Source: a virus. From it: a stretch of DNA of 64,000 nucleotides. The stretch lies in IMG/VR virus record IMGVR_UViG_3300019458_000607, positions 1 to 64,000 of that record. One strand, 5' to 3'. The notes beneath the pieces were generated by a model. The model worked only from the letters and a program-made list of their open reading frames with translations, searched no databases and had not been told where the DNA came from. Shown here in pieces: positions 1 to 64,000 of the stretch (positions within the stretch are counted from its first letter, which is position 1; the number at the start of each line of letters is the position of its first letter). The translations under genes and the position numbers were made by a program.

Positions 1-2
1 TT

Positions 3-62
3 GTTAAAATATTGGCAAGAAATGCAAGTTATAGGTACAAAGGAATTTATTACAGGAGGTAA
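3..62 (+). CDS. C-terminal end of a Cys-rich/GIYY-type small protein (partial)
   Basis: The window opens inside a reading frame that ends at the TAA at 60-62. The visible 19-residue tail ends in YKGIYYRR. Three other small proteins here (ending at 2129, 2374 and 11642) also end in GIYY plus two or three residues, so this is probably the end of another member of that family. The upstream part, including any cysteines, lies outside the window, so function cannot be judged. The stop overlaps the ribosome binding site of the next gene. Confidence 0.45.
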   Translation, partial: VKILARNASYRYKGIYYRR

Positions 63-69
63 AGTTTTA

Positions 70-465
70 ATGAGGACTTTTATTGTGACGGAAACAGGAG
101 AAAAGTTTAGGGCTTTATTTTCTCACTTTAGAGAAGATATACATGATGATTTTTATAATATTTTGTCAGAGCATAAAATTAAAGCCTATGAGTCTGGTCA
201 AGTTAAGGACTATTTAAGGCATCCAAATAGTTATTTTGTAATTAATAGATTAGTAATACCAAGACTTTTTGTTGTTGATGCTATTGCCTTAACTAAATGT
301 AGAATTGTAAATGATAAAAAAGAACTTATCACAGAAGGTTTTTCCTTTTGTTCTATTAAAGATCAGTTTAATAAATCTATTGGCTGTAAGATTTCTTTGT
401 CCAGGGCTATCAAGGAGTTAAAAAAGCGTAATATCGTTTGCCAAAAAATAGAATATCAGGAGTAG
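70..465 (+). CDS. Hypothetical phage protein
   Basis: I choose the ATG at 70 because a perfect AGGAGGT lies at 54-60 with nine bases of spacing; the frame stays open upstream to base 1 but has only a TTG there. The 131-residue protein is basic. Near its C-terminus is a stretch with the pattern FCSIKDQFNKSIG followed by SLSRAIKEL, a pattern I have seen in uncharacterised phage proteins. No catalytic motif, signal peptide or membrane segment is visible. Its end lies three bases before the next start. Function unknown. Confidence 0.7.
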   Translation: MRTFIVTETGEKFRALFSHFREDIHDDFYNILSEHKIKAYESGQVKDYLRHPNSYFVINRLVIPRLFVVDAIALTKCRIVNDKKELITEGFSFCSIKDQFNKSIGCKISLSRAIKELKKRNIVCQKIEYQE

Positions 466-467
466 TA

Positions 468-719
468 ATGCCATATATAACACAACAAGACAGGGCGAAA
501 TATAATCAAGCCATGTCACAATTAACAGAGATTGCGTCTAAAGGCGATCTTGAGTATTGTATATTTCTATTAATGAAAATATATATGTCAAACCGAGAGC
601 AAAAATATACAGAACTGCATAATTGTGTTTATGCTGCTGCACATGCCGCAGATGAATTTAGACGAAGATATCTTGATCCCAGGGAAGATTTAGCCATTCT
701 AAAAAATGGTGATATTTAA
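468..719 (+). CDS. DUF6899-like small phage protein
   Basis: The ATG at 468 follows AGGAG with good spacing, so it is preferred over the TTG at 438. The 83-residue protein starts MPYITQQDR and ends with a helical region finishing DPREDLAILKNGDI. The pattern of an N-terminal MPYI, a central helix with paired aromatic residues and a terminal NGD(I/V) fits the phage DUF6899 family as I remember it; the family has no known function. It is acidic to neutral, cytoplasmic, and probably cotranscribed with its neighbours. Confidence 0.6.
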   Translation: MPYITQQDRAKYNQAMSQLTEIASKGDLEYCIFLLMKIYMSNREQKYTELHNCVYAAAHAADEFRRRYLDPREDLAILKNGDI

Positions 720-732
720 GGATTTAATAATA

Positions 733-969
733 GTGTCATTAAGAAAACATAGAGATGATGCAAGTGGCAAGAGAACAAGGCCATACAGAATGCCAAAAGT
801 AGAAGACATAAAATTAGGCACGAAAATAGAAAAGGAGGCAGAAAAAGATGAAAAAGTTCCGTCATTAGACAAATGTTCTTCTTGTGGAGAATGGTTTGAA
901 ATTGATGATTTGGAACAAAATATTTGTTTTGGTTGTTTTAACGAAATAGATTTTTTAAAGGAAGAATAA
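733..969 (+). CDS. Small zinc-ribbon-like hypothetical protein
   Basis: The frame is open from an ATG at 706 that overlaps the previous gene. The GTG at 733 is preferred because AAGGA lies about ten bases upstream. The protein has a basic N-terminal half and two CxxC pairs near the C-terminus (CSSC and CFGC about 19 residues apart), the layout of a treble-clef or zinc-ribbon fold. That is compatible with nucleic-acid or protein binding. Specific role unknown. Confidence 0.55.
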   Translation: MSLRKHRDDASGKRTRPYRMPKVEDIKLGTKIEKEAEKDEKVPSLDKCSSCGEWFEIDDLEQNICFGCFNEIDFLKEE

Positions 970-971
970 CT

Positions 972-1205
972 ATGCGATTTAAAAATGCATCTTTGGTTGA
1001 TTTTAAAGGAATTGTTCATAAGAATAAAAATATTAGGATAGCTACACAAAGGCTAATTGAATATTATCGTTTAGATAATGGAGTTTCTGCAAAGATAAAA
1101 ACTCCTGGAATTGCTCGTTTGTCTGGACGGGAAATTCCTGTAAAAAGAGGTCCTAGAGGATTTTGGTATCAAATTGGCTATGGTATAATTTATAATGCAA
1201 ACTGA
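972..1205 (+). CDS. Hypothetical protein
   Basis: This 77-residue basic protein starts two bases after the preceding stop. The C-terminal half is rich in glycine and aromatic residues (RGPRGFWYQIGYGIIY). No family was recognised, and there are no cysteines, membrane segment or signal peptide. Tight packing with its neighbours supports it being real. Confidence 0.5.
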   Translation: MRFKNASLVDFKGIVHKNKNIRIATQRLIEYYRLDNGVSAKIKTPGIARLSGREIPVKRGPRGFWYQIGYGIIYNAN

Positions 1206-1245
1206 TATGTTGCATTTTAATAAAACGTAGTTAGGAGAGATTAAT

Positions 1246-1428
1246 ATGCTTAATAGTGATTATCTTATATTTGGAGTTGTAGCAATTGTTGTATGTATAT
1301 CTTTTGTAGTAGCTGTTTATATACATTCTAGTACGAAAGTTAAAATCCATAAATCTTATTATACAGAAGGTTTTAAGGCAAAGTTGGCAAAAGATCTGGC
1401 TGAGAGATCTCCAAGTTCACAGGATTAA
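1246..1428 (+). CDS. Small single-pass membrane protein
   Basis: The start follows an AGGAGA motif. The 60-residue protein has one strongly hydrophobic segment at about residues 6-26 (LIFGVVAIVVCISFVVAVYI), then a basic and polar tail. It is probably an inner-membrane peptide with a cytoplasmic C-terminus. Small membrane proteins in early phage regions can affect host envelope functions or superinfection, but nothing in the sequence assigns a role. Confidence 0.6.
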   Translation: MLNSDYLIFGVVAIVVCISFVVAVYIHSSTKVKIHKSYYTEGFKAKLAKDLAERSPSSQD

Positions 1429-1429
1429 A

Positions 1430-1885
1430 ATGTGTAATAGAAAGCCTTTTGATAAAGGTTTGTACAAAAAATATGACTCTAAGGCAAAAAAATATGCCGA
1501 AAAAGTTTTGTCTGATGCTGGATTTAATGTAGAAGTTAACCCCAATAAAATGGGCGTTGATTTAATAATATCAGATAAAAAAGATGTTGTGTTTTATGTA
1601 GAAACTGAAGTAAAAAAGAGCATACATTCAGATGAAGATTTTGCATATGACACTTTGCGCATACTAGACCGCAAATGTAAATACATGCAATTAGATCTTC
1701 CTACACTTTTTATGCTTTTTTCAGAAGATGGTTTAAGGTATCTTTGCGTATGGTCTTTTGTTGTATTAGAATGTCCTACTATAATTTTGGACAATAAATA
1801 TGTTGAGGGCGAAAAGTTCTTCAATATTCCTATGAGGAAAGTAGATAAAGATATTAAAAAGGCTATGAAAAAACTTCGTGGATAA
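1430..1885 (+). CDS. Putative PD-(D/E)XK nuclease-fold protein
   Basis: A 151-residue protein. After an N-terminal helix comes GVDLIISDKK and then VVFYVETEVKK. This matches the restriction-endonuclease core: an aspartate after a glycine-containing turn, then a strand carrying ExE and a nearby lysine. Possible roles are DNA cleavage in replication or recombination, or attack on host DNA. The fold call rests only on this motif arrangement. It starts two bases after the preceding stop, and its end overlaps the GTG of the next gene. Confidence 0.45.
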   Translation: MCNRKPFDKGLYKKYDSKAKKYAEKVLSDAGFNVEVNPNKMGVDLIISDKKDVVFYVETEVKKSIHSDEDFAYDTLRILDRKCKYMQLDLPTLFMLFSEDGLRYLCVWSFVVLECPTIILDNKYVEGEKFFNIPMRKVDKDIKKAMKKLRG

Positions 1886-2129
1886 AAAATATTGTTCTTG
1901 TGGGCACAACATTACAGTTAACAATGATAACTATTGTGATGAATGTTGGAATTTACTATTGCGAAGTAAACTTCATTTGATAAAGTTTAATTTAAAGGTG
2001 GGAGAGAATCGTTGTTTTAATTGCAACGATCTAATGGATGAATCTATTTTATGTAATTCTTGTTATGGTAAAAATTTGCCTATCACACATTATGGTTGTA
2101 AATTTAAAGGTATATACTATATATTATGA
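1878..2129 (+). CDS. Cys-rich small protein, GIYY family copy A
   Basis: An 83-residue protein starting with GTG inside the end of the previous gene. It has at least ten cysteines in short pairs: CSCG and CDEC at the N-terminus, CFNC and CNSC in the second half. This suggests two zinc-binding knuckles. The C-terminus reads FKGIYYIL. It overlaps by four bases a second protein with the same second knuckle and tail, so the two are probably tandem duplicates. Function unknown. Confidence 0.6.
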   Translation: MDKKYCSCGHNITVNNDNYCDECWNLLLRSKLHLIKFNLKVGENRCFNCNDLMDESILCNSCYGKNLPITHYGCKFKGIYYIL

Positions 2130-2374
2130 ATACTTGTGCTGGTTGCAGAGATATTTTTAGAGAAGATATTTACACCGATAGCAAGTATTGTTGTAAATGT
2201 ATTGATTGTTTACAACATATAGCTATTGCGATGTTTGGGCGATGGACATATGGAACTTGTATAAACTGTAAAAATGATGTTTCTTATTGTTTTCTTTGTG
2301 CGAAATGTTATCGTAAATTTTTGCCCATATATTATTATATTAATAAAATGAGCGGTATATATTATGCTGTCTAA
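2126..2374 (+). CDS. Cys-rich small protein, GIYY family copy B
   Basis: An 82-residue paralogue of the preceding gene: cysteine pairs CAGC, CCKC/CIDC, CINC and CAKC, with the conserved segment KFLPIYYY matching KNLPITHY in the neighbour, and the tail SGIYYAV matching KGIYYIL. The start is an ATGA overlap with the neighbour's stop. Zinc binding is inferred from the knuckle pattern. It may be a small DNA- or RNA-binding or host-targeting protein; no function can be assigned. Confidence 0.6.
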   Translation: MNTCAGCRDIFREDIYTDSKYCCKCIDCLQHIAIAMFGRWTYGTCINCKNDVSYCFLCAKCYRKFLPIYYYINKMSGIYYAV

Positions 2375-3500
2375 TCTAATTGGCGAAATAAATAAAATTT
2401 GCGACCAAAAAAGTCTGCCGCTTGCGGTGATTATGGCGATTAAAGCCCGCATGGAGCATAAGGCTGGCTTATTTAACCGCATCGGAAGAGTGTTTCACGA
2501 TGGAAACCGACATGTGCTATTATTAGGGCGTGCAGGATCAGGTAAAACCCAATTGTTAAAATCAATTTATGAAGGATTGGGTCTAGGCAGTGAGAATAAA
2601 TATGGGCAAAAAGTAGCTAGATGGATATCCTCGGCAGGAGCTTCTACTGGAATCGGTATATACGAAACTCTCGAATGTTATAATAACTCAATCATTTTTA
2701 TTGATGAATTTTCTCTTGAAACTAAACAGCATATACATGTACTTAAACAAATAGGTAATGGCGAAATAATAAAGCCAAAACATAGAAATATAGAACCAGT
2801 TCAATTTAATGGCCTAGTTCTGGCGGCAACTAATGGAATCAATATCCCAAATAAACCAAATCAATTAGAGCATATATGCGCTGTGCTTGATAGATTTGTT
2901 GTTGTTAAAGCAAAAAATAGTAGCGATAAGGAAGACTTAATAGGACAAATATTAGAGCCTTCATCGGCTAAATGTAACTGGCAAATAATTAAAGAAAGTT
3001 TATGCAAGGAAAATTATAGTAGTTTAAGCCCAGATGAAATACTTCTATTAAAATCCAAATGGGAAATAAAATCAGAACATATAATAGATAAAGAAAGTTC
3101 TCAGTTTAGGAACGCATGGTTGGCACATGATATATTTTTGTTCGTTAAAAGGTTTTTTGGCGTAGAAAATTTAAATACGGATAAAGGTGCGCAAACCTTA
3201 ATAAATGAAATGTTTGATGATTTAATAGTATTTAATAATATTAATGTAATGCAAATGTCTTCTTTTGAGCAAATTATATATAATACCCTATCTAAAAGTG
3301 AAATGACTTTTAAAGAATTGGCTAATACTTGTGAAAAAACTGGGCAAATGCCAAATTTCGGCCATCTTCGTAAAACTTTAGACAAAATGGTATTAAATAA
3401 AATAATTTGTTACTTAGGTAACAATAAATATGCCGTAAAACTAACTAGTAAAGATATAAATAAAGATAATAATGACTCAAAACTTGTTAATTTGTTATAA
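2364..3500 (+). CDS. AAA+ family ATPase with C-terminal winged-helix-like region
   Basis: A 378-residue protein with Walker A GRAGSGKT at about residues 55-62, Walker B SIIFIDEF near residue 112 and a sensor-1 type AATN near residue 156. This is the core of an AAA+ ATPase. The last 90 residues look like a helix-turn-helix domain (FKELANTCEKTG, then LRKTLDKMV). The layout resembles MCM/RuvB-like or helicase-loader ATPases more than DnaB, so a role in DNA remodelling or transcription control is likely but not specified. It overlaps the Cys-rich gene upstream by 11 bases. Confidence 0.7.
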   Translation: MLSNLIGEINKICDQKSLPLAVIMAIKARMEHKAGLFNRIGRVFHDGNRHVLLLGRAGSGKTQLLKSIYEGLGLGSENKYGQKVARWISSAGASTGIGIYETLECYNNSIIFIDEFSLETKQHIHVLKQIGNGEIIKPKHRNIEPVQFNGLVLAATNGINIPNKPNQLEHICAVLDRFVVVKAKNSSDKEDLIGQILEPSSAKCNWQIIKESLCKENYSSLSPDEILLLKSKWEIKSEHIIDKESSQFRNAWLAHDIFLFVKRFFGVENLNTDKGAQTLINEMFDDLIVFNNINVMQMSSFEQIIYNTLSKSEMTFKELANTCEKTGQMPNFGHLRKTLDKMVLNKIICYLGNNKYAVKLTSKDINKDNNDSKLVNLL

Positions 3501-3511
3501 GGTATATATTT

Positions 3512-4153
3512 TTGGTAAAATGCCTTTGTACAGATATATTGCCAGACAAAACATCTTACAATGATTTATATTCTAGTCTTATAAAGACGTTTTATTTCAA
3601 ACCAGAAACAGACTATAACTTTAGTATAATTAAACCTTATTTTTTAATTACAAATGGAAATGAAATAATATCCTTCAAAGAAGAAAATAATATTAGTATT
3701 GGCCTTTCTTTCTTTATTGGCCAATCAAAACAATTAGACAAATATATAAAAAACGGTGAAAGCTTAGAGAATATAATCTATGAGTCAATACTATTAAGTA
3801 TCCGAGAGCATTTCTTAAAAATAGAGCAAAAAGTATATTTCCCTAAAGTTTGTGCGGCAAAAACTAAAATAAAGGATTTACCCACGACAATAAACGTAGA
3901 TTTAAACGACGAAGAAATAAAAATAATTTCTACACAAAAAGCCGTATGCTCTATGGACAAGAGATTTATAATGCCAATTTATATATGTTTATTCGACAGC
4001 TCTAAAAGCATAAGTCTTGTGCCAAGAAACGCAAACAATTCTATTAATATGCCATGTTCTATTATTAAGTATGATCAAGAACTTTTGAAATCGTTATCTT
4101 TCATGTCTAAAAAAGTTCTTTCAATTATAGCTAGTGGAGATATTGTATTTTGA
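3512..4153 (+). CDS. Hypothetical protein
   Basis: A 213-residue protein probably starting at TTG 3512 after an AAGG motif. It shows no recognised catalytic motif. A middle segment (ISIGLSFFIGQSKQL, then a glutamate-rich helix ending in IREHFLK) faintly recalls NUDIX-type phage proteins, but the NUDIX box is not visible. Its position just before a dCMP deaminase fits nucleotide metabolism or early functions, but this is only context. Confidence 0.5.
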   Translation: MVKCLCTDILPDKTSYNDLYSSLIKTFYFKPETDYNFSIIKPYFLITNGNEIISFKEENNISIGLSFFIGQSKQLDKYIKNGESLENIIYESILLSIREHFLKIEQKVYFPKVCAAKTKIKDLPTTINVDLNDEEIKIISTQKAVCSMDKRFIMPIYICLFDSSKSISLVPRNANNSINMPCSIIKYDQELLKSLSFMSKKVLSIIASGDIVF

Positions 4154-4182
4154 GAACTGCTGTATATGAGGATAAATAAAAC

Positions 4183-4635
4183 TTGGACACATTTATAAAA
4201 TCACCTTGTACTTGGGATGATATTTGGATAGAAATGGCGCAAGTAATCTCTAAGAAAAGTAAAGATTTACGAACAAAAGTAGGTTGTGCTATTGTAAGCC
4301 CTGATAATAGAAAAGCTCATTTTGGATTTAATGGTCAACCAATCGGCATTAAAGATACTCTTGAAAGATTAGAATCTCCAGAAAAATATAAAAGAACTAT
4401 ACATGCAGAAACAAACTGTATTATTAATGCTAAAGAAGATTTGCAAAACTGGACTTGTTATCTTACAATGCCGCCTTGTGAAAAATGTTCTCTTATGCTT
4501 ATTCAGTCGGGTATATCAAGAATACTTTATTTAAACGAGCCAAGTTCTAGTGCATTCGACTATAACCTGTCTTACGAACTTCTAAAAGAAGCAGGAATAG
4601 AATTGAAAAAATATCAACAAAAAGGAGAGCAATGA
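4183..4635 (+). CDS. dCMP/cytidine deaminase family protein
   Basis: The 150-residue protein has both zinc motifs of the family: HAE at residues 74-76 and PPCEKC ending at residue 102, giving the His-Cys-Cys zinc site and the catalytic Glu. An early segment LRTKVGCAIV is also typical. Phage members convert dCMP to dUMP for dTMP synthesis. No thymidylate synthase was recognised in the window, so that step may be encoded elsewhere or supplied by the host. Start is TTG with an upstream GAGG; the end overlaps the sigma-like gene by four bases. Confidence 0.85.
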   Translation: MDTFIKSPCTWDDIWIEMAQVISKKSKDLRTKVGCAIVSPDNRKAHFGFNGQPIGIKDTLERLESPEKYKRTIHAETNCIINAKEDLQNWTCYLTMPPCEKCSLMLIQSGISRILYLNEPSSSAFDYNLSYELLKEAGIELKKYQQKGEQ

Positions 4636-5156
4636 TTAAAGAAGAGCTAGATAGATGGTCAAGTTACATCGGAGTAATGGCAAATAAGTTTAAAAACTTG
4701 AAAAACCAAAAAGACGACTTATTTAATGAAGGAGTTGTAGCACTACTAGAGGGAGAAAAGAACTATCTAGAAAAGTACGGAAACTATGAAGCGTATATAA
4801 AAACAGTTATTCGTAGAAGAATACATGATAAGGCTGTTAGCGGTTCTTTTTGTGTTCATTTTCCGGCAGGATCACTAAGAACGATTAAAGGAAACTCACA
4901 AAAAATAAAAAGCCTACAAGGAATAGATATACAAAATCTACAATTTTCACTTTATTCTAAAAGGAATATAGACTTAGACCTAAAGATAGATTTGAATTAC
5001 TTAATTAAAAAATATGACAAAAATAATATAGCCAAATTGTATTTTAAAGATGGTTTAAATTACGAAGAAATAGTAAATAAAACTGGTATTAATATTGCTA
5101 CCATATCTAGGCACATTAATTATATTATTAAAATTATAAGAAAAAAATATTCTTGA
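4632..5156 (+). CDS. Sigma-70-like RNA polymerase sigma factor
   Basis: A 174-residue protein with the region-2 signature (DDLFNEGVVALLEGEKNYL, then YIKTVIRRRIHD) and a C-terminal region-4 helix-turn-helix (LNYEEIVNKTGINIATISRH). The size is that of compact phage sigma factors that redirect host RNA polymerase. It lies between a deaminase and a small Cys protein in the early region. A second, more divergent sigma-like protein is at 41556. Confidence 0.75.
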   Translation: MIKEELDRWSSYIGVMANKFKNLKNQKDDLFNEGVVALLEGEKNYLEKYGNYEAYIKTVIRRRIHDKAVSGSFCVHFPAGSLRTIKGNSQKIKSLQGIDIQNLQFSLYSKRNIDLDLKIDLNYLIKKYDKNNIAKLYFKDGLNYEEIVNKTGINIATISRHINYIIKIIRKKYS

Positions 5157-5425
5157 TAGACAAAAACTCTTTCACATATGGAATAAATAAAGATGAATTG
5201 AAAGAGTGTCCGTTTTGTCATGAAATTTCTTGTTATTATTTAGGAGTGCAAGATATAGAGTGTGCAAATAAAAACTGCAAGTTTTATAAAAGATATACAT
5301 CTTCAAGAAGAACAAATTTTGATTGTGATAAAAAATATAAACAAGATTTTGATGAAGAAAAGATTGAAAAGAAAAATAACGAAAAAAAGGAAAATGTAAA
5401 TGATGATTTTGATGGATGGCTTTGA
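5153..5425 (+). CDS. Small zinc-finger-like hypothetical protein
   Basis: Starts at a TTG overlapping the sigma gene stop (TTGA). A 90-residue protein with CPFC and a second pair CANKNC about 20 residues later, consistent with one zinc site. The C-terminal third is highly charged (Lys, Glu, Asp) and probably disordered. The arrangement resembles small phage proteins of the Lar/restriction-alleviation size class, but the similarity is too weak to name it. Confidence 0.5.
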   Translation: MIDKNSFTYGINKDELKECPFCHEISCYYLGVQDIECANKNCKFYKRYTSSRRTNFDCDKKYKQDFDEEKIEKKNNEKKENVNDDFDGWL

Positions 5426-5428
5426 CTT

Positions 5429-6388
5429 ATGAATTTTACTATCTTTGGACCTTTTTTTGGCAATAAATTACACGGAGCCGAACAAGGAGTCTATTCTGGT
5501 CTAAAAGAACTAGGGCATAATGTTAGCGTCTATGATTATAGAACCGGAGAATACTTGTCATCTGAAGGTATTAAAATAAAAATATCAGATAAAAATATAT
5601 TACTTGAAGTAATTAAGAATGATGCAACAGATATAGTGTTGTGTTTGGGACCAGGACTTCCTGACGAAGTAGTAGAATCTGATATATGGAAAAAATATAA
5701 ACTATGTATTAAAGTTCTTTGGACATCTGAACCAATTAGACTTATAGAATATAAAGCTAAAATGATCAAACAAAAAGGAAGATTTAATTATATATTTACC
5801 TTTGATCAAAGCGAAATTCCGATATACAAAGAAATAGGAATAGATGCTGCTTGGGCACCTCAAGGATATAATCCTGCATGGTACAATCCTTTATGGTTGC
5901 CAAATAACCAAAGATTCAATGATTCTTTTATTTTTGTTGGTTCTGTTGGCGGAAAATGGAACAACAGACATTACTTTTTAAACCGAGTGAAAGATTTTGG
6001 GTTTAAAATAAATGCAGCTACTATATTTGATGCAACAAGGGTTAATAGGGCATATAATATGCATCTTGCCGTATTAAATCTAGGTCTTTATATACCAGGA
6101 TCAGGACCAGTAGAAGATTTAAAGGCTTATGGTTTACAACAAAGGATCTATGAAAGTTATGGAGCTGGTCAAGTCTGTATTACTAATGAAATACCTAAAG
6201 ACACAAATAAGTTATTTGAGCACGGTAAAGATATATTATTCTATAACAAAGATAACTTAAAAGAAACATTAGAAATGGCTATGGATAAAAAGCTAATTGC
6301 TCAAATGAAAAAGAATATAGAAAATAATAGAAGCAAACATTGTTACAAAGCTCGTTTAGAAAAAATTATTTCTATGATTGAATGGTAA
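5429..6388 (+). CDS. CgeB-like glycosyltransferase (GT-B fold)
   Basis: A 319-residue protein. The N-terminus is a Rossmann-like start with a glycine-rich donor loop (FGPFFGNKLHGAEQGV, then LKELGHNVSVYDY). The C-terminal domain has KAYGLQQRIYESYGAGQ followed by LFEHGKDILFY, typical of CgeB/DUF3880 glycosyltransferases that transfer a sugar from a nucleotide donor. It is one of four glycosyltransferases between 5.4 and 13.5 kb, so it probably decorates a virion protein, DNA or host envelope glycan. Donor and acceptor cannot be read from sequence. Confidence 0.7.
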   Translation: MNFTIFGPFFGNKLHGAEQGVYSGLKELGHNVSVYDYRTGEYLSSEGIKIKISDKNILLEVIKNDATDIVLCLGPGLPDEVVESDIWKKYKLCIKVLWTSEPIRLIEYKAKMIKQKGRFNYIFTFDQSEIPIYKEIGIDAAWAPQGYNPAWYNPLWLPNNQRFNDSFIFVGSVGGKWNNRHYFLNRVKDFGFKINAATIFDATRVNRAYNMHLAVLNLGLYIPGSGPVEDLKAYGLQQRIYESYGAGQVCITNEIPKDTNKLFEHGKDILFYNKDNLKETLEMAMDKKLIAQMKKNIENNRSKHCYKARLEKIISMIEW

Positions 6389-6389
6389 C

Positions 6390-6671
6390 ATGGAGTTTGA
6401 GAAACTATGGGAAAATGTAAGACCTGGCAATATAGTTTCAAATCAAAATTTAAATTTCCCATGGGGAATAGAAAGTAGATATATGAAAACTGGTACGCAA
6501 GACAAATGCTGTGTTTGTGGCAATCTTACTACTTTTATGGAGATAAACTTGGTTAAAATGGTTTGTTCCCAGGGATGCGATGAACAAATTTTTATAAATC
6601 AAAATGAAGAAATGTGGAAAAATTTACCTTGGTATAAAAAAATATTCTTTTGGTTTAAAAGATATATATGA
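6390..6671 (+). CDS. Small Cys-containing hypothetical protein
   Basis: Start chosen at ATG 6390, one base after the preceding stop; an in-frame ATG at 6378 lies inside that gene. The 93-residue protein has CCVC and a later CSQGC, a possible single zinc site. The C-terminus is aromatic and basic (LPWYKKIFFWFKRYI) and could be a membrane-associating amphipathic helix. Function unknown. Confidence 0.5.
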   Translation: MEFEKLWENVRPGNIVSNQNLNFPWGIESRYMKTGTQDKCCVCGNLTTFMEINLVKMVCSQGCDEQIFINQNEEMWKNLPWYKKIFFWFKRYI

Positions 6672-7042
6672 TATATTATTTCTTATGTGATAAATGTAAC
6701 TCTGAGTTGGAGTTTAGTTCTCCGATAAGCATTGGTCCTCCTAAGAATGTACAGTGCAATAAATGTAATATTGATATGATACACCAACTTGGGGGACATT
6801 TTTTGCTTTATGGCCATGGGTGGCCGGGAAAGGATTTAAAACAAAACGATTATATATCTGGCAAACAAAAAGAAAAAACCCAAGAAAAATTAAAGCAAGA
6901 CAAAGATGATCAAAAAAACTCAAACGAAGTAATCGCCGAAAGAAGAAAGGGCAGAAAGTCTTATAATGATTTTAAAAAGAGAAATACAAGCAAAGTTGAC
7001 AGATATAAAAAAGCAATGAAAAGAGGAATTAAAGGTAAATAA
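6668..7042 (+). CDS. FmdB-type zinc-ribbon protein
   Basis: A 124-residue protein with YFLCDKC near the N-terminus and CNKCN about 22 residues later, followed by QLGG and a GHGWPG segment. This is the classic layout of the FmdB family of putative regulatory zinc ribbons, which are common in phages. The rest is a very charged, probably coiled or disordered tail rich in Lys, Glu and Asp. It overlaps its upstream neighbour by four bases and its downstream neighbour by one. Confidence 0.7.
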   Translation: MIYYFLCDKCNSELEFSSPISIGPPKNVQCNKCNIDMIHQLGGHFLLYGHGWPGKDLKQNDYISGKQKEKTQEKLKQDKDDQKNSNEVIAERRKGRKSYNDFKKRNTSKVDRYKKAMKRGIKGK

Positions 7043-7275
7043 TGGCAATAAAAAGAGTAAAGGGCAAATGCGGCAAATGCAACACTGTTTTTATTTACAA
7101 TGTTAAAGAATTAAATCTTCATGCTGTTGATGATGTTTTTCTTTGCCCTAAGTGTTGCAAGGATGTTTACTGGTTTGAAAAACAAAGATGCGGCATTTGC
7201 AATGAAAAAGAAATATGTGAAGGTAAATATTTAATGACAATGAAGTTAAATTTAGAAGATATAAGTGGGATATAA
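7042..7275 (+). CDS. Zinc-ribbon hypothetical protein
   Basis: A 77-residue protein with three cysteine pairs: CGKC, CPKCC and CGIC followed by a lone Cys. This suggests one full zinc ribbon and a partial second knuckle. It follows the FmdB-like gene with a one-base overlap, and the two may act together. It ends LEDISGI. Function unknown. Confidence 0.55.
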   Translation: MAIKRVKGKCGKCNTVFIYNVKELNLHAVDDVFLCPKCCKDVYWFEKQRCGICNEKEICEGKYLMTMKLNLEDISGI

Positions 7276-7284
7276 GGAGAATAT

Positions 7285-7494
7285 ATGGATAGTTTTAACT
7301 ATGTGTTTATTGTGTCAGATCCAGAAAAAAACACTATTGGAATTTTTCTAAAAAAATCTAATGCAGTTGATAAAGTTCCTGAGCCACATAGAAACTATGC
7401 ATTACAACAATCTGAAAGCTTATGGCTTTATGGCGACGGCGTTAAAAAATGGTCTATAAAGTACATGAAGGTACAAGATAGTAATGGCTTATGA
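7285..7494 (+). CDS. Hypothetical protein
   Basis: A 69-residue protein with an AAGGAG ribosome binding site upstream. It has no cysteines and no membrane segment. The sequence suggests a small beta-rich fold (YVFIVSDPEKNTIGIFLKK). No family recognised. Its end overlaps the next start by four bases. Confidence 0.5.
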   Translation: MDSFNYVFIVSDPEKNTIGIFLKKSNAVDKVPEPHRNYALQQSESLWLYGDGVKKWSIKYMKVQDSNGL

Positions 7495-8102
7495 ATAAAT
7501 TTTGCAAAGTACACAAACTAGGAAATTTTCCTATTTATCACTTCGAGTTTAATAATCAGCATAAAATGTGTATGGCTTTTATGCGAATAGTAGAATTTGA
7601 CTGTAAATATTTTAAAGTTAATGATTTTATTGGTGACTATATCGATAAACATGGTAAGTTTGATTACATGGATTTAAATGTAGGATTTACTATTCCATCT
7701 TTAGAGATGTATAAATTTTATAAAGTTTTTAAGAGATCTTTATCCAAAGACGAAAAATGGATTTTTAATAAACTAAAAAGGCTTAATATAAATAATAAGT
7801 ATTCTATTATTGTTACATTAAAAAATGATCTGGAAACTATTAGGCATGAACTTGTACATGCTCATTATGACTTGTATGAAAACTATAGAAAAGATGTAAA
7901 TAAAGTAATAAGGAAGTTTGGCCTAAGAAATATTAAAAATGCATTAATAGAACAAGGATACATGAAAAGAGACTTTATAGAGGAAATAAATAGCTATGTA
8001 ATTACTGGTTTATTGCCAAAAATGAAAAAAACAATAGAAATAAAAAAGCTAAAGGCAAATTTAACATCTGTTTTTAAAAAACATTTTAATGCGATGATTT
8101 GA
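7491..8102 (+). CDS. Putative HELVH zinc metallopeptidase-like protein
   Basis: A 203-residue protein with RHELVHAHY: an HExxH zinc-peptidase motif with His119, Glu120 and His123. A downstream EEINSY segment about 45 residues later could supply the third zinc ligand, as in gluzincins. There is no signal peptide, so any substrate would be intracellular. It could process a phage protein or be a fold relative without activity; the single motif is the main evidence. Confidence 0.5.
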   Translation: MNKFCKVHKLGNFPIYHFEFNNQHKMCMAFMRIVEFDCKYFKVNDFIGDYIDKHGKFDYMDLNVGFTIPSLEMYKFYKVFKRSLSKDEKWIFNKLKRLNINNKYSIIVTLKNDLETIRHELVHAHYDLYENYRKDVNKVIRKFGLRNIKNALIEQGYMKRDFIEEINSYVITGLLPKMKKTIEIKKLKANLTSVFKKHFNAMI

Positions 8103-8103
8103 T

Positions 8104-8754
8104 ATGCAAAAATATTCTATTCAATGGGCTTTAGAAGAGTCAAAAAAAGTAAAGGGATGGCTACATAAAGAAGAGGCAGAGTTGCTTTATAATTTGGGGG
8201 CTGATATTCCACAAGATACTGATATAATAGAGATAGGATCGGCCTATGGCAAAAGTACTATAATGCTGGCTTCTTCAATAAAAAAAAATAAAATAAGCTT
8301 ATTGTTCTCTATAGATCCACATCAAAAGCCTGATTTTGAAATTCCAAAAGAATATGATGAATGGGCAAAAGGTACTTACACTGATTCATACGTAGAATTT
8401 ACAGAGAATATGAATAGGCTAGATTTAGAAGATTCTATAATTTCAATAAAGAAAACATCTGAACAAGCATATAATGATATCACTAACAATGTAAAGAGTG
8501 GATTTTTGCATAAAAATAGTAAAATTGGGCTTCTCTTTATAGATGGTCTTCACGCTCGTTCATGGGTAGAAAAAGATTTTTTAATGTGGTCTCCATTAGT
8601 TGTATCGGGCGGATTTATTGTTTTTCATGACGCAAATCAAAGTTCACATGATTTTGAGGAAGGAGCAGCCTGTATAGCAAAAAAATACGTTATAGATAAT
8701 TGTTCTTATGTTCACGGGTTTTGTAAGTCAATTGTTTATGGGGAAAAGAAATAG
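8104..8754 (+). CDS. Class I SAM-dependent methyltransferase (Methyltransf_24-like)
   Basis: A 216-residue protein with motif I IIEIGSAYGKSTIMLA, an acidic SAM-binding strand (FSIDPH), LLFIDGLHARSWVEKDF and GGFIVFHDA. This is the pattern of Methyltransf_24 enzymes that often methylate sugars in glycan gene clusters. It sits within the sugar block between glycosyltransferases, so O-methylation of a transferred sugar is a reasonable inference. Start is ATG two bases after the preceding stop. Confidence 0.75.
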   Translation: MQKYSIQWALEESKKVKGWLHKEEAELLYNLGADIPQDTDIIEIGSAYGKSTIMLASSIKKNKISLLFSIDPHQKPDFEIPKEYDEWAKGTYTDSYVEFTENMNRLDLEDSIISIKKTSEQAYNDITNNVKSGFLHKNSKIGLLFIDGLHARSWVEKDFLMWSPLVVSGGFIVFHDANQSSHDFEEGAACIAKKYVIDNCSYVHGFCKSIVYGEKK

Positions 8755-8762
8755 GAGGGTTT

Positions 8763-9191
8763 GTGAATAAGTTTTTTCTTGGGATATTTACTGCCGGTAT
8801 TCTTTTTTTGGGCGCCAATCCAGTTAATGCCCAATCCGTTCAAGAAGTAACAAAGAATAACGCCTTAGTTTGGGATGCGGTTACTAAGTTTATAGACGGA
8901 AGTACAGCAACCACTCCAATTACTTATGAGGTTGCAATTATTTTTGGCGGCAAGGATATGAATGTTCCTGGAACAACCGCTTTTGCAGTTGTTTCTGTTG
9001 CAGATACTAGACTTGCTTTGTTACAACTTCTACAGCCTCGAAAGCCTGGAGTTTATGCTTTTCAAGTTCGAGCTATGACTGATACAGATGGCGCCGGTCC
9101 TTCTGCTCCTGTTTATTCCGATTGGACTGCTCCTCTAGTTCGTTTTTATGGTTCTTGTCTGGAAGTGCCTGGAAATCTACGTACAGAGTAA
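8763..9191 (+). CDS. Secreted FN3-like small protein
   Basis: Starts at GTG 8763 after AGGAGG. The first 23 residues form a clear Sec signal peptide: MNK, a hydrophobic stretch, then NPVNAQS with cleavage expected after AQ or NA. The mature part looks like a fibronectin type III domain: VWDAV, a YEVAI strand, then FQVRAMTDTDGAGPSAP. A second FN3-like protein without a signal is at 26992. Export to the periplasm or surface is predicted and could involve the phage-encoded signal peptidase at 11804. A structured element and run of Ts follow the gene. Confidence 0.65.
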   Translation: MNKFFLGIFTAGILFLGANPVNAQSVQEVTKNNALVWDAVTKFIDGSTATTPITYEVAIIFGGKDMNVPGTTAFAVVSVADTRLALLQLLQPRKPGVYAFQVRAMTDTDGAGPSAPVYSDWTAPLVRFYGSCLEVPGNLRTE

Positions 9192-9204
9192 TTTAGATTA
9201 ATAT

Positions 9205-9277
9205 AATAGGCGGGAGTAATTATACAGCTAGCCTAGTGTCAAGATAGGATAGCAATAGTGAAACCGCCTATTTTTTC
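9205..9277 (+). terminator. Nested hairpin with T-tract; possible terminator or leader structure
   Basis: An outer 9-bp perfect stem pairs 9205-9213 (AATAGGCGG) with 9264-9272 (CCGCCTATT), followed by Ts to 9276. Inside it a second stem pairs GCTA/CCTA (9227-9235) with TAGG/TAGC (9245-9253) around one mismatch. The outer 3' arm and T-tract overlap the likely start of the next gene (GTG 9258), so the element could be a terminator, an attenuator or a translation-blocking leader. Seen in sequence; function inferred. Confidence 0.5.
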
Positions 9278-10172
9278 TTATGCCATGAAAACAATTTGTC
9301 TTGCAATGTGTTACGATGAAGAACTTTTGATTTATAAGTCTTTATCTCATTTGTATGATTTAATAGATGAGTTTATAATTTTTGAGGGAACTGTTTCTGT
9401 TTTCAATGATCAGCCAGCACATTCGACAGACAATACATTAAATGAAATAAAAAGGTTTATAAAAGAAAAAGATCACAAAGGCAAATGTAAGCTGATCTCC
9501 AAGGACTTTAGAGAAAGTTTTAATATTCCTAACAGGGAAAGTTTTGAAGCAATAGTAAAAAATGAGATGCTCAAAATTTCAAATATACAGAACGGAGATT
9601 GTATATTCCAATTAGACACAGATGAATTTTGGAAGCCGGAATGTTTTTTTGATATTACTGAGTTAATTAGTAAAAATGAACATATTAATCATGTAAAAAT
9701 AGGAGAGTTTCAATTTGCATATTCAATGAAGTTGTATTTTCCTAGTAGTCATGAAGGAAGATTTTTAAGGTGGATTCCAGGATCTTATTATACTGCAAGC
9801 CAACATTTTTTCCATCCAAACGTTAATAAAGATTTAACAAAAGATCATAGTGTTTTTATAGACGAAGAACATTCTAATATGTATCATTTAAGTTATATGA
9901 AACACCCAAAGCTTTTAAGAGATAAAATACTGTCCTTTAAAAGGCCTTCGCATATTTTGTGGTGGAATAATGTATACCTTTTATATCCATTCAATGAAAA
10001 TTTAGCCTATAAAAATAATAGTAATATTCCGCCTTATTTTGGTACGGGATTTTGCGAAGGAAATAACAACAGACTTCGGCCGTATAATGGAGTTGTACTA
10101 GATATATTATCCGACATTAAAGACGATTGGCGGCAATATATAATCTCTAATAAAGAAAGTCTTATTATATGA
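9258..10172 (+). CDS. Glycosyltransferase family 17-like protein
   Basis: A 304-residue protein. Features typical of GT17 are an N-terminal strand with MCYDEELLIYKSL, the acceptor segment VSVFNDQPAHSTDN and the donor motif QLDTDEFW carrying a DxD. It is predicted to transfer a sugar from a nucleotide donor. GTG 9258 has AGGA upstream; ATG 9285 is an alternative and would place the gene just after the hairpin T-tract. It overlaps the next glycosyltransferase by four bases, so the two are translationally linked. Confidence 0.7.
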   Translation: MKPPIFSYAMKTICLAMCYDEELLIYKSLSHLYDLIDEFIIFEGTVSVFNDQPAHSTDNTLNEIKRFIKEKDHKGKCKLISKDFRESFNIPNRESFEAIVKNEMLKISNIQNGDCIFQLDTDEFWKPECFFDITELISKNEHINHVKIGEFQFAYSMKLYFPSSHEGRFLRWIPGSYYTASQHFFHPNVNKDLTKDHSVFIDEEHSNMYHLSYMKHPKLLRDKILSFKRPSHILWWNNVYLLYPFNENLAYKNNSNIPPYFGTGFCEGNNNRLRPYNGVVLDILSDIKDDWRQYIISNKESLII

Positions 10173-10963
10173 ACGGGAAAATTTTTGTTACAAGTGCCGG
10201 AGGAGTTGGGGATAGTTTAATTTGTGCTATCAAATTACAAAAATGTAATATTAATCCTGTCAATATTGACTGGAAACACTTTGAAAAACATGAACAGCAC
10301 AAAGCTCCAATAGAATCAATTATGGAGGAAACTTTGCCATTAGCTCAAGCACATTGTATTATTTGTGATACACCAGAAAAAAATTCACAAGAGTTAATAG
10401 GCACAGAGGAAAGATTGTACGTTGACACTAAAATAGTTAATTGGACAAATCCTTATTTAACTAATAAAATTGGCAATAAATATAAAACCTTTGGGCACAA
10501 GCCTCATATTGTTATAAATCTATTATCTGGTAGATTAAATGATTCAACAAGAAGATCGGTAGATAGACTAGTTGTAGAAAATTTAGCAAAAACCTTTAAT
10601 GATAGATATGTAGTTTTATTGAGCCCAGAATTATTGTCAAAAGATTCTGAATACGAAGAGTGTTTTAAACTAGACAATGTATTAAATCACACAGGCACTG
10701 ACAATATAATTGATGCAATTAGCTGCATAAACAATGCGGCCCTTACTATTTCCCAAGATGGTATTTTAGGTTACTATAGTTGCGCTATTAGAAAGCCTAC
10801 TATTATACATTTTCATTCGCACACTCTAGTTAATCATTATTTTAATCTTGAATGGGGCAAGCATTGTATTGCTATGTGTGGCAATGGAAACAACTTTAAA
10901 GACTTAGATGTAAATCATCCAGAAACTCAGGCTCTATTTGATATAGTAAGGAGTATAAAATAA
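10169..10963 (+). CDS. GT9 / heptosyltransferase-like glycosyltransferase
   Basis: A 264-residue protein. The N-terminal TSAGGVGDSLICAIKL resembles the GxGD nucleotide-sugar loop of family 9 (ADP-heptose:LPS heptosyltransferase-like) enzymes. Further on, INLLSGRLNDSTRRS and a late SQDGILGYYSCAIRKPTI fit the C-terminal donor domain of this GT-B fold. With HldE-type genes at 13478 and 13958, an ADP-heptose donor is plausible but unproven. It is somewhat shorter than LPS heptosyltransferases. Confidence 0.6.
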   Translation: MNGKIFVTSAGGVGDSLICAIKLQKCNINPVNIDWKHFEKHEQHKAPIESIMEETLPLAQAHCIICDTPEKNSQELIGTEERLYVDTKIVNWTNPYLTNKIGNKYKTFGHKPHIVINLLSGRLNDSTRRSVDRLVVENLAKTFNDRYVVLLSPELLSKDSEYEECFKLDNVLNHTGTDNIIDAISCINNAALTISQDGILGYYSCAIRKPTIIHFHSHTLVNHYFNLEWGKHCIAMCGNGNNFKDLDVNHPETQALFDIVRSIK

Positions 10964-11427
10964 AGAAATTTTTTCTATTGTTTTTACTTACTTCATGTTC
11001 ATCTATAGAGATCAATAATAGTGCTTTGCATGACTTTATAACTTATCAAATAAACAAAGAGATTATCTCTTTTTCTAGATCTATTGTGAAGGATGAATTT
11101 GAACAAGATTTTAGTATGTCGTATGACTTATATCAAAAAAGATTAAGCCAAATAAGAAATTATCGGTCCAGAAACATTAGATTAAAAATGATAAAATTTG
11201 ACAGTTTTTTTATAGATAATAGAGGGCATCTAAGATTCTTGATTAACAGCGTTGAAAAAGATAATAAAAATAGTTTTTCGGAACACAAAGATCTTGTTGA
11301 TCTAGATATCGGTATAAATGGAAACAAAATAAAGGCAAAATTAACCATTGACAATTTTTCTTTAAGAAGTTCTTTAAATTCAGACCTAGAAACTGACCTT
11401 ATGTTTATGTATAGGATAAGATTTTGA
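10960..11427 (+). CDS. Predicted lipoprotein, probably started from an ATA codon
   Basis: The frame has no ATG, GTG or TTG giving a proper signal peptide. Read from ATA at 10960 it begins KKFFLLFLLTSCSS after Met, a textbook lipoprotein signal with lipobox LLTSC. AAGGAG at 10948-10953 sits six bases upstream, and the ATA overlaps the preceding TAA just as other genes here use ATGA. TTG 10978 would leave only six residues before the Cys. The mature part is charged with alternating strands and has no recognised family. Predicted to be anchored in the cell envelope. Confidence 0.6.
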   Translation: MKKFFLLFLLTSCSSIEINNSALHDFITYQINKEIISFSRSIVKDEFEQDFSMSYDLYQKRLSQIRNYRSRNIRLKMIKFDSFFIDNRGHLRFLINSVEKDNKNSFSEHKDLVDLDIGINGNKIKAKLTIDNFSLRSSLNSDLETDLMFMYRIRF

Positions 11428-11642
11428 TACAAAATATGTCTATTAATGAAGACTATTTAAGAATAGCACCTACAGGTTATCTGATGCCGCCAACTAAATG
11501 GTCCAACATGCAGATTCTTGATAATATTCCATCAATGTTAACTTGCTGCAAATGTAAACAGGAATTTATAGGATTATTAAGTCGTTCACCAAATCCACAT
11601 TCCCATAAATGTGCAATGATAGGAATATATTATGCCCATTAA
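11424..11642 (+). CDS. Cys-containing small protein, GIYY family copy C
   Basis: A 72-residue protein, TTG 11424 (or ATG 11436) with AGGATAAG upstream. It has CCKC, then HSHKC, and the tail MIGIYYAH. The knuckle and tail match the two Cys-rich proteins at 1878 and 2126, though the rest is unrelated. Zinc binding is likely through Cys/His. It lies between a lipoprotein and a signal peptidase. Function unknown. Confidence 0.5.
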   Translation: MIQNMSINEDYLRIAPTGYLMPPTKWSNMQILDNIPSMLTCCKCKQEFIGLLSRSPNPHSHKCAMIGIYYAH

Positions 11643-11715
11643 ATGCCATAATGATAATTTGAGATACTTAGTATCATATAACAACTTCGAATATTGTTTA
11701 TGTAGTAACTGCTAA
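11632..11715 (+). CDS. Tiny Cys-rich peptide (27 aa)
   Basis: An ATG at 11632 overlaps the end of the GIYY-type gene and reads 27 codons to TAA. The peptide begins MPIKCHND and ends YCLCSNC, four cysteines in knuckle-like spacing. The overlap and cysteine pattern match the style of neighbouring small genes, but there is no strong ribosome binding site, so it may not be expressed. Confidence 0.3.
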   Translation: MPIKCHNDNLRYLVSYNNFEYCLCSNC

Positions 11716-11803
11716 CAATATATAGCAAACCATAAATCAGGGGTTATTACAACTACTGTAACTTTTAAAGAAAACTGTAAAAATAAAATGAAGGATTTAT
11801 ATT

Positions 11804-12409
11804 ATGAAAAATAAATTAGGCAAAAACACAAAGAAATTTTCAGTTCCCAAATGGGGAAATTTACCTTACATGATAGAAAAAAAGAATTTATCTATTACTT
11901 CTTTTGTAATAAGTTTCTTTTTATTAGTGTTAGTTTGTATACTGCCCATTTTGGTCTTAAAAAAGATATATGACCCTAAAATTTCCAAAGTAGTTGGCCC
12001 TAGCATGTTCCCATCTATAATGAATGGTGACAGAATACTTGTGCAACTTAAGTTTGAGAAAATTGAAAGAGGAGATATAGTTTGTTTTACAGGAAATGAC
12101 AGACTATCGTCTTATATATATCTTATAAAAAGAGTTATAGGTATTCCAGGAGACTTTGTACTAATATCAAATGGCAGAGTATTTGTCAATACAATTCCAG
12201 AGAGTAATAGTAACATAATAAATTATGAAACTAAATTACCAGAAAATGAAACTAGTAAATTTTGGAAACTTGAAGAAAATGAATATTTTATGATGGGTGA
12301 CAATAGGCCAATGTCTTACGATTGTAGAAATTTTGGCCCAGTAATAAAAGAAAAAATAGAAGCCAAATTACTATTTAGAATTAGGCCATTAGTTATACTG
12401 AGGAATTAA
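11804..12409 (+). CDS. lepB: Type I signal peptidase (S26 family)
   Basis: A 201-residue protein with one N-terminal membrane segment (about residues 31-53) and the conserved boxes of bacterial signal peptidase I: GPSMFPSI with catalytic Ser67, LIKRVIGIPGD with the general-base Lys109, and MMGDNRPMSYDCRNFGP. All catalytic residues are present, so it should cleave Sec signal peptides at the outer face of the cytoplasmic membrane. Phage-borne copies are unusual. Likely clients are the FN3-like protein at 8763 or host proteins; the lipoproteins would need signal peptidase II instead. AAGGA lies upstream of the start. Confidence 0.88.
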   Translation: MKNKLGKNTKKFSVPKWGNLPYMIEKKNLSITSFVISFFLLVLVCILPILVLKKIYDPKISKVVGPSMFPSIMNGDRILVQLKFEKIERGDIVCFTGNDRLSSYIYLIKRVIGIPGDFVLISNGRVFVNTIPESNSNIINYETKLPENETSKFWKLEENEYFMMGDNRPMSYDCRNFGPVIKEKIEAKLLFRIRPLVILRN

Positions 12410-13494
12410 TGAGTAAACCACTTTTAAGTGTTATAGTTCCATGTGCTCCTGGCAGAAAAGAAAGAGTTGCAGCCATATTATCTAGACTAACACTTAATAA
12501 GGCGGTATTTCCAGATCATACTTTTGAAGTTCTTATAGCCGATGGAGGTTCAACAGACGACACAATAGATCTATGTAGAACTTTGGCGCAATACATAAAT
12601 CTAAAATATGTCTATTTACCAATTGGTAGGTTTATAAACGCAGCATATCCAAGAAATGTATTATTAAGAATGTGTGAAGGGCAAATAATAGCCATGATAG
12701 ACATAGATCATTTCCCTGGAGAAAATATTGTTTTTGGCATGTTGAATCCATTTATAGATGATAGCAATTTCAAGGTTATTATAAATAAAGATATTGGCAC
12801 TGTAGAAAATAGATTAGAATATTTAAATGGTCAAGTTACTAAAAATAAGCCAAGCAATATAATAAATCGTGGCTATGTAGTTGACAGCTCTAAGTCGTCA
12901 CTTTGTGCCTGTATGTTTGACCCAAAAGCAGAAATAATAAATAAGTCAATAATTTCTATGGCCAATATTGGCAATAAAATATTACATACATATTCTCATT
13001 TTAAAATTCCTCACGGAATTAACAATACTTTATGGACTTGGGCTGTTAAAAGAGAAAATGTACTTAATATGGGTGCCTATGACGAGATTTACGTTAGAGG
13101 TTTTAGATATAGATGCGAAGACGACTCTATTAGAGAAAGATTTTTAGCTCAAGGACTTAGGTTTTATGATGGGCAAAACAAGAATTTTTGTTCTATCCAT
13201 TTATATCATCCAGCAGAATGTAGAAGTAATCCCCTAAATGAGGATAATAAAAGATATTTTGATAAAATAGAATGTCCAGTGAAACAAATAGATAGAAATA
13301 TAAATTTTAAATGGGGAAAGTTACTAAAAGATAGTTTTTCTATAATAAATGGAGAAACTAGAAATACGATGGAGCATGAAAAATGGATTTTAGAAAATGT
13401 TAAAGATGCTCCTAGTTACGTAGATGATTTTGAGTGGAGTTCAATTGATAACTTTATGAAAAATTTAGAAGACTATTATGTTAGTGGGCATTAA
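12409..13494 (+). CDS. Family 2 glycosyltransferase
   Basis: A 361-residue protein with the GT-A core: LSVIVPCAPGRKERV at the N-terminus, EVLIADGGSTDDTIDLC, and MIDIDHFPGENI with the DxD metal site near residue 103. Later, GAYDEIYVRGFRYRCEDDSI is the galactosyltransferase-like C-terminal segment with the ED(D) acceptor motif. It starts on the last base of the signal-peptidase stop and overlaps the heptose-1-phosphate adenylyltransferase by 17 bases, linking it to that pathway. Confidence 0.8.
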   Translation: MSKPLLSVIVPCAPGRKERVAAILSRLTLNKAVFPDHTFEVLIADGGSTDDTIDLCRTLAQYINLKYVYLPIGRFINAAYPRNVLLRMCEGQIIAMIDIDHFPGENIVFGMLNPFIDDSNFKVIINKDIGTVENRLEYLNGQVTKNKPSNIINRGYVVDSSKSSLCACMFDPKAEIINKSIISMANIGNKILHTYSHFKIPHGINNTLWTWAVKRENVLNMGAYDEIYVRGFRYRCEDDSIRERFLAQGLRFYDGQNKNFCSIHLYHPAECRSNPLNEDNKRYFDKIECPVKQIDRNINFKWGKLLKDSFSIINGETRNTMEHEKWILENVKDAPSYVDDFEWSSIDNFMKNLEDYYVSGH

Positions 13495-13924
13495 ATCTGG
13501 AGTTTTCCTCAGTTTGCATGCTGGACATATTTGGTGCATTCAAGAGGCTAAGAAAAAATGCTCACATCTTATCATCCTTAATAATGACGATGAATATATT
13601 TTAAAGAAAAAAAAGGTTTGTCCTATAAAACTAAAAGATAGGTTGTATATTCTTAGCCATATTAAAGGAGTAGATGAGGTTGGCTATTATAGCGGTCCAT
13701 CTGAGCACTCTTGGATTAAAAACTTTAAAGAAAATAGACTACATCAAGAATTCGGACAAAATGCCAAATTAATAGTTTTCCACAGCGACGAACTTAAAGA
13801 TCTAAAAAAAGAAGAAATTCCAGGATATGGTTTTGCTGATGAAATTGAGTTTATAGATAAAATCAATAGACCAGAATCCGTTTCTAAAATATTTAAAGAA
13901 ATAAGAGAATCAAAATATGATTGA
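13478..13924 (+). CDS. D-glycero-beta-D-manno-heptose 1-phosphate adenylyltransferase-like (HldE C-domain/HldC type)
   Basis: A 148-residue nucleotidyltransferase of the cytidylyltransferase-like superfamily: SGVFLSLHAGHIWCIQEAKK carries the HxGH motif (His14, His17), followed by LNNDDEYILKKKK and DRLYILSHIKGVDEV. The DRLYIL/VDEV pattern is that of HldE/RfaE C-terminal domains, which make ADP-heptose from heptose 1-phosphate and ATP. Here it is a separate gene placed just before the matching kinase. Related glycerol-phosphate cytidylyltransferases are the main alternative. Confidence 0.7.
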   Translation: MLVGIKSGVFLSLHAGHIWCIQEAKKKCSHLIILNNDDEYILKKKKVCPIKLKDRLYILSHIKGVDEVGYYSGPSEHSWIKNFKENRLHQEFGQNAKLIVFHSDELKDLKKEEIPGYGFADEIEFIDKINRPESVSKIFKEIRESKYD

Positions 13925-13957
13925 ATTTAGTTTAGTTTGGCCAGAAGTATATATAAT

Positions 13958-14914
13958 ATGAGTCGAAGTATTCTTGTCCTTGGAGATGTGATGGTTGATC
14001 GGCATTTTTTCGGACAGTGCCATCGAATTAGTCCAGAAAGCCCAGTTCCCATAGTTAATATTCATGATAAAGATATTGTAACATCTCTTGGTGGGGCAGC
14101 AAATGTATCTGCCCATATATCTAGAACAGGAATTAAATGTATTTTGGCATACAAGTCATTTGTTCCTCCTGTGAATAATAATTACAATGAAATTTTTTTA
14201 TCGATGTGTGATAAGGAAAATGTAAAGGTTGAACCACTTGATTTTGGCATTATAAGTTCAATATCTGTCAAAGAAAGAATTTGGGCTGGCAATCAACAGG
14301 TCGTTAGAATAGACAACGAAAATGCTGATCCGCCAAATAAACAAATAGAGTCAGAATGGATTAATAAAATAATAGGTATAATAAACAATAACAACGTTGG
14401 CTGCGTCATAATGTCAGACTATTCAAAGGGATGTCTTACAGACCAAATGATACAAAACGTGGCACATTATTGTTATGCAAAAAAAATACCAACAATTTTA
14501 GATCCAAAAAGGCCAACTTATTATAAGATAAAAAATATCAGTATAATAAAGCCGAATTCAATAGAAGTTAAAATTACGAACCATGACGCAAAATTTTTGT
14601 CCGATGAACTTGACGAAACATATTTGGTTAATACACTGGGGAAGGACGGAATGAAGGTGTATAGAGATGCAGAAGAAATATTCTTTTATCCTGCATTAAC
14701 AGATCAAAAATATGTTGTCGACATTACTGGACTAGGTGACACTTGCTGTTCTATTTTAGGATTATCTTTATATTATGGAATAGATATTAAAAATGCAGTT
14801 GTTGCGGCTAGTAAGGGAGCGTCTATAGGAATAAGACATAAAGGTTCTTATTGTTTATCTAAGTTAGAAATGGAAAGTTGTTTTAATTTCGCAGAAAAAT
14901 ATAATAAGGAATAA
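13958..14914 (+). CDS. D-glycero-beta-D-manno-heptose 7-phosphate kinase-like (HldE N-domain)
   Basis: A 318-residue PfkB-family kinase starting MSRSILVLGDVMVDRHFFG; ATG 13958 is preferred over TTG 13937. The run RISPESPVPIV and LGGAANV are hallmarks of the RfaE/HldE kinase domain, and SDYSKG and DITGLGDT give the substrate and anion-hole/catalytic Asp site (usual GAGD is GLGD here). It would phosphorylate heptose 7-phosphate at C1. In many bacteria kinase and adenylyltransferase are one fused protein; here they are adjacent genes in reversed order. Confidence 0.75.
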   Translation: MSRSILVLGDVMVDRHFFGQCHRISPESPVPIVNIHDKDIVTSLGGAANVSAHISRTGIKCILAYKSFVPPVNNNYNEIFLSMCDKENVKVEPLDFGIISSISVKERIWAGNQQVVRIDNENADPPNKQIESEWINKIIGIINNNNVGCVIMSDYSKGCLTDQMIQNVAHYCYAKKIPTILDPKRPTYYKIKNISIIKPNSIEVKITNHDAKFLSDELDETYLVNTLGKDGMKVYRDAEEIFFYPALTDQKYVVDITGLGDTCCSILGLSLYYGIDIKNAVVAASKGASIGIRHKGSYCLSKLEMESCFNFAEKYNKE

Positions 14915-14916
14915 TA

Positions 14917-15573
14917 ATGGAAACAAAACAACAGGCGTATGAAGTTGCTAAGAATGGTAATTTTTATCCATTAAATGGTAATACTTACAAAGTTGGAGAT
15001 TATTTTAATATTTCTGATTTTGTGCTTGGCGAAGATGGAGGACTGTTTGTAAAACATTCTGCTCTATTGAGAGTTACGAAAGATTTATTTACAATAAGTT
15101 TTTACAAGGCTACTGTGGTTAATAATCCGACCAAGGAAAATAACTGGTGTTGTATTACACAAGTAAATTATTTGATTCATACTTCATTAAATCGAGCTTT
15201 GCAAGAAGCAACATACAACTGGACTTCTGTTGCTGATTGTAGAGTAGATAATTCAATGAGAGGATTTGAACAATATACTACTACCGTTTCTGAAACAAGG
15301 GCTAGTGCAAGGGCGTTAAGAAATATATTGGGAGTGGAGTTTTGCTCAAAGGAAGAACTTGCATCTTCCGAGAAAAAACAAATTGACAATTCTCCAATAG
15401 AACAAGCACAAAAGGTATTGATTGAGACAAAGTTTATGGGAGAACTTAATTTCACAATAGAAGAAATGAATGAAATTTTAGAAAAGAAATTTGACGATGT
15501 GGCCAAACTTACTAAATCAGATGCAGCTTTTTTGATAGAAAAACTTAATTCTAAGCGAAAGAAAAAGGCTTAA
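14917..15573 (+). CDS. Putative ssDNA-annealing/recombination protein
   Basis: A 218-residue protein. Its most telling segment, TRASARALRNILGVEFCSKEEL, resembles the conserved T(x)AxxRALR..(L/Y)G stretch in phage single-strand annealing and related DNA-binding proteins. The C-terminal third has a UBA-like helical pattern (LTKSDAAFLIEKL). It is five genes upstream of the DNA-replication block that starts with RecA. The assignment is inferred from one motif and context. Confidence 0.4.
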   Translation: METKQQAYEVAKNGNFYPLNGNTYKVGDYFNISDFVLGEDGGLFVKHSALLRVTKDLFTISFYKATVVNNPTKENNWCCITQVNYLIHTSLNRALQEATYNWTSVADCRVDNSMRGFEQYTTTVSETRASARALRNILGVEFCSKEELASSEKKQIDNSPIEQAQKVLIETKFMGELNFTIEEMNEILEKKFDDVAKLTKSDAAFLIEKLNSKRKKKA

Positions 15574-15575
15574 CA

Positions 15576-16031
15576 ATGAGTAACATGTTAAATTATATTA
15601 TCTTAGGTTCAGCATTATCTTTTGTTATAATGTTTATTATTCTTTATTTAAAGATTTTGCCAGTATTAAATAACTTTAATAATCTAATAGAAGTCATTAG
15701 TCAGTCTAAAATACAAGAAATGATTAATTCTTCGGTTTTAGGCGGATGTTCATATGCAGAACAAGAAGAGTTTAAAGCTTTTAAACCTGTTGGCATTTCA
15801 CAATCTGGCGTATCTGGAGATATTTTAGGAAATCATAAATTGAGCAAAGCATGTGAATATATAATAAAAGACATGAAGAGTCACGGTATAATATTAACAG
15901 AAGAGGACGTAAAAGACAGAATAGAGGCACATTTGGGTATGTCTACTTTAAGTATTAATTCTTTCCATGGAAATTTTCCTATAATAAGGGAGGATCCTGA
16001 AGATGAAATCAATAATTTTGATGTTGACTAG
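15576..16031 (+). CDS. Membrane-anchored hypothetical protein
   Basis: A 151-residue protein with one N-terminal membrane segment at about residues 5-27, then a soluble acidic domain. The motif MKSHGIILTEEDVKDRIEAHLG suggests a small helical domain. It is followed by a lipoprotein gene that overlaps its end by 29 bases, so both may act at the envelope. No family recognised. Confidence 0.55.
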   Translation: MSNMLNYIILGSALSFVIMFIILYLKILPVLNNFNNLIEVISQSKIQEMINSSVLGGCSYAEQEEFKAFKPVGISQSGVSGDILGNHKLSKACEYIIKDMKSHGIILTEEDVKDRIEAHLGMSTLSINSFHGNFPIIREDPEDEINNFDVD

Positions 16032-16527
16032 TTTTATGTTATCTGGTTGTGGAATTCTAGTTCCTAAAGATTTAACACCAGAAGATAGGCAAAAAATAGT
16101 TTTTGAAGTTGCAAAAACTACCACATCAACAGCAATCCTTACACTAGACAAAGATGATACGGTAAAACAATCTTTAAATGCAGCAAAAATAGTTGCTGTT
16201 ATAGATATAGATATTATGCCTATATTGAATAATAACGATTCTGTTATAACAGGAGAATTAATACAAGAGTTTGTTAGTGTCGTACCAGCAGAATATCGGC
16301 CATTAATGTCTTTGGCTTTTACTACGTTAAGCCTTCATTTTACTGTGCCAGGACCAAATGATATCTTGACACTTGGACAAGTATCTATTGTTAGAGCTTT
16401 CGTAGCAGGAATTAGAGAAGGGGCAAATTATGTTTTGTTGCAAAACGGAGCAATTCTTGAAAATAATGTTAGAATGACAATTACCCCTAGTGCACAGCCA
16501 ACAGAAAACAGAAAAGAAGGAGAATAA
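16003..16527 (+). CDS. Predicted lipoprotein
   Basis: A 174-residue protein with a short lipoprotein signal MKSIILMLTSFMLSGCG (lipobox LSGC, Cys16). GGGAGGA is just upstream inside the previous gene. The mature domain is largely helical and rich in Val, Ile and Ala (VAKTTTSTAIL, VAVIDIDIMPIL). The pattern resembles lysis-associated or host-interacting lipoproteins, but no family could be named. Needs signal peptidase II from the host. Confidence 0.6.
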   Translation: MKSIILMLTSFMLSGCGILVPKDLTPEDRQKIVFEVAKTTTSTAILTLDKDDTVKQSLNAAKIVAVIDIDIMPILNNNDSVITGELIQEFVSVVPAEYRPLMSLAFTTLSLHFTVPGPNDILTLGQVSIVRAFVAGIREGANYVLLQNGAILENNVRMTITPSAQPTENRKEGE

Positions 16528-16529
16528 TT

Positions 16530-16826
16530 ATGATAGAGATAATTAAAGAAGTGGTGTTTAAGTTTAAACACAAAACCTTGACTGTTAATAATATGAATGC
16601 TTTAACGGTTGCACTTACAGAAGCTATTGAGAGATATCAAGAATCTTCCAAGGTAGTAGAACCTATTGTCAAAGAAGAAACAAAGAATGTAGAAGCTCTT
16701 AAGCCTAAAACAGCAAAGGCAATAGCAATTGTTGCCAATCCAATTGGTTCTCTAGGCCGTGGAATGCAGGACGGAAAAGAAACAGATACAGATGTTGGGG
16801 TTTTTGAGGTACGTCGCAATGTTTAA
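16530..16826 (+). CDS. Hypothetical protein
   Basis: A 98-residue protein starting two bases after the lipoprotein stop (AAGGAG upstream). Two parts are visible: a charged N-terminal helix (residues 1-40) and a Lys/Glu/Ala-rich linker ending in a glycine-containing tail. There are no cysteines or membrane segments. Function unknown. Confidence 0.5.
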   Translation: MIEIIKEVVFKFKHKTLTVNNMNALTVALTEAIERYQESSKVVEPIVKEETKNVEALKPKTAKAIAIVANPIGSLGRGMQDGKETDTDVGVFEVRRNV

Positions 16827-17043
16827 AGAATTTTTAAAAAGACTAAGATATGCAATATGCACAATGATTTATGGACTTCCTTATGTTGAGATTCTAAAAA
16901 ATACCAAGATACATCATGTTGGTTTTTATAGATTATCATGTATTTCAAAGGCAAATCCTAGTATAAAAAGTACTATTGTAAACTGTGAATTTAGCTGTGG
17001 AAAGTACGATTACCCATGTAATTTCAAGTACAACAAAATCTAA
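16819..17043 (+). CDS. Hypothetical Cys-containing protein
   Basis: ATG 16819 with GAGG upstream is preferred over ATG 16759, which lies deep in the previous gene. The 74-residue protein is basic, with a hydrophobic stretch about residues 12-24 and a C-terminal set of Cys residues (CEFSCG, YPCNF). No family recognised. Confidence 0.45.
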   Translation: MFKEFLKRLRYAICTMIYGLPYVEILKNTKIHHVGFYRLSCISKANPSIKSTIVNCEFSCGKYDYPCNFKYNKI

Positions 17044-17051
17044 TAAATAAT

Positions 17052-17354
17052 GTGTTAAATTTAAATAAAATAACAGAAAAATTCTATAAAACAGAGGAAG
17101 AAAGACTAGAAAAAATAAGCAAAAACCAAGGCTTCATTAAATCTTTTGTACAAGATAACAGAAACTTCTTATTGTCATTATATAATTCTGGTATTCAGTT
17201 TCATATCTTTGACTTCGATAAAGATAAGATTCACGCAGGGCTTTTCCCGTGCTGTAATAAACGCCCACAGATTACAGATGCAATACGTAGCGAAGCATAC
17301 TCTTGTCTTAAAACATACGGATTTAATAGCATTATCTGGGAGGATTTGATATGA
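17052..17354 (+). CDS. Hypothetical protein
   Basis: A 100-residue protein, probably GTG-initiated, overlapping the next start by four bases. It has a charged N-terminal helix and a later segment FHIFDFDKDKIHAGLFPCC. No motif recognised. Tight coupling to the following nucleoside-modifying gene supports it as real. Confidence 0.45.
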   Translation: MLNLNKITEKFYKTEEERLEKISKNQGFIKSFVQDNRNFLLSLYNSGIQFHIFDFDKDKIHAGLFPCCNKRPQITDAIRSEAYSCLKTYGFNSIIWEDLI

Positions 17355-17887
17355 TTAAACCAATTAGTATATATATTGCAGGTGCTATTGAGCGATCAAA
17401 AGATTATGGAGTTGGTATTAGAAAAGAAATAAAACGTGAAATAAAACGTCTTTTTAACAATAAAGATGTAGTTAAAATCATAGACCCATGCGATTTCAAG
17501 TACAATCAAGGAAAGTATCCAACTATGTTGTCTTATCAGGAAAAGAAGTCTCATAATTTATCTAGTTGTGTTAGACATTGTTCTGTCATAGTGGATGGCG
17601 ATATAAAAGCAGTTAAAGGAGCTGATATTATTATAGTTTTACTTGATGAAAACTGTGGAGCAGGAACTGCAAGTGAAGTAACTGTTGCCAAAGATCACAA
17701 TAAAATAGTACTTGGGTATTTCTTAAATGAACGTTGGAAAAATGTTTCGCCATGGATTCTAAGTAGAGTAGATGAATTTTTCTATTCAAAATTATCTCTA
17801 ATGAAAGAAGTGTCAAAACAAGTTACAACTCTTATAGAATACAGAAAATGGTTTGAACTTCTGGCAAGCTATAGAAGATCGCTATAA
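17351..17887 (+). CDS. Nucleoside 2-deoxyribosyltransferase-like protein
   Basis: A 178-residue protein with the superfamily pattern: N-terminal strand ISIYIAGAIERSKDYG, a central VDGDIKAVKGADIIIVLLDENCGAGTASEV, then an alternating strand/helix. The D...GxGT..E arrangement is the ligand-binding site in nucleoside 2-deoxyribosyltransferases and DUF4406-like proteins, which break or exchange N-glycosidic bonds in nucleosides or nucleotides. Fits phage nucleotide metabolism. Substrate unknown. Confidence 0.6.
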   Translation: MIKPISIYIAGAIERSKDYGVGIRKEIKREIKRLFNNKDVVKIIDPCDFKYNQGKYPTMLSYQEKKSHNLSSCVRHCSVIVDGDIKAVKGADIIIVLLDENCGAGTASEVTVAKDHNKIVLGYFLNERWKNVSPWILSRVDEFFYSKLSLMKEVSKQVTTLIEYRKWFELLASYRRSL

Positions 17888-18278
17888 ATATATGCCGTGG
17901 GAAGCAATACTATCTAACGGCGAAATAATAAAGCAAAATGAAGCCGAGGTTTCTTGTTGGAAAAATCTTGCAATTAGATGCCAAAAAGAAAATCTAAAAA
18001 TTAGAAAATTAACATTTAATGGCATAGAGATGAACAAAGAGTCTTATATTAAGCATCATTTTATTTTATATGAAGCCTTTATTCCTAATGTTCTTGATGG
18101 CGGTAAAAATCAACACCTTAAAATAGGAGTTGGAGGATTTATGCCAGATAATTCATGTAGGATAAAATGGTTTAAGGTTTCTGGAAATCCAATGATTTAC
18201 ACCGAAAGAGTGCATGATCCAAACCCAATGTACAGAAAGTATGCTATAGAGAAAGAAAATGCTACAAAAGCTAATTGA
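17853..18278 (+). CDS. Hypothetical protein
   Basis: A 141-residue frame from TTG 17853, overlapping the previous gene by 35 bases; ATG 17892, five bases after that stop, is a more conservative start. It contains KYMPWEAILSNGEI at the N-terminus and a late DPNPMYRKYAIE. There are no classical catalytic residues. The protein looks beta-rich and soluble. It overlaps the next cupin-like gene by 20 bases. Confidence 0.5.
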   Translation: MNFWQAIEDRYKYMPWEAILSNGEIIKQNEAEVSCWKNLAIRCQKENLKIRKLTFNGIEMNKESYIKHHFILYEAFIPNVLDGGKNQHLKIGVGGFMPDNSCRIKWFKVSGNPMIYTERVHDPNPMYRKYAIEKENATKAN

Positions 18279-18753
18279 CAAGATTCTAAGAAGAGAAGAA
18301 ATAGCTAGAAGCGATGGTCAGTCTTATCTATCAAGGTGGACATTGCTTAGATTATCTAATACATTTTGGCTGTGGAAACTGCTAAAAATTAATGACATAA
18401 GGATTTACATTCATCGTTTTAATAAAGGCGACTGTTCTATATCTGTACATGATCATCCATGCACAATGATAAGTTTTGTTTTTAAAAACGGATATTCTGA
18501 GGAATATTGGGATACTAAGTCTAAATTAATAAAGACACAAATTTTTAAAGCACCATGTATTAGAAAGTTCTCTGCTAGTCATTCTCATAGAGTTACTCTA
18601 CTAAAAGACAAGCCAGCTTGGACTTTATTACTTGCTTTTAAGAAGACAAGAAACTGGGGATTTTGGCGAACAAATAAAGACGGGAAGAGAAAATGGGTTC
18701 AATGGGAAGAATATAACGGAAAATACGCAAAAGAAGACGGATGTGATCCTTAG
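18259..18753 (+). CDS. Cupin-like protein
   Basis: A 164-residue protein. SVHDHPCTMISFVFKNGYSEEYW and then FSASHSHRVTLL give the two His-containing strands expected of a small metal-binding cupin barrel. The C-terminus is aromatic-rich (TRNWGFWRTNKDGKRKWVQW). Cupins in phages may bind sugars or act as dioxygenase-like or isomerase-like enzymes; a link to the sugar genes is possible but not shown. Confidence 0.5.
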   Translation: MLQKLIDKILRREEIARSDGQSYLSRWTLLRLSNTFWLWKLLKINDIRIYIHRFNKGDCSISVHDHPCTMISFVFKNGYSEEYWDTKSKLIKTQIFKAPCIRKFSASHSHRVTLLKDKPAWTLLLAFKKTRNWGFWRTNKDGKRKWVQWEEYNGKYAKEDGCDP

Positions 18754-18786
18754 ATGAGGGTAATAAATAAGGAAATGTAACAAAAT

Positions 18787-19143
18787 ATGAGTAAATCTAA
18801 AATATCTCAATCATTAAAGGCTACCAAATCCAAAAGGAAAACCCAGACTTGTAAGGTCTTTGAGGTTAAGGTATCCAAATCCCATCTATCCTCAAGCACT
18901 AAAGATAAGCTTAACCTTAGTTTCGAAGAATGTTTCAAAGAAGTTAGAAAATATATAGACAAAAATTGGACATTTATATTCTATTGGCATTCAGATAACT
19001 ATTGGAGCGCAGAGTTTACGTTTTTTATAGATTATCCTAAAAAACATGAAAGTGTTTCTTTTATAGGAATGGATGATAATTTGGCACGTTCAGCAATAAA
19101 TAAGCTATTAGATAAAATGGAAAAATATTATAGCGAAAAATAA
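18787..19143 (+). CDS. Hypothetical protein with possible transposase-derived N-terminus
   Basis: A 118-residue protein. The first ~40 residues (RKTQTCKVFEVKVSKSHLSS) remind me of the start of TnpB-like transposase proteins, while the rest (SFEECFKEVRKYIDKNWTF, and a C-terminal helix) does not continue as TnpB. It may be a truncated, domesticated or chimeric gene, or chance resemblance. No catalytic residues visible. Confidence 0.4.
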   Translation: MSKSKISQSLKATKSKRKTQTCKVFEVKVSKSHLSSSTKDKLNLSFEECFKEVRKYIDKNWTFIFYWHSDNYWSAEFTFFIDYPKKHESVSFIGMDDNLARSAINKLLDKMEKYYSEK

Positions 19144-19149
19144 ATATTA

Positions 19150-19437
19150 ATGGAGAAATTAATGGTGCGATCTACTAAATGTGATGTTTGTCACAAAAAA
19201 TTAATTGAAACAAAACACGATTGGACAGTTATAAAAGAAAGATGGGGATATTGCTCAAACAAAGATGGACGATATGACGAATGTGTTTGTTGCTCAGATT
19301 GTTATGATAAAGTGGCAAAATTCATAAATAAAATAGGAGGCAGAATTAGGCAATATAAGTATGATCCTTTGGACGGATTAATTACAAATGAAGAAATAAA
19401 GCGAAAGGGCAAAAATGCGCAATATAAAAACAGATGA
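19150..19437 (+). CDS. Zinc-finger-like hypothetical protein
   Basis: A 95-residue protein (ATG 19150 or 19162). Cysteine pairs CDVC and CVCCSDC flank a middle Cys, a likely zinc site. The pattern CDVCHKKLIETKHDW resembles treble-clef modules of small phage regulators. The end overlaps the next gene by 23 bases. Confidence 0.5.
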   Translation: MEKLMVRSTKCDVCHKKLIETKHDWTVIKERWGYCSNKDGRYDECVCCSDCYDKVAKFINKIGGRIRQYKYDPLDGLITNEEIKRKGKNAQYKNR

Positions 19438-19666
19438 AGGCTTTGCTATTTTATATAATCATGACATTAAATTTAATAAAGGATGTTCAACTGTTTCTAC
19501 AAGACATTTTAAAAGCAAAAAATTCATAGATATGTTAAATAAATTATTTAACACAAAGCCGTGGGAAAAAATAGATGCTATAGAAATAAAAAGAGACGGC
19601 ATAACTGCTTATTTTGCGCCTGATAAAAACCACAAAGATGTTAGTAAGTTTCATAAATATATATGA
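19415..19666 (+). CDS. Hypothetical protein
   Basis: An 83-residue basic protein in a chain of overlapping genes before RecA. It contains alternating strand/helix with aromatic residues (KPWEKIDAIEIKRDG). No family recognised. Confidence 0.45.
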   Translation: MRNIKTDEGFAILYNHDIKFNKGCSTVSTRHFKSKKFIDMLNKLFNTKPWEKIDAIEIKRDGITAYFAPDKNHKDVSKFHKYI

Positions 19667-20205
19667 TTTGTAAAATACACATTCGATATAAAGGCATTTC
19701 TCCTTTAGGGAAAAGAAATGCTAATTGTGCAGACTGTCAACAGATAAGAAAAATAGCAGAAGCTGAAAAGCAAGAAAAAATCAACTCAAAAAACATATAT
19801 ACATCTTTAACAACGCCAAGTATAAAAGTTGATCTTGCCCATATATTGGCCGAAACAATGACGATAATGAAATTCGGCTTACAGTCTATGGAATTTTGGA
19901 AAAAACAAAGCAGCACGGATGATCAAGTAAAAAAGTTTTTCTTTAACTGTTTAAAAATGTCTTACTCTTGGACAAAAAACAAGCTATGGGCAGCAAATTC
20001 CCTAAAAGGATTATTCCATATCAACGTTATAAGCAAGGAAATCAAAGAGTCCATCGAAGAAATAGAAGTAAAAACAGAGAGTAAAACTCACGATAATAGT
20101 ATCGATTTTCCATCTAAAGAGGCTTCTGATGCAGCCACTGAGTTTTTAAATGATAATATGAAGCCAAAAACTATTAATCATTTCATTAAGGGGAGCAATG
20201 GCTAA
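19663..20205 (+). CDS. Hypothetical protein with N-terminal Cys knuckle
   Basis: A 180-residue protein. The N-terminus has Cys residues (MICKIHIRYKG, then NCADCQQI) that could bind zinc. A central helical region (LAHILAETMTIMKFGL) is followed by an acidic, probably unstructured tail. It overlaps the RecA-like gene by eight bases. Perhaps a recombination accessory protein; this is context only. Confidence 0.45.
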   Translation: MICKIHIRYKGISPLGKRNANCADCQQIRKIAEAEKQEKINSKNIYTSLTTPSIKVDLAHILAETMTIMKFGLQSMEFWKKQSSTDDQVKKFFFNCLKMSYSWTKNKLWAANSLKGLFHINVISKEIKESIEEIEVKTESKTHDNSIDFPSKEASDAATEFLNDNMKPKTINHFIKGSNG

Positions 20206-21214
20206 AACAAAAGTAGAAAAAGAGGATAGTATATCTGAAATAGAATCTTTGCATAAAGAGATAGAAAAACTTGGAGGAAGAGTTTCGCAAAGCATAGGCG
20301 ATCTTGCTCCTTCTTATTTTCTTAATACTAGAATATTTTCACTTGACAAAGCCCTTTCAGAAAAAGGCGGAATTCCAGGTAATGCAGTAATAGAATTGTT
20401 TGGCCCCGCTGGTATAGGTAAAAGTAGTTTATCATTACATATATCTGCAATGGCCCAAAAACAAGATATTAAAGTTTTTTACATAAATGCCGAAAGATCA
20501 ATCAATGAAAGCATAACTAAATGTTTCACTGATTTAGATGTGAGCAAGATATCCTGGATTACCCCAGAAACAGGAGAAAATGCAATCAATATAATGACTC
20601 ATATCTTAGAAACTCAGCAAAAATGCCTAATAATAAACGATTCGATTCCGGCATGTGTTCCGTCTATAACTCTAGAGGCGAGCGCCGAGGAGAGCCAAGT
20701 AGGCGCACTGGCGAGGTTATTTTCGCCATTCATGCCCAAGGCTAAAAAGTTCTGCTCTCTCAATAATAATATACTTATACAGTTAAACCAAGAAAGAGCA
20801 AAAATAGGCCCAATGGCAAGAGGGTCAAGTCAGCCTGGAGGTTATGCATTAAAGTTTTACTGTGACATAAGAATAAAGATAGACAAAAAATACCCATCGC
20901 CAGAGATTAAGTCCGGAGAAGATACAATAGGACACTACATAAAGGCAGAGATAGTTAAAAATAGATGTGGAGTTCCATATAAGGAGGCAATTATACCTTT
21001 AATATATGGCAAGGGAATTGATCTAGAAAGAGAAATGGTTGAATATGCTATTATGTTTAGCATTATAAAGAAGTCAGGCGCTTGGTTTGTTCTTTACGAC
21101 GAAGATAAAGAAATAAACAAGTCTCAAGGAATAGAAAAGATGGCTAATTTTATAAGAGAAGATAGAAAGGCTAGAAATTTGGTAGAGAGCAAGCTAAAAG
21201 AAATAATGAGCTAA
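20198..21214 (+). CDS. RecA/UvsX-like recombinase
   Basis: A 338-residue protein with the RecA core: Walker A FGPAGIGKSS at residues 68-77, an acidic INAERSINES catalytic segment, LIINDSIPACVPS as Walker B, and the DNA-binding loop region ending QPGGYALKFYCDIRIKI. It should drive ATP-dependent strand exchange and recombination-dependent replication. It is followed by nuclease, helicase and primase genes. A GGGGAG ribosome binding site lies in the preceding gene's end. Confidence 0.85.
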   Translation: MAKTKVEKEDSISEIESLHKEIEKLGGRVSQSIGDLAPSYFLNTRIFSLDKALSEKGGIPGNAVIELFGPAGIGKSSLSLHISAMAQKQDIKVFYINAERSINESITKCFTDLDVSKISWITPETGENAINIMTHILETQQKCLIINDSIPACVPSITLEASAEESQVGALARLFSPFMPKAKKFCSLNNNILIQLNQERAKIGPMARGSSQPGGYALKFYCDIRIKIDKKYPSPEIKSGEDTIGHYIKAEIVKNRCGVPYKEAIIPLIYGKGIDLEREMVEYAIMFSIIKKSGAWFVLYDEDKEINKSQGIEKMANFIREDRKARNLVESKLKEIMS

Positions 21215-21215
21215 A

Positions 21216-21401
21216 ATGACCAAACATATTATACTAATAGCGTTTTTATTTGCTTGTTGTTTTTTGCCAGATATAATTTATTGTTTTTCATTAATTGTTT
21301 TAAAGTATTTATGTAAGATAAAATATAATGAAGTTCATAGATACCAACGGAAAAATCCATCGGAAAAACATAACCAAATACAAGAAAAAGCAAAGCAGTA
21401 A
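21216..21401 (+). CDS. Small membrane peptide
   Basis: A 61-residue frame starting one base after the RecA stop. Its first 33 residues are strongly hydrophobic (IILIAFLFACCFLPDIIY), followed by a basic tail. It overlaps the nuclease gene at 21328 by 74 bases, which is larger than usual here, so it may not be translated. Confidence 0.3.
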   Translation: MTKHIILIAFLFACCFLPDIIYCFSLIVLKYLCKIKYNEVHRYQRKNPSEKHNQIQEKAKQ

Positions 21402-21726
21402 ATCTAAAGGGCAAACTAAACTTGGGGAAATCCTTGAAAATATATATCCTAATGTGCCTATATATGAAGAAGTTCCATGTTTCGGCGAAAAACTTTTCCT
21501 AGACTTTTTTATACCATCTCTTAAAATTGCCCTGGAATTTAATGGAATACAGCACGATAAATATGTATATCACTTTCATAGGACTAGAATAAGATTTCTC
21601 GATTCTTTGGAAAGAGATTGTAGAAAACAGCAATGGTGTGATATTAATAATATTGCTTTACTAATCATAAAAGAAGAAGATCTTAAAAAAGAAATTATAA
21701 TAGATATGATAGGAAACAGAAAATGA
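21328..21726 (+). CDS. Vsr/DUF559-like PD-(D/E)XK endonuclease
   Basis: A 132-residue protein. The core is LFLDFFIPSLKIALEFNGIQH, containing the D...E-x-N/Q catalytic pattern, followed by a conserved FHRTRIRFLDSLERDCRKQQWC and a strand with LLIIKEED. This is typical of small phage nucleases related to Vsr and DUF559. A role in recombination or repair next to RecA is likely; some relatives are homing-like. Confidence 0.65.
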   Translation: MKFIDTNGKIHRKNITKYKKKQSSKSKGQTKLGEILENIYPNVPIYEEVPCFGEKLFLDFFIPSLKIALEFNGIQHDKYVYHFHRTRIRFLDSLERDCRKQQWCDINNIALLIIKEEDLKKEIIIDMIGNRK

Positions 21727-22493
21727 TTTTGAAATGTGGAAAGAAAAAGTTATTCTGTTTTGACCTTGATGAAACTTTAACCCCAAGCAAACAAAAAGCC
21801 TCAGAAGAAATTATACACGCATTTGAAGAACTATTAAAATTTTCTAATTGTGCAATAATATCAGGAGCATCATTAAACCAAATAAGAAAACAAATTATTG
21901 ATTACATCAACCCACATCATATACCACAAATTCTTATATTTCCTACATGTGGAGCATCGTTATTTGAATATGGGGTTAATGGTGAATATATAGAAAGATA
22001 TTCTTTTAAGCTTTTAGAAGAAGAAAAGGCTAAAATAATATCTACTTTTGATGTACCTACTTATAAAATCTATGGAAACTTATTCGAGGACAAAGGTTCG
22101 CAAATTACTTATTCAGCACTTGGGCAAGATGCTACATCTGAAATAAAGAAAATCTGGGATCCTGATTGCTCAAAAAGAAAAGCAATATTGGCAAAATCTG
22201 CTCCTATGGCACCAGAATTTGAATATAAAATAGGTGGCACAACATCAATAGATGTTACGATAAAAGGTATAGATAAGTCTTATGCAATAAAATACTTGAT
22301 ACAAAAAGGTCTATATCATAAAGAAGATATTTTATATGTAGGAGATGCTTTATATGAGGGTGGTAATGATTTTCCTGTGCTAAAATATGGAGTTGACTGT
22401 ATTCAAACAAGCGGAATAGAAGAAACTGTTCTTATTTTAAAAAACATATCCGAAATTGTTAAATGTGCAATACATGGAAGAAATAATAAGTGA
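21723..22493 (+). CDS. HAD-superfamily phosphatase (phosphomannomutase-like, HAD-IIB)
   Basis: A 256-residue protein with motif I FCFDLDETLTPSK (Asp14, Asp16), motif II IISGAS, a lysine in SIDVTIKGIDKSYA and motif IV ILYVGDALYEGGNDFPV. This pattern is that of the HAD-IIB group that includes eukaryotic-type phosphomannomutase. It could make or process a sugar phosphate for the phage glycosylation genes, or stand in for the heptose bisphosphate phosphatase step (GmhB), but neither is shown. Confidence 0.75.
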   Translation: MILKCGKKKLFCFDLDETLTPSKQKASEEIIHAFEELLKFSNCAIISGASLNQIRKQIIDYINPHHIPQILIFPTCGASLFEYGVNGEYIERYSFKLLEEEKAKIISTFDVPTYKIYGNLFEDKGSQITYSALGQDATSEIKKIWDPDCSKRKAILAKSAPMAPEFEYKIGGTTSIDVTIKGIDKSYAIKYLIQKGLYHKEDILYVGDALYEGGNDFPVLKYGVDCIQTSGIEETVLILKNISEIVKCAIHGRNNK

Positions 22494-22953
22494 AATTACA
22501 AACTGGGTAAAGTCAACAGGTATTCATCCAGTTAATAAAAATACAATATCTTGCGACGAAATAGCCCAAATAGATGTGGAAAGTTTTATTTCAATGCCAA
22601 TAGAAAAAATAGAACAACTAATGAATAAAATAGTTTCATATAATATTTATGTAAGGTCGCAAAAAGCATCTTTAGAATGCCAAATAGAGATATTAACACC
22701 AGAAGTTAATAAACAGCTATACTCTGCTGTAAGCAATCTTTCTGAGGATTGCCGATTTAAAAAAATTGAAGAGAAAATAGCTATAGTTAGAAATGAAAAT
22801 AAAGACATAGATGACAGATATAAAGACCTAATTATTTTAAAAGCAAAATTAGCAAGAATAAAAGATATTCCTTACGCAATAGACCGTAAAATAGACATAT
22901 TGAAAATGGCATACCAGAGGGCAATATGCAGACAAAATATACAAACGATTTAG
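22474..22953 (+). CDS. Coiled-coil protein, possible recombination mediator or helicase loader
   Basis: ATG 22474 overlaps the phosphatase end; ATG 22456 is possible. The 159-residue protein is almost wholly helical with long coiled-coil stretches (IEKIEQLMNKIVSY, FKKIEEKIAIVRNENKDID). It lies between RecA and DnaB genes, the position and size held by UvsY-like mediators or helicase loaders in T4-related phages. No sequence motif proves this. Confidence 0.45.
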   Translation: MEEIISEITNWVKSTGIHPVNKNTISCDEIAQIDVESFISMPIEKIEQLMNKIVSYNIYVRSQKASLECQIEILTPEVNKQLYSAVSNLSEDCRFKKIEEKIAIVRNENKDIDDRYKDLIILKAKLARIKDIPYAIDRKIDILKMAYQRAICRQNIQTI

Positions 22954-24380
22954 CAGAGAAAAAAGTACTATCTTGGTTCATTAAAAATCCAAAAACTATT
23001 TTTGATTATAGTGGACTTGGTTTAGATGATTTTAGCTCACAATCTGTTAGGTGTTCTTTCAGTGCTGTGAAAAATATATCTGTTGAAAGTTCTAACTTAA
23101 ATGATAACAAGCCCATAGACGATGTTATCTTATCTGAAAAAATAGCATTTTTGTACCCTGAATACTATAAGAGCCAAAAACCTATAATACAAGAAACAAT
23201 AAAGTTTGCAACAGAAAATTCTGTTTCCAAGAAAGATTTTGAAGATCTACTAATAATAGTTCTTAATAATTCTGTTAAAAGAAAATATTATCAAAAAGTA
23301 GAAGAGATTAAAGAGGCAATTGATTCTGCAAAATCTCCAGATGAAGTATCAAACATCATAGAGTGTTCAACCCTTGAATTTACTACTAATTTATTTAAGT
23401 CTTCCGAAATAGATATATTGGGCAAAAATTTTGACAATTGGCTATATAATAAAGCCCAAGAAGTTAAACAAGGCAAAGTTCATGTTGGAATAAAATTTGG
23501 CTTTCCGTTGTATGAGAGATCTATAGGGGGTGGGTTTAGAGACGGGACAATAAGTATTATAGCATCCAGAGCAAAATTTGGAAAATCCACGGTCGCAATG
23601 AATATAGCAAACAATGTCGCAAAACAAGGAATTCCTGTTTTATACTTGGACACTGAATTAGATGATTTATATCAAACAATTAGATGGTCTGCAATAGCAA
23701 CAAAAACTCCTTTGGTAAGTTTAGATGAAGGTAGGTTTTTTGCCGATACAAATAAATTAGAGTCTATAAAAAATATGTCTCAATATCTTAAAGACAATAA
23801 GATACATTATGTTGATATAAAGGGGTGGACGTTAGAAGAACAAATAAGCATCATAAGAAGGTTTTTCGCCAAAATAGTTGGGCAAAACTCTGAAGGAAAA
23901 TTCAATAAATGTCTTGTTATACTTGATTATCTTAAACTAATGAACTCTAATGACAAAAACAAAGACAAAGAATGGGAAGCTCTTGGCTACAGAATGACAA
24001 CATTACATGATCTAATGGGATCTTATAATGCTCCGATGTTAGCATTTGCACAACAAAATAGAGATGGGCTAGAAAAAGAAGACGAAAGTACTATGTCTGG
24101 ATCAGACAGAATAATTTGGCTTTGTGATAATTTCACTATATTTTCTAAGCTTGATGAAGTAGAAGTTATGCAAAAACACCAAGCAAATGCCAATGATCCA
24201 AACGCAAGAAAACCAGAGAATTGTAAATTTAAGATTGTATGTTCACGTCATGGACGTGGAACCCCAGGAAGAAAATACATATCTCTATATTGTGATTTTC
24301 ATGACCCACTAATAAAAGAAGATGAGGTTTGTGGAATAATAGAAGAGAGATGTATTCAAACTACGATCACAATAAAATGA
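22926..24380 (+). CDS. DnaB-like replicative helicase
   Basis: A 484-residue protein. The N-terminal domain is helical; the RecA-like domain has GGGFRDGTISIIASRAKFGKS with the P-loop variant AKFGKST, LYLDTELDD, NKCLVILDYLKLMN as Walker B, and AQQNRDG. These are DnaB family motifs. It unwinds duplex DNA at the phage fork and works with the primase gene that overlaps its stop (ATGA). Confidence 0.85.
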   Translation: MQTKYTNDLAEKKVLSWFIKNPKTIFDYSGLGLDDFSSQSVRCSFSAVKNISVESSNLNDNKPIDDVILSEKIAFLYPEYYKSQKPIIQETIKFATENSVSKKDFEDLLIIVLNNSVKRKYYQKVEEIKEAIDSAKSPDEVSNIIECSTLEFTTNLFKSSEIDILGKNFDNWLYNKAQEVKQGKVHVGIKFGFPLYERSIGGGFRDGTISIIASRAKFGKSTVAMNIANNVAKQGIPVLYLDTELDDLYQTIRWSAIATKTPLVSLDEGRFFADTNKLESIKNMSQYLKDNKIHYVDIKGWTLEEQISIIRRFFAKIVGQNSEGKFNKCLVILDYLKLMNSNDKNKDKEWEALGYRMTTLHDLMGSYNAPMLAFAQQNRDGLEKEDESTMSGSDRIIWLCDNFTIFSKLDEVEVMQKHQANANDPNARKPENCKFKIVCSRHGRGTPGRKYISLYCDFHDPLIKEDEVCGIIEERCIQTTITIK

Positions 24381-25363
24381 ACAATAATGAAATAATTTTA
24401 GAATCCATTGGTTTAAATCAATCTAATGGATATATAGATACGTCTTCTTATTTACAAGGTCCCTGTCCTTGTCATAATGGCGACAACCCTTCTGGATTTT
24501 GCTATTATTATAATTCTGGCATTTGGCTTTGTTTCACGAGAGGATGTCATGATGATTTCCCTAAGGGTATTTTGGGCCTTGTAATGGCTATTAAAAAGGT
24601 TGATAAAATTGAAGCACAAAAAATAATTAGTGACATAGCTCAAGACGCAAACTATTTATATTCTAAAACAGAGATAATGGAAAAAATAAAGAAGATAGAC
24701 TATTGGGAAAAACATTGTAGCCAAATTTATGTAGGAGATTTCTTCAAGGCTAAAAGTTCTCCTGATGAATACTGTAATAAGCGTGGTATATCAATGGATG
24801 TAGTTAAAAGACTGGGCGCATTTATTTGCCAAGACAAAGGTAAAATGGCAGATAGATTTGTTGTTCCAATTAAAAATATTAATGGAACTATAGTGGGGTA
24901 TTCTGGAAGAGCAATAAAAGACTTTAAGCCAAAATGGTTTCATTATCCTAATTCACAATTTAATTTAAATGGAATAAAAATCAATGGCTTTAGCAAAAGT
25001 ATAAATCTATTCAATATAGATATGGCAAAAAATCATACTAATAAGCCTATAATAATAACAGAAGGTCCATTTGATGCAATGAAACTTATAATGTCAGGAT
25101 TTGATAATTGTATATCTATATTTGGCAATATAATGAGTAATGGTCAAGTTGACATATTGAAAAAATGTGGATTTTCTGAAGCTATTTTGGCGCTGGACAA
25201 TGATATTGCTGGTACAACAGGATCAGAAAAAACAACACGAAAATTAGAAAAAGCTTTGTTTAGAATAAATGTTTTACCTCATATATCCGATCACAAAGAC
25301 ATAGGAGAATGTTCTACTGAAGAAATTGTTAGTGCTATGAAGGAGATGAAATGTCTAAAGTAA
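24377..25363 (+). CDS. DnaG-like primase
   Basis: ATG 24377 overlaps the helicase stop; the open frame extends upstream to 24329. The N-terminus has the CHC2 zinc site CPCHNGD followed by WLCFTRGCH. After a linker comes the DnaG core with APIKNINGTIVGYSGR-like strands and the TOPRIM segment IIITEGPFDAMKLI, then LALDNDIAGTTG with the second acidic site. It makes RNA primers. At 328 residues it is short for DnaG, like other phage primases. Confidence 0.8.
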   Translation: MNNNEIILESIGLNQSNGYIDTSSYLQGPCPCHNGDNPSGFCYYYNSGIWLCFTRGCHDDFPKGILGLVMAIKKVDKIEAQKIISDIAQDANYLYSKTEIMEKIKKIDYWEKHCSQIYVGDFFKAKSSPDEYCNKRGISMDVVKRLGAFICQDKGKMADRFVVPIKNINGTIVGYSGRAIKDFKPKWFHYPNSQFNLNGIKINGFSKSINLFNIDMAKNHTNKPIIITEGPFDAMKLIMSGFDNCISIFGNIMSNGQVDILKKCGFSEAILALDNDIAGTTGSEKTTRKLEKALFRINVLPHISDHKDIGECSTEEIVSAMKEMKCLK

Positions 25364-26091
25364 TAGGAATATGTGGTAAAAAATCTTCTGGCAAATCTAG
25401 TGTTTGCAGTTTGATTATTAAAATGCTGCCTAGTCTAAAAGTAAAAGAAATGTCATTCGCCAAGACTTTGAAAGACCTTGCGATAGATGTTTTCGGATTA
25501 GACAAAAAATATGTGCATGGAAGTGAAAGTGATAAAAATTACCCAATATCAACTTGGGGAGATTATTTCCACAATGGCATAATAGATAAATATAATAAAA
25601 GATATAATGATCTTCTTACAGGAAGAGAATTTATGCAATTGCTTGGAACCGAAGTAATGAGAAGTGGTGATTTTAATAAAATGTCTAATCAAGATCAATA
25701 TGAAAAAATATTGTTATGGCTCTCTAAAAAGGCGCCATTTATATCTAATAATCCTAATTATGATTACAATAATATTTGGATTGATATCCTAATAAACGAC
25801 ATTGAAAAACAAAAAGACAATTATGATATTATTTTAATTTCAGATGTTAGGTTTATAAACGAACTTATTTGCCTAAAGAAAGCTGGGGCAAAATTAATAA
25901 GACTATATAGAGATGTTAACACATATAATTCTATTCCACACTCTTCTGAATTAGAAATGGATAAAATGCAGGATAAAGACTTTGATCATGTTCTTCATGA
26001 AGAAAATAATATTAATATGACACATCTAAGAAATTTTGCTATTAAAGTATTGACAGTGGAAGGTTTTTTAGGACAAGGATTTTTAGTATGA
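25351..26091 (+). CDS. Deoxynucleoside monophosphate kinase
   Basis: A 246-residue protein. GICGKKSSGKSSV is a P-loop; GREFMQLLGTEVMR and then IILISDVRFINEL are the substrate-binding and acidic segments seen in T4 gene 1-type dNMP kinases. It phosphorylates dNMPs, supplying triphosphates with the deaminase and ribonucleotide reductase elsewhere in the window. It overlaps the primase by 13 bases. Confidence 0.75.
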   Translation: MSKVIGICGKKSSGKSSVCSLIIKMLPSLKVKEMSFAKTLKDLAIDVFGLDKKYVHGSESDKNYPISTWGDYFHNGIIDKYNKRYNDLLTGREFMQLLGTEVMRSGDFNKMSNQDQYEKILLWLSKKAPFISNNPNYDYNNIWIDILINDIEKQKDNYDIILISDVRFINELICLKKAGAKLIRLYRDVNTYNSIPHSSELEMDKMQDKDFDHVLHEENNINMTHLRNFAIKVLTVEGFLGQGFLV

Positions 26092-26360
26092 AAATTAAAG
26101 ATAAAATGGCAGAGAATAGAATTCCAGGAGACTTTATATCAAGCAACAAAGGAATAATTGCTATATCAGTTAATTCATCTGATGGTTTCGAAACAGTTGT
26201 TGTTGACCAAAACAAAGAAGAAACTATTTTCCTAAAAAAGATAAAAGACATAGAAGAGGAAATGCCAGAAAATGCAAAGCTATTTGCAATAACTTCTGCT
26301 CAGTGGGACAAGATGCTTAATAGTAATCTATTTTTGTCTAAAAGGAACCAAGAAGAATGA
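26088..26360 (+). CDS. Hypothetical protein
   Basis: A 90-residue protein overlapping both neighbours by four bases. The N-terminus is short and basic, followed by beta-rich residues (GIIAISVNSSDGFETVVVD) and a charged helix. No family recognised. Translationally coupled to the kinase and the GmhA-like gene. Confidence 0.5.
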   Translation: MKIKDKMAENRIPGDFISSNKGIIAISVNSSDGFETVVVDQNKEETIFLKKIKDIEEEMPENAKLFAITSAQWDKMLNSNLFLSKRNQEE

Positions 26361-26926
26361 AAAAAGCAAGAGAATATTTTGACAAAAATATTAATATAAT
26401 AGATAAGTTGGATTATTATGAAATAGAATCTTTAAGAGAACTAGTTATGACGAATATTGTTTTTGGCAACAAGATAATAGTTGCTGGTAATGGCGGCAGT
26501 GCTTTGAATGCTTTCCATTTTGCACAAGACTTATTAAAACACATGAAAATTAAGAATGGACAAATCGCAAAAGTATTTGCTCTAGGATCAAACCCAGGAT
26601 TACAGTCTGCTATAGAAAATGATTTAGGACACTCAGAATCTTTTGTATTAGAATTGTCTACTTTTGCAAGTATTGGCGATTTATTTATTCCAATTAGTGT
26701 TAGTGGCACATCTAAAAATCTTATAAAAGCTACGGAATGGGCAAAGGAAAACGGATTATACACAGTATCTATTACTGGAAATGAAAATATAGAAAATGGT
26801 CTAGCAAGTATAGTAGATGAGAAAATAGTAATTCCGAGCAATGAATTTTCATATGTAGAAGATTTGTCAATGAGCATACTTCATTACATAGTATATAGTA
26901 TCTGGAGGGAAAATGAAAATGACTAA
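26357..26926 (+). CDS. GmhA-like phosphosugar isomerase (SIS domain)
   Basis: A 189-residue SIS-domain protein: GNGGSALNAFHFAQDLL, then SVSGTSKNLIKATEWAKENG and a C-terminal VEDLSMSILHYI. This is the GmhA/DiaA layout. In E. coli GmhA the zinc ligands are His61, Glu65, Gln172 and His180; here the aligned residues are His54, Asp58, a Glu and a His, so metal binding is plausible but altered. It may convert sedoheptulose 7-phosphate to D-manno-heptose 7-phosphate, the first ADP-heptose step; another sugar phosphate is possible. Confidence 0.65.
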   Translation: MKKAREYFDKNINIIDKLDYYEIESLRELVMTNIVFGNKIIVAGNGGSALNAFHFAQDLLKHMKIKNGQIAKVFALGSNPGLQSAIENDLGHSESFVLELSTFASIGDLFIPISVSGTSKNLIKATEWAKENGLYTVSITGNENIENGLASIVDEKIVIPSNEFSYVEDLSMSILHYIVYSIWRENEND

Positions 26927-26948
26927 TTTATTTCGGAGTCGCCAGAAA

Positions 26949-26972
26949 ACCCATCTGCTTTAGCGGGTGGGT
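26949..26972 (+). promoter_or_regulatory. GC-rich 10-bp hairpin before the FN3-like gene
   Basis: Bases 26949-26958 pair with 26963-26972 around a TTTA loop, with two G-T wobbles. There is no long T-run after it. It ends seven bases before the AAGGAGG ribosome binding site of the gene at 26992. It may be a weak terminator, an RNA-processing site or a stabilising 5' structure. Confidence 0.5.
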
Positions 26973-26991
26973 AGTTCATAAGGAGGTTTGT

Positions 26992-27285
26992 ATGGACGTT
27001 CGTTCTAGTAGTACGTTTACTTGGGATGCTGTTGCTGGGGCAGTAGATTACCAAGTTGAACTTTCCCAGCTTAGTGGTGTAGTTGACAAAGTTGCAACAG
27101 TAACAAGTACTAGTATTATAGCTGGAGATTTGTTTACTGGTGTTACGGGTCTTGGCGTAGGATCTCAGCGTAGAGTTCGAGTGCGTGCAAGGGATGTTCT
27201 TAATGTTCCTGGTGATTGGTCAACTTTTTTGACGGTGACAATTGTGGGTTTACCAGCTCCAACTAATCTAAACGTAATTTTTTAA
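26992..27285 (+). CDS. Small FN3-like protein, possible virion or surface decoration
   Basis: A 97-residue protein with FN3 features: FTWDAVAGAVDYQVEL, GSQRRVRVRARD and WSTFLTVTIVGLPAPTNL. There is no signal peptide. It has a strong AAGGAGG site, lies alone between a hairpin and a clear terminator, and its codons are richer in G and C than its neighbours. That suggests high expression, as for a virion protein. It shares the WDAV core with the secreted protein at 8763. Confidence 0.6.
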   Translation: MDVRSSSTFTWDAVAGAVDYQVELSQLSGVVDKVATVTSTSIIAGDLFTGVTGLGVGSQRRVRVRARDVLNVPGDWSTFLTVTIVGLPAPTNLNVIF

Positions 27286-27293
27286 TCTAAAAG

Positions 27294-27336
27294 AGGAAGG
27301 AAGGCTTATTAAACTAGGCCTTCCTTCTTATTTTTT
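27294..27336 (+). terminator. Rho-independent terminator
   Basis: A 10-bp perfect stem (27296-27305 with 27318-27327: GAAGGAAGGC/GCCTTCCTTC) with a 12-base loop is followed by TTATTTTTT. It closes the FN3-like unit and separates it from the intein-containing methyltransferase. Confidence 0.85.
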
Positions 27337-27396
27337 AATACGTAGCTTAAAGATAAAGAACATAAGAACGATGATTAGAATTATGAGGGATATTTT

Positions 27397-29904
27397 ATGA
27401 TAATGGAATACCTTAAAACCCCATTGCATAAATATACATTTTCTATTAGACCAATAAGAGAATGGGTAGAGAAAAATTCCAAAGGAAAGGTTCTTAATTT
27501 ATTTGCAGGAAAAACCAAACTTAACTTAGATGAGTTTAGAGTTGATTGTAATAAAGATATGTTAGCAGATGTATATATGGATGCATTTGAATTTGTTACA
27601 CAATGCAAAGATAAATTTGATACTATTTTATTAGACCCGCCATATTGTTATGATGATCAAACCGAGGTTCTTACGGATTCTGGTTTTAAATTTTTTAAAG
27701 ATCTAGAAAAAACAGACAAAGTTGCTACTCTTAATAAAGATACCGGCATAGTAGAATATTATTGTCCTACAGATTTTTATATTAATAAATATAATGGAGA
27801 AATGATAAAAATAAAATCAGGAAGCATTGATTTATTAGTAACTCCAAATCATAATCTTTATATTTCAAGAATACATTCTGATAAATTTTATTTTATAGAA
27901 GCAAAAGATCTAAATTATGGTTGTGAATTTAAGGCTGAATTTAATTGGATAGCAGAAGATAAAGAGTTCTTCTGTTTGCCGGAAGTAAAATTTGATCGAC
28001 ATAATAGATACGGAGAAAAATTTAAAAAAATAAGAAAAATACCTATGGACATTTGGCTTAGATTTTTAGGCATATATTTATCAGAAGGGTCTGTAGACCC
28101 ATACGGAACACATTATAGAATAAGAATATCCCAAAAGAAAGAGGAAAATAGAAAAATAATAAAGAAGTGGCTTGATGAACTTGGTTTTCATTTTATTGTA
28201 GAAAAAAATGATTTTATAATATACGACAAACAGCTTTGTGTTTATTTGCGCCAGTTTGGTAAAGTTTTTGACAAATTTATTCCTTATGAAATTAAACAAT
28301 TGTCAAATAGACAATTAAACATCTTATTAGATGCTCTTATATTAGGAGATGGCCATCGTTCTTCTAAGCCAAGATATAATGCTAAATATAATAAAACATA
28401 TATAGATAAACATTTGAATTATTGTAGCCACTCCAAGAGACTAATAAATGATGTTAATGAGATAGCTTTAAAGGCGGGATATGTATGCAGTATTTTTGCT
28501 AGAAAAGATGGAGGATATAGTGTTAATCTTGGACACCATAGAAAAACCCCGATGATCATTAAGTCTAAAATAGAAAAATATATTAATAAAGTGCAATACA
28601 ATGGCAATATTTATTGTATAACAGTTCCTAATAATGTTATTTATGTTAGAAGAAATAAAAATATGTGCTGGTGTGGTAATTCAGAACGAAAAAGCATGGA
28701 AATGTACAACGGTAAAAAAGTTTCTAAATTTAATAAAATAAAGGATTTTTTGCCTAACTTATTAAATGACAATGGTATTATTATTACTTTCGGATATCAT
28801 TGTTTAGATGAAAAAACTCAATGTTTAACCGAAAATGGATGGAAATATTATTATGAATTAGATAAAAACGATAAAATCGCTACGTTTAATAGAGAAAATG
28901 AAAAAATAGAATACAGCAAAATAAAAGATATGTTTTTATATAATCATGACGGATTATTAAAACGCATATCAGATCGACATATAGACCAGTTAATAACTTT
29001 AAACCATAAGGTTGCTTTAAAATATAAACATCAAAATAATAATAAAAAGGGGGAAAATGTTACATGGAAAGACAAAACATGGCAATTAATAAAGGCTAAT
29101 TCTATTACTCCGCATTCTGGAATTTATATTCCCGTTGCCGGAATTTATAATGGGAATAAAAAAATAGGGCTAGAAATGGCAGAATTACTAGGATGGATTA
29201 TATCTGAAGGTCATATGTTGGAACATGGGTCAGTTTTTATTTATCAGTCAATTAAAAATAAAAAAAATGTAGATAGAATAAGAAAATTACTTGTAAAATG
29301 TAAACTGTTTTTTACTGAAAAAATATATAAAGGTAATCCATATCTAGTTAATTTTTACATATCAAAGAGACAAAATAAAAAGTTTTATAATTTACTTGGT
29401 CATTATATAATTTCACCTAAAAAACCTAAATGGAATCTTCTTCATTTAAGAAATAATGAGCTAAAAGCGTTATTTGATGGTCTAGTAATGGGAGATGGAA
29501 GTAGGTATACAAATAAAAGCTGTATTTTTTATCAAAAGTCCAATTATTGCAGAGAATGGTTTCAAGTATTATCTTGTCATTTAGGATATAGAACTGTTAA
29601 TAATATGAAAAATAAAACAGTAAACGTGAAATTTAGCAACGAAAAATACATATCTAATTTAAAGTTTAGAAATAATTTTAAAAATGTTTTATATAAAGGA
29701 AAAATTTGGTGCATTAATATTAAAAATAATTGTTTTGTTATACGAAGAAATAATAAGGTTTCAATTACTGGAAATTCTGTGTCGATGGGCCAAAAAAGAG
29801 GATTTAAACAAGATAAAATTTTATTAATGAGTCATAGTGGTGGTATTCACGATACCATAGCTGTTATAGAGCGCAAAATAAATGAAAACAATACAATTAA
29901 ATAG
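27397..29904 (+). CDS. DNA methyltransferase precursor with two inteins
   Basis: An 835-residue frame. The mature part is only about 165 residues: VLNLFAGKTKL (SAM motif I), then LLDPPY (motif IV catalytic DPPY), NGIIITFGYH and a tail HDTIAVIERK. This order fits gamma-type amino-methyltransferases of DNA (N6-adenine or N4-cytosine). Two inteins interrupt it, at DPPY/SER and GYH/SVS (see separate entries). The next HNH gene overlaps its 3' end by 23 bases. Target sequence unknown; it could protect phage DNA from host restriction. GAGGG lies upstream of ATG 27397. Confidence 0.75.
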   Translation: MIMEYLKTPLHKYTFSIRPIREWVEKNSKGKVLNLFAGKTKLNLDEFRVDCNKDMLADVYMDAFEFVTQCKDKFDTILLDPPYCYDDQTEVLTDSGFKFFKDLEKTDKVATLNKDTGIVEYYCPTDFYINKYNGEMIKIKSGSIDLLVTPNHNLYISRIHSDKFYFIEAKDLNYGCEFKAEFNWIAEDKEFFCLPEVKFDRHNRYGEKFKKIRKIPMDIWLRFLGIYLSEGSVDPYGTHYRIRISQKKEENRKIIKKWLDELGFHFIVEKNDFIIYDKQLCVYLRQFGKVFDKFIPYEIKQLSNRQLNILLDALILGDGHRSSKPRYNAKYNKTYIDKHLNYCSHSKRLINDVNEIALKAGYVCSIFARKDGGYSVNLGHHRKTPMIIKSKIEKYINKVQYNGNIYCITVPNNVIYVRRNKNMCWCGNSERKSMEMYNGKKVSKFNKIKDFLPNLLNDNGIIITFGYHCLDEKTQCLTENGWKYYYELDKNDKIATFNRENEKIEYSKIKDMFLYNHDGLLKRISDRHIDQLITLNHKVALKYKHQNNNKKGENVTWKDKTWQLIKANSITPHSGIYIPVAGIYNGNKKIGLEMAELLGWIISEGHMLEHGSVFIYQSIKNKKNVDRIRKLLVKCKLFFTEKIYKGNPYLVNFYISKRQNKKFYNLLGHYIISPKKPKWNLLHLRNNELKALFDGLVMGDGSRYTNKSCIFYQKSNYCREWFQVLSCHLGYRTVNNMKNKTVNVKFSNEKYISNLKFRNNFKNVLYKGKIWCINIKNNCFVIRRNNKVSITGNSVSMGQKRGFKQDKILLMSHSGGIHDTIAVIERKINENNTIK
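27646..28680 (+). other. Intein A in DNA methyltransferase (LAGLIDADG type)
   Basis: 345 residues inserted exactly after catalytic DPPY. The N-terminal splice block starts CYDDQTEVLTDSGFKFFKDL; block B is LLVTPNHNLY; two LAGLIDADG motifs (FLGIYLSEGSV and LLDALILGDGH) form a homing endonuclease. It ends NMCWCGN with Ser as the following residue. The penultimate residue is Gly rather than the usual His. Boundaries follow from restored methyltransferase continuity. Confidence 0.85.
28801..29775 (+). other. Intein B in DNA methyltransferase (LAGLIDADG type)
   Basis: 325 residues starting CLDEKTQCLTENGWKYYYEL and ending KVSITGN before Ser. Block B is LITLNHKVAL; endonuclease motifs are LLGWIISEGHM and ALFDGLVMGDGS. 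Like intein A it ends in Gly-Asn. The two inteins are only 40 extein residues apart. Confidence 0.85.
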
Positions 29905-30606
29905 ACAACAAGTCACAATGGTCGATGATGAGGATTTTAGTGAGCTTAATAAATATAAGTGGACTGCTCATTGGTCTAAAAGTAATAAGTCTTACTATGT
30001 AGAGCGACATGTTTCTACTTCTTCTGGTGGACGAACTACCGAACAGATGAGTAGAAAAATTATGGGCCTTAAACATGGTAATAAAATGCAAGTTGATCAC
30101 ATAAATCATGATACTCTCGATAATAGGAAAGAAAATTTACGCATAGTTACTAATAGGGAAAATTGCCAGAATAAAAGATATAAATCAAAATATGGTATAG
30201 GAATATATTATGATTATAGAAATAAAAAGAATCCATATCAAGTACAAGTTATGATAAATGGAAAATTAAAATCAATTGGATATTATTGTACGCCCGAAGA
30301 AGCTAAAAAACATAGAGAGGAATTTATATTAGAAAACGTAAAATCAAACGATACAATAGCTGTGATTGAAAGAAAAGTATGATTGTTTATAACGCAGATG
30401 ATATAGTTAAATATGCAGATAATTTAGCAAAAAAAAAATAGTGAGGCACTGTCATTTATACCAAGACCAAGAATACTAGAATATGCTCAAAAGAATCAAA
30501 TAATAATAGAACAAGAGAAGGAGGAAATAGCAGGAAAAGAAAACACAATAAATGGTTAATGCATTTAGGTTTGCCTAATAACACAATCGCTATAATAGAG
30601 ACAAAA
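29851..30606 (+). repeat. Three protein-level copies of the methyltransferase tail
   Basis: The tail DTIAVIERK is read at 29851-29877 (end of the methyltransferase), at 30350-30376 (end of the HNH gene) and, as NTIAIIETK, at 30580-30606 (end of a broken frame). The copies differ in many silent positions, so they are diverged rather than recent exact duplicates. They suggest repeated capture or partial duplication of a methyltransferase 3' end. Confidence 0.7.
29882..30382 (+). CDS. Free-standing HNH homing endonuclease with AP2-like domain
   Basis: A 166-residue protein. MQVDHINHDTLDNRKENLR is the HNH catalytic core (D-H-I-N...N-R..NL). It is preceded by a strand-rich DNA-binding part (KYKWTAHWSKSNKSYYVERH) and followed by an AP2/ERF-like domain (YGIGIYYDYRNKKNPYQVQV). 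The last nine residues copy the methyltransferase tail. It starts inside the methyltransferase 3' end and is likely a mobile endonuclease attached to that gene. Confidence 0.8.
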   Translation: MKTIQLNRQQVTMVDDEDFSELNKYKWTAHWSKSNKSYYVERHVSTSSGGRTTEQMSRKIMGLKHGNKMQVDHINHDTLDNRKENLRIVTNRENCQNKRYKSKYGIGIYYDYRNKKNPYQVQVMINGKLKSIGYYCTPEEAKKHREEFILENVKSNDTIAVIERKV

Positions 30607-30615
30607 AATGATTAA
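30379..30615 (+). pseudogene. Frameshifted remnant (GNAT-like front, methyltransferase-like tail)
   Basis: From ATG 30379 the frame reads MIVYNADDIVKYADNLAKK and hits TAG at 30439 after a run of ten As (30429-30438). Shifting by +1 there restores NSEALSFIPRPRILEYAQ, a phrase typical of small GNAT acetyltransferases, ending at TAA 30557. The original frame then carries KWLMHLGLPNNTIAIIETK to TAA 30615, resembling the methyltransferase end. An A-run expansion and a second shift suggest decay; a sequencing error in the A-run is possible. Confidence 0.55.
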
Positions 30616-31153
30616 ATTGGAAATAAGTAAGCGCACACATCCTATTATTTTATCAAATATGGCTAATCATTATAGTAAGCCAAGAGGTTTTGTTGGGCGC
30701 AATATTTGTTATTTAATTTCTTATGATAATCTATATTATGGTTCTATTGTTGGAGGATCCGCTACACGATTTTTGCCAGGAAGAAATGAATTTTTAAATA
30801 TAACAATAGATAAACTAGATAAAGTTGTAAACAATATATTTTTTCATATAGACAAAATCGACGGAAAGTACCCTTGTAGAAATTTTGGACAAATGGTTTT
30901 AAAACGTTTTAGAGAAAGTATCGTTGTTGATTGGTTTAATAAGTACAATGACAATGTTTTAGGTTTTGATAGTTTAATAGAAATTCCAAGAACTGGAGAA
31001 ATATATAAACGAGATGGATGGACTTTAGTAGGCCAAACAAAAGGATTTACTTGTAAGAGAACTAAAGGGAAAGGAACGGATAGTTGGACAGGAAAAAGAG
31101 TATGGGATACTAATAATATAAGACCAAAATTAGTGTTCTGTAAAAAGATTTAA
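30608..31153 (+). CDS. DruA-like (DUF4338) family protein
   Basis: A 181-residue protein. The order of segments fits DUF4338: HYSKPRGFVGRNICYLI, then a glycine-rich strand, VVNNIFFHI, a long helix ending in a VVDWFNKYNDNVLGFDSLI segment, and EIYKRDGWTLVGQTKG. DruA proteins have the same run of elements ending in (T)CY(R/K)AANW..(V/L)GxTxG. It is short compared with Druantia DruA and has no druB-E neighbours. Possible roles are DNA modification or an accessory mobile gene. The call is from motif order only. Confidence 0.5.
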   Translation: MIKLEISKRTHPIILSNMANHYSKPRGFVGRNICYLISYDNLYYGSIVGGSATRFLPGRNEFLNITIDKLDKVVNNIFFHIDKIDGKYPCRNFGQMVLKRFRESIVVDWFNKYNDNVLGFDSLIEIPRTGEIYKRDGWTLVGQTKGFTCKRTKGKGTDSWTGKRVWDTNNIRPKLVFCKKI

Positions 31154-31169
31154 AATGAAAGGTATAATA

Positions 31170-31501
31170 ATGAATGAGTATGATTTTACTATTAGTCTAG
31201 GATTTTAATATATTGTGACCAAATAAAGAGAGTATTAGGTTTAGCAATATGAAAAAAATATAATAAACAGCATATAACACTAGATTATAGAATTACTACT
31301 TCCTTTTATTCGTATGGTGATAAAAAGAAAGATAAGTGGGCAATAAATCATATTAAAAAATACATAACATATTTTTTAAAAGAGGAGTTGGATTTTATTG
31401 GATTTCAAGATTATCATTATCAATGCCCCGATTGGGACTGTACTCAAAAATGTAAAATAAAACTATTAAAATTAAAATCAATTAAAGACAACAATGAATA
31501 A
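31170..31501 (+). pseudogene. Decayed open reading frame
   Basis: This covers the longest non-coding stretch of the middle region. ATG 31170 reads MNEYDFTISLGF then stops; after a frame shift the text continues YCDQIKRVLGLAI, a TGA, then KKYNKQHITLDYRITTSF and on to CPDWDCTQKCKIKLLKLK and TAA 31499. The long coherent third part with paired cysteines and no start codon indicates a once-intact gene broken by one frameshift and one stop. Family not recognised. Confidence 0.5.
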
Positions 31502-31530
31502 ATATTATTTAATATTATACATTGTCTAGG

Positions 31531-31791
31531 ATGAATATTAGAAGAAGACAAAGTAGTAAAGAGTGGCATTTAAATATGAAAGATAATGATTGCGAATATA
31601 TTTTCAGTCTTTTTAAAAAAGATCCTTTCAGGGCTAGCGCTGTATATTTATTGCATGCTGCTATTAATGATATTAGATGCGAAATATGCGAGAAACTTAT
31701 TAAATTATGTGATCATAAACAATGGAAAAATTTAACTACTTTCAATGATTTTAAAAAAACACACAAAGAAAGGCAAGGTAATAATGACTGA
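31531..31791 (+). CDS. Hypothetical protein
   Basis: Start at ATG 31531 (TTG 31522 possible). An 86-residue helical protein with three cysteines in DIRCEICEKLIKLCDH. The frame overlaps the next start by eight bases. No family recognised. Confidence 0.45.
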   Translation: MNIRRRQSSKEWHLNMKDNDCEYIFSLFKKDPFRASAVYLLHAAINDIRCEICEKLIKLCDHKQWKNLTTFNDFKKTHKERQGNND

Positions 31792-32119
31792 ATATCATTT
31801 GATATTACACGTTAATCAAGGTGATAGTTTTGGCGAATTTTTAGATCAAGCAAATGGCAACATTGCAAATGCATTAACAAAATGGGCAAATGATTTTAGA
31901 TCTGTGGCAAATATTTGCGAACAACTTTCTTTAAAAATTAACAATGAGAATATAGATGTTATGGCAGACGGTCATACTATTATATTTATGCCTAAAAATA
32001 TCGTTGGACAACAAATACTAGAAGAGCTATCAGAAAATTGTATTATTGACAAATTTGAGTTCGACGAAGACGTTATTGATGATGGTAGCTTTCACGACGA
32101 TACTTTGGCAAATCTTTAA
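31784..32119 (+). CDS. Hypothetical protein
   Basis: ATG 31784 follows AAGG; the open frame extends further upstream without a better site. A 111-residue acidic protein with an N-terminal helix/strand and a very acidic C-terminus (FEFDEDVIDDGSFHDD). No family recognised. It lies just before the IMPDH-like gene. Confidence 0.5.
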   Translation: MTEYHLILHVNQGDSFGEFLDQANGNIANALTKWANDFRSVANICEQLSLKINNENIDVMADGHTIIFMPKNIVGQQILEELSENCIIDKFEFDEDVIDDGSFHDDTLANL

Positions 32120-32132
32120 TTGGAAATATATA

Positions 32133-34307
32133 ATGGCGAAATTTATAAATGAGGAAGGTTTAACATTTGATGATGTCTTGCTTTTGCCAAGATATTCTTT
32201 AGGAGAATCAAGACGAAACGTTAAACTGATTACAAAGCTAACTAATAATTTTAATATTTTAACACCAATTATCTCTGCAAACATGGATAGTATTACCACA
32301 TCGGATACTATGATTTCGATGGCCAATTTGGGCGGTGTTGGCGTTTTGCACAGATTTATGCCATTGAGTGATATTAGATTTCATGTCGAAAGATTTAGAG
32401 AAGCTACGAAATCAAACAAGTTTTATTCGCCGACATGTGTTTCTATTGGCGTTGGTCCTGAGTCTACAGAATTACTTAATCTATACAAAGAATTGAAAGT
32501 AGATATAATTGTTATAGATATTGCCCATGGATGGAGCAAAAAGGTCAAAGATCTTATTAAAAAAATAAAGGATTTTATTGGATGTAATGTTATAGCTGGA
32601 AATGTTGCTACCTACGATGCAGCAATAGATTTATATGAAGCCGGAGCCAATGCAATTAAGGTCGGAGTGGGTCCAGGTTGTTTTGCTGCTGGAACACGAA
32701 TTCTAATGGCTAATGGCATTTATAAAAACATAGAAGACATAAAACCCGGAGACAGAGTAATAAATAAATACGGATATCCAATAAATGTTAAAAAATCATT
32801 TAAAACTGGATATAGGAAAGTTTCAAAATTAAATAATAGTTTATTTTATAAAGATACATTGGTAACAAAAGATCATAATTATTGGGTTGGAGATTTTTCA
32901 ACAACAAGTTTATCAACCATAAGTTCTTATTTAAAGTTACTTGCAAAAAAAAGCAAAACTATACCAAAGACAAGTAAAATAAAATGGATGGAAATTGGCA
33001 AACTAGATAGAGGATGTATGTTAATGCCTAAAAATATTAACTTTGAACTCGCTAATACCTTTAAGGAAAAAATTTATAAAAGATGTGGTGGCCATTATAA
33101 GGCTGGGTTTAAATACAAAATTGATGTTATATTAGAACCATCGTATGATCTTGGATATATATTTGGAACATTCTTAGGAGATGGATCATCTAGCATTGCT
33201 GTTTATAAAAAATCCGAAAGAGGAGCTGTTAGGTGGTTTTTTGGTGCCAAAGAAGAAGATATTGCCAATAAATTGATAGCGTCTATAAAGAATGTTTTTA
33301 ATAAAGATGCCACAATTACAAAAGAAGATAATACTACTGTAGTTAATTTTTATTATAAGCCATTAGCTAATTATTTATGGAAATTTGGTAAAAGAAAAGA
33401 TAAATTTTTACCAGAACATCTTTTGGTTAATAATATAGAATATTTGCGTGGTATAATGCATGGACTAATAGATAGTGATGGACATTATTCTAAAGATAGG
33501 AGATTTTCTTTCTCTAATACTTCTAAAAGATTAATTGAATTATTTAATGTTATATTTTATATAATAGAAGGATATTTTCCAAATAATGAAGAAAATCCGC
33601 TGTCTACTGGCGGGCTTAAAAATTGTGATATAAATAATTGTAATCCAAGTTATAGGTCTCGTTCGTTAATTAGGCCAGAATATAGACAAAATAATTATAA
33701 TCAAGTAGCAAAAATATTATCATATGAAGATACTAATTTATATCTTGATGTCTATGACATAGAGGTTGATTGTCCGACACATAGCTTTATTGCAGAGAAT
33801 GCTATAGTGCATAATTCTGTATGCAGCACAAGAATTAGAACTGGTTGTGGAAATCCTCAACTAAGTGCTATTATTGAATGTTCTGTGATTCCATGTCCTA
33901 TTATCGCCGATGGCGGAATAAAAAATGGAGGGGATATTATTAAAAGTTTAGCTGCTGGTGCTTCATCTTGCATGATAGGAAATTTGATAAGTGGCTGCAC
34001 AGAATGTCCTGGGGAAATTATAGAGATGGAAGGTAAGAAATATAAAAAATACAGAGGACAAGCATCTTTTGATTTCCAAAAAGAATGGAAAGGAATAGAC
34101 AAACAAGTAAATATAGAGGGCGAATCTAAATTAGTAGAAATTAAAGGTTCGATTGAAGATGTCGTAAATGAATTGCTATCTGGAGTTCGTTCCGGATTTT
34201 CCTATTGTGGCGCTAATGACATAGAAGAGCTTAGAAAGAATGCAATTTTTCGTCGAGTTTCTTCTAATACTTTAATAGAGAATCGTCCTCATGGGAAAAG
34301 TGGCTAA
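32133..34307 (+). CDS. IMP dehydrogenase/GMP reductase family protein precursor with intein
   Basis: ATG 32133 gives MAKFINEEGLTFDDVLLLP, the classical IMPDH start. The extein is about 345 residues and has no CBS pair, closer to GMP reductase size. Motifs: MDSITTSDTMISMANLGGVG, a strand VIAGNVATYDAA, and, after splicing, VGPGSVCSTRIRTG with the catalytic Cys, then ADGGIKNGGDI and KKYRGQAS. TGCGNPQLSAIIEC resembles GMP reductase; KKYRGQAS resembles IMPDH. It would act on IMP/XMP or GMP in guanine nucleotide supply. The intein sits at GPG/SVC in the active loop. Confidence 0.8.
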   Translation: MAKFINEEGLTFDDVLLLPRYSLGESRRNVKLITKLTNNFNILTPIISANMDSITTSDTMISMANLGGVGVLHRFMPLSDIRFHVERFREATKSNKFYSPTCVSIGVGPESTELLNLYKELKVDIIVIDIAHGWSKKVKDLIKKIKDFIGCNVIAGNVATYDAAIDLYEAGANAIKVGVGPGCFAAGTRILMANGIYKNIEDIKPGDRVINKYGYPINVKKSFKTGYRKVSKLNNSLFYKDTLVTKDHNYWVGDFSTTSLSTISSYLKLLAKKSKTIPKTSKIKWMEIGKLDRGCMLMPKNINFELANTFKEKIYKRCGGHYKAGFKYKIDVILEPSYDLGYIFGTFLGDGSSSIAVYKKSERGAVRWFFGAKEEDIANKLIASIKNVFNKDATITKEDNTTVVNFYYKPLANYLWKFGKRKDKFLPEHLLVNNIEYLRGIMHGLIDSDGHYSKDRRFSFSNTSKRLIELFNVIFYIIEGYFPNNEENPLSTGGLKNCDINNCNPSYRSRSLIRPEYRQNNYNQVAKILSYEDTNLYLDVYDIEVDCPTHSFIAENAIVHNSVCSTRIRTGCGNPQLSAIIECSVIPCPIIADGGIKNGGDIIKSLAAGASSCMIGNLISGCTECPGEIIEMEGKKYKKYRGQASFDFQKEWKGIDKQVNIEGESKLVEIKGSIEDVVNELLSGVRSGFSYCGANDIEELRKNAIFRRVSSNTLIENRPHGKSG
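32679..33815 (+). other. Intein in IMPDH/GMP reductase-like protein (LAGLIDADG type)
   Basis: 379 residues starting CFAAGTRILMANGIYKNI and ending IAENAIVHN before Ser. Block B is LVTKDHNYWV, followed by LAGLIDADG motifs IFGTFLGDGSS and MHGLIDSDGHY. It sits two residues before the catalytic Cys of the enzyme, so the active site cannot form until splicing occurs. Confidence 0.9.
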
Positions 34308-34591
34308 TGATCAAAGTTGTTCACTGTATGAAAGAGCCTTATGATATTTATATAGGGAGAGGAAAGTGCCTTAAAACAGGCAAATTAGGTAAATGGGGAA
34401 ATCCGTTTGTAATTGGGAAAGATGGAGATAGAGATGAGGTTATTAAAAAGTACGAAGAATGGTTACTAAGTAATAAGGATTTATTGATATGTTTATCTGA
34501 ACTTAAAGGACAAGTTTTGGGCTGTTGGTGTGCGCCTAAATTTTGCCATGGAGATGTTTTATTAAAATTATTAGATAATATTAAAAAATAA
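34307..34591 (+). CDS. DUF4326 family protein
   Basis: A 94-residue protein beginning on the last base of the previous stop. It has KVVHCMKEPYDIYIGRG, KWGNPFVIGKDGDRDEV and LKGQVLGCWCAPKFCHGDVL. This matches the small DUF4326 family common in phages and plasmids, with conserved Cys-rich CWC..P..CHGD near the end. Function unknown. Confidence 0.8.
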   Translation: MIKVVHCMKEPYDIYIGRGKCLKTGKLGKWGNPFVIGKDGDRDEVIKKYEEWLLSNKDLLICLSELKGQVLGCWCAPKFCHGDVLLKLLDNIKK

Positions 34592-34668
34592 AATGGATAA
34601 AGCCAAATTTTTATGCTAAAACTAGAAAATGCATTGAGCTTTCTGGTCGTGATATAAAAAGTAAAAGT

Positions 34669-34869
34669 ATGGGCAAATATAAATTAGAATGCTATGAAGT
34701 GGCTGACTGTTGTGGCTCTAATTGTGATTTGTTTTTCTTTAATACTAAAGAAACTCCATGTTGGGGCAAAGTTGATTTAATCGGTTGTGACGATCAAAAT
34801 GAATGGATTCATTATTGCAAAGGACATAGTGAAAAATTAGAAGGCGGCAAATATATTAAAAAGTATTAA
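34669..34869 (+). CDS. Small Cys-rich hypothetical protein
   Basis: A 66-residue protein with CYEVADCCGSNC in the N-terminal half and further single Cys residues (PCWGK, IGCDD, HYCKG), consistent with a zinc or iron-sulfur knot. The start lacks an obvious strong site. The 77 bases before it hold only broken frames. Confidence 0.4.
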   Translation: MGKYKLECYEVADCCGSNCDLFFFNTKETPCWGKVDLIGCDDQNEWIHYCKGHSEKLEGGKYIKKY

Positions 34870-34871
34870 AT

Positions 34872-34928
34872 ATGTATGATGCTGTAATTAAGAAAATAGC
34901 CAATAATTGGGATATAGAAACTAAGTAG
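34872..34928 (+). CDS. Possible leader peptide before ribonucleotide reductase
   Basis: An 18-residue frame (MYDAVIKKIANNWDIETK) ends 13 bases before the reductase start, just before its GAGGAG site. It could be a coupling peptide or chance. Confidence 0.2.
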   Translation: MYDAVIKKIANNWDIETK

Positions 34929-34941
34929 AGGAGAATAATGT

Positions 34942-37900
34942 ATGAGCTTCAAGTTTCCCGATGCGGCATCGGAATTCGTATATTATAGATGTGTACATGT
35001 TGATACCCCGGTTCTTTGTGCGGATATGAAGTGGCGCCCAGCCGGCAGTCTATTTGAAGGAGATGATATAATTGTTTTCGATGAAATGCCAGACAAAAGA
35101 AGTAAAAGAAAAATAAAAATAGGAAAAGTTACTCATAATCATGTAGAAAATAGAAAATGTAAAAAGATTATCTTAGAAGATGGTAGAAATTTATATTGTA
35201 CTCCAGAACATCAGTGGCTAGTTCGTCTTATGCCTACACAAACTAGCCTTGAATGGATTAAAACAGAAAATCTTTGTAATAGATCAAGAGGGACTGTTTC
35301 CTATTTGCCGCTTTTTGAAGATCCATTGGATGAAGATAATTCTTATGAAGCTGGATATTTGTCTGCTGCATTTGATGGCGAAGGATGTATAGATGGCATT
35401 TCTGCCATATGCTTTAATCAAACAGAAAATGCAATGTTTTATAAAGTAAAGAAAATTTTACAAAATAAAGGATTTAGATTTTCTTTAAAAATTAAAAACA
35501 AAAACAAACATAAAAAGTCTTTTGAATCTAAAAAAGATTGTTATGTTTTTAGTATTTATGGCAGAGAACAAATAATGAAGCTTATTGGAATGTTCGGAAC
35601 GTGTAGAATATTGGAAAACTTTCATAAAAATCTTAATAAAGATACGTTTATGCTTAAGGCAAAAAAATGGCTAAAGGTTGTTTCAGTAGAAGACGCCGGA
35701 GAAATGCCAGTGGCAGTAATGAGTACTACTCATAAAACTCATATAACTGGTGGTTTTCCAAGCCACAATACATATAGCAGGTGGCGAGATGATTTAGGGA
35801 GAAGAGAGACTTGGGAAGAGACGGTAGATAGATATATAGGATTTTTTAGAAATAAATTTGGCGATAAGGTTCCAGAGAAAGTTTTCAAAAAGGCCAAAGA
35901 AAAGATTTTAAATTTTGAAGTGATGCCCTCGATGAGAGCTTTGTGGGCATCAGGAGATGCTCTAGAAATAAATAATTGCTGTGGTTATAATTGTTCATTT
36001 TTATTTATAGATTCTATTGAGTCATTTGCAGAACTTTTATTTTTGCTTTGTTCTGGATGTGGTGTTGGATTTTCTGTTGAAAGTTCTCATGTTGACAAAT
36101 TGCCGATGATTCCAGTTCTTACTGGACAAAATGGTGGAGTATTCCAAGTACCGGATTCAAAGGAGGGATGGGCTGATTCTGTAAAAAACTTAATAAACTC
36201 TTTATATTGTGGCAATGATTTAACTATTGATTATTCATTGATAAGACCTATGGGCTCTAGATTAAAAACCATGGGAGGAAGATGTCTAACAGGTGACACG
36301 GTTGTCTATAAAGACCGTAAAAAATCTGCTGGATTTAATAAGATAACCATACAACAACTTTTTGACATTAAGCAAAGAGAGTTGTCTGGTAAATATAGAG
36401 GCAAATTAAAAAAAATTAAACTCAGATCTTTAAATGAAGAGTCTGGAGAATTTTTTAGAAATAATCTTGTAGATGTTGTATATAATGGCATTCATCCAGT
36501 TTATCAATTAGTAACTAAGCAGGGATATAGAATAAAGTCTACATTAAATCATAGATTTATGAATTCAGCAGGTAATTATCAGTCGCTTTCTTCTTTTAAT
36601 ATAGGGGATTTAATAGCGGTTAATGGTTCTAAAGAATTAAAAACAGGCATTTGTTGTGATTGCAAAAAACAAATATATAGGAGATCTTTGCGCTGCATCG
36701 ATTGTTCTTATTTAAGCCAAAGAAAATTTGATTGTTTGCCAAGTACTGTAAGACAACGAAGAGAGATAAAGATATATAAAAGAAAGCATAATAATTGTGA
36801 AAATTGTGGGCTATTATTTAAATTAGAGTGTCATCATATTGACGGAAATCCTTATAATAATGAAGAATATAATTTAAAAGTTTTATGTCCTTCGTGTCAT
36901 CGTACAGAAGATATGAAGCGTGTCTATTTTGGAAATGATTATACTTGTAAATATCTCATGTATGATGAGATTGTAGACATAATAGCAGTGGGGGAAGAAA
37001 AAGTTTATGATCTTGTAATGCAGGGTCCTAATCACAATTTTATTGCCAATGGAATTATTTCACACAATTCTTCTGGATCTGCCCCTCTCATTCAATTACA
37101 TGAATTTATTAGATCTGTTTTTAGTCAACGGCAAGGAAGCAAACTTAAACCTATAGATTGTCTTGATATATGTAATAAAATTGGCGCTTGTATTGTTGCT
37201 GGAGGAACTAGGCGATCAGCAGAAATATCCTTCTCTGATTTATCTGACATTGAAATTGCTAAGGCAAAAATTGCCCCTTTTCCAGTTCATAGATTTTTAT
37301 CCAATAACAGTGCTATATACTATGAAAAACCTACTATTACTGAATTTTTAAAAGAGTGGACTAATCTAATAGAAAGTAAAAGCGGAGAACGTGGCATATT
37401 TAATATAGAAGGAGCTAGAAATAAATCTCCACAAAGAAGAAATAAGGAGCTTATTGTTGGAGAGAATCCATGTTTTACTGGAGAAACTCTTGTTTATGTT
37501 GCCGATGGCAGAGGAAATATTCCTATAAAACAGTTGGTAAAAGAGGGAAAAGATGTGCCAGTCTTTTGTCTTAATAATAAAAATGTTCCAGTTGTTAGAT
37601 GGATGAGAGGACCAAGAATTACCGGATATAACGTTCCAGTTTATAAGGTTTTACTAGATGATGGCTCTAGTGTTAAAGTAACTAATAATCATAAATTTTT
37701 ATTAAAAAGTGGAGAATATAAAGAAACTAAAGATCTAAAAAATGGAGATAGTTTATTTTTATTAACTAGATATGAAGCTTCTATGCAGGAAATATTCAAT
37801 GGAACCAATAGCAGATCTCAAGATTATTTTTGGATTAATTATGGAAGAGCAAAATCACTTAGTGAGCATAGACCGATAGCCGAATTCTTTTATAATACCA

Positions 37901-39906
37901 ATCTCAAAACTGGACAAATAGTACATCATAAAGATTATAATGCACGAAATAATGATTATAAAAATCTTGAAATAATGACAAAGCAACAACACGATAAGTT
38001 TCATGCAAAAGATATGATTGGAGATAAAAATCCAATGCGTAGGGCAAAATATGAATGGAGTAAAGATAAATGGGATAAATATTTAGATTTATTAAGTAAA
38101 AATTTTACTGCGGAAAATAATCCAAGATATTCTGGATTTACTGATGATCAAATAAGAGAACATGCTATTTTATTAACAAAAAATCTTGGTAGGAGATTTT
38201 CTAATAAAGAATGGACAAAATATGCTAAACAGCATGGATTGCCTATGAATTTTAGCAAATGGAGATGTTCTCATTTGGGCAATATACGTGATTTATCTAT
38301 GTGGGCAGCTAATAATATTATGGTATCAGAAATAATGCCTAAAAATCATATAAATATTGACACAAGAACTCTTAGACAATATAAGAAGTTTTTAGATATT
38401 GGATATAATTGCGAAATAATCGACAAAGATGTATGTTTTCATAAAAATTGTGAGTATTGCAATAAGAAATTTATTACTAGACAGCATTATACTGGATTTT
38501 GTAGTGGAAGCTGTGGAAACAAGGCCAGAGATAAGACATCTTACGATCAGGCAAAGGCTTCTGCAAAAATTACGTTTGATGATCGAAGACATAAAAACAA
38601 GGCAAAACAATCTTCTATCTTTATAGAATTAAAAAATAAACTAGGCAGAGTGCCGGAAAAAAAAGAATGGAAAAATGAATGCAGAAATCAAGGAGTTTCT
38701 TTTGAAATATCTAGAAATAGTAGTCCATTTAGATATTGGAATGATTTAAAAGAATATGCTAGTAATATAAATCATAAAGTATTTTCTGTTGAGCTGTGTG
38801 GATATGAAGATGTTTATAATGGCACTGTAGATGAATTTCATAATTTTTTTATTGGAGGATTTGAGAGTAAAACTCAGTCTGGCAAACGTAAGTGGTGGTA
38901 TTTAAACAACTTGCAGTGTGGCGAAATACTCCTCAGAGACAAGCAATTTTGCAATTTAACTTCTGTGGTAGTCAAAAAGGGTGATGATATAGATGATCTA
39001 TTAGAGAAAGTAGAAACGGCTACCTGGCTTGGAGTATTGCAGTCTTGTTTAACAAATTTTCCATACTTAAGAAAACAATGGGCTAAAAACTGTAAGGAAG
39101 AAAGACTTTTGGGTGTTTCGTTAAATGGACAAATGGATAATCCAGAAATATTAACCGAGCAAACGCTTGATTCGCTAAAAAGAAAAGCAATTAAAATTGC
39201 TGAAAAAGCTTCAAAGATAATGAATATAAATATGCCTGTATCCATTACTTGTGTGAAACCAGAAGGAACTACATCACAATTAGTTGATTGTGCTTCTGGG
39301 TTACATGCAAGATATTCTGAATATTATATTAGGACATATAGAATAGCTTCAACAGATCCATTGTTTAAAATGCTTAAAGATCAGGGCTTGAAAATGGTTC
39401 CAGATATTGGCCAAAGAGAAAAAGATTGGCATGATGCCCAGAACGGAGATATGAATAAATGTTCTATATATGAAAAGGGCAAAAGATGGACCGAAGATAA
39501 AGTACAGACATGGGTTATATCTTTCCCTATTATGTCTCCTAAAAAATCAACCAAAAGAAATGATTTAAGTGAAATACAACAATTAGAATGGGCAAAAAAA
39601 TTGCAATTAAAATGGTGTGAACATTCTGCTAGTGCAACAATATATGTCAAACCTGAAAATTGGTTAGAGGTTGGTAGTTGGGTATATAATAATTGGGACT
39701 ATGTGAATGGATTAAGTTTTTTACCTTGGGATGGAGGCGTCTATGAACTTGCCCCATATGAAGAAATAGATAAAGATACGTACGAAAAAATGCTTAAAGC
39801 GATGCCATCTATTGATTATTCTCAACTTAGTAAATATGAAAAGGAAGATAATACTACCGGAAGCAGAGAATTAGCGTGCTCAGGAGGAAGCTGTGAAACC
39901 AAGTAA
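34942..39906 (+). CDS. nrdJ: Adenosylcobalamin-dependent (class II) ribonucleotide reductase precursor with three inteins
   Basis: A 1654-residue frame; removal of three inteins leaves about 650 residues. Extein motifs: TYSRWRDDLGRRETWEETVD near the start, NCCGYNCSFLFIDS (first redox Cys), CGVGFSVESSHV, PMGSRLKTMGGR/SSGSAPL, GENP/CGEILL and SITCVKPEGTTSQL. The pattern fits the monomeric RTPR group. NP-C-G-E is the thiyl Cys/Glu pair; the terminal SGGSCETK could supply the shuttle Cys. It makes dNTPs using coenzyme B12. Confidence 0.9.
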   Translation: MSFKFPDAASEFVYYRCVHVDTPVLCADMKWRPAGSLFEGDDIIVFDEMPDKRSKRKIKIGKVTHNHVENRKCKKIILEDGRNLYCTPEHQWLVRLMPTQTSLEWIKTENLCNRSRGTVSYLPLFEDPLDEDNSYEAGYLSAAFDGEGCIDGISAICFNQTENAMFYKVKKILQNKGFRFSLKIKNKNKHKKSFESKKDCYVFSIYGREQIMKLIGMFGTCRILENFHKNLNKDTFMLKAKKWLKVVSVEDAGEMPVAVMSTTHKTHITGGFPSHNTYSRWRDDLGRRETWEETVDRYIGFFRNKFGDKVPEKVFKKAKEKILNFEVMPSMRALWASGDALEINNCCGYNCSFLFIDSIESFAELLFLLCSGCGVGFSVESSHVDKLPMIPVLTGQNGGVFQVPDSKEGWADSVKNLINSLYCGNDLTIDYSLIRPMGSRLKTMGGRCLTGDTVVYKDRKKSAGFNKITIQQLFDIKQRELSGKYRGKLKKIKLRSLNEESGEFFRNNLVDVVYNGIHPVYQLVTKQGYRIKSTLNHRFMNSAGNYQSLSSFNIGDLIAVNGSKELKTGICCDCKKQIYRRSLRCIDCSYLSQRKFDCLPSTVRQRREIKIYKRKHNNCENCGLLFKLECHHIDGNPYNNEEYNLKVLCPSCHRTEDMKRVYFGNDYTCKYLMYDEIVDIIAVGEEKVYDLVMQGPNHNFIANGIISHNSSGSAPLIQLHEFIRSVFSQRQGSKLKPIDCLDICNKIGACIVAGGTRRSAEISFSDLSDIEIAKAKIAPFPVHRFLSNNSAIYYEKPTITEFLKEWTNLIESKSGERGIFNIEGARNKSPQRRNKELIVGENPCFTGETLVYVADGRGNIPIKQLVKEGKDVPVFCLNNKNVPVVRWMRGPRITGYNVPVYKVLLDDGSSVKVTNNHKFLLKSGEYKETKDLKNGDSLFLLTRYEASMQEIFNGTNSRSQDYFWINYGRAKSLSEHRPIAEFFYNTNLKTGQIVHHKDYNARNNDYKNLEIMTKQQHDKFHAKDMIGDKNPMRRAKYEWSKDKWDKYLDLLSKNFTAENNPRYSGFTDDQIREHAILLTKNLGRRFSNKEWTKYAKQHGLPMNFSKWRCSHLGNIRDLSMWAANNIMVSEIMPKNHINIDTRTLRQYKKFLDIGYNCEIIDKDVCFHKNCEYCNKKFITRQHYTGFCSGSCGNKARDKTSYDQAKASAKITFDDRRHKNKAKQSSIFIELKNKLGRVPEKKEWKNECRNQGVSFEISRNSSPFRYWNDLKEYASNINHKVFSVELCGYEDVYNGTVDEFHNFFIGGFESKTQSGKRKWWYLNNLQCGEILLRDKQFCNLTSVVVKKGDDIDDLLEKVETATWLGVLQSCLTNFPYLRKQWAKNCKEERLLGVSLNGQMDNPEILTEQTLDSLKRKAIKIAEKASKIMNINMPVSITCVKPEGTTSQLVDCASGLHARYSEYYIRTYRIASTDPLFKMLKDQGLKMVPDIGQREKDWHDAQNGDMNKCSIYEKGKRWTEDKVQTWVISFPIMSPKKSTKRNDLSEIQQLEWAKKLQLKWCEHSASATIYVKPENWLEVGSWVYNNWDYVNGLSFLPWDGGVYELAPYEEIDKDTYEKMLKAMPSIDYSQLSKYEKEDNTTGSRELACSGGSCETK
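34990..35769 (+). other. Intein 1 in ribonucleotide reductase
   Basis: 260 residues, CVHVDTPVLCADMKWRPAGS to GGFPSHN, before Thr. Splice block B is LYCTPEHQWLV. A single LAGLIDADG-like motif (GYLSAAFDGEGCID) remains, so the endonuclease may be reduced. It interrupts the N-terminal YYR/TYSRW motif. Confidence 0.85.
36283..37068 (+). other. Intein 2 in ribonucleotide reductase (HNH type)
   Basis: 262 residues, CLTGDTVVYKDRKKSAGFNK to NGIISHN, before Ser. Block B is IKSTLNHRFM. The inserted nuclease has Cys pairs and the HNH core LECHHIDGNPYNNEEYNLK ending in CPSCH. It interrupts GGR/SSGSAPL. Confidence 0.85.
37471..38916 (+). other. Intein 3 in ribonucleotide reductase (HNH with DNA-binding repeats)
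   Basis: 482 residues starting CFTGETLVYVADGRGNI and ending WWYLNNLQ, followed by Cys. It ends in Gln, not Asn, with Leu in place of the penultimate His. An HNH core (IVHHKDYNARNNDYKNLEIM) is followed by two homing-endonuclease-associated repeats (LGRRFSNKEWTKYAKQ and LGRVPEKKEWKNECRN) and a Cys4 knuckle between them. It splits NP/CGE, so the enzyme's presumed catalytic thiyl Cys serves as the downstream splicing nucleophile. Confidence 0.8.
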
Positions 39907-39975
39907 GAAAATTTATATTGTTTTGAAAAATTTACACCATTATAATAGATTGGAATTCCAAGGATAGGTGGTTTT

Positions 39976-40461
39976 ATGCCAAATTTTATAGATTTAAGTG
40001 GCAAGGTTTTCAATAATCTTACTGTTATTAAGGCTTCGGACGAAAAACATGTGTCTAAAGAAAAACATTGGGTGTGCAAATGTTCTTGTGGCAAGGAAAT
40101 AATATTGCCTTCTTATACAATAAGGCATGGAAAAAGTAAAAGTTGTGGGTGCTTACAGCACAAAGGAACGCATAAAATGTCTAATAGGCCAGAGTTTCGT
40201 ACTTGGGCTGGTATGATACAGCGATGTAAAAATCCTAATAAAACTGAATACAGGTATTATTGAGGCAGAGGTATAAAAGTATGTGAAAGATGGGCCGAGA
40301 AAGGTAATGGGTTTAAGAATTTTTATGATGATATGGGTCCCAAACCAAATCCATCTTATAGTCTATATAGAATAGATTCTAATGGAAATTATTGTAAAGA
40401 AAATTGTAAGTGGGCAACACCCCAAGAACAATGGGACAATAGAAAGCAAATATCTCTTTCT
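39976..40461 (+). pseudogene. Endonuclease gene interrupted by TGA and fused to mazG
   Basis: ATG 39976 follows AGGATAGGTGG. The protein starts with a zinc ribbon-type DNA-binding part (WVCKCSCGKEIILPS ... KSKSCGCLQ) and continues TWAGMIQRCKNPNK. The next expected phrase, [12 protein letters not shown], is read as YY[14 protein letters not shown]: TGA at 40261-40263 replaces a Gly codon. The rest ([20 protein letters not shown] and [15 protein letters not shown]) follows in frame. This is a free-standing HNH-like endonuclease of the phage RIDxNGNY type, now broken by one nonsense change. Confidence 0.7.
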
Positions 40462-40791
40462 GTTAAAACATATCAGGATAAAACTGCCAATACTGCTATT
40501 TATCCCAAAGATGACAAATTGTGGTCGGTGTCATATTGTTTGCTAGGAATAGGTAGCGAGGCAGGAGAGCTATGTGGTATTTATAAAAAAATGATAAGAG
40601 ATAATTGTTTTGATTTAACTGCCGAAGTAAAAAGGAAAATAATAGATGAGGCAGGAGATTTAGCATGGTACTTGAGTCAACTTTGCACTGAACTTGATGT
40701 AAGTTTAGAATATGTTTTAAAACATAACATCGAAAAACTTCGTTCACGCCAAGAAAGGGGAAAGTTACAAGGGTCCGGCGATAATCGTTAA
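40333..40791 (+). CDS. MazG-like nucleotide pyrophosphohydrolase, fused to endonuclease remnant
   Basis: The MazG domain begins with [15 protein letters not shown]; its expected initiator Met is replaced by GTT at 40462, which joins it in frame to the endonuclease. It has the metal-binding pattern GSEAGELCG and [12 protein letters not shown], and ends [16 protein letters not shown], typical of phage MazG. It hydrolyses (d)NTPs to NMPs. Because of the upstream TGA, translation may restart at ATG 40333, giving a 152-residue protein, or need readthrough. Confidence 0.75.
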
Positions 40792-40817
40792 TTTTTGTTT
40801 GTGGGAGGGGTGTTTTT

Positions 40818-41354
40818 ACGGATATTAATGTCGTTTATAAAATATCAAAAGATTTATCCTGGAAATACATAAAACAATATATTGCGCCAAATACAATAGA
40901 CATAGCGATATACAAAATATGCCTTGATTTATATATTACTAAAAAGACTATTTGGAATGTGCAATCTCGCTTATCTGAAAATGGTCTTTTGTGTCTTGAA
41001 TGTTCTCCAGAAAATATTAGCCAAGCAATTGGTATAATCTCAGAATCTGGCTTTAAATATTCTATTTGCTATTTATTTGGGCAAAACGACACAATTATTT
41101 GGCTTTTAGCATCTAAAAAAGCAAATCCCAAATTGCCTAAGTACTTAATTTTAAATGACTTAGAGCAAAGATCTGACACAATTTTAAATTCGGGCCAATT
41201 TTCTTCGCAAGCCGTAGTACTTCTTGTGGGAGACTCTACACTTTCATTAGTTTCATCTTTGAAAAGCAAATATGTTTATATAATTGCATTTTGCGATGAT
41301 GAAATATTAATAGAAATAGCAAAGTCAGAAGGTATTAGTGTTGTGACGCCTTGA
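40818..41354 (+). CDS. Methyltransferase-like hypothetical protein with probable ACG start
   Basis: The frame stays coherent upstream of GTG 40959 (INVVYKISKDLSWKYIKQYI, then IDIAIYKICLDLY). A GGAGGGG site at 40804-40810 points to ACG 40818 as start, perhaps a mutated ATG. The sequence suggests a DNA-methyltransferase fold: DIAIY in place of D(P)PPY, LSENGLLCLECSPENI and VVLLVGDSTLSLVSS, but the catalytic motif is absent. GTG 40959 would remove 47 residues. Possibly an inactive relative; uncertain. Confidence 0.4.
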   Translation, partial: TDINVVYKISKDLSWKYIKQYIAPNTIDIAIYKICLDLYITKKTIWNVQSRLSENGLLCLECSPENISQAIGIISESGFKYSICYLFGQNDTIIWLLASKKANPKLPKYLILNDLEQRSDTILNSGQFSSQAVVLLVGDSTLSLVSSLKSKYVYIIAFCDDEILIEIAKSEGISVVTP

Positions 41355-41566
41355 CTTGCTTTGTTTGTCGAAAGCCAATAAAAGGTGAAAGCAGAAAAGA
41401 AGGCAATAATATTGCCCATGCTAACTGTTTTTTGGCAAAATCGATCATTAAAACAACTAAGATTGGTCCAGATTCCATAAGTTTTCTTACTGGTTCAGGA
41501 ATTAGCAAATCAAAGCAGAATGAAATAATATCTGATAATATACTTGGGGAAATTAATGAACAGTAA
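41351..41566 (+). CDS. Small zinc-knuckle protein
   Basis: TTG 41351 overlaps the previous stop by four bases. A 71-residue protein with CFVCRKPI followed by HANC, a Cys/Cys/His/Cys site like a short LIM-type knuckle, and a charged tail. Function unknown. Confidence 0.5.
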   Translation: MTCFVCRKPIKGESRKEGNNIAHANCFLAKSIIKTTKIGPDSISFLTGSGISKSKQNEIISDNILGEINEQ

Positions 41567-42185
41567 TGTTTTGCCATCTGGATTTACATATAACGACGTA
41601 GAAGACATAATAGAAAGGATATCCGACAAAAAGGCAAGAAAATATGGAAATGTAGGGTTTTATGATTTAGATGATTTAAAACAAGAGGCTAGAATTAAGT
41701 GTTGGTCTATTCTTGGTAGATATAATGTAAATCATGGCACTGAATTAGAAGCCTATTTAGGAATTTGTATAGAAAATAGAATAAGGGATATTAAGCGAAG
41801 TATAGTTTATAAACACAACAAGCCATGCTTTCAATGTCCGTTTTGGCAACAAGATGCCGCATCTTCCGGGGCACATGATTGTTTAGTATTTGACAATAAA
41901 ATGGAGTGCGAAAAATACGCAAGACACGAAAAATATGTGCAAATAAAACTTAGTTCTAGTCATCCAATAGATATAGATAACGAAAGAATAGAAGATGGTA
42001 AGTATGCGAATACTATTAATGGAGAAGAACTTTATGATTATGTAATTAAGCATTTGCCTTCTGGTCACAGGCATTGTTTTGATAAGTTAGCAAACAATAA
42101 TTTTAATTTAAAGTCTCTTAAAAAGAATGAGGTAAAAGCAATTGTTTCAGAACTTAAAAAAATAATGAGTAATTTTGGTGAATAA
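41556..42185 (+). CDS. Second sigma-70-like factor
   Basis: ATG 41556 (a TTG at 41544 is less likely). A 209-residue protein with a region-2-like core: FYDLDDLKQEARIKCWSIL, a linker NVNHGTELEAYLGICIENRIRDIKRS. The middle has extra cysteines (PCFQCPFW); the C-terminal part is helical. It precedes the packaging and virion genes, so it may be the late sigma factor. Region 4 is not clear. Confidence 0.6.
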   Translation: MNSNVLPSGFTYNDVEDIIERISDKKARKYGNVGFYDLDDLKQEARIKCWSILGRYNVNHGTELEAYLGICIENRIRDIKRSIVYKHNKPCFQCPFWQQDAASSGAHDCLVFDNKMECEKYARHEKYVQIKLSSSHPIDIDNERIEDGKYANTINGEELYDYVIKHLPSGHRHCFDKLANNNFNLKSLKKNEVKAIVSELKKIMSNFGE

Positions 42186-43088
42186 ATGTTTAAAAAAGGA
42201 ATGTCTAAAAACATTGGTATGGATTTAAATGTTGCGCCATCTGGTACAAAGCAATCTTGGACAATGATAAGAGATACATTTAAACGAGGAAGATCTACTA
42301 AAGAAGAAGATGCCTTTATAACTGCCAATATTAATGCAATGACTAATCGTCAAATGGCAGATTCGTTAAAAAGGAAAACACATTTCGTAGCAAACAGAAT
42401 AAAAGTTCTTGAATTAAGAAGAGAAAGTACAATAAGCGAAAAACTTAGCAAGCCTTCATCTTTCTTGCATACAATGAACGACAAAGAAAAAGCTAAGTAT
42501 TTTAGAACAGAAGTAACTTTATCTGCTACTTTTAGGGCACTAAAAAAATCTTTTACCGATGCAGAACAGCAATACTATATAGATAAATATGCTAACTTTA
42601 TGTTAGATCCATCCATTGAAACGATGACGGCAATGGAAAAAGATGCACTGCACGAACTTATTGTTAACCAAGTTAGAATAAACAGATGGATGCAAGAAGA
42701 AAAAGAAGACAAGGAATTGGTTGTTAAGCAAAAATTGAATAGGCAATCTATTTCTAGGTCTAGGGAAATTAAAGAGGCTCAAGAGCTAATAGCAAAATAT
42801 CAAAAAAGTCTAAATGTTGAACGAGAACAAAGACTGAAAAATCAAAGTGATCAATCTGTTACTTTTAATAATATAATAAGAGACTTGAAATCGCAGAAAT
42901 CAAGAATTCAAGCAGGACAAGAAGCGGCTATGTTAAAGTATATAGCAGAAAGATCTTATAATCATGCATTAGGAACCAATATAATTTCCGGGAAAGATAA
43001 AACTTTTGATATTGGCAAACTTTTCCATGATGGCAAAGCTCCTGATCTTAGCGCCGACTTCATACCAAAAGGATCTGGAGTTTCTTAA
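42186..43088 (+). CDS. Putative terminase small subunit
   Basis: A 300-residue protein starting with an HTH-like region (STKEEDAFITANINAMTNRQMADSL) and continuing as long charged helices (EIKEAQELIAKYQKSLNVEREQRL). The DNA-binding front, oligomerising middle and location upstream of the large subunit fit a terminase small subunit. The family is too divergent for direct recognition. Confidence 0.55.
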   Translation: MFKKGMSKNIGMDLNVAPSGTKQSWTMIRDTFKRGRSTKEEDAFITANINAMTNRQMADSLKRKTHFVANRIKVLELRRESTISEKLSKPSSFLHTMNDKEKAKYFRTEVTLSATFRALKKSFTDAEQQYYIDKYANFMLDPSIETMTAMEKDALHELIVNQVRINRWMQEEKEDKELVVKQKLNRQSISRSREIKEAQELIAKYQKSLNVEREQRLKNQSDQSVTFNNIIRDLKSQKSRIQAGQEAAMLKYIAERSYNHALGTNIISGKDKTFDIGKLFHDGKAPDLSADFIPKGSGVS

Positions 43089-43089
43089 A

Positions 43090-43743
43090 ATGATAAAAAA
43101 ATGTAGCAATCTTAATTGCGAAAAAGAATTTTCTACTGAAAAGAAAAACAATATATATTGCTCTAAAGAATGTTCAAAGGAATGGCAATGGAAAGATGGA
43201 AGAAGAATAGACAAGAAACATGGAGTTATTCATTTTTTAAAAGACAATGGCGATATAGTGCAATATCCCATGCCAACCATAATTATTGATTCCAGAGAGC
43301 AAAACCCTTATTCGTTTAGATCTGTTGGGGAACTTGCAGGCGTTGCTGTTTCTGGACTAAAATTTGGAGATTATTCTATTAAAGATCATACAGATTTAAT
43401 TTTTATTGAGAGGAAAAATAGCGCCTTGGAATTTTATGGGAATCTTGGCAAAGAAAGAGAAAGATTTTCCAATGAGCTAGAAAAAGCAAAGCATTGTAAA
43501 TTTAAATTTATAATTATAGAAGACAAATTTAGCTCTTTGTATAGCTCTTCATATTTGGCAAATAAATTTAGTGGTAATAAATACAAACACTCTAGCCCAC
43601 ATTCAATCTTGGGATCGTTATCTTCATTTATGTTAAGTTTTAATATTAATATAATTTTTTCTGACAATAGAGAAAATGCTCAAGACTTAGTTAGAAAACT
43701 TTTGCTAATGGCTTACAGAAAAAAAATGGAAGGTAATATATGA
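43090..43743 (+). CDS. ERCC4-domain nuclease
   Basis: ATG 43090 gives a 217-residue protein. The first 30 residues hold a Cys4 knuckle (CSNLNCEKEF ... YCSKECSKEW). The ERCC4 nuclease core has IIIDSREQNPYSF (Asp67), GDYSI and FIERKNSALEFYGNLG (Glu107, Lys109), matching the XPF/Mus81 GDX(n)ERKXXXD motif. It likely cuts branched DNA, for example to trim the concatemer before packaging, as it sits between terminase genes. Confidence 0.8.
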   Translation: MIKKCSNLNCEKEFSTEKKNNIYCSKECSKEWQWKDGRRIDKKHGVIHFLKDNGDIVQYPMPTIIIDSREQNPYSFRSVGELAGVAVSGLKFGDYSIKDHTDLIFIERKNSALEFYGNLGKERERFSNELEKAKHCKFKFIIIEDKFSSLYSSSYLANKFSGNKYKHSSPHSILGSLSSFMLSFNINIIFSDNRENAQDLVRKLLLMAYRKKMEGNI

Positions 43744-46700
43744 AAATATCTTCCATAATAAGTCCTCAATATGACCACTATTTTAATTTGCCTGAAGTAT
43801 CTACTTTGTACAATCCTCTATTAGATGTTCCGCTTTATTTGCAAGAAGAAGGCGAACTTGTAGAATTTTACAAATTATCTAATGAATATTTTTCGCCAGA
43901 ATTTGGTATTAAATATTTACTAGGGCTAGAATTATTTCCTTTTCAAATGGCCATTGTAAGAGCTATCTTGGCTCATAAATTTCCAATGTTATTGTTAAGT
44001 CGTGGTGCTGGCAAGAGTTTTTTGTTGGCCATTTATGCTATTTATCATTCTATTATGTTTCCCGGATCAAAAATAATATTGGTGTCGGCTAGTTTTCGTC
44101 AAGCAAAAATTATATTTTCTGAAATACATAGAATATACGACAAGTCGCCATTGCTTCAAGCTCTTTCAAAAGATCAGCCTAGAGTAAGTACTGATCATTG
44201 TCATTATGAAATAGGAACATCTTCTATTAAGGCACTGCCTCTTGGTCAAGGTGGGAAAATTAGAGGAGAAAGATCTAACGTTACATTAGTAGATGAGTTT
44301 AATGATATTCCAATAGAAATCTTTAACGTTGTTATTCGTGGATTTAGTGCCACAGAATCTGATCCATGGAATAAATCTCGACAAATGCTTTTAGAACAAA
44401 AAAATAATACTAAAAAAATTGCAAGCGATCAAGATATGATGATTTCTGAAGGAAACAAAATTATATTATCCGGTACAGCTGGTTTTAAAGGTGGCACATA
44501 TTATAAAATGTTTAGTCAGTATAATAAAATTTTAGCAAACAAAGTAGATGGTAGCGTTAACAATTACAAAGATATATTTAAGGAAGATGATTTTGAAGAG
44601 GAATACAAAATAGACTATAGAGATTTTTGTGTCGTTAAATATGCATATGATGAACTTCCCGGTAGATTAATGGACAGAAAAACCATTGAGCACGCAAGAA
44701 TAACAATGCCCAAATTTTTGTTTGATATGGAATACATGTGTTTTAAGGATGATACTTTAATAATAACAAATAATGGGGCTAAGAAAATTTGCAATATCAA
44801 TATAGGGGATCTTGTATTAACTCACAAAGGAAGATTTAGAAAAGTAATGGAAGTATTAAAACACAATTATAAAGGAACAATGATAAATTATAAAACTTGG
44901 GGATATAATCAGAGTTGTCTAGTAACAAATAATCACCCATATTGGACTGGAGATAATAATTGGGCTAATATTAGCGGTATAAAAGATTATATTAAACTTT
45001 CTAATTTAAAAGAATTGAACAATAAAAAATTTATTGATTTAAGAGATTATGTTAGTGATTTTATAGAGCGTGATAATAAAATTTTCCCTAAAGCTTCGCA
45101 AACGATATTAAACAATAACCAAGTTGAAGAAATATTAAGCAGTAATGAAAATAAAAAAATATTGGCTAATAGATATAACGTTTGTTTAGGAACTATTTAT
45201 CAAATCAAAAATAAAAAAAATTATATTCCCAAAACTGCTATTCCTTATAACCTGAAGTTAGATTTTAATCTTGGATTAATTGTTGGATACTATGCAGCGG
45301 AGGGTTCTGTTGGTTCACACGGGAAAACAACAGTTTTTTCATTAGATGGTCACGTTAATTTTTCTTTAGAGCTATATGTAAATCAGTTAAGTTCGGCTAT
45401 TAGCAATGTGCTTGGAATTGAGCCCAAAAGGTATAAACGAGAAAATCTTATTAATATTACTATAAACCAAAGACTATTTGCAGAGTTTATAAAAAAGATA
45501 TGTCCGGGTCTCTCTACTAATAAAATGATAGATCCCGATATATTGTTTAGCAACGAAGAATTTATGAAGGGCGTAATTACAGGATATTGGAATGGAGATG
45601 GTCATACATCTTTATATTCTAGTGTAACTAAAGCGTCTTCAGCAAGTATAAATTTGGCTTGCCAAATAAAACTTTTATTATCTTATTTTGGAATAGCATC
45701 TGGCTTAAATTTTGTACAAACGAAGCAAGATATGCTAGTTCTTGGCAAAAAATGTGCAATTCACGATCAATATAGCATTGATATGCAAGGAGAAAATGCC
45801 TCAAAATTTAGAAAAGTATTTTACGGACAAGAAATAAAATATATAAATACAAAAAAGTGTTATTATAATGACAAAGATTCTTCATTGTTTTTATTGAAAG
45901 ATAAAGAAGAGTTATTATATGATGGCATGGTTTACAACTTAGAGGTAGAAGAAGATCATAGCTATTCACTATTTAATGCAACGGTACATAATTGTAAATT
46001 TGCGGATGATACAAATGGCTTTTTTAAAATGAAGGATATAGAATCTGCTACGGCTCCATTTAATGGATTTAATGTTATTATAAAAGGTAATGAAGGCAAA
46101 AAATATATAATAGGAGTAGATCCAGCAAGGACTATTGATAGATTTGCTATTTGTGTTATTGAGATGGGAACGCCTAATAAAGTTGTTTATGCTTGGACTT
46201 GTCAAAATAAACCATATTCTTTTGCGGCAGAAAAAATAAGAAAATTAACTAGGGCATTTGACACAAAAGGGATTGCAATAGACCAAGGGGGAGGTGGATT
46301 GGCTATTGAAGAGTTGCTAAATAAGAGCGATGTAATGCATGGTGGAGATAAAAAACTATATAGGTTTGACGATGAAACCTTTGAATCAAATAACGGATTG
46401 AAGATACTTCATATGTTTAATTTTAATTCTAATTGGATTGATGATGCCAACGTATTATTGCAAAAAAACTTAGAAGACCGTGTTATCATGTTTCCGTATC
46501 CTCAAATTAGGGATTTTTCAGATGAAGAGGATGATGCACAATATGAAATAAGCCAAATGAAGCAGGAATTGGTGTCTATTGAAGTTACCCATACAAGAAC
46601 CGGGAAAAAACATTATGATTTGGCTCCGCCTAATATAAGCAAAGACTCTTCTGGAACCATTAAACATAAAGACAGATATTCCGCTCTGTTATTGGCGAAT

Positions 46701-46805
46701 TATTTGGCATCTAGGTCCAATGTCATTACTAATGACAACAAACAAGAAATTAAGGAAATGTACAGAAAAAGCAGTATGCTCGGTAATTGGGTTGAAAATA
46801 TATAA
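43740..46805 (+). CDS. terL: Terminase large subunit precursor with intein
   Basis: A 1021-residue frame; the extein is about 603 residues. ATPase: LLLSRGAGKSFLLAIYAIYH (Walker A Arg88-Ser93) and VTLVDEFNDI as Walker B. The C-terminal nuclease has KYIIGVDPARTIDRFAIC, an RNase-H-like active site, and later Asp-rich segments. The intein lies at the joint between the two domains, after FDMEYM. It powers DNA packaging into the procapsid and cuts the genome. Confidence 0.88.
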   Translation: MKISSIISPQYDHYFNLPEVSTLYNPLLDVPLYLQEEGELVEFYKLSNEYFSPEFGIKYLLGLELFPFQMAIVRAILAHKFPMLLLSRGAGKSFLLAIYAIYHSIMFPGSKIILVSASFRQAKIIFSEIHRIYDKSPLLQALSKDQPRVSTDHCHYEIGTSSIKALPLGQGGKIRGERSNVTLVDEFNDIPIEIFNVVIRGFSATESDPWNKSRQMLLEQKNNTKKIASDQDMMISEGNKIILSGTAGFKGGTYYKMFSQYNKILANKVDGSVNNYKDIFKEDDFEEEYKIDYRDFCVVKYAYDELPGRLMDRKTIEHARITMPKFLFDMEYMCFKDDTLIITNNGAKKICNINIGDLVLTHKGRFRKVMEVLKHNYKGTMINYKTWGYNQSCLVTNNHPYWTGDNNWANISGIKDYIKLSNLKELNNKKFIDLRDYVSDFIERDNKIFPKASQTILNNNQVEEILSSNENKKILANRYNVCLGTIYQIKNKKNYIPKTAIPYNLKLDFNLGLIVGYYAAEGSVGSHGKTTVFSLDGHVNFSLELYVNQLSSAISNVLGIEPKRYKRENLINITINQRLFAEFIKKICPGLSTNKMIDPDILFSNEEFMKGVITGYWNGDGHTSLYSSVTKASSASINLACQIKLLLSYFGIASGLNFVQTKQDMLVLGKKCAIHDQYSIDMQGENASKFRKVFYGQEIKYINTKKCYYNDKDSSLFLLKDKEELLYDGMVYNLEVEEDHSYSLFNATVHNCKFADDTNGFFKMKDIESATAPFNGFNVIIKGNEGKKYIIGVDPARTIDRFAICVIEMGTPNKVVYAWTCQNKPYSFAAEKIRKLTRAFDTKGIAIDQGGGGLAIEELLNKSDVMHGGDKKLYRFDDETFESNNGLKILHMFNFNSNWIDDANVLLQKNLEDRVIMFPYPQIRDFSDEEDDAQYEISQMKQELVSIEVTHTRTGKKHYDLAPPNISKDSSGTIKHKDRYSALLLANYLASRSNVITNDNKQEIKEMYRKSSMLGNWVENI
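44739..45992 (+). other. Intein in terminase large subunit (LAGLIDADG type)
   Basis: 418 residues, CFKDDTLIITNNGAKKICNI to YSLFNATVHN, before Cys. Block B is LVTNNHPYWT. LAGLIDADG motifs LIVGYYAAEGSV and VITGYWNGDGHT indicate a likely active endonuclease. Canonical His-Asn end. Confidence 0.9.
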
Positions 46806-46828
46806 GTCGTACTAATATTTGGTGAATT

Positions 46829-48835
46829 ATGCCAGAAAAAAGAAAATATATTTCTAAGTCAGCAAAACTACAAATAAAAGAAACGAATGAATTCTTAGCC
46901 AAGGCTAGTCACGAAGACTTAGCTGTTGCTAATAGATCTCCTTGGAACGTTAGTCCTGCAAACATCAAGTTTGATGGCGCAACAGAAATGACAGGCAATG
47001 CTAATCATACGGCAAATATAATCAAAACAAGAATAGCATCTTGTCGTGAAGCATATGAAAATGCCGGGATTATAGGAAATGCAATAGACTTAATGGTGGA
47101 CTTTGCACTTGAAGGGTTTGATATAGTACATGAAGATCCTGCGATACAGACATTTTATCAGTCTTGGGCGACAAAAATTGATCTTGGCAGCATATGCATG
47201 CAAATACTAAAGTGTTATTTTAGAGACGGCAACGTGCCAATATATACATCAAGAGGTAGGATTAAAGCCAAAGAGATTAATACACTTAAAAAGGCTGTAT
47301 CTGCTAAAACACTTTTCATTAATGATAAAAACCCAGCAAAAGTAATTCCTTATAAATACCAAATACTAGATATAATGAATCTTGATAGATATGGCAGTGA
47401 AACATTAGGAGATGTTAGATATCAGTATAAAATTTCTCTTGATGATTATGCTCTTATTAGGTCGCCAAAAACGGAACAAGACCAGGCATCTGTTAAAAGC
47501 CTAGAAAATAATATTTCAGAAGAAGATTTTAACACCATGAAAGAAGGTGGATACATAAATATAGCGGCCGATAGACTAATAATACTATACTACAAGAAAG
47601 ATGACTATAGAGCTTGGGCCAACCCTATGTTTTGGCGTATTATATCAGACATTCAATATAAAAAGCTGATGCGTGACATGGATATTAGCATATGCGAAAG
47701 CGTAATTAACACATTAACCATTGTATCTCTCGGAGCAACTAAAGAAGGATTGCCACCAGATGAAAACGTTCTAAAAAGATTTGCCAGTCTTCTTAAGACA
47801 CCATCTAAATCTCAAACTATAGTTTGGAATGATCTAATTGATATTAAGTCTTCTTATCCGCCTGTTGATACAATTTTAGGGAAAGAGAAGTATGAACAAG
47901 TTGATGCCGATATCAGGGCCGGACTTGGAATTGCAGAAGTTGTATTAAATGGACAAGGAAATAACTATTCTAATTCATTTTTGTCTGTTAAAACTCTTTT
48001 GGAAAGATTAGAGGGTGGCAGACAAGTTTTATTAGAATGGCTAACCGAAGAAACAAACAAGGTAGCAAAGGCGATGGGCTTTAAGAAGCCAGCTTGGTTT
48101 AAAATGCATCACATGTCATTAAGAGATGAGGATGCAGAAAAGAAACTATTATTAGAACTTGTTGACAGGAATATGCTTTCTTATCAGACTTGTGTTGATC
48201 GATTCGGGGAAAACTTTGAAATAGAAGTTGCTAGAATGCGACAAGAAGACAATTTGCGCCGCAAAGAAGAAAGAAAATATCCATTTTTGATTACTAAAGT
48301 GGGTAAATTTGGTCCAATGATGAATCAAGGGCCTATGCCTACAATAGAAATATTAGATTCTTCTACAACAGAAGATTTAAAAAACAAGTCTGTCCCTAAA
48401 AAACAATCACCGTTTGTACAAGAAGAAAAGGGAAAATTAGGCGGAAGACCTATTTTAACGAAAAAGACGCAAAAGAAGAAAGAAACACCACGAACTAAGC
48501 CAAAAGGTCAAAAGGTTACATCTTATATCAAATTTGATAATGTATATAGTATTATAGAAAGATCTTTTGTTCAAGGAAGAAAAGTGGGCAAATTTGAGGA
48601 CTTAGACAATAAAGACAAGCAAAATATATATAATAGCGTTGCTATTGTTCTTGGATCTGACTATTGCCAAGATCATATGACTACACAAGACATAAAAAAC
48701 GTATTAAATAATGACAAAAATAAAAATAAACTATTCAATTTGTTTAGTGTCTCTATTGAATCTTATAAAAAATCAAAAGGAGAATATCCAAGTTTCCAGC
48801 AACAGAGAAAAATTATAGAAAGCCTTATAGAATAA
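46829..48835 (+). CDS. Portal protein
   Basis: A 668-residue protein following terL, as portal genes do. Features are an N-terminal helical region (EAYENAGIIGNAIDLMVDFALEGFD), a long central part with a typical INIAADRLIILYYKKDDYRAW crown/stem region, and RAGLGIAEVVLNGQGNNYSNSFLSVK. It forms the dodecameric ring for DNA entry. The C-terminal ~150 residues are charged and repeat-poor, perhaps an appended domain. Confidence 0.75.
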   Translation: MPEKRKYISKSAKLQIKETNEFLAKASHEDLAVANRSPWNVSPANIKFDGATEMTGNANHTANIIKTRIASCREAYENAGIIGNAIDLMVDFALEGFDIVHEDPAIQTFYQSWATKIDLGSICMQILKCYFRDGNVPIYTSRGRIKAKEINTLKKAVSAKTLFINDKNPAKVIPYKYQILDIMNLDRYGSETLGDVRYQYKISLDDYALIRSPKTEQDQASVKSLENNISEEDFNTMKEGGYINIAADRLIILYYKKDDYRAWANPMFWRIISDIQYKKLMRDMDISICESVINTLTIVSLGATKEGLPPDENVLKRFASLLKTPSKSQTIVWNDLIDIKSSYPPVDTILGKEKYEQVDADIRAGLGIAEVVLNGQGNNYSNSFLSVKTLLERLEGGRQVLLEWLTEETNKVAKAMGFKKPAWFKMHHMSLRDEDAEKKLLLELVDRNMLSYQTCVDRFGENFEIEVARMRQEDNLRRKEERKYPFLITKVGKFGPMMNQGPMPTIEILDSSTTEDLKNKSVPKKQSPFVQEEKGKLGGRPILTKKTQKKKETPRTKPKGQKVTSYIKFDNVYSIIERSFVQGRKVGKFEDLDNKDKQNIYNSVAIVLGSDYCQDHMTTQDIKNVLNNDKNKNKLFNLFSVSIESYKKSKGEYPSFQQQRKIIESLIE

Positions 48836-48844
48836 GGAGTTACG

Positions 48845-49189
48845 ATGGAACTTTACCAGTGGATGATAGACTCGGCTGGAAAATGGGGACTGGGTATAGT
48901 TTTATCTATTTTATTGTTTTTTCTGTTTCGTAAGGTTCTTAGTAGGGTTTTGGATTCATTCACTGAAGAACGTAATATCTATATAGACTTACTTAAAGAT
49001 AAAAATATGACAATAGATAATCACATTGATCATATGACTAAAAGTAATGATAGACTTTATGAGATTCTATCAGAACTTAGAACTAATGTGGTTGTTCAAA
49101 AAGAGTGTACGGACAAAGGATTTGTTAAAGTAGTGGATGCCATAAAAGATCAAACTACTATTTTGTCAGATAGATTAAAGAATAATTAA
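48845..49189 (+). CDS. Membrane-anchored coiled-coil protein, possible holin-like
   Basis: A 114-residue protein with one N-terminal membrane segment (WGLGIVLSILLFFLFRKVL) then a coiled coil ending in KDQTTILSDRLKNN. It resembles XhlA/BhlA-type lysis proteins in layout, but the location inside head genes is unusual for a holin. It could instead be a portal- or membrane-associated assembly factor. Confidence 0.45.
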   Translation: MELYQWMIDSAGKWGLGIVLSILLFFLFRKVLSRVLDSFTEERNIYIDLLKDKNMTIDNHIDHMTKSNDRLYEILSELRTNVVVQKECTDKGFVKVVDAIKDQTTILSDRLKNN

Positions 49190-49200
49190 CTGGAGGAAAT

Positions 49201-50652
49201 ATGGATCGTAATGCTTATCCTGATTGTGCATTTGCTTATGTTGGAAAGATTAATGGTTATGACTTTAAACTTTTTAGGCATCACACAGAAAAAGCCAAAA
49301 ATGGCAATGATCATGATACAGTCAATCCTACGCTTCTAAGAGCTTGTATTAGAACAGTTAATACTTTGCCAATAGATAATAGTACAAAAGTGGAAATAAA
49401 AGCCCATCTTTTAATGCATGCTGCTTCGATTTTTAAACTTGATACTTCAGATCCAGAAACTGCAATAAAAATACTATCTCAGCAAGATGGTGGCTCTCCA
49501 GAAGTTGCTAATAAAAACTTGACCAAAACAGAACATGAGGTCATCGAACCCCAAATGGTAGCAAACGATGATAAAAATAGCCCAAACAAGGCAGGCCAAG
49601 CCACTGCACAAGAAGATTCGGCAAAGGCCGGTAAAGTTCTTCCGGGAGCCGAAGAAGTAGTTCCAAGTCCAGAAAAAGCAGGATCAGATAAGCCATTGGC
49701 TGACTCAGAACCTTATAGCACAGGAAAAACTATTGATGTTGATAATGCCGAGAAATTAATTAACAACCCAAATACCGACAAGGTTGGCAAGGCTTCTGTT
49801 ACTGAAGAAGAAGATAAAAAAAAAGTAAATGAAGCTGTAAAAAAGCATAAGAAATCTAAAAAGAAAAGACTAAAAAGATCTACATATTCCGCCAATGATT
49901 TGGTTATTAGCAAAAGTGGAATTATTGGCATAGTAAATGAAATTAAGGAAGAAAAGCCAATAGTTACAGCAATTAAAAATGGCGAACCAATAACAGAAGA
50001 GTTTGAATTACTAGCCCAAACTGAAGCAGATCTAAAATCAACTAGTGGCGGGATAATTTTCTTGGATAATGCTGAACATCTGATAGGAAGCCCGAACCAA
50101 GATAAAGTTGGAAAAGCAAGTTTTAGTAAACTTGTTTTAGCGGAAAACCTAACAGAAGTTGGGCGAAAATTGGTAATTAATAGATTTGCTGCTGCATTAA
50201 AAGGAAAAACTATAGCCAAAATTCAAAAAGTTACAAAAGTAGCGTCTGTTGAAATGGTTGATATACTTATTGGCGACAAAGATTATCCAATGTATTTTAT
50301 GGTAAATGTTACTCGTAATGGAGAAGGTAAAGTTACTAGTGTTAAAATACTTAATGAATCTCTTCCAGGAGAGGCACTAGAAGATTTTGCTAAGTTTCTA
50401 AAAGATCTTTCTACAGAAGCTTATGATCCATACGTAGAAAAAGTTGAAACTGCAAAAGCAGATATAATTCCAGATTTAGCTACTGCTCCTGCTAAATTAG
50501 AAAAATGCACCAAAGATGTTTTAGCTGACAAGGTAAAGAAATATAAAGAAAAACACGGTGGGAAAGATCCTTCTGAAAAAGAAAGAAAGGCAATGGAGTC
50601 TAGTGCTTACGCTATTTGCACTGCTAGCTTGAAAAAGTCAGGGACAATGTAA
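49201..50652 (+). CDS. Virion-morphogenesis protein with internal repeat
   Basis: A 483-residue protein. The N-terminal ~95 residues are a folded part (FAYVGKINGYDFKLFRHHT); the C-terminus is a helix ending in a KDPSEKERKAMESSAYAIC segment. Two internal copies of a motif are seen: IDVDNAEKLINNPNTDKVGKA and FLDNAEHLIGSPNQDKVGKA, about 110 residues apart. It lies between portal and prohead protease genes, the position of a prohead core or minor head protein. Confidence 0.55.
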   Translation: MDRNAYPDCAFAYVGKINGYDFKLFRHHTEKAKNGNDHDTVNPTLLRACIRTVNTLPIDNSTKVEIKAHLLMHAASIFKLDTSDPETAIKILSQQDGGSPEVANKNLTKTEHEVIEPQMVANDDKNSPNKAGQATAQEDSAKAGKVLPGAEEVVPSPEKAGSDKPLADSEPYSTGKTIDVDNAEKLINNPNTDKVGKASVTEEEDKKKVNEAVKKHKKSKKKRLKRSTYSANDLVISKSGIIGIVNEIKEEKPIVTAIKNGEPITEEFELLAQTEADLKSTSGGIIFLDNAEHLIGSPNQDKVGKASFSKLVLAENLTEVGRKLVINRFAAALKGKTIAKIQKVTKVASVEMVDILIGDKDYPMYFMVNVTRNGEGKVTSVKILNESLPGEALEDFAKFLKDLSTEAYDPYVEKVETAKADIIPDLATAPAKLEKCTKDVLADKVKKYKEKHGGKDPSEKERKAMESSAYAICTASLKKSGTM

Positions 50653-50653
50653 T

Positions 50654-52030
50654 ATGGAACAAATGAAAACATATTTTTTAGCGAAGGCTAGTGTTGTTGA
50701 AACTGGCGAAGATGTTGACATAGAATCCATAAAAACTTATGCCAAAGTGTCAGATGATACCAAATTGGAAAAGCAAAAAGACTTAATGTATATTGTTTCT
50801 ATTTTGCTTTCTATTGGCGCTAATAAAAATGACGATTTCTTTCTTGCTAATGAAATTTTGCCAGTTAGAAATACTGGTGCTCATAAACCTTTGAATATGG
50901 AACATTCTAATGATAAGATAGTTGGGCATATAGTTAGGACATATGCTACTCTAAAAGATGGGTCAATTGTTCCTAATAGCAAGAATCCTGATACTGATAA
51001 TTTTGACATAACTTCTGAAGCTGTAATGTATAAGTTTATTTTTCCAGAATTAGCTGATGAAGTAAAACAATTGGCAAAAGCAGGAAAACTGTTCGTTTCT
51101 GTTGAAGCTTGGTTTTCTAATTTTGACTATCTTGTTGGTACGAAAATAGTTAAAAGAAATAAAGATACTGCGCCAATATTAGATCATCATCTTAAGGCTA
51201 ATGGAGGAGATGGGGTATTTGAGAATAAAAAGGTTCGTAGAGTATTAAGAAATATTACTATAGGCGGGCAAGGAATTGTTAAAACACCTGCAAATCCCAC
51301 AAGTCTAATAAAAAGCGTTGCGTCAATGACTCCAGAGTTCGTATTAGAAGATATAAAGGATGAAATCATAAAGAATAACATTACAGAAGATATTTTGTAT
51401 TTGGCTACCGCCAAGGAGAAAACTATGGACTTTCAAGACGAAGTAATCGAGGAATTGGCTCAAGTTATTGCTGCACAAAAGGTTTTGGCTTTAAAGACAG
51501 AACCAGATAAAGTTGAGATTAATACCATTCCAGAAGTAAAGGCCTTAATTGAAAGGGTTTCTGCTCTAGAAAGTGGAAATAAAGACCTAAAAGAAAAGGT
51601 TAATGCATTTGAGGCCAAAGAGGAAATTGGGAACAGGAAAGCTCAACTTAAGAAAATGGGTCTATCTGATTCATTTATCGAAGCTAATGAACCAGCACTC
51701 TCTTGCGTTAAAGAGAATTTTGATGCATTTATTAAACTTCTTGGTGCTGCTATTTCAGATTCTAAACCACAAAAGGCAATTAATACAGAATTAGAAGTAA
51801 AAGAAGTTAAAGAGGCAGAAGTGGTTAAAAGCGATGAAAGTACCGAAATTGAAGAAGATGGGCAAGATGAAGACGTAATAACTATCGAAGAACTTGAATT
51901 GGTTGATAAAGAAATTAAAATAGAAACAGATGGCAAGAGTGGTTCTTCGCCACAAGATATAATTTCTAGAAAGCTAAGTCAATTGATGGGTTCTAAAAGC
52001 AATAAGTGGTTAAAGATTTTTAAGAAATAA
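50654..52030 (+). CDS. Putative prohead protease with scaffold-like C-terminus
   Basis: A 458-residue protein. The N-terminal half has LPVRNTGAHKPLNMEHSNDK, GHIVRTYATL and SVEAWFSNFDYLVG, which match phage prohead-protease-type proteins with a conserved HxxxNMEH region. The C-terminal half is a charged, mainly coiled-coil stretch typical of scaffolding (SALESGNKDLKEKVNAFEAKEE). It probably self-processes during capsid assembly. Confidence 0.6.
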   Translation: MEQMKTYFLAKASVVETGEDVDIESIKTYAKVSDDTKLEKQKDLMYIVSILLSIGANKNDDFFLANEILPVRNTGAHKPLNMEHSNDKIVGHIVRTYATLKDGSIVPNSKNPDTDNFDITSEAVMYKFIFPELADEVKQLAKAGKLFVSVEAWFSNFDYLVGTKIVKRNKDTAPILDHHLKANGGDGVFENKKVRRVLRNITIGGQGIVKTPANPTSLIKSVASMTPEFVLEDIKDEIIKNNITEDILYLATAKEKTMDFQDEVIEELAQVIAAQKVLALKTEPDKVEINTIPEVKALIERVSALESGNKDLKEKVNAFEAKEEIGNRKAQLKKMGLSDSFIEANEPALSCVKENFDAFIKLLGAAISDSKPQKAINTELEVKEVKEAEVVKSDESTEIEEDGQDEDVITIEELELVDKEIKIETDGKSGSSPQDIISRKLSQLMGSKSNKWLKIFKK

Positions 52031-52042
52031 TAAGGAGGAAGA

Positions 52043-52492
52043 ATGGCGACTAAACCACATCAAGTAGTTACAAGTGATGACATTAACTTTGTTTGCGATA
52101 ACGTAGTTGCAGAGGGATATGTCGTTCAGTATACAACCGGCGGACATGTGAAAAAGAGTAATAACGTCGGCGATAAAGTTGCCGGTATTATTCTAGAAAA
52201 TGTTGTTGCAGGTCTTCATCCAACCAACATTAGTTTTGGGGAAGAAACTGGCACAGTTGACAATGCCAAGAACTTCTCAAAGAATCAGACGCACGTTTCA
52301 GGAGTTGTTCGTCTGATGCGAATTGGTCAGATTGTTACTAATGCAGTTTCTGGCTCCTTTTCGGTTGGTGATATTGTAAAGAATATGGCCGGTGGGCTTA
52401 TGCGAGTTGGGGGTGGAGGCCAAACAGTTGGTCACGCTCTTTCAACAAAGAGTTCCGACGGTTATGTTAAGATTTTCGTTAATATAGCTTAA
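52043..52492 (+). CDS. Head decoration-type protein
   Basis: A 149-residue beta-rich protein between protease and major capsid genes. Repeated short strand motifs with Gly and Val (AEGYVVQYTTGGHVKKSNN, VSGSFSVGDIVKNMAGG) fit a small capsid stabilising protein. It has a strong AAGGAGG site and more G/C-rich codons than flanking genes, as expected for a highly made virion protein. Confidence 0.6.
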   Translation: MATKPHQVVTSDDINFVCDNVVAEGYVVQYTTGGHVKKSNNVGDKVAGIILENVVAGLHPTNISFGEETGTVDNAKNFSKNQTHVSGVVRLMRIGQIVTNAVSGSFSVGDIVKNMAGGLMRVGGGGQTVGHALSTKSSDGYVKIFVNIA

Positions 52493-52532
52493 TTTGGTTT
52501 ATTGGAAATAAAAATTTTTTTGGAGGTGTATA

Positions 52533-53549
52533 ATGGAAGTCAAGGTCGACGGCAAAACCATTGCAAGTTTTAAAGACGATGCTACTAATGCAGATGTTCT
52601 GCTTAAGGCTACTGCTTCGGGAGACTCTGCGGAAGCATACAATGCTCGAAAAGCAATTGCTGCTGCGCTGGAACAAGCATGGCGAGCAGGCGTTCTAGAG
52701 CCAGACACTCTTGGTACTATTTTCCAACGAATTGATCTCCCTGGCGGAGTAGATGCCAAGTTTCCACTTGATTTCTATTCTCCAGAAAAAGAAGGGAATT
52801 ACAAAGGCTTTGTTGTTCCAAAGCAAGGAGCAATCCCTGATCAAATAATCGAAGGCGATGAAATTCGAGTTCCAACTTATAAGATTGCCAATGCAATTTC
52901 TTGGTCTCTTGATTATGCAAGAGATGCTCGTTGGGATGTTATTGCACGGGCACTTGAAGTTTTTACTAACGGTTTCGTTCGCAAGATTAATGATGACGGT
53001 TGGCACGTAGTTCTAAAGGCTGGTAATACTAATTCTCAGTCAGTTGTTCAGGACTCATCTGCATCGGCTGGCGAGTTTACTAAGGCTTTGCTCACAAATA
53101 TGATGGTTAAGATGTTGCGTCAGACTGGCGGGCGAAATGCTCGTCTGACTGACCTTTATCTTTCTCCAGAAGGTCTTGCAGATATTCTAAATTTTGATGA
53201 TACTACTGTTGGTAGTATTTATCTCAATTCTCTACTCTTTAAGCGAGAAGATGAATTAACGTCATTGTTTGGGGTAAGACTTCATGAACTACAAGAACTT
53301 GGAGAAAGTCAGGAATATGAGTCTTTCCTAGTGACTACACTAGGTCGTGCTCATACTGGTGGCGATCTTGAGTTCTGTGTAGGACTTGATTTACAACACC
53401 GAGATTCATTCGTAATGCCAGTTCGGCAAAATATGGAAATGTATGATGATCCAGCATTGCATCGTTCAATGAAGGCTGGGCTATACGGATGGTTAGAACT
53501 TGGAATGGCAGCACTTGATATTCGTAGAGCCATTATAGGTTCTTTCTAA
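52533..53549 (+). CDS. Major capsid protein
   Basis: A 338-residue protein after a GGAGG site. It has an N-terminal helical arm, LDFYSPEKEGNYKGFVVPKQG, a long helix with RDARWDVIARALEVFTNGFV (spine-helix-like), a domain ending LTDLYLSPEGLADILNF, and VMPVRQNMEMYDDPALHRS. This order fits an HK97-fold capsid protein of the large phage type. High-expression codon use and a terminator right after it support the call. Confidence 0.8.
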   Translation: MEVKVDGKTIASFKDDATNADVLLKATASGDSAEAYNARKAIAAALEQAWRAGVLEPDTLGTIFQRIDLPGGVDAKFPLDFYSPEKEGNYKGFVVPKQGAIPDQIIEGDEIRVPTYKIANAISWSLDYARDARWDVIARALEVFTNGFVRKINDDGWHVVLKAGNTNSQSVVQDSSASAGEFTKALLTNMMVKMLRQTGGRNARLTDLYLSPEGLADILNFDDTTVGSIYLNSLLFKREDELTSLFGVRLHELQELGESQEYESFLVTTLGRAHTGGDLEFCVGLDLQHRDSFVMPVRQNMEMYDDPALHRSMKAGLYGWLELGMAALDIRRAIIGSF

Positions 53550-53566
53550 TAATTAAGTCAATTAAA

Positions 53567-53603
53567 GAAATGCCCCGGATACCCGCCGGGGCTTCTTTTT
53601 TTT
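53567..53603 (+). terminator. Strong rho-independent terminator after the capsid gene
   Basis: GCCCCGG (53572-53578) pairs with CCGGGGC (53586-53592) around a short loop, followed by TTCTTTTTTTT. It separates the capsid gene from the structural genes downstream, so head protein output can be tuned separately. Confidence 0.95.
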
Positions 53604-53647
53604 GCCTCTTCTGTCAAGTTCGTAATATATATTAAAGGAGAGGGAAA

Positions 53648-55129
53648 TTGGCTACAGAAGTTATAAAATCTATAAATCCTCTTGGCGGAGGGGATTATAT
53701 AAGTTTAGCTGCTTGGGTTGCTGATAGACAAGGGGATTTGGTATCTAGAGATACAATAGAAATTGCAGAAATATATGGTGGCGAATCTGTAGGAATATTA
53801 GACTTACAGGCATCAGGATGGACCACTAATTCAACGCATTATATTATTGTTAGAGCAGCATCAAATCAAGGTCACGACGGAATATTTAATATAAATAAAG
53901 CATATGTAAAAACAACATCTGGTCCTGCCATGGTTGTGGGGGTTCCTTATACTCGAATAGGGACCGGAATTTCAATAGAAACTACAGATTCATCTGTCAC
54001 GGTTCCTTCTTTATATTGTGATGCCGGTACCGGAACTTGCATATTTGAAGGATTAATAGTAAGAAATCTTAATGGCTATACGGCTAGGATGTTTTCTTCT
54101 TCTCCGTTGGCGGCAAATGGAAATTTGGCCAGAAATTGTGTATTTTTACATGGAAATGGCAAAGAAACATATTGCATCGAAACCGGAGATATAAGTGGCA
54201 CTACCCCTGGTGTGCATTTTACATTTTATAATTGTACAATAGTACAGCTTAGACTAGATGAAGATTGTGTATTTACTAGGGCATCTTCTCCTCCGTCTGA
54301 TAATGCGGCTTTTGAAAATTGTTATTTTTATGGCAATGAAATAATATATGGTGGTAACGGTGGGACTATAAAAGGCGATAATGATGCAACTAGTAATAAT
54401 GAAGCAAAGCAATCTGGCCTAAGAAATGTTCTTCTTAATACCGATAATTTTACTAATGTTGACTATAGTACATTTGATGCCAGAATAAAACCAGCCTCTG
54501 TTTTAGTTAAAGCCGGCAAAAACTTGTCTGCCGGTATTTTTGGCTTTGAAATAGATTACGAAGAAGACCCCAGAGATGGCCCATTTGATATAGGCGCAGA
54601 TGAAATATATCCAAATGAAATAGTAGATCTTATAGATATGATTCAGACAGATCTAGGGCTGGATTCTTCTTTTACAGAGTCAATGATTAATACTTTCATT
54701 ATTAAAGCTATCAGGAGAATAAATAGGAGACTGGGCTTTACTGGGACAAGCAATGAAATTTCAATTGATTTTGAAAGAAAACTAATAACTCCAACGCCAA
54801 ACGATACAATACTTGATTTAATCATTATGCAAACGGAATGTTTAATAATGAAAAATAAGTCAGGCAAAGCAGGAAGTTCGGGCATAAGACTTAAAGATGG
54901 AGATTCTGAAGTTGATTTGGGAGCAGGAGCCAAGGTTACTATTGATTTAACAAATTCAATATGCAAAGAACTAAATGATGCAATTATAGAATATCTTTAT
55001 AGAGTAACTCAGGGCGATGTAATATGGTATGGAAACAGAAGAATTACACAAGATATGGACCACGATAACGAGGGGGATGGATCAGAAAGAGATTTTAGTT
55101 CTCCGTTTGATAGTTCAAGAGGCGCATAA
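53648..55129 (+). CDS. Beta-helix protein fused to a neck/adaptor domain
   Basis: A 493-residue protein, TTG start after AAAGGAGAGGG. Residues 1-320 form one module of the local beta-helix family: SINPLGGGDYISLAAWVADR, RDTIEIAEIYGG, VRAASNQGHDGIFN, then repeated short strands and FDIGADEI. Residues ~325-493 are different: IVDLIDMIQTDLGLDSSF and a helical part like head-tail adaptor proteins. A surface or tail-spike module fused to a neck protein is the inference. Confidence 0.6.
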   Translation: MATEVIKSINPLGGGDYISLAAWVADRQGDLVSRDTIEIAEIYGGESVGILDLQASGWTTNSTHYIIVRAASNQGHDGIFNINKAYVKTTSGPAMVVGVPYTRIGTGISIETTDSSVTVPSLYCDAGTGTCIFEGLIVRNLNGYTARMFSSSPLAANGNLARNCVFLHGNGKETYCIETGDISGTTPGVHFTFYNCTIVQLRLDEDCVFTRASSPPSDNAAFENCYFYGNEIIYGGNGGTIKGDNDATSNNEAKQSGLRNVLLNTDNFTNVDYSTFDARIKPASVLVKAGKNLSAGIFGFEIDYEEDPRDGPFDIGADEIYPNEIVDLIDMIQTDLGLDSSFTESMINTFIIKAIRRINRRLGFTGTSNEISIDFERKLITPTPNDTILDLIIMQTECLIMKNKSGKAGSSGIRLKDGDSEVDLGAGAKVTIDLTNSICKELNDAIIEYLYRVTQGDVIWYGNRRITQDMDHDNEGDGSERDFSSPFDSSRGA

Positions 55130-56490
55130 TGCCAGATCCTTTTTATGCATCACTTAGACCAAAGGGCGGAAGCCCTTATAATAAAAGAGAATTATTATTT
55201 GGTAGCGGATTATTCGTTAATCAAGTAGGTACTAGAATTTATATTGATTTAAATTCTCAGTCTTTTGTTTCTGGAGTAATCGGTCCACAAGGTCCATCAG
55301 GAAATCAAGGCATTCAAGGATTACAAGGAATTCAGGGAATAGCAGGACAAGACGGAGAAGATGGGCAAGATGGAGCAACAGGATCTCAAGGCCCTACAGG
55401 TCCTTCTGGTGCAATTGGACCACAAGGTGATCAAGGAATTCAAGGGCTACAAGGTATACAAGGCAACCAAGGGATTCAAGGTATCCAAGGAGTTGCTGGA
55501 CCATCTGGTTTAAGCACAGCAGACCCACAACTAAGAGAAGATTTTACTAATGCTTCTGGAGTATGGGTGAAAGATGGAACTAATCTTGGACTTGGCAAAA
55601 AAGTTTTCAAGCAAAAAAACGCCTTAAATAACTTAGAATTTAGAACTATAATTGCTGGGAGCGGTATACAGTTAACTGAAAATAGCAATGATATTGTATT
55701 TGACAATACCTTAGTTGATGATCTTGCATTAACAGATAGTATAGCAACAAAACTACGTACTGATTTTAGTAATGCATCTGGCCTATGGATAAAAACAGCT
55801 AGCAATATTGGTTCTTCAGGTATTGGTCTATTCAAGCAAAAATATGGCTCCAATCTTGAATTCAAGAAAATAGTTGCTGGATCTAACATTACTATAACAG
55901 AAAATACTAGTTCTTTGACATTTGATAGTGATGACACAAGCAAAATTAGTACATCTTCTAATTCTGGCTCTGGAATTACAATTGCCAAAACAAAGCTTGG
56001 AACAGATTTGCCATTTAAATCATTAGTTGGCGGTGATGCTTGTACAGTAAATAGTCAAGAAAACGAGATTGTTGTTAATTGTGGACAAGATCAATTTACT
56101 ATTATAGGAGCTTCAACATCTTGGCCATTGCAACCTTCTACTTTACAAGAATTTTCTAATAATAATCAAAGAAGAATAACAGTTGATTTGATAAATTATA
56201 AAAAGTTTAGAATATTAGCTAATGTAAATACTACTGGCTCTGCTTCTTCTGTATTAGGCATTCAATATTCATTAGATGGTGGATCTACGTGGAAAGGAAT
56301 GAACAACGGAACATCAGGTTCTAATAGTACAACAACGCTTTCTTTAAATGGGACGGGATCAAAAGTGAGTTCTTGGGCAAATATATCATCTGAGGCCATT
56401 ACGTATAATATTCTAGTAAGAATAGCTGGATCTGGCGGCAATTCTCTTGCTAGTCCGGCAGTGACTTTATTTGCTATACAATTCAAGTAA
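55129..56490 (+). CDS. Collagen-like fibre protein
   Basis: A 453-residue protein. A short N-terminal cap precedes about 25 uninterrupted Gly-X-Y triplets (from GPQGPSG to GVAGPSG), then three related modules (FTNASGVWVKDGTNLG, FSNASGLWIKTASNIG, and a shorter third), and a C-terminal beta-sandwich-like domain (IQYSLDGGSTWKGM). Gly-X-Y regions form trimeric fibres in phage capsids and tails. It is likely a virion surface fibre. Confidence 0.75.
   Translation: MPDPFYASLRPKGGSPYNKRELLFGSGLFVNQVGTRIYIDLNSQSFVSGVIGPQGPSGNQGIQGLQGIQGIAGQDGEDGQDGATGSQGPTGPSGAIGPQGDQGIQGLQGIQGNQGIQGIQGVAGPSGLSTADPQLREDFTNASGVWVKDGTNLGLGKKVFKQKNALNNLEFRTIIAGSGIQLTENSNDIVFDNTLVDDLALTDSIATKLRTDFSNASGLWIKTASNIGSSGIGLFKQKYGSNLEFKKIVAGSNITITENTSSLTFDSDDTSKISTSSNSGSGITIAKTKLGTDLPFKSLVGGDACTVNSQENEIVVNCGQDQFTIIGASTSWPLQPSTLQEFSNNNQRRITVDLINYKKFRILANVNTTGSASSVLGIQYSLDGGSTWKGMNNGTSGSNSTTTLSLNGTGSKVSSWANISSEAITYNILVRIAGSGGNSLASPAVTLFAIQFK
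55282..55509 (+). repeat. Collagen-type Gly-X-Y repeat tract
   Basis: The in-frame tract codes for 25 consecutive Gly-X-Y triplets, with frequent GIQ, GLQ and GPS/GPQ units, plus one final Gly. The DNA repeat is imperfect (ggn-aty-car type units), so copy number may vary between relatives. Confidence 0.9.
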
Positions 56491-56500
56491 TAAGGTATTT

Positions 56501-58564
56501 ATGGCAACTATAATAGAAAAATTTATAGACCCAACAGGAGCCGGAGATTATGTAACATTATCAGGTTGGGCTGCTGATAGAGTGGGAAATATAGTGTCAC
56601 GAGACACTATAGAAATAGCCTCTATTAGAGGCGGTGGATCGGTTGGAGATGTGCATTTAGGATCTGGCCACGGATGGGTTACAGATGAAGATCACTATAT
56701 ACACATAAGAGCAGCTTCTGGTCATGAACATCCAGGCTGTTTTGATAACACTAAAGCATTTATAAATGGCCGTAGAGATATTCCTATTTTTTGTCAGGTT
56801 GGATTTACTAGAATAGGCCCTGGAATTTCTATATACAATAATTTTGATAATCCAGATATTCCTGAGCATCCGGCATACGGAATGGCAATACACCAAGTTC
56901 ATGAAGATAAACCATGCGTTGTTGATGGTTTGGCAATAAAACTAGATATTAGTTCTGTTGGAATTCTTGTTGAATGGTGCTACGGAGAAAGAGGCCACTT
57001 TATAAAAAACTGCACTATAGTTGGAGATTCTAATCCAATAACTGCAATAAGAGTTACTAATGCTAAAGCCACTGTTTATAATTGTGCATTAATTTCTAAT
57101 GGTGGAATAGGATTACAAGGTGACAATGACGGAGGAGTTTTTGAGCCTATTTTTGGTCCCGCTGCCCCAGGAATTGTAATATCAGAAAATAATTATATTA
57201 GCGCAACTTCTGGCTATGTTGCTTTTGGCTCTGGTAGCTTTTTCGTTAAAGGACAAAGCGATGTTACTTCTACAAATGAAGCAGTTAATCCATCTTATAG
57301 AAATATAGCCTATCAAGATGCTGGATTTTTGAATCCGTTTGCTGGTTCAGGAACAGGATTACAAGAAAGAACTTGGCAAGATTTGCATTTAATTAAAACA
57401 TCTTTCTTGAGAGGCAAGGGCGTTGATTTAAGAGAGAATGAAAACCCAGAAGCCAATGTTTTAACAGACATGGATGGATTTACAAGACCAGAAACGCCAG
57501 ATGTGGGAGCATTACAATTCAAGGTGCCGCAAAAAATAATAAAAACCATTAAGCCATCTGGCGGAGATTATACTACTATTAATGCTTGGGAACAAGATAG
57601 GAGAGGTAATTTAGCAAGGCGAAATTCTATAGAAATTGCTGAGATATATTCTGGTACTAATAATGTTGGCTTAAGAATGTTGGCTGGTAATTGGGGAGTA
57701 AATTTACAGTCATATCCTGTTATTAGGGCTGCAACTGGACATTCTCATTCTGGGGTATTTGATGCAAATAAGGCTTATATTAAAAATAGTACTTCTATAA
57801 AAGAAGCAATATTCTGTACAGTTGGACATACACATATTGGTCCAGGACTTTCTATTGAAAATAGTTTTTATACTGGGGTTTCGGAAGATCCTTATTGTAT
57901 AAGAGCGTCTGGACTCATTAGAGGTGGACCATTTATTATAGAGCAGTGTTGTTTAAAAAATGCCGTAGAAAAAAACAATACAAAGATGGTTAAATCGGAA
58001 ATTTGTTTTTACGACCCTAGTTTTCCTCATATTATTAAAAATTGTCAAATTTTTACTGCTGGAGGGGACACAACTGCCCAAGGGCTATTATTGCACGGCT
58101 CAAAATGGAAAGTATATAATAATATTATTTATACATTTGGGTCCTTGGCAACTGCAATTATATCAGATGGCGGAGAATTAAAATGTGAAAACAATTATAT
58201 TGCTTGTAATAGAAAATCCTATGATGTGCAGGGCGGCGGCACAATAATTAAAGGATTTAGGGATGCGACACAAAATGATGAGGCACTAAATCCCAGTTTA
58301 AGCGGTATTTTACGTATAAATAGTGTTTTCCTTGATGCTGATCCAATAGGCTATCCTAATGTTGCACCTAATAACTATTTGCCGTTAGGATCTCCTTTAA
58401 GGGCTTCTGGCATAAACTTAAGTAATCAACATAGAGAATATCTATCGGTCGTAAAAGATATAAGGGGAAAATTAAGAACGGTTCCCTATGATATAGGAGC
58501 CTTTGAGGCTACTAATCCAGGAGAGGAATCGGTATCAACAGATAACTTTTTTGTATTATTTTAG
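56501..58564 (+). CDS. Double beta-helix module protein
   Basis: ATG 56501 is preferred over TTG 56471, which lies in the previous gene. A 687-residue protein with two tandem copies of the family module: FIDPTGAGDYVTLSGWAADR from residue ~6, and TIKPSGGDYTTINAWEQDR from about residue 349. Both have RDTIEIA or RNSIEIA, IRAASGHEH or IRAATGHSH, and a PDVGALQF or YDIGAFEA closing strand. Likely a right-handed beta-helix virion spike or fibre subunit. Confidence 0.65.
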   Translation: MATIIEKFIDPTGAGDYVTLSGWAADRVGNIVSRDTIEIASIRGGGSVGDVHLGSGHGWVTDEDHYIHIRAASGHEHPGCFDNTKAFINGRRDIPIFCQVGFTRIGPGISIYNNFDNPDIPEHPAYGMAIHQVHEDKPCVVDGLAIKLDISSVGILVEWCYGERGHFIKNCTIVGDSNPITAIRVTNAKATVYNCALISNGGIGLQGDNDGGVFEPIFGPAAPGIVISENNYISATSGYVAFGSGSFFVKGQSDVTSTNEAVNPSYRNIAYQDAGFLNPFAGSGTGLQERTWQDLHLIKTSFLRGKGVDLRENENPEANVLTDMDGFTRPETPDVGALQFKVPQKIIKTIKPSGGDYTTINAWEQDRRGNLARRNSIEIAEIYSGTNNVGLRMLAGNWGVNLQSYPVIRAATGHSHSGVFDANKAYIKNSTSIKEAIFCTVGHTHIGPGLSIENSFYTGVSEDPYCIRASGLIRGGPFIIEQCCLKNAVEKNNTKMVKSEICFYDPSFPHIIKNCQIFTAGGDTTAQGLLLHGSKWKVYNNIIYTFGSLATAIISDGGELKCENNYIACNRKSYDVQGGGTIIKGFRDATQNDEALNPSLSGILRINSVFLDADPIGYPNVAPNNYLPLGSPLRASGINLSNQHREYLSVVKDIRGKLRTVPYDIGAFEATNPGEESVSTDNFFVLF

Positions 58565-58573
58565 GGGGATATA

Positions 58574-59077
58574 ATGAGCTTACTGCCTTATGATAAAGGA
58601 TCAACCGGAAGGTATCTAGTTATAGATCCTTCTGGCAGAGTTGTTACTACATCTGACCCTGCCGGAGGTCTTTATCCTCTAGGATTTGGAAGTACTGGAC
58701 GGGCAGTGATGGTAGATGCTTCTGGAAGATTAGTTACTTCTCCAGAAAGTTCTTTACCAAGCGTATTAAGCTCTAATTTTGTTGAGTTGCCATCTGCAAC
58801 CGGAATAACAGTAAATCTTAATGATGGTAATAATTACTTTGTTGACTTAGAACATGATACTACGCTTACTTTAAACAATCCTACTGATGGTGCAACTTAT
58901 AGATTTGTCTTTAGAAACAATGGTACATCAGATGTAACCTTTCCTGCTGCCGTTGCATTTAAAGGCGCCATAGAACCAGCACTAACACAAGTTTCTGGCG
59001 CACTTGATTTAGTTTCATTACTTTATGTTGGTCCAATTTCTACATATATTGGCGATACCTCAACCGACTTTTCTTAA
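58574..59077 (+). CDS. Small virion fibre/attachment protein
   Basis: A 167-residue protein. Two short N-terminal repeats (YDKGSTGRYLVIDPSGRVV and GFGSTGRAVMVDASGRLV) are followed by a beta domain: NYFVDLEHDTTLTLNN, TFPAAVAFKGAIEPALTQ. The second part is closely related to the C-terminal domain of the protein at 60092. Probably a fibre tip or capping module. Confidence 0.6.
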   Translation: MSLLPYDKGSTGRYLVIDPSGRVVTTSDPAGGLYPLGFGSTGRAVMVDASGRLVTSPESSLPSVLSSNFVELPSATGITVNLNDGNNYFVDLEHDTTLTLNNPTDGATYRFVFRNNGTSDVTFPAAVAFKGAIEPALTQVSGALDLVSLLYVGPISTYIGDTSTDFS

Positions 59078-59090
59078 CGGTGAATAAAAA

Positions 59091-60092
59091 ATGCCAACTA
59101 CTATAATAAAGACAATAAAACCAGGAGGCGGAGGAGATTATACATCATTAGCCGCATGGGAAGCAGACAGGCGTGGTAATATAATTACAAGGGACACAAT
59201 AGAAGTAGCAGAGTGTTATAGTGGCAATTTAGGAACGCTATCTTTGGCAGATGCAAACTGGACGGTTGACTCTACACATTATGTTATTGTAAGACCTGCA
59301 ACGGACCATGAACACAGAGGATTTTTTGACACAGGAAGAGCATATGTTAGTGTTTCTTCTGGAAACGGAATTTTAGTTACTGTTAAATATACAAGACTTT
59401 CAGGACTTTCTATAGAAAGCACAAGTAGCTCAACCGGAGATGCGGCAATAAATTTTTCGCCACTTTTCGGAAAGGGAATCATGGATTCTTGTATTTGTAG
59501 GAATCCTACCGGATATGCAATAAGAGCATTTTCTGATCTAAGATCAGGCGGAGAAACAAACGAAATTAGAAACTGTGTTTTCCTACATGATTCATCTGGC
59601 GATCAAGACTGCGTAGATACAGGTGATCCTTTTGGAGATAATCCTGGAATCGTTGCAAATTTTTATAATTGTACTATTATTAATTTTAGAGATTCAAGAC
59701 ATAATATAAATGTAAGAGCATCAAGCCCTGTTTCTGATAATGTTAAATTACAAAATTGTTATTTATATCAACAGACTGGTGGTGTTGGCATTAATTATGG
59801 CGGAAATGGAGTCATACTCAAAGGATCAACTGACGCAACCAATAATACAGAGGCAACTAGTGTAGCACTAAGAAATATAGCGCTTAGTACAGCTAATTTT
59901 ACTAATGTTTCTTATTCTACTTTCGACGCACACTTAGCAGAAGATTCTGCATTAATAGACGAAGGAACAAATTTGTCTGCTCAAGGCGTAACAACTGACT
60001 TTGAAGGAGATACTCGTTCAGGTTCTTTTGACATAGGAGCCGACGAGGTTCCAGATACGGGCGGAATTTCGCTTGGACTGTGGGGTGTTTAA
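59091..60092 (+). CDS. Beta-helix module protein
   Basis: A 333-residue single-module member of the local beta-helix family: TIKPGGGGDYTSLAAWEADR, RDTIEVAECYSG, VRPATDHEHRGFFD, IRNCVFLHDSSGDQDC and closing FDIGADEV. It is the closest copy of the N-terminal part of the protein at 53648 (IEIAE, NCVFLH, FTNVxYSTFDA shared). Likely a receptor-binding or glycan-interacting virion protein. Confidence 0.65.
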   Translation: MPTTIIKTIKPGGGGDYTSLAAWEADRRGNIITRDTIEVAECYSGNLGTLSLADANWTVDSTHYVIVRPATDHEHRGFFDTGRAYVSVSSGNGILVTVKYTRLSGLSIESTSSSTGDAAINFSPLFGKGIMDSCICRNPTGYAIRAFSDLRSGGETNEIRNCVFLHDSSGDQDCVDTGDPFGDNPGIVANFYNCTIINFRDSRHNINVRASSPVSDNVKLQNCYLYQQTGGVGINYGGNGVILKGSTDATNNTEATSVALRNIALSTANFTNVSYSTFDAHLAEDSALIDEGTNLSAQGVTTDFEGDTRSGSFDIGADEVPDTGGISLGLWGV

Positions 60093-60547
60093 TGTCTTTA
60101 AATGATAGGCTTTTTGTATATTCAAATCTTTATCCTGGCAATAGTAAACGAAAATTAATGCCAGGATCTGGGGTTTCTTTCAGCGAGAATGAATCAACAC
60201 AAGAAGTTTTTATTAACACAGAGATTAAAAGTGTTGATCTTCAGCCAATAAATATAGTAACATTTAACGATCCTGTTAACATTGATTTAAGTTTAGGCAA
60301 TATTTATAAACTTGTGTTAAGTGGTGACACTACAATTACTTTTAGTGCGCCACAATCGGCGAAATACATACTGATCATAAAACAAGGAGTTGGCGGAAAT
60401 GATGTTACTTGGCCTGTAAATGTTTTGTGGGCAGGTGGAATTACGCCAACATTGACACAGCCAGCAAATTCTGTAGATGTATTTTCTTTCTATTATGACT
60501 CTATGGACGATGTATTTTATGCTGGATCATTGCAAGATTTGCAGTAA
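60092..60547 (+). CDS. Virion fibre-tip-like protein
   Basis: ATG 60092 overlaps the previous stop by one base; GTG 60080 is less likely. A 151-residue protein whose C-terminal ~100 residues (NIDLSLGNIYKLVLSGDTTI, WPVNVLWAGGITPTLTQ) match the domain at 58574. The N-terminal part is short and different. Confidence 0.55.
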   Translation: MSLNDRLFVYSNLYPGNSKRKLMPGSGVSFSENESTQEVFINTEIKSVDLQPINIVTFNDPVNIDLSLGNIYKLVLSGDTTITFSAPQSAKYILIIKQGVGGNDVTWPVNVLWAGGITPTLTQPANSVDVFSFYYDSMDDVFYAGSLQDLQ

Positions 60548-60555
60548 GGTGAAAT

Positions 60556-61092
60556 ATGGGACAGGAAAATTTACCAAGTCCAGGTCTTTATATAACAGAC
60601 GCAATATCGGATTTATACACAGACAATATTAAACAATTAATTGCTGATGCTGGCAGAATAGTTACATTATATTTGCCTCCGATTGGTTCTGGTTGTCCAA
60701 ACTGTTTACAAGCATTTGATGATAGTTCTCAAGGAATATATAATAGCGCAAATCCATTTACAGTTGGCGGACCTTTACATAAGCCATTTGCTACCGGAAT
60801 GACTTGCCCGGTTTGTAAAGGTACTAATGAAATTAAAACTACACAGTTAATATCTTATACAGCACTAATAGCCAGAAATTTTAAAGATTTGCAGTTTTCT
60901 GCAATAGGAAAAGATTTTGAACCTAATAATGTATATAGAACAAAAATGGATAAAGTTGCAATTGAAGATTTAAAAATAGCAGATAAGGCAAAAATAGATG
61001 GAGATATTTGTGTTAGAATTTCTGATCCTGTTTTGCGAGGATTAAGGGATTTGGCTTTTGTACAATGTTTTTGGTATAAAATGGACCGCTAA
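60556..61092 (+). CDS. Putative neck/connector protein with zinc-binding Cys
   Basis: A 178-residue protein with GCPNCLQ and TCPVCKGTNE, a likely zinc site, inserted in a beta-rich fold. It lies after the beta-helix genes and before a tail-completion-like gene, so a head-to-tail connector role is likely. Confidence 0.5.
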   Translation: MGQENLPSPGLYITDAISDLYTDNIKQLIADAGRIVTLYLPPIGSGCPNCLQAFDDSSQGIYNSANPFTVGGPLHKPFATGMTCPVCKGTNEIKTTQLISYTALIARNFKDLQFSAIGKDFEPNNVYRTKMDKVAIEDLKIADKAKIDGDICVRISDPVLRGLRDLAFVQCFWYKMDR

Positions 61093-61730
61093 TGGCTAAG
61101 ATAAGAGTTTTAAATAGCAGAGAATTAGATCTACAAATACAAAATGCCATTAAGAGCAAAATGGAGGGGGTTTTTACAAAGGCACAATCTTTGTTAATTG
61201 AACAAGCAAAAGTATATAGAGATGCTTTTGCTAATAGTGCAGAATTCAATAACATGAAGACTAAACTAGTTGGGGAATTTGGATTTACGCCAGATGAGCT
61301 TGCCGGTCTAGATAAAGTCCTAGATTTATTAATGCCACAAAATGAAGTAACTACATCTTTTTTGGACACTGTTGGCTCCACAAAGTTTTTGATATTAGAA
61401 TGGGTAGATTATCAGAAATTAAAAACACATCCATTGGTGCAACATCCATTAACTAAATTAGACAAATTTGGAAAAGTAGTTAGCGTAACCGATGTTATTT
61501 CTTGGGTAGAATGGCTAGAAGAAGGGGTTACTGTTGCTGGATATAGCTTTTTTAGGCCAAATAATAAAAACATTGATAGATCAAGAAGCAAACAAGGACT
61601 TATGAGAAAGTCAAATGGGTTTTTCGTAATAGATCCAACAAGAATATTTGAAAAAATAGGCAATGAAGCAAACAATAAAGTTTTGCGCCGTGGTTTTGGG
61701 GCACTTGTCCGGAAAGTAGGGAGACAATGA
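61092..61730 (+). CDS. Tail-completion (neck) protein-like
   Basis: A 212-residue protein. It has a helical N-terminus, TSFLDTVGSTKFLILEW and VISWVEWLEEGVTV, typical of phage neck or HK97 gp10-like tail-completion proteins, and a basic C-terminus (LRRGFGALVRKVGRQ). The gene overlaps its upstream and downstream neighbours by one and four bases. Confidence 0.5.
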   Translation: MAKIRVLNSRELDLQIQNAIKSKMEGVFTKAQSLLIEQAKVYRDAFANSAEFNNMKTKLVGEFGFTPDELAGLDKVLDLLMPQNEVTTSFLDTVGSTKFLILEWVDYQKLKTHPLVQHPLTKLDKFGKVVSVTDVISWVEWLEEGVTVAGYSFFRPNNKNIDRSRSKQGLMRKSNGFFVIDPTRIFEKIGNEANNKVLRRGFGALVRKVGRQ

Positions 61731-62593
61731 ATACTTTTGGTCTAAGTGCGCAAACTAGATTTAATATAAAATCAACATTAGATTTGCTTTTTATTAATAA
61801 TGGACTTTATGTAAATGTAGCAAGTGGGCAATATGATGTTAGTGGCGACAGAGCTGATCTTTTAAAAAGAGTATCGTCAACACTTTATGAAAGTCCGTTT
61901 GATAACTGGATTTATGAATCAGATGCTTCTGGTATTTCTCCTTATCAGCCAGAAGTTGCCTCTGGTGTCTATATAAATGGTGTGTTCAATCAGAAGGGAA
62001 GTGGCGTTTATAAGCCAAGAATAGACTATAGAAATGGTAGAGTATTTTTTGATAATCCTGTACCTGCGAATAGCATAATTACTGCTAAATTTTCCTATAA
62101 GGGCGTAAGAAACGATTTCCCGGACTCTAGGAAGGTAAATTGGATATTTTCCAAACTTAAAGATGCAATAGACTTTACAGAAAACGTATATCCTTCTGGA
62201 TTTCAGAGACAGCTTCCTGCTGTCATAATAGACGTACAAAAGAGATTTTCTAGGCCATTTGCTCTAGGCGGAGCTAAAAATCATAACACTTTAGTTGTTT
62301 TACATGTTTTGGCCAATTCTAATAATAGCCTAGAACGTATAAATGATTTACTTACAGAAGAGTCATTTAGGAAGCCAATAAAAGCAATAAATTTTAATAA
62401 AATACCAGTATTATTCACCAATAAAGGCGATTTAGCAACGACTTATAAACCATTTACACAGTTACAGGGAGATTTAGCATTTGAGGCCCCTAAATTGTAT
62501 ATTGATAAAGCCGAACTTATTAGTGTTAATGAAATAAGAGGTGTTTGGATAAGCAGAGTAGACTGGACTGTAACTAGCTATCATTTGCCCTAA
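61727..62593 (+). CDS. Tail terminator/neck structural protein
   Basis: A 288-residue protein, rich in strands (YINGVFNQKGSGVYKPRIDY, RVFFDNPVPANSIITAKFSY), followed by a helix and another beta region. No catalytic motif. Its position between neck and tail-tube-like genes fits a tail terminator or joining protein. Confidence 0.5.
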   Translation: MNTFGLSAQTRFNIKSTLDLLFINNGLYVNVASGQYDVSGDRADLLKRVSSTLYESPFDNWIYESDASGISPYQPEVASGVYINGVFNQKGSGVYKPRIDYRNGRVFFDNPVPANSIITAKFSYKGVRNDFPDSRKVNWIFSKLKDAIDFTENVYPSGFQRQLPAVIIDVQKRFSRPFALGGAKNHNTLVVLHVLANSNNSLERINDLLTEESFRKPIKAINFNKIPVLFTNKGDLATTYKPFTQLQGDLAFEAPKLYIDKAELISVNEIRGVWISRVDWTVTSYHLP

Positions 62594-62656
62594 TTCTAGT
62601 CTGGTCATGACGTATTCTATATAGCAATATATTAAATAAGTTAAGTGGATAATTGA

Positions 62657-62959
62657 ATGTCTAAATGTTTATGGTGTCTTAACGAGTTTGAGCCAAATAG
62701 ATGTACGCAGAAGCATTGTTCTAAAAAATGCAAACAAAAAGGTTGATAATAAAGAGTTTTGTAGAAAAGCTATGGAAATGGTAAGATTCATAGAAAAGGC
62801 AATGTAAGTAATAAATCTGGACGAAAATGCAATACCAGAGTTTACTTGGATGCCATTGAGAATATACAAAATGGAGAGTATCAAATACTTTGTATGAACT
62901 GCAACTTTGCAAAAAGAACTAGCAAAGAGTGTCCGTGTAAAAAAATAAAAGATTGTTAG
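62657..62959 (+). pseudogene. Decayed HNH endonuclease
   Basis: Between two structural genes, ATG 62657 opens SKCLWCLNEFEPNRCTQKHC after Met, a Cys4 knuckle typical of HNH endonucleases, and then meets TGA-TAA-TAA at 62744-62752 and TAG at 62762. In the same frame coding resumes: SYGNGKIHRKGNVSNKSGRK, then YQILCMNCNFAKR and CPC, the end of an HNH/recombination-endonuclease domain, to TAG 62957. A clear genetic fossil; no shift is needed. Confidence 0.75.
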
Positions 62960-63006
62960 TATCTAGTTATTACGAAGACTATATAAGAGAATAATGGAGG
63001 TTTATA

Positions 63007-64000
63007 ATGAATAACCGCATAATTTACTCGTGTGCCCAACTTTCATTTAAGGATTCACGAGCTGATCCTACTAGCAGAATAATGAGTTCAAATCTAAATC
63101 CAGATGCCACATTAGCGTCTGGTATTGGACCGGCTACTGGTATTATTCAATTTAACGAAAGCCGTTCAGGGCAATGGCCAGCTGCTGGAATGATCAGAAT
63201 TAAGACTGGTGCAAACCTTTTTGAATATATTAGATATGGGACTTTTCTTGCTGCTAATAGAATTGGTGCTCTTACAAGAGGCGCCGTTACTACAACTGCA
63301 CAATCACATTCTTCGGGAAACATAGCCCAGCTTTTGGGATGGGAAGTTCCTTTTGGGGTACAGTCTGTTTCAATAGGCACAACCTTTAACCTTGAAGACG
63401 TTTTCCATTTAGGGCAACTTGATGCATACGAAAACCGTGAAGGATTGCCAGAAATTGAAATTACAACAGAACGAGTATTTGATGGAACTAAACCAATTTG
63501 GCTAATGGCAACGGACCCAGAATTTACTTCTCTTAAAGGTAAGACAGCGAAATATAAAACAGATGTTGCTTTAAATATTTATCCTGACACACAAGATAGT
63601 TCTTTTGGAACGCCAGACAGTACTTGTATAGGATCAGGAATGGTTGTTTCTTCTTATAGCATTTCTCTTCCAACAGACGGTAACTTTACTGAAACATTAA
63701 CACTTGTTGGCAACGATAAGTTCTGGGGTTCACAAGAAGGTATTCCTTCTGGAATATTCCCTAATTCGAGTTCTTATGATGCCGAGATAATTGGATCAGG
63801 AATCGAAAGAACAGAGGACTTCGACGAAGCAAACTCTACGCTTCCTGGAGATCTTCCTGCTGGCGATCATATTCAGTCTATCGAAGTTTCAGTAGATATT
63901 ACAAGAGAAGATATCTTTGAACTAGGAACAAAAACGCCTTTCTTCCGTTCTGTGTCTTTCCCAATTTCTGTTACTTCAACGTTTGAAACTATTTCTGACA
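63007..64000 (+). CDS. Tail-tube/major tail-like structural protein (partial at 3' end)
   Basis: ATG 63007 after GGAGG; the frame is open to the window end (331 codons seen). It has LPTDGNFTETLTLVGNDKFW, a strand-rich middle (WEVPFGVQSVSIGTTFNLE), and SVDITREDIFELGTKTPFF. These resemble phage major tail or tail-tube proteins. More G/C-rich codon use, like the capsid gene, supports high expression. The C-terminus lies outside the window. Confidence 0.6.
   Translation, partial: MNNRIIYSCAQLSFKDSRADPTSRIMSSNLNPDATLASGIGPATGIIQFNESRSGQWPAAGMIRIKTGANLFEYIRYGTFLAANRIGALTRGAVTTTAQSHSSGNIAQLLGWEVPFGVQSVSIGTTFNLEDVFHLGQLDAYENREGLPEIEITTERVFDGTKPIWLMATDPEFTSLKGKTAKYKTDVALNIYPDTQDSSFGTPDSTCIGSGMVVSSYSISLPTDGNFTETLTLVGNDKFWGSQEGIPSGIFPNSSSYDAEIIGSGIERTEDFDEANSTLPGDLPAGDHIQSIEVSVDITREDIFELGTKTPFFRSVSFPISVTSTFETISD

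Follow-up and report, generated by a model that had tools for sequence, protein, structure and literature searches.

The bacterial ADP-heptose pathway is composed of GmhA, HldA/HldE-N, GmhB, HldC/HldE-C and HldD. Phage-encoded NDP-heptose enzymes have already been published and are widespread, similar sets being found in many phages, and viral pattern matches for such enzymes number at least 538. HldE, rfaE and waaF genes recur in phages (PMC7029224, PMC10653327, PMC10747093, PMC11671562). The virus NDP-heptose enzymes of Tang et al. 2024, as described in PMC11461863 and PMC11573728, are reported to be functional and, as in the phage described here, comprise an isomerase, a kinase and a nucleotidyltransferase without a phosphatase. 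STTR5 is framed by an (F/L)xxGxSTT motif, which the nucleotidyltransferase of our phage lacks. Within the literature collection searched for gmhA and ADP-heptose in phages, no paper dealt with this gene set.

Two described arrangements come close to the present one. In the Synechococcus phages S-SSM7, S-CAM1 and Sf-FS3, as here, an HldE-C-like nucleotidyltransferase gene immediately precedes a separate HldA-like kinase gene and a GT9-like gene lies nearby, likewise in lytic phage. Unlike here, their nucleotidyltransferases retain the NGxFD, HxGH and STT/SSS motif region, and these phages encode an epimerase as well as a small HAD protein resembling EcbF/BcbF; a SIS-type GmhA, present in our phage, was not seen in the cassette, the S-SSM7 gene annotated as phosphoheptose isomerase being a HAD. 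The heptose cluster of Caulobacter phage Cr30 resembles ours in its variant GmhA, a heptose kinase (D,D-heptose) and a glycosyltransferase. It differs in that the kinase is not of the HldA type and looks like a GHMP (HddA, GDP-heptose) enzyme, and in that no HldE-C-like nucleotidyltransferase is annotated near the cluster.

Probable heptose genes of an uncultured phage

The window analysed here covers positions 1-64,000 of the 107,778-bp record of the uncultured phage IMGVR_UViG_3300019458_000607. A sister phage, G001 (168,570 bp), shares 97 homologous ORFs with it. The first-pass annotation had described a glycosyltransferase block with split HldE genes and a near-complete ADP-heptose pathway; its ORF coordinates were exact and the genes lie where it placed them. 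The relevant features are the following.

5429-6388, plus strand: CgeB-like GT-B glycosyltransferase (PF13524, 7.6e-10)
8104-8754, plus strand: Methyltransf_24 methyltransferase (PF13578, 1.8e-19)
9258-10172, plus strand: probable GT-A glycosyltransferase, GT2/GT17-like (PF00535, E=0.061; sister-phage ortholog PF04724 (GT17), 7.9e-6)
10169-10963, plus strand: possible remote GT9-like (GT-B) protein (hhalign with a GT9 alignment)
12409-13494, plus strand: GT2-family glycosyltransferase (PF00535, 2.3e-9)
13478-13924, plus strand: HxGH-type nucleotidyltransferase, divergent HldC/HldE-C or TagD-like (TIGR02199, TIGR01518, PHROG 7878, AlphaFold, Foldseek, motif table)
13937-14914, plus strand: HldA/HldE-N-type kinase (TIGR02198, PDB 4e84, motifs, tree)
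21723-22493, plus strand: HAD-IIB hydrolase/mutase, alpha-PGM/PMM-like (TIGR01484, PDB 4bnd)
26357-26926, plus strand: GmhA-type sedoheptulose 7-phosphate isomerase (SIS), D65/E172/H180 variant (TIGR00441, PDB 1x94, active-site columns)
Record 92539-93549, minus strand, outside the window: GT9 protein (PF01075, 61 bits; cut-off 22)
Record 99157-101163, minus strand, outside the window: GT9 protein (PF01075, 39 bits; cut-off 22)

We consider it probable that the phage makes activated heptose by a divergent NDP-heptose pathway that feeds its own GT9 proteins. GmhA would convert host sedoheptulose 7-phosphate to D-glycero-D-manno-heptose 7-phosphate, and the HldA-type kinase would phosphorylate this presumed substrate to the 1,7-bisphosphate. 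The 7-phosphate would be removed by a phosphatase, either the GmhB of the host or the HAD-IIB protein of the phage, the latter being the more speculative candidate, and the nucleotidyltransferase may then form NDP-heptose, the nucleotide and the substrate both being putative. The product would be used by the two GT9 proteins and neighbouring glycosyltransferases, most likely altering a host cell-surface glycan as the presumed acceptor, although the data fit host LPS, the virion and a signalling role alike as the destination of the sugar. This set shares with the bacterial pathway the GmhA and HldA homologues and a nucleotidyltransferase fold, and departs from it in that the phage record has neither GmhB nor an HldD-like epimerase and in that the nucleotidyltransferase is divergent.

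The kinase and the isomerase

TIGR02198 is the best profile of the kinase (E=2.5e-57, positions 8-312 of 315); its 194 bits are below the curated NCBIfam cut-off of 345, and the next PfkB family reaches only 32 bits. The HldA structure 4e84 also matches (E=1.7e-24). Translation probably starts at an internal ATG, codon 8 (13958). In a column table the protein retains GDVMxD, RISPExPVP, GGAANV, QQxxRxD, SDYxKG, DPK, KPN and GxGDT, the last reading GLGDT with the catalytic GxGD Asp present. These motifs agree with those of aligned bacterial and viral HldA/HldE and differ from those of RbsK and PfkB, from which the kinase, on a long branch, is also separated in a tree (support 95). The proposed HldE-type kinase is thereby borne out: it does not group with ribokinase or PfkB, and it is a clear HldA/HldE-N homologue with a presumed activity on heptose 7-phosphate.

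The GmhA-like isomerase announced at 26.4 kb was likewise recovered. It matches TIGR00441 (gmhA) with E=6.9e-24 and 84.7 bits, against 62.7 bits for DiaA and short of the curated cut-off of 209, and PDB 1x94 with E=1.3e-18. We take Glu65, Gln172 and His180 of E. coli GmhA to have active-site roles. In the alignment Glu65 is replaced by Asp and Gln172 by Glu in the phage protein, which keeps the catalytic His180 that DiaA does not have; the D65/E172/H180 triple is common to the isomerases of this phage, G001 and Cr30. The isomerase and HAD genes are 8-12 kb away from the kinase gene, in a region of replication genes.

A divergent nucleotidyltransferase

A separate adenylyltransferase had also been proposed. 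A separate HxGH nucleotidyltransferase gene does exist, directly upstream of the kinase gene in both this phage and G001; its product is not cleanly separable from TagD. TIGR02199 matches with E=6.9e-10 and 38.9 bits and TIGR01518 (glycerol-3-phosphate cytidylyltransferase) with E=7.2e-8 and 32.6 bits, the score being below the curated NCBIfam cut-off, and PHROG 7878 matches with E=1.9e-13. The AlphaFold (AF2) model has a well-formed fold (pLDDT 91.7), for which Foldseek returned TagD (1coz) first (4.4e-7) and HldC (5xf2) second (1.1e-6). The nucleotidyltransferase fold and HxGH are in place. The GxFD Asp, KGxDY and (F/L)xxGxSTT are missing, with SGVFL, VFHSDE and INRPESVS there instead, so that some conserved active-site residues are lost here while the kinase motifs are intact. 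Among 87 sequences compared, all three motifs are absent only in the window and G001 copies. G001 has two copies, with HxGH replaced by TAGH in one and HKSH in the second, and the second scores higher with TIGR01518 than with TIGR02199. The enzyme is unusually divergent, its modelled fold resembling TagD and HldC equally well, and a role in the nucleotidyltransferase step of the heptose pathway is plausible.

It is possible, if rather unlikely, that this protein carries out another step, as a TagD-like or other polyol- or sugar-phosphate enzyme, and that GmhA and the kinase, working on heptose intermediates of the host, only boost a host pathway needing host HldE-C and GmhB. The gap of only 6 bits between the two profiles, its reversal in the second G001 copy and the first rank of TagD in Foldseek speak for such a role, although the gene adjoins an HldA-type kinase in both phages. 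The absence of HldE-C motifs could be added, but motif loss is no argument for TagD, since TagD itself has GxFD and ISTT-type motifs: the structure 1coz carries GTFD, and the second motif is presumably RTEGISTT.

The phosphatase step

The HAD protein at 21.7 kb, which the first-pass annotation listed as an HAD phosphatase, was rejected as GmhB: it belongs to HAD-IIB (TIGR01484, 5e-20), not HAD-IIIA, and its best PDB match is alpha-phosphoglucomutase 4bnd (1.6e-31). No GmhB or HAD-IIIA protein (TIGR00213/TIGR01656) was found in the whole 107,778-bp record. The HAD-IIB protein is a possible but unproven stand-in for GmhB, and its ortholog in G001 adjoins the methyltransferase/GT block. The stronger proposal, that it is a non-orthologous GmhB replacement and that the nucleotidyltransferase, poor in motifs as it is, represents a new subfamily whose modified active site yields NDP-heptose or a related NDP-sugar, is in our view unlikely.

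It is improbable that the HAD-IIB protein is instead a sugar phosphomutase (6-P to 1-P) of the alpha-PGM/PMM kind that yields NDP-hexose together with the nucleotidyltransferase, the kinase and isomerase serving another, related sugar. The match to 4bnd is in keeping with this, as are the other phages whose HAD-IIB gene lies near no heptose gene, and Acinetobacter phage Ab1-TPeters, where a HAD of the same family is directly downstream of an HldE-C-like nucleotidyltransferase with no kinase listed nearby; the joint presence of a GmhA, a kinase of the HldA type and a pair of GT9 genes nevertheless fits heptose better than hexose. Of the ADP-heptose pathway, then, the GmhA and HldA-type kinase steps are supported and the third, the nucleotidyltransferase, is plausible. 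With a HAD that is not GmhB, and a nucleotidyltransferase deprived of motifs present in every other relative checked, the pathway cannot be called near-complete.

Glycosyltransferases and conservation

The upstream CgeB-like glycosyltransferase and methyltransferase were confirmed. Of the two other glycosyltransferases claimed, the GT2 protein is sound and that at 9258-10172 is weak. The presumed GT9 protein of the block, at 10169-10963, has only a remote GT9 likeness: neither PF01075 nor any other Pfam family matches it, hhalign gave E=0.012 for it alone and E=4.2e-5 (probability 70%) with the sister ortholog (42-44% identity) added, and its AF2 single-sequence model (pLDDT 31) is meaningless. 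The real GT9 genes are outside the window.

The search for the same genes in related phages found the whole set in G001, with identities of 50% for the kinase, 46% for the nucleotidyltransferase, 38% for both GmhA and HAD-IIB, 46 and 48% for the GT9 proteins, and 42% for the protein of the gene at 10169; the GmhA gene context is also the same. Kept at 38-50% identity, the set is therefore under selection. That it is a relic in decay that no longer has a function, as the motif losses and TAGH in one G001 copy might indicate, is very improbable: all genes are open at this identity between the two phages, the nucleotidyltransferase model is well formed, and kinase and nucleotidyltransferase show no amino-acid change against contig 3300019487_000735 (~99% DNA identity), though synonymous changes are few too, this contig being so near that dN/dS says little for single genes.

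Concluding remarks

Viral NDP-heptose enzymes are known, and the questions concern which enzyme performs the phosphatase step, which viruses are reported to lack, and what the sugar is for. Similar sets occur in many phages, but the present one has an unusually divergent last enzyme and a phosphatase step that comes either from the host or from a different enzyme. The lineage supplies a candidate phosphatase, whose gene is beside sugar genes in one of the two phages. It also supplies a nucleotidyltransferase that is conserved although the usual motifs are missing, and GT9 genes of the phage itself as prospective users of the product. If true, the HAD-IIB replacement and the new nucleotidyltransferase subfamily would let the virus complete the route on its own while bypassing two of the standard enzymes.

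Genomic setting

The IMG/VR record is 107,778 bp long, of which the window makes up the first 64,000 bases, and is itself a fragment. The window is AT-rich (GC ~31%), has nearly every gene on the plus strand and contains no tRNAs; the portal protein is remote from those of database phages (20-26% identity). A 30-kb contig, IMGVR_UViG_3300019487_000735, repeats 9.1 to 27.0 kb of the window at ~99% DNA identity. By eye, intein-like insertions are visible at 27397-29904, 32046-34307, 34942-39906 and 43740-46805, in methylase-like, IMPDH/GMP reductase-like, ribonucleotide reductase (several) and terminase large subunit genes, and in a gene towards the end of the record that resembles DNA polymerase III alpha. 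A TnpB-like protein (record 96012-97091, minus strand) was likewise recognized from its zinc-finger CSRCG...CFNCG and C-terminal DHRDANAA, and a putative fibre protein (55129-56490) carries collagen-like GXX repeats.

Kinase and isomerase

Four of the window's sugar genes are listed here; the kinase, nucleotidyltransferase and isomerase all score under the NCBIfam curated cut-offs.

13478-13924, nucleotidyltransferase (TIGR02199, 38.9 bits; AlphaFold fold)
13937-14914, predicted HldA/HldE-N-type kinase (TIGR02198; PDB 4e84)
21723-22493, HAD-IIB protein (nearest structure 4bnd, 1.6e-31)
26357-26926, predicted GmhA-type isomerase (gmhA model, 6.9e-24)

The HldE-type kinase proposed in the first-pass annotation is borne out by matches to TIGR02198 (rfaE domain I; 2.5e-57) and to solved HldA (4e84; 1.7e-24), the next-best PfkB families outside HldE scoring >100 bits lower. 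Aligned with 164 other viral and bacterial sequences picked by an HldA/HldE-N profile, it keeps GDVMxD, RISPExPVP, GGAANV, the QQxxRxD stretch, SDYxKG, DPK, KPN and GxGDT, motifs that E. coli RbsK and PfkB lack. A 94-row tree places it on the HldA/HldE side of the RbsK/PfkB split with support 95, a value that covers this split and not the finer placement; it shares a long branch with the sister-phage copy, and its nearest bacterial relatives are only ~30% identical.

The GmhA-like isomerase suggested at 26.4 kb was also upheld, the gmhA model outscoring DiaA and solved GmhA structures matching at up to 1.3e-18. The active-site residues Glu65, Gln172 and His180 of E. coli GmhA (counted on the E. 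coli sequence) correspond to Asp, Glu and His, a triple shared with the enzymes of the sister phage and Caulobacter phage Cr30.

A nucleotidyltransferase without its motif frame

The nucleotidyltransferase scores slightly higher with TIGR02199 than with a glycerol-3-phosphate cytidylyltransferase model (32.6 bits). Its AlphaFold model is confident (pLDDT 91.7), and Foldseek ranks TagD first (1coz; 4.4e-7, TM 0.73) with Burkholderia HldC a close second (5xf2; 1.1e-6, TM 0.68). Among 87 aligned nucleotidyltransferases from viral and cellular loci, the GxFD Asp, KGxDY and (F/L)xxGxSTT are jointly absent only from this protein and both sister-phage copies, in which the HxGH position reads TAGH in one and HKSH in the other. 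The roles assigned to GxFD and STT derive partly from family conservation measured here and partly from work on TagD. According to PMC11461863, STTR5, the arginine of (F/L)xxGxSTT, marks NTP promiscuity and not heptose activity as such, so a protein lacking only this residue could still be active; the surprising feature is that the whole motif frame is gone. The second sister-phage copy (L022:9100-10005) is a single ORF with a zinc-ribbon/HNH-like N-terminal part.

The phosphatase step

The phosphatase suggested at 21.7 kb is indeed a HAD protein, but the HAD-IIIA family of GmhB is ruled out: it is HAD-IIB, closest to the Lactococcus alpha-phosphoglucomutase 4bnd and to PMM. PMM-family enzymes handle sugar bisphosphates, so that a role as heptose-bisphosphate phosphatase is conceivable but unproven. 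In the sister phage the gene directly precedes methyltransferase and glycosyltransferase genes and may thus belong to the sugar set; against a phosphatase role, other phages encode members of this HAD family at places where no neighbouring heptose genes were seen. GmhB was not found in the whole record, and a search of the record, the 30-kb contig and the sister phage found no protein of the histidinol-phosphatase type.

A GmhB-like HAD-IIIA phosphatase adjoins HldE-type and HldD-like genes in viral loci L083, L069, L071, L080, L085, L096 and L100, for example:

L083:10022-13118 (IMGVR 3300020463_002275, 181,934 bp), GmhB-like phosphatase (PRK08942, 5.2e-40) and epimerase (TIGR02197, 1.2e-69)

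Such predicted enzymes run against the absence of a viral phosphatase for NDP-heptose, as reported by Tang et al. (2024) according to PMC11461863 and PMC11573728. No GmhA was found in six searched records with a GmhB-like phosphatase. Cyanophage genes labelled phosphoheptose isomerase encode small HAD proteins (Synechococcus phage S-SSM7, L008:9661-9996; similar in L007 and L010). For the S-SSM7 protein, a match was obtained with the model for EcbF/BcbF capsule biosynthesis phosphatases (8.5e-6), so the isomerase annotation looks mistaken and these proteins are candidates for the missing phosphatase.

Glycosyltransferases

The GT9 assignment of the gene at 10169 emerged only in one profile comparison, after the sister-phage ortholog had been added (hhalign E=4.2e-5, probability 70%). 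Two clear GT9 genes, both also conserved in the sister phage, lie further along the record:

92539-93549, minus strand, GT9 protein
99157-101163, minus strand, GT9 protein

Conservation and relation to known viral heptose genes

Of the record's ORFs, 97 (a few being overlapping opposite-strand ORFs) have matches in the sister phage (IMGVR_UViG_3300018031_000005; 168,570 bp), where their order is largely preserved; all sugar genes discussed are among them. Retention of the kinase, nucleotidyltransferase, isomerase, HAD protein, two GT9s and the 10169 gene by two phages at such a distance is the best evidence that the sugar set is functional.

Genes for rfaE/hldE, waaF or heptosyltransferases are known from phages or viromes (PMC7029224, PMC10653327, PMC10747093, PMC11671562), and virus-derived NDP-heptose enzymes are functional according to Tang et al. 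(2024), as cited in PMC11461863 and PMC11573728. A kinase profile scan of IMG/VR gave at least 538 confirmed relatives, nucleotidyltransferase-kinase pairs also occur in cyanophages, and Cr30 combines GmhA with a heptose kinase. Taken together, these comparisons indicate that the locus is a divergent version of already known viral heptose gene sets.
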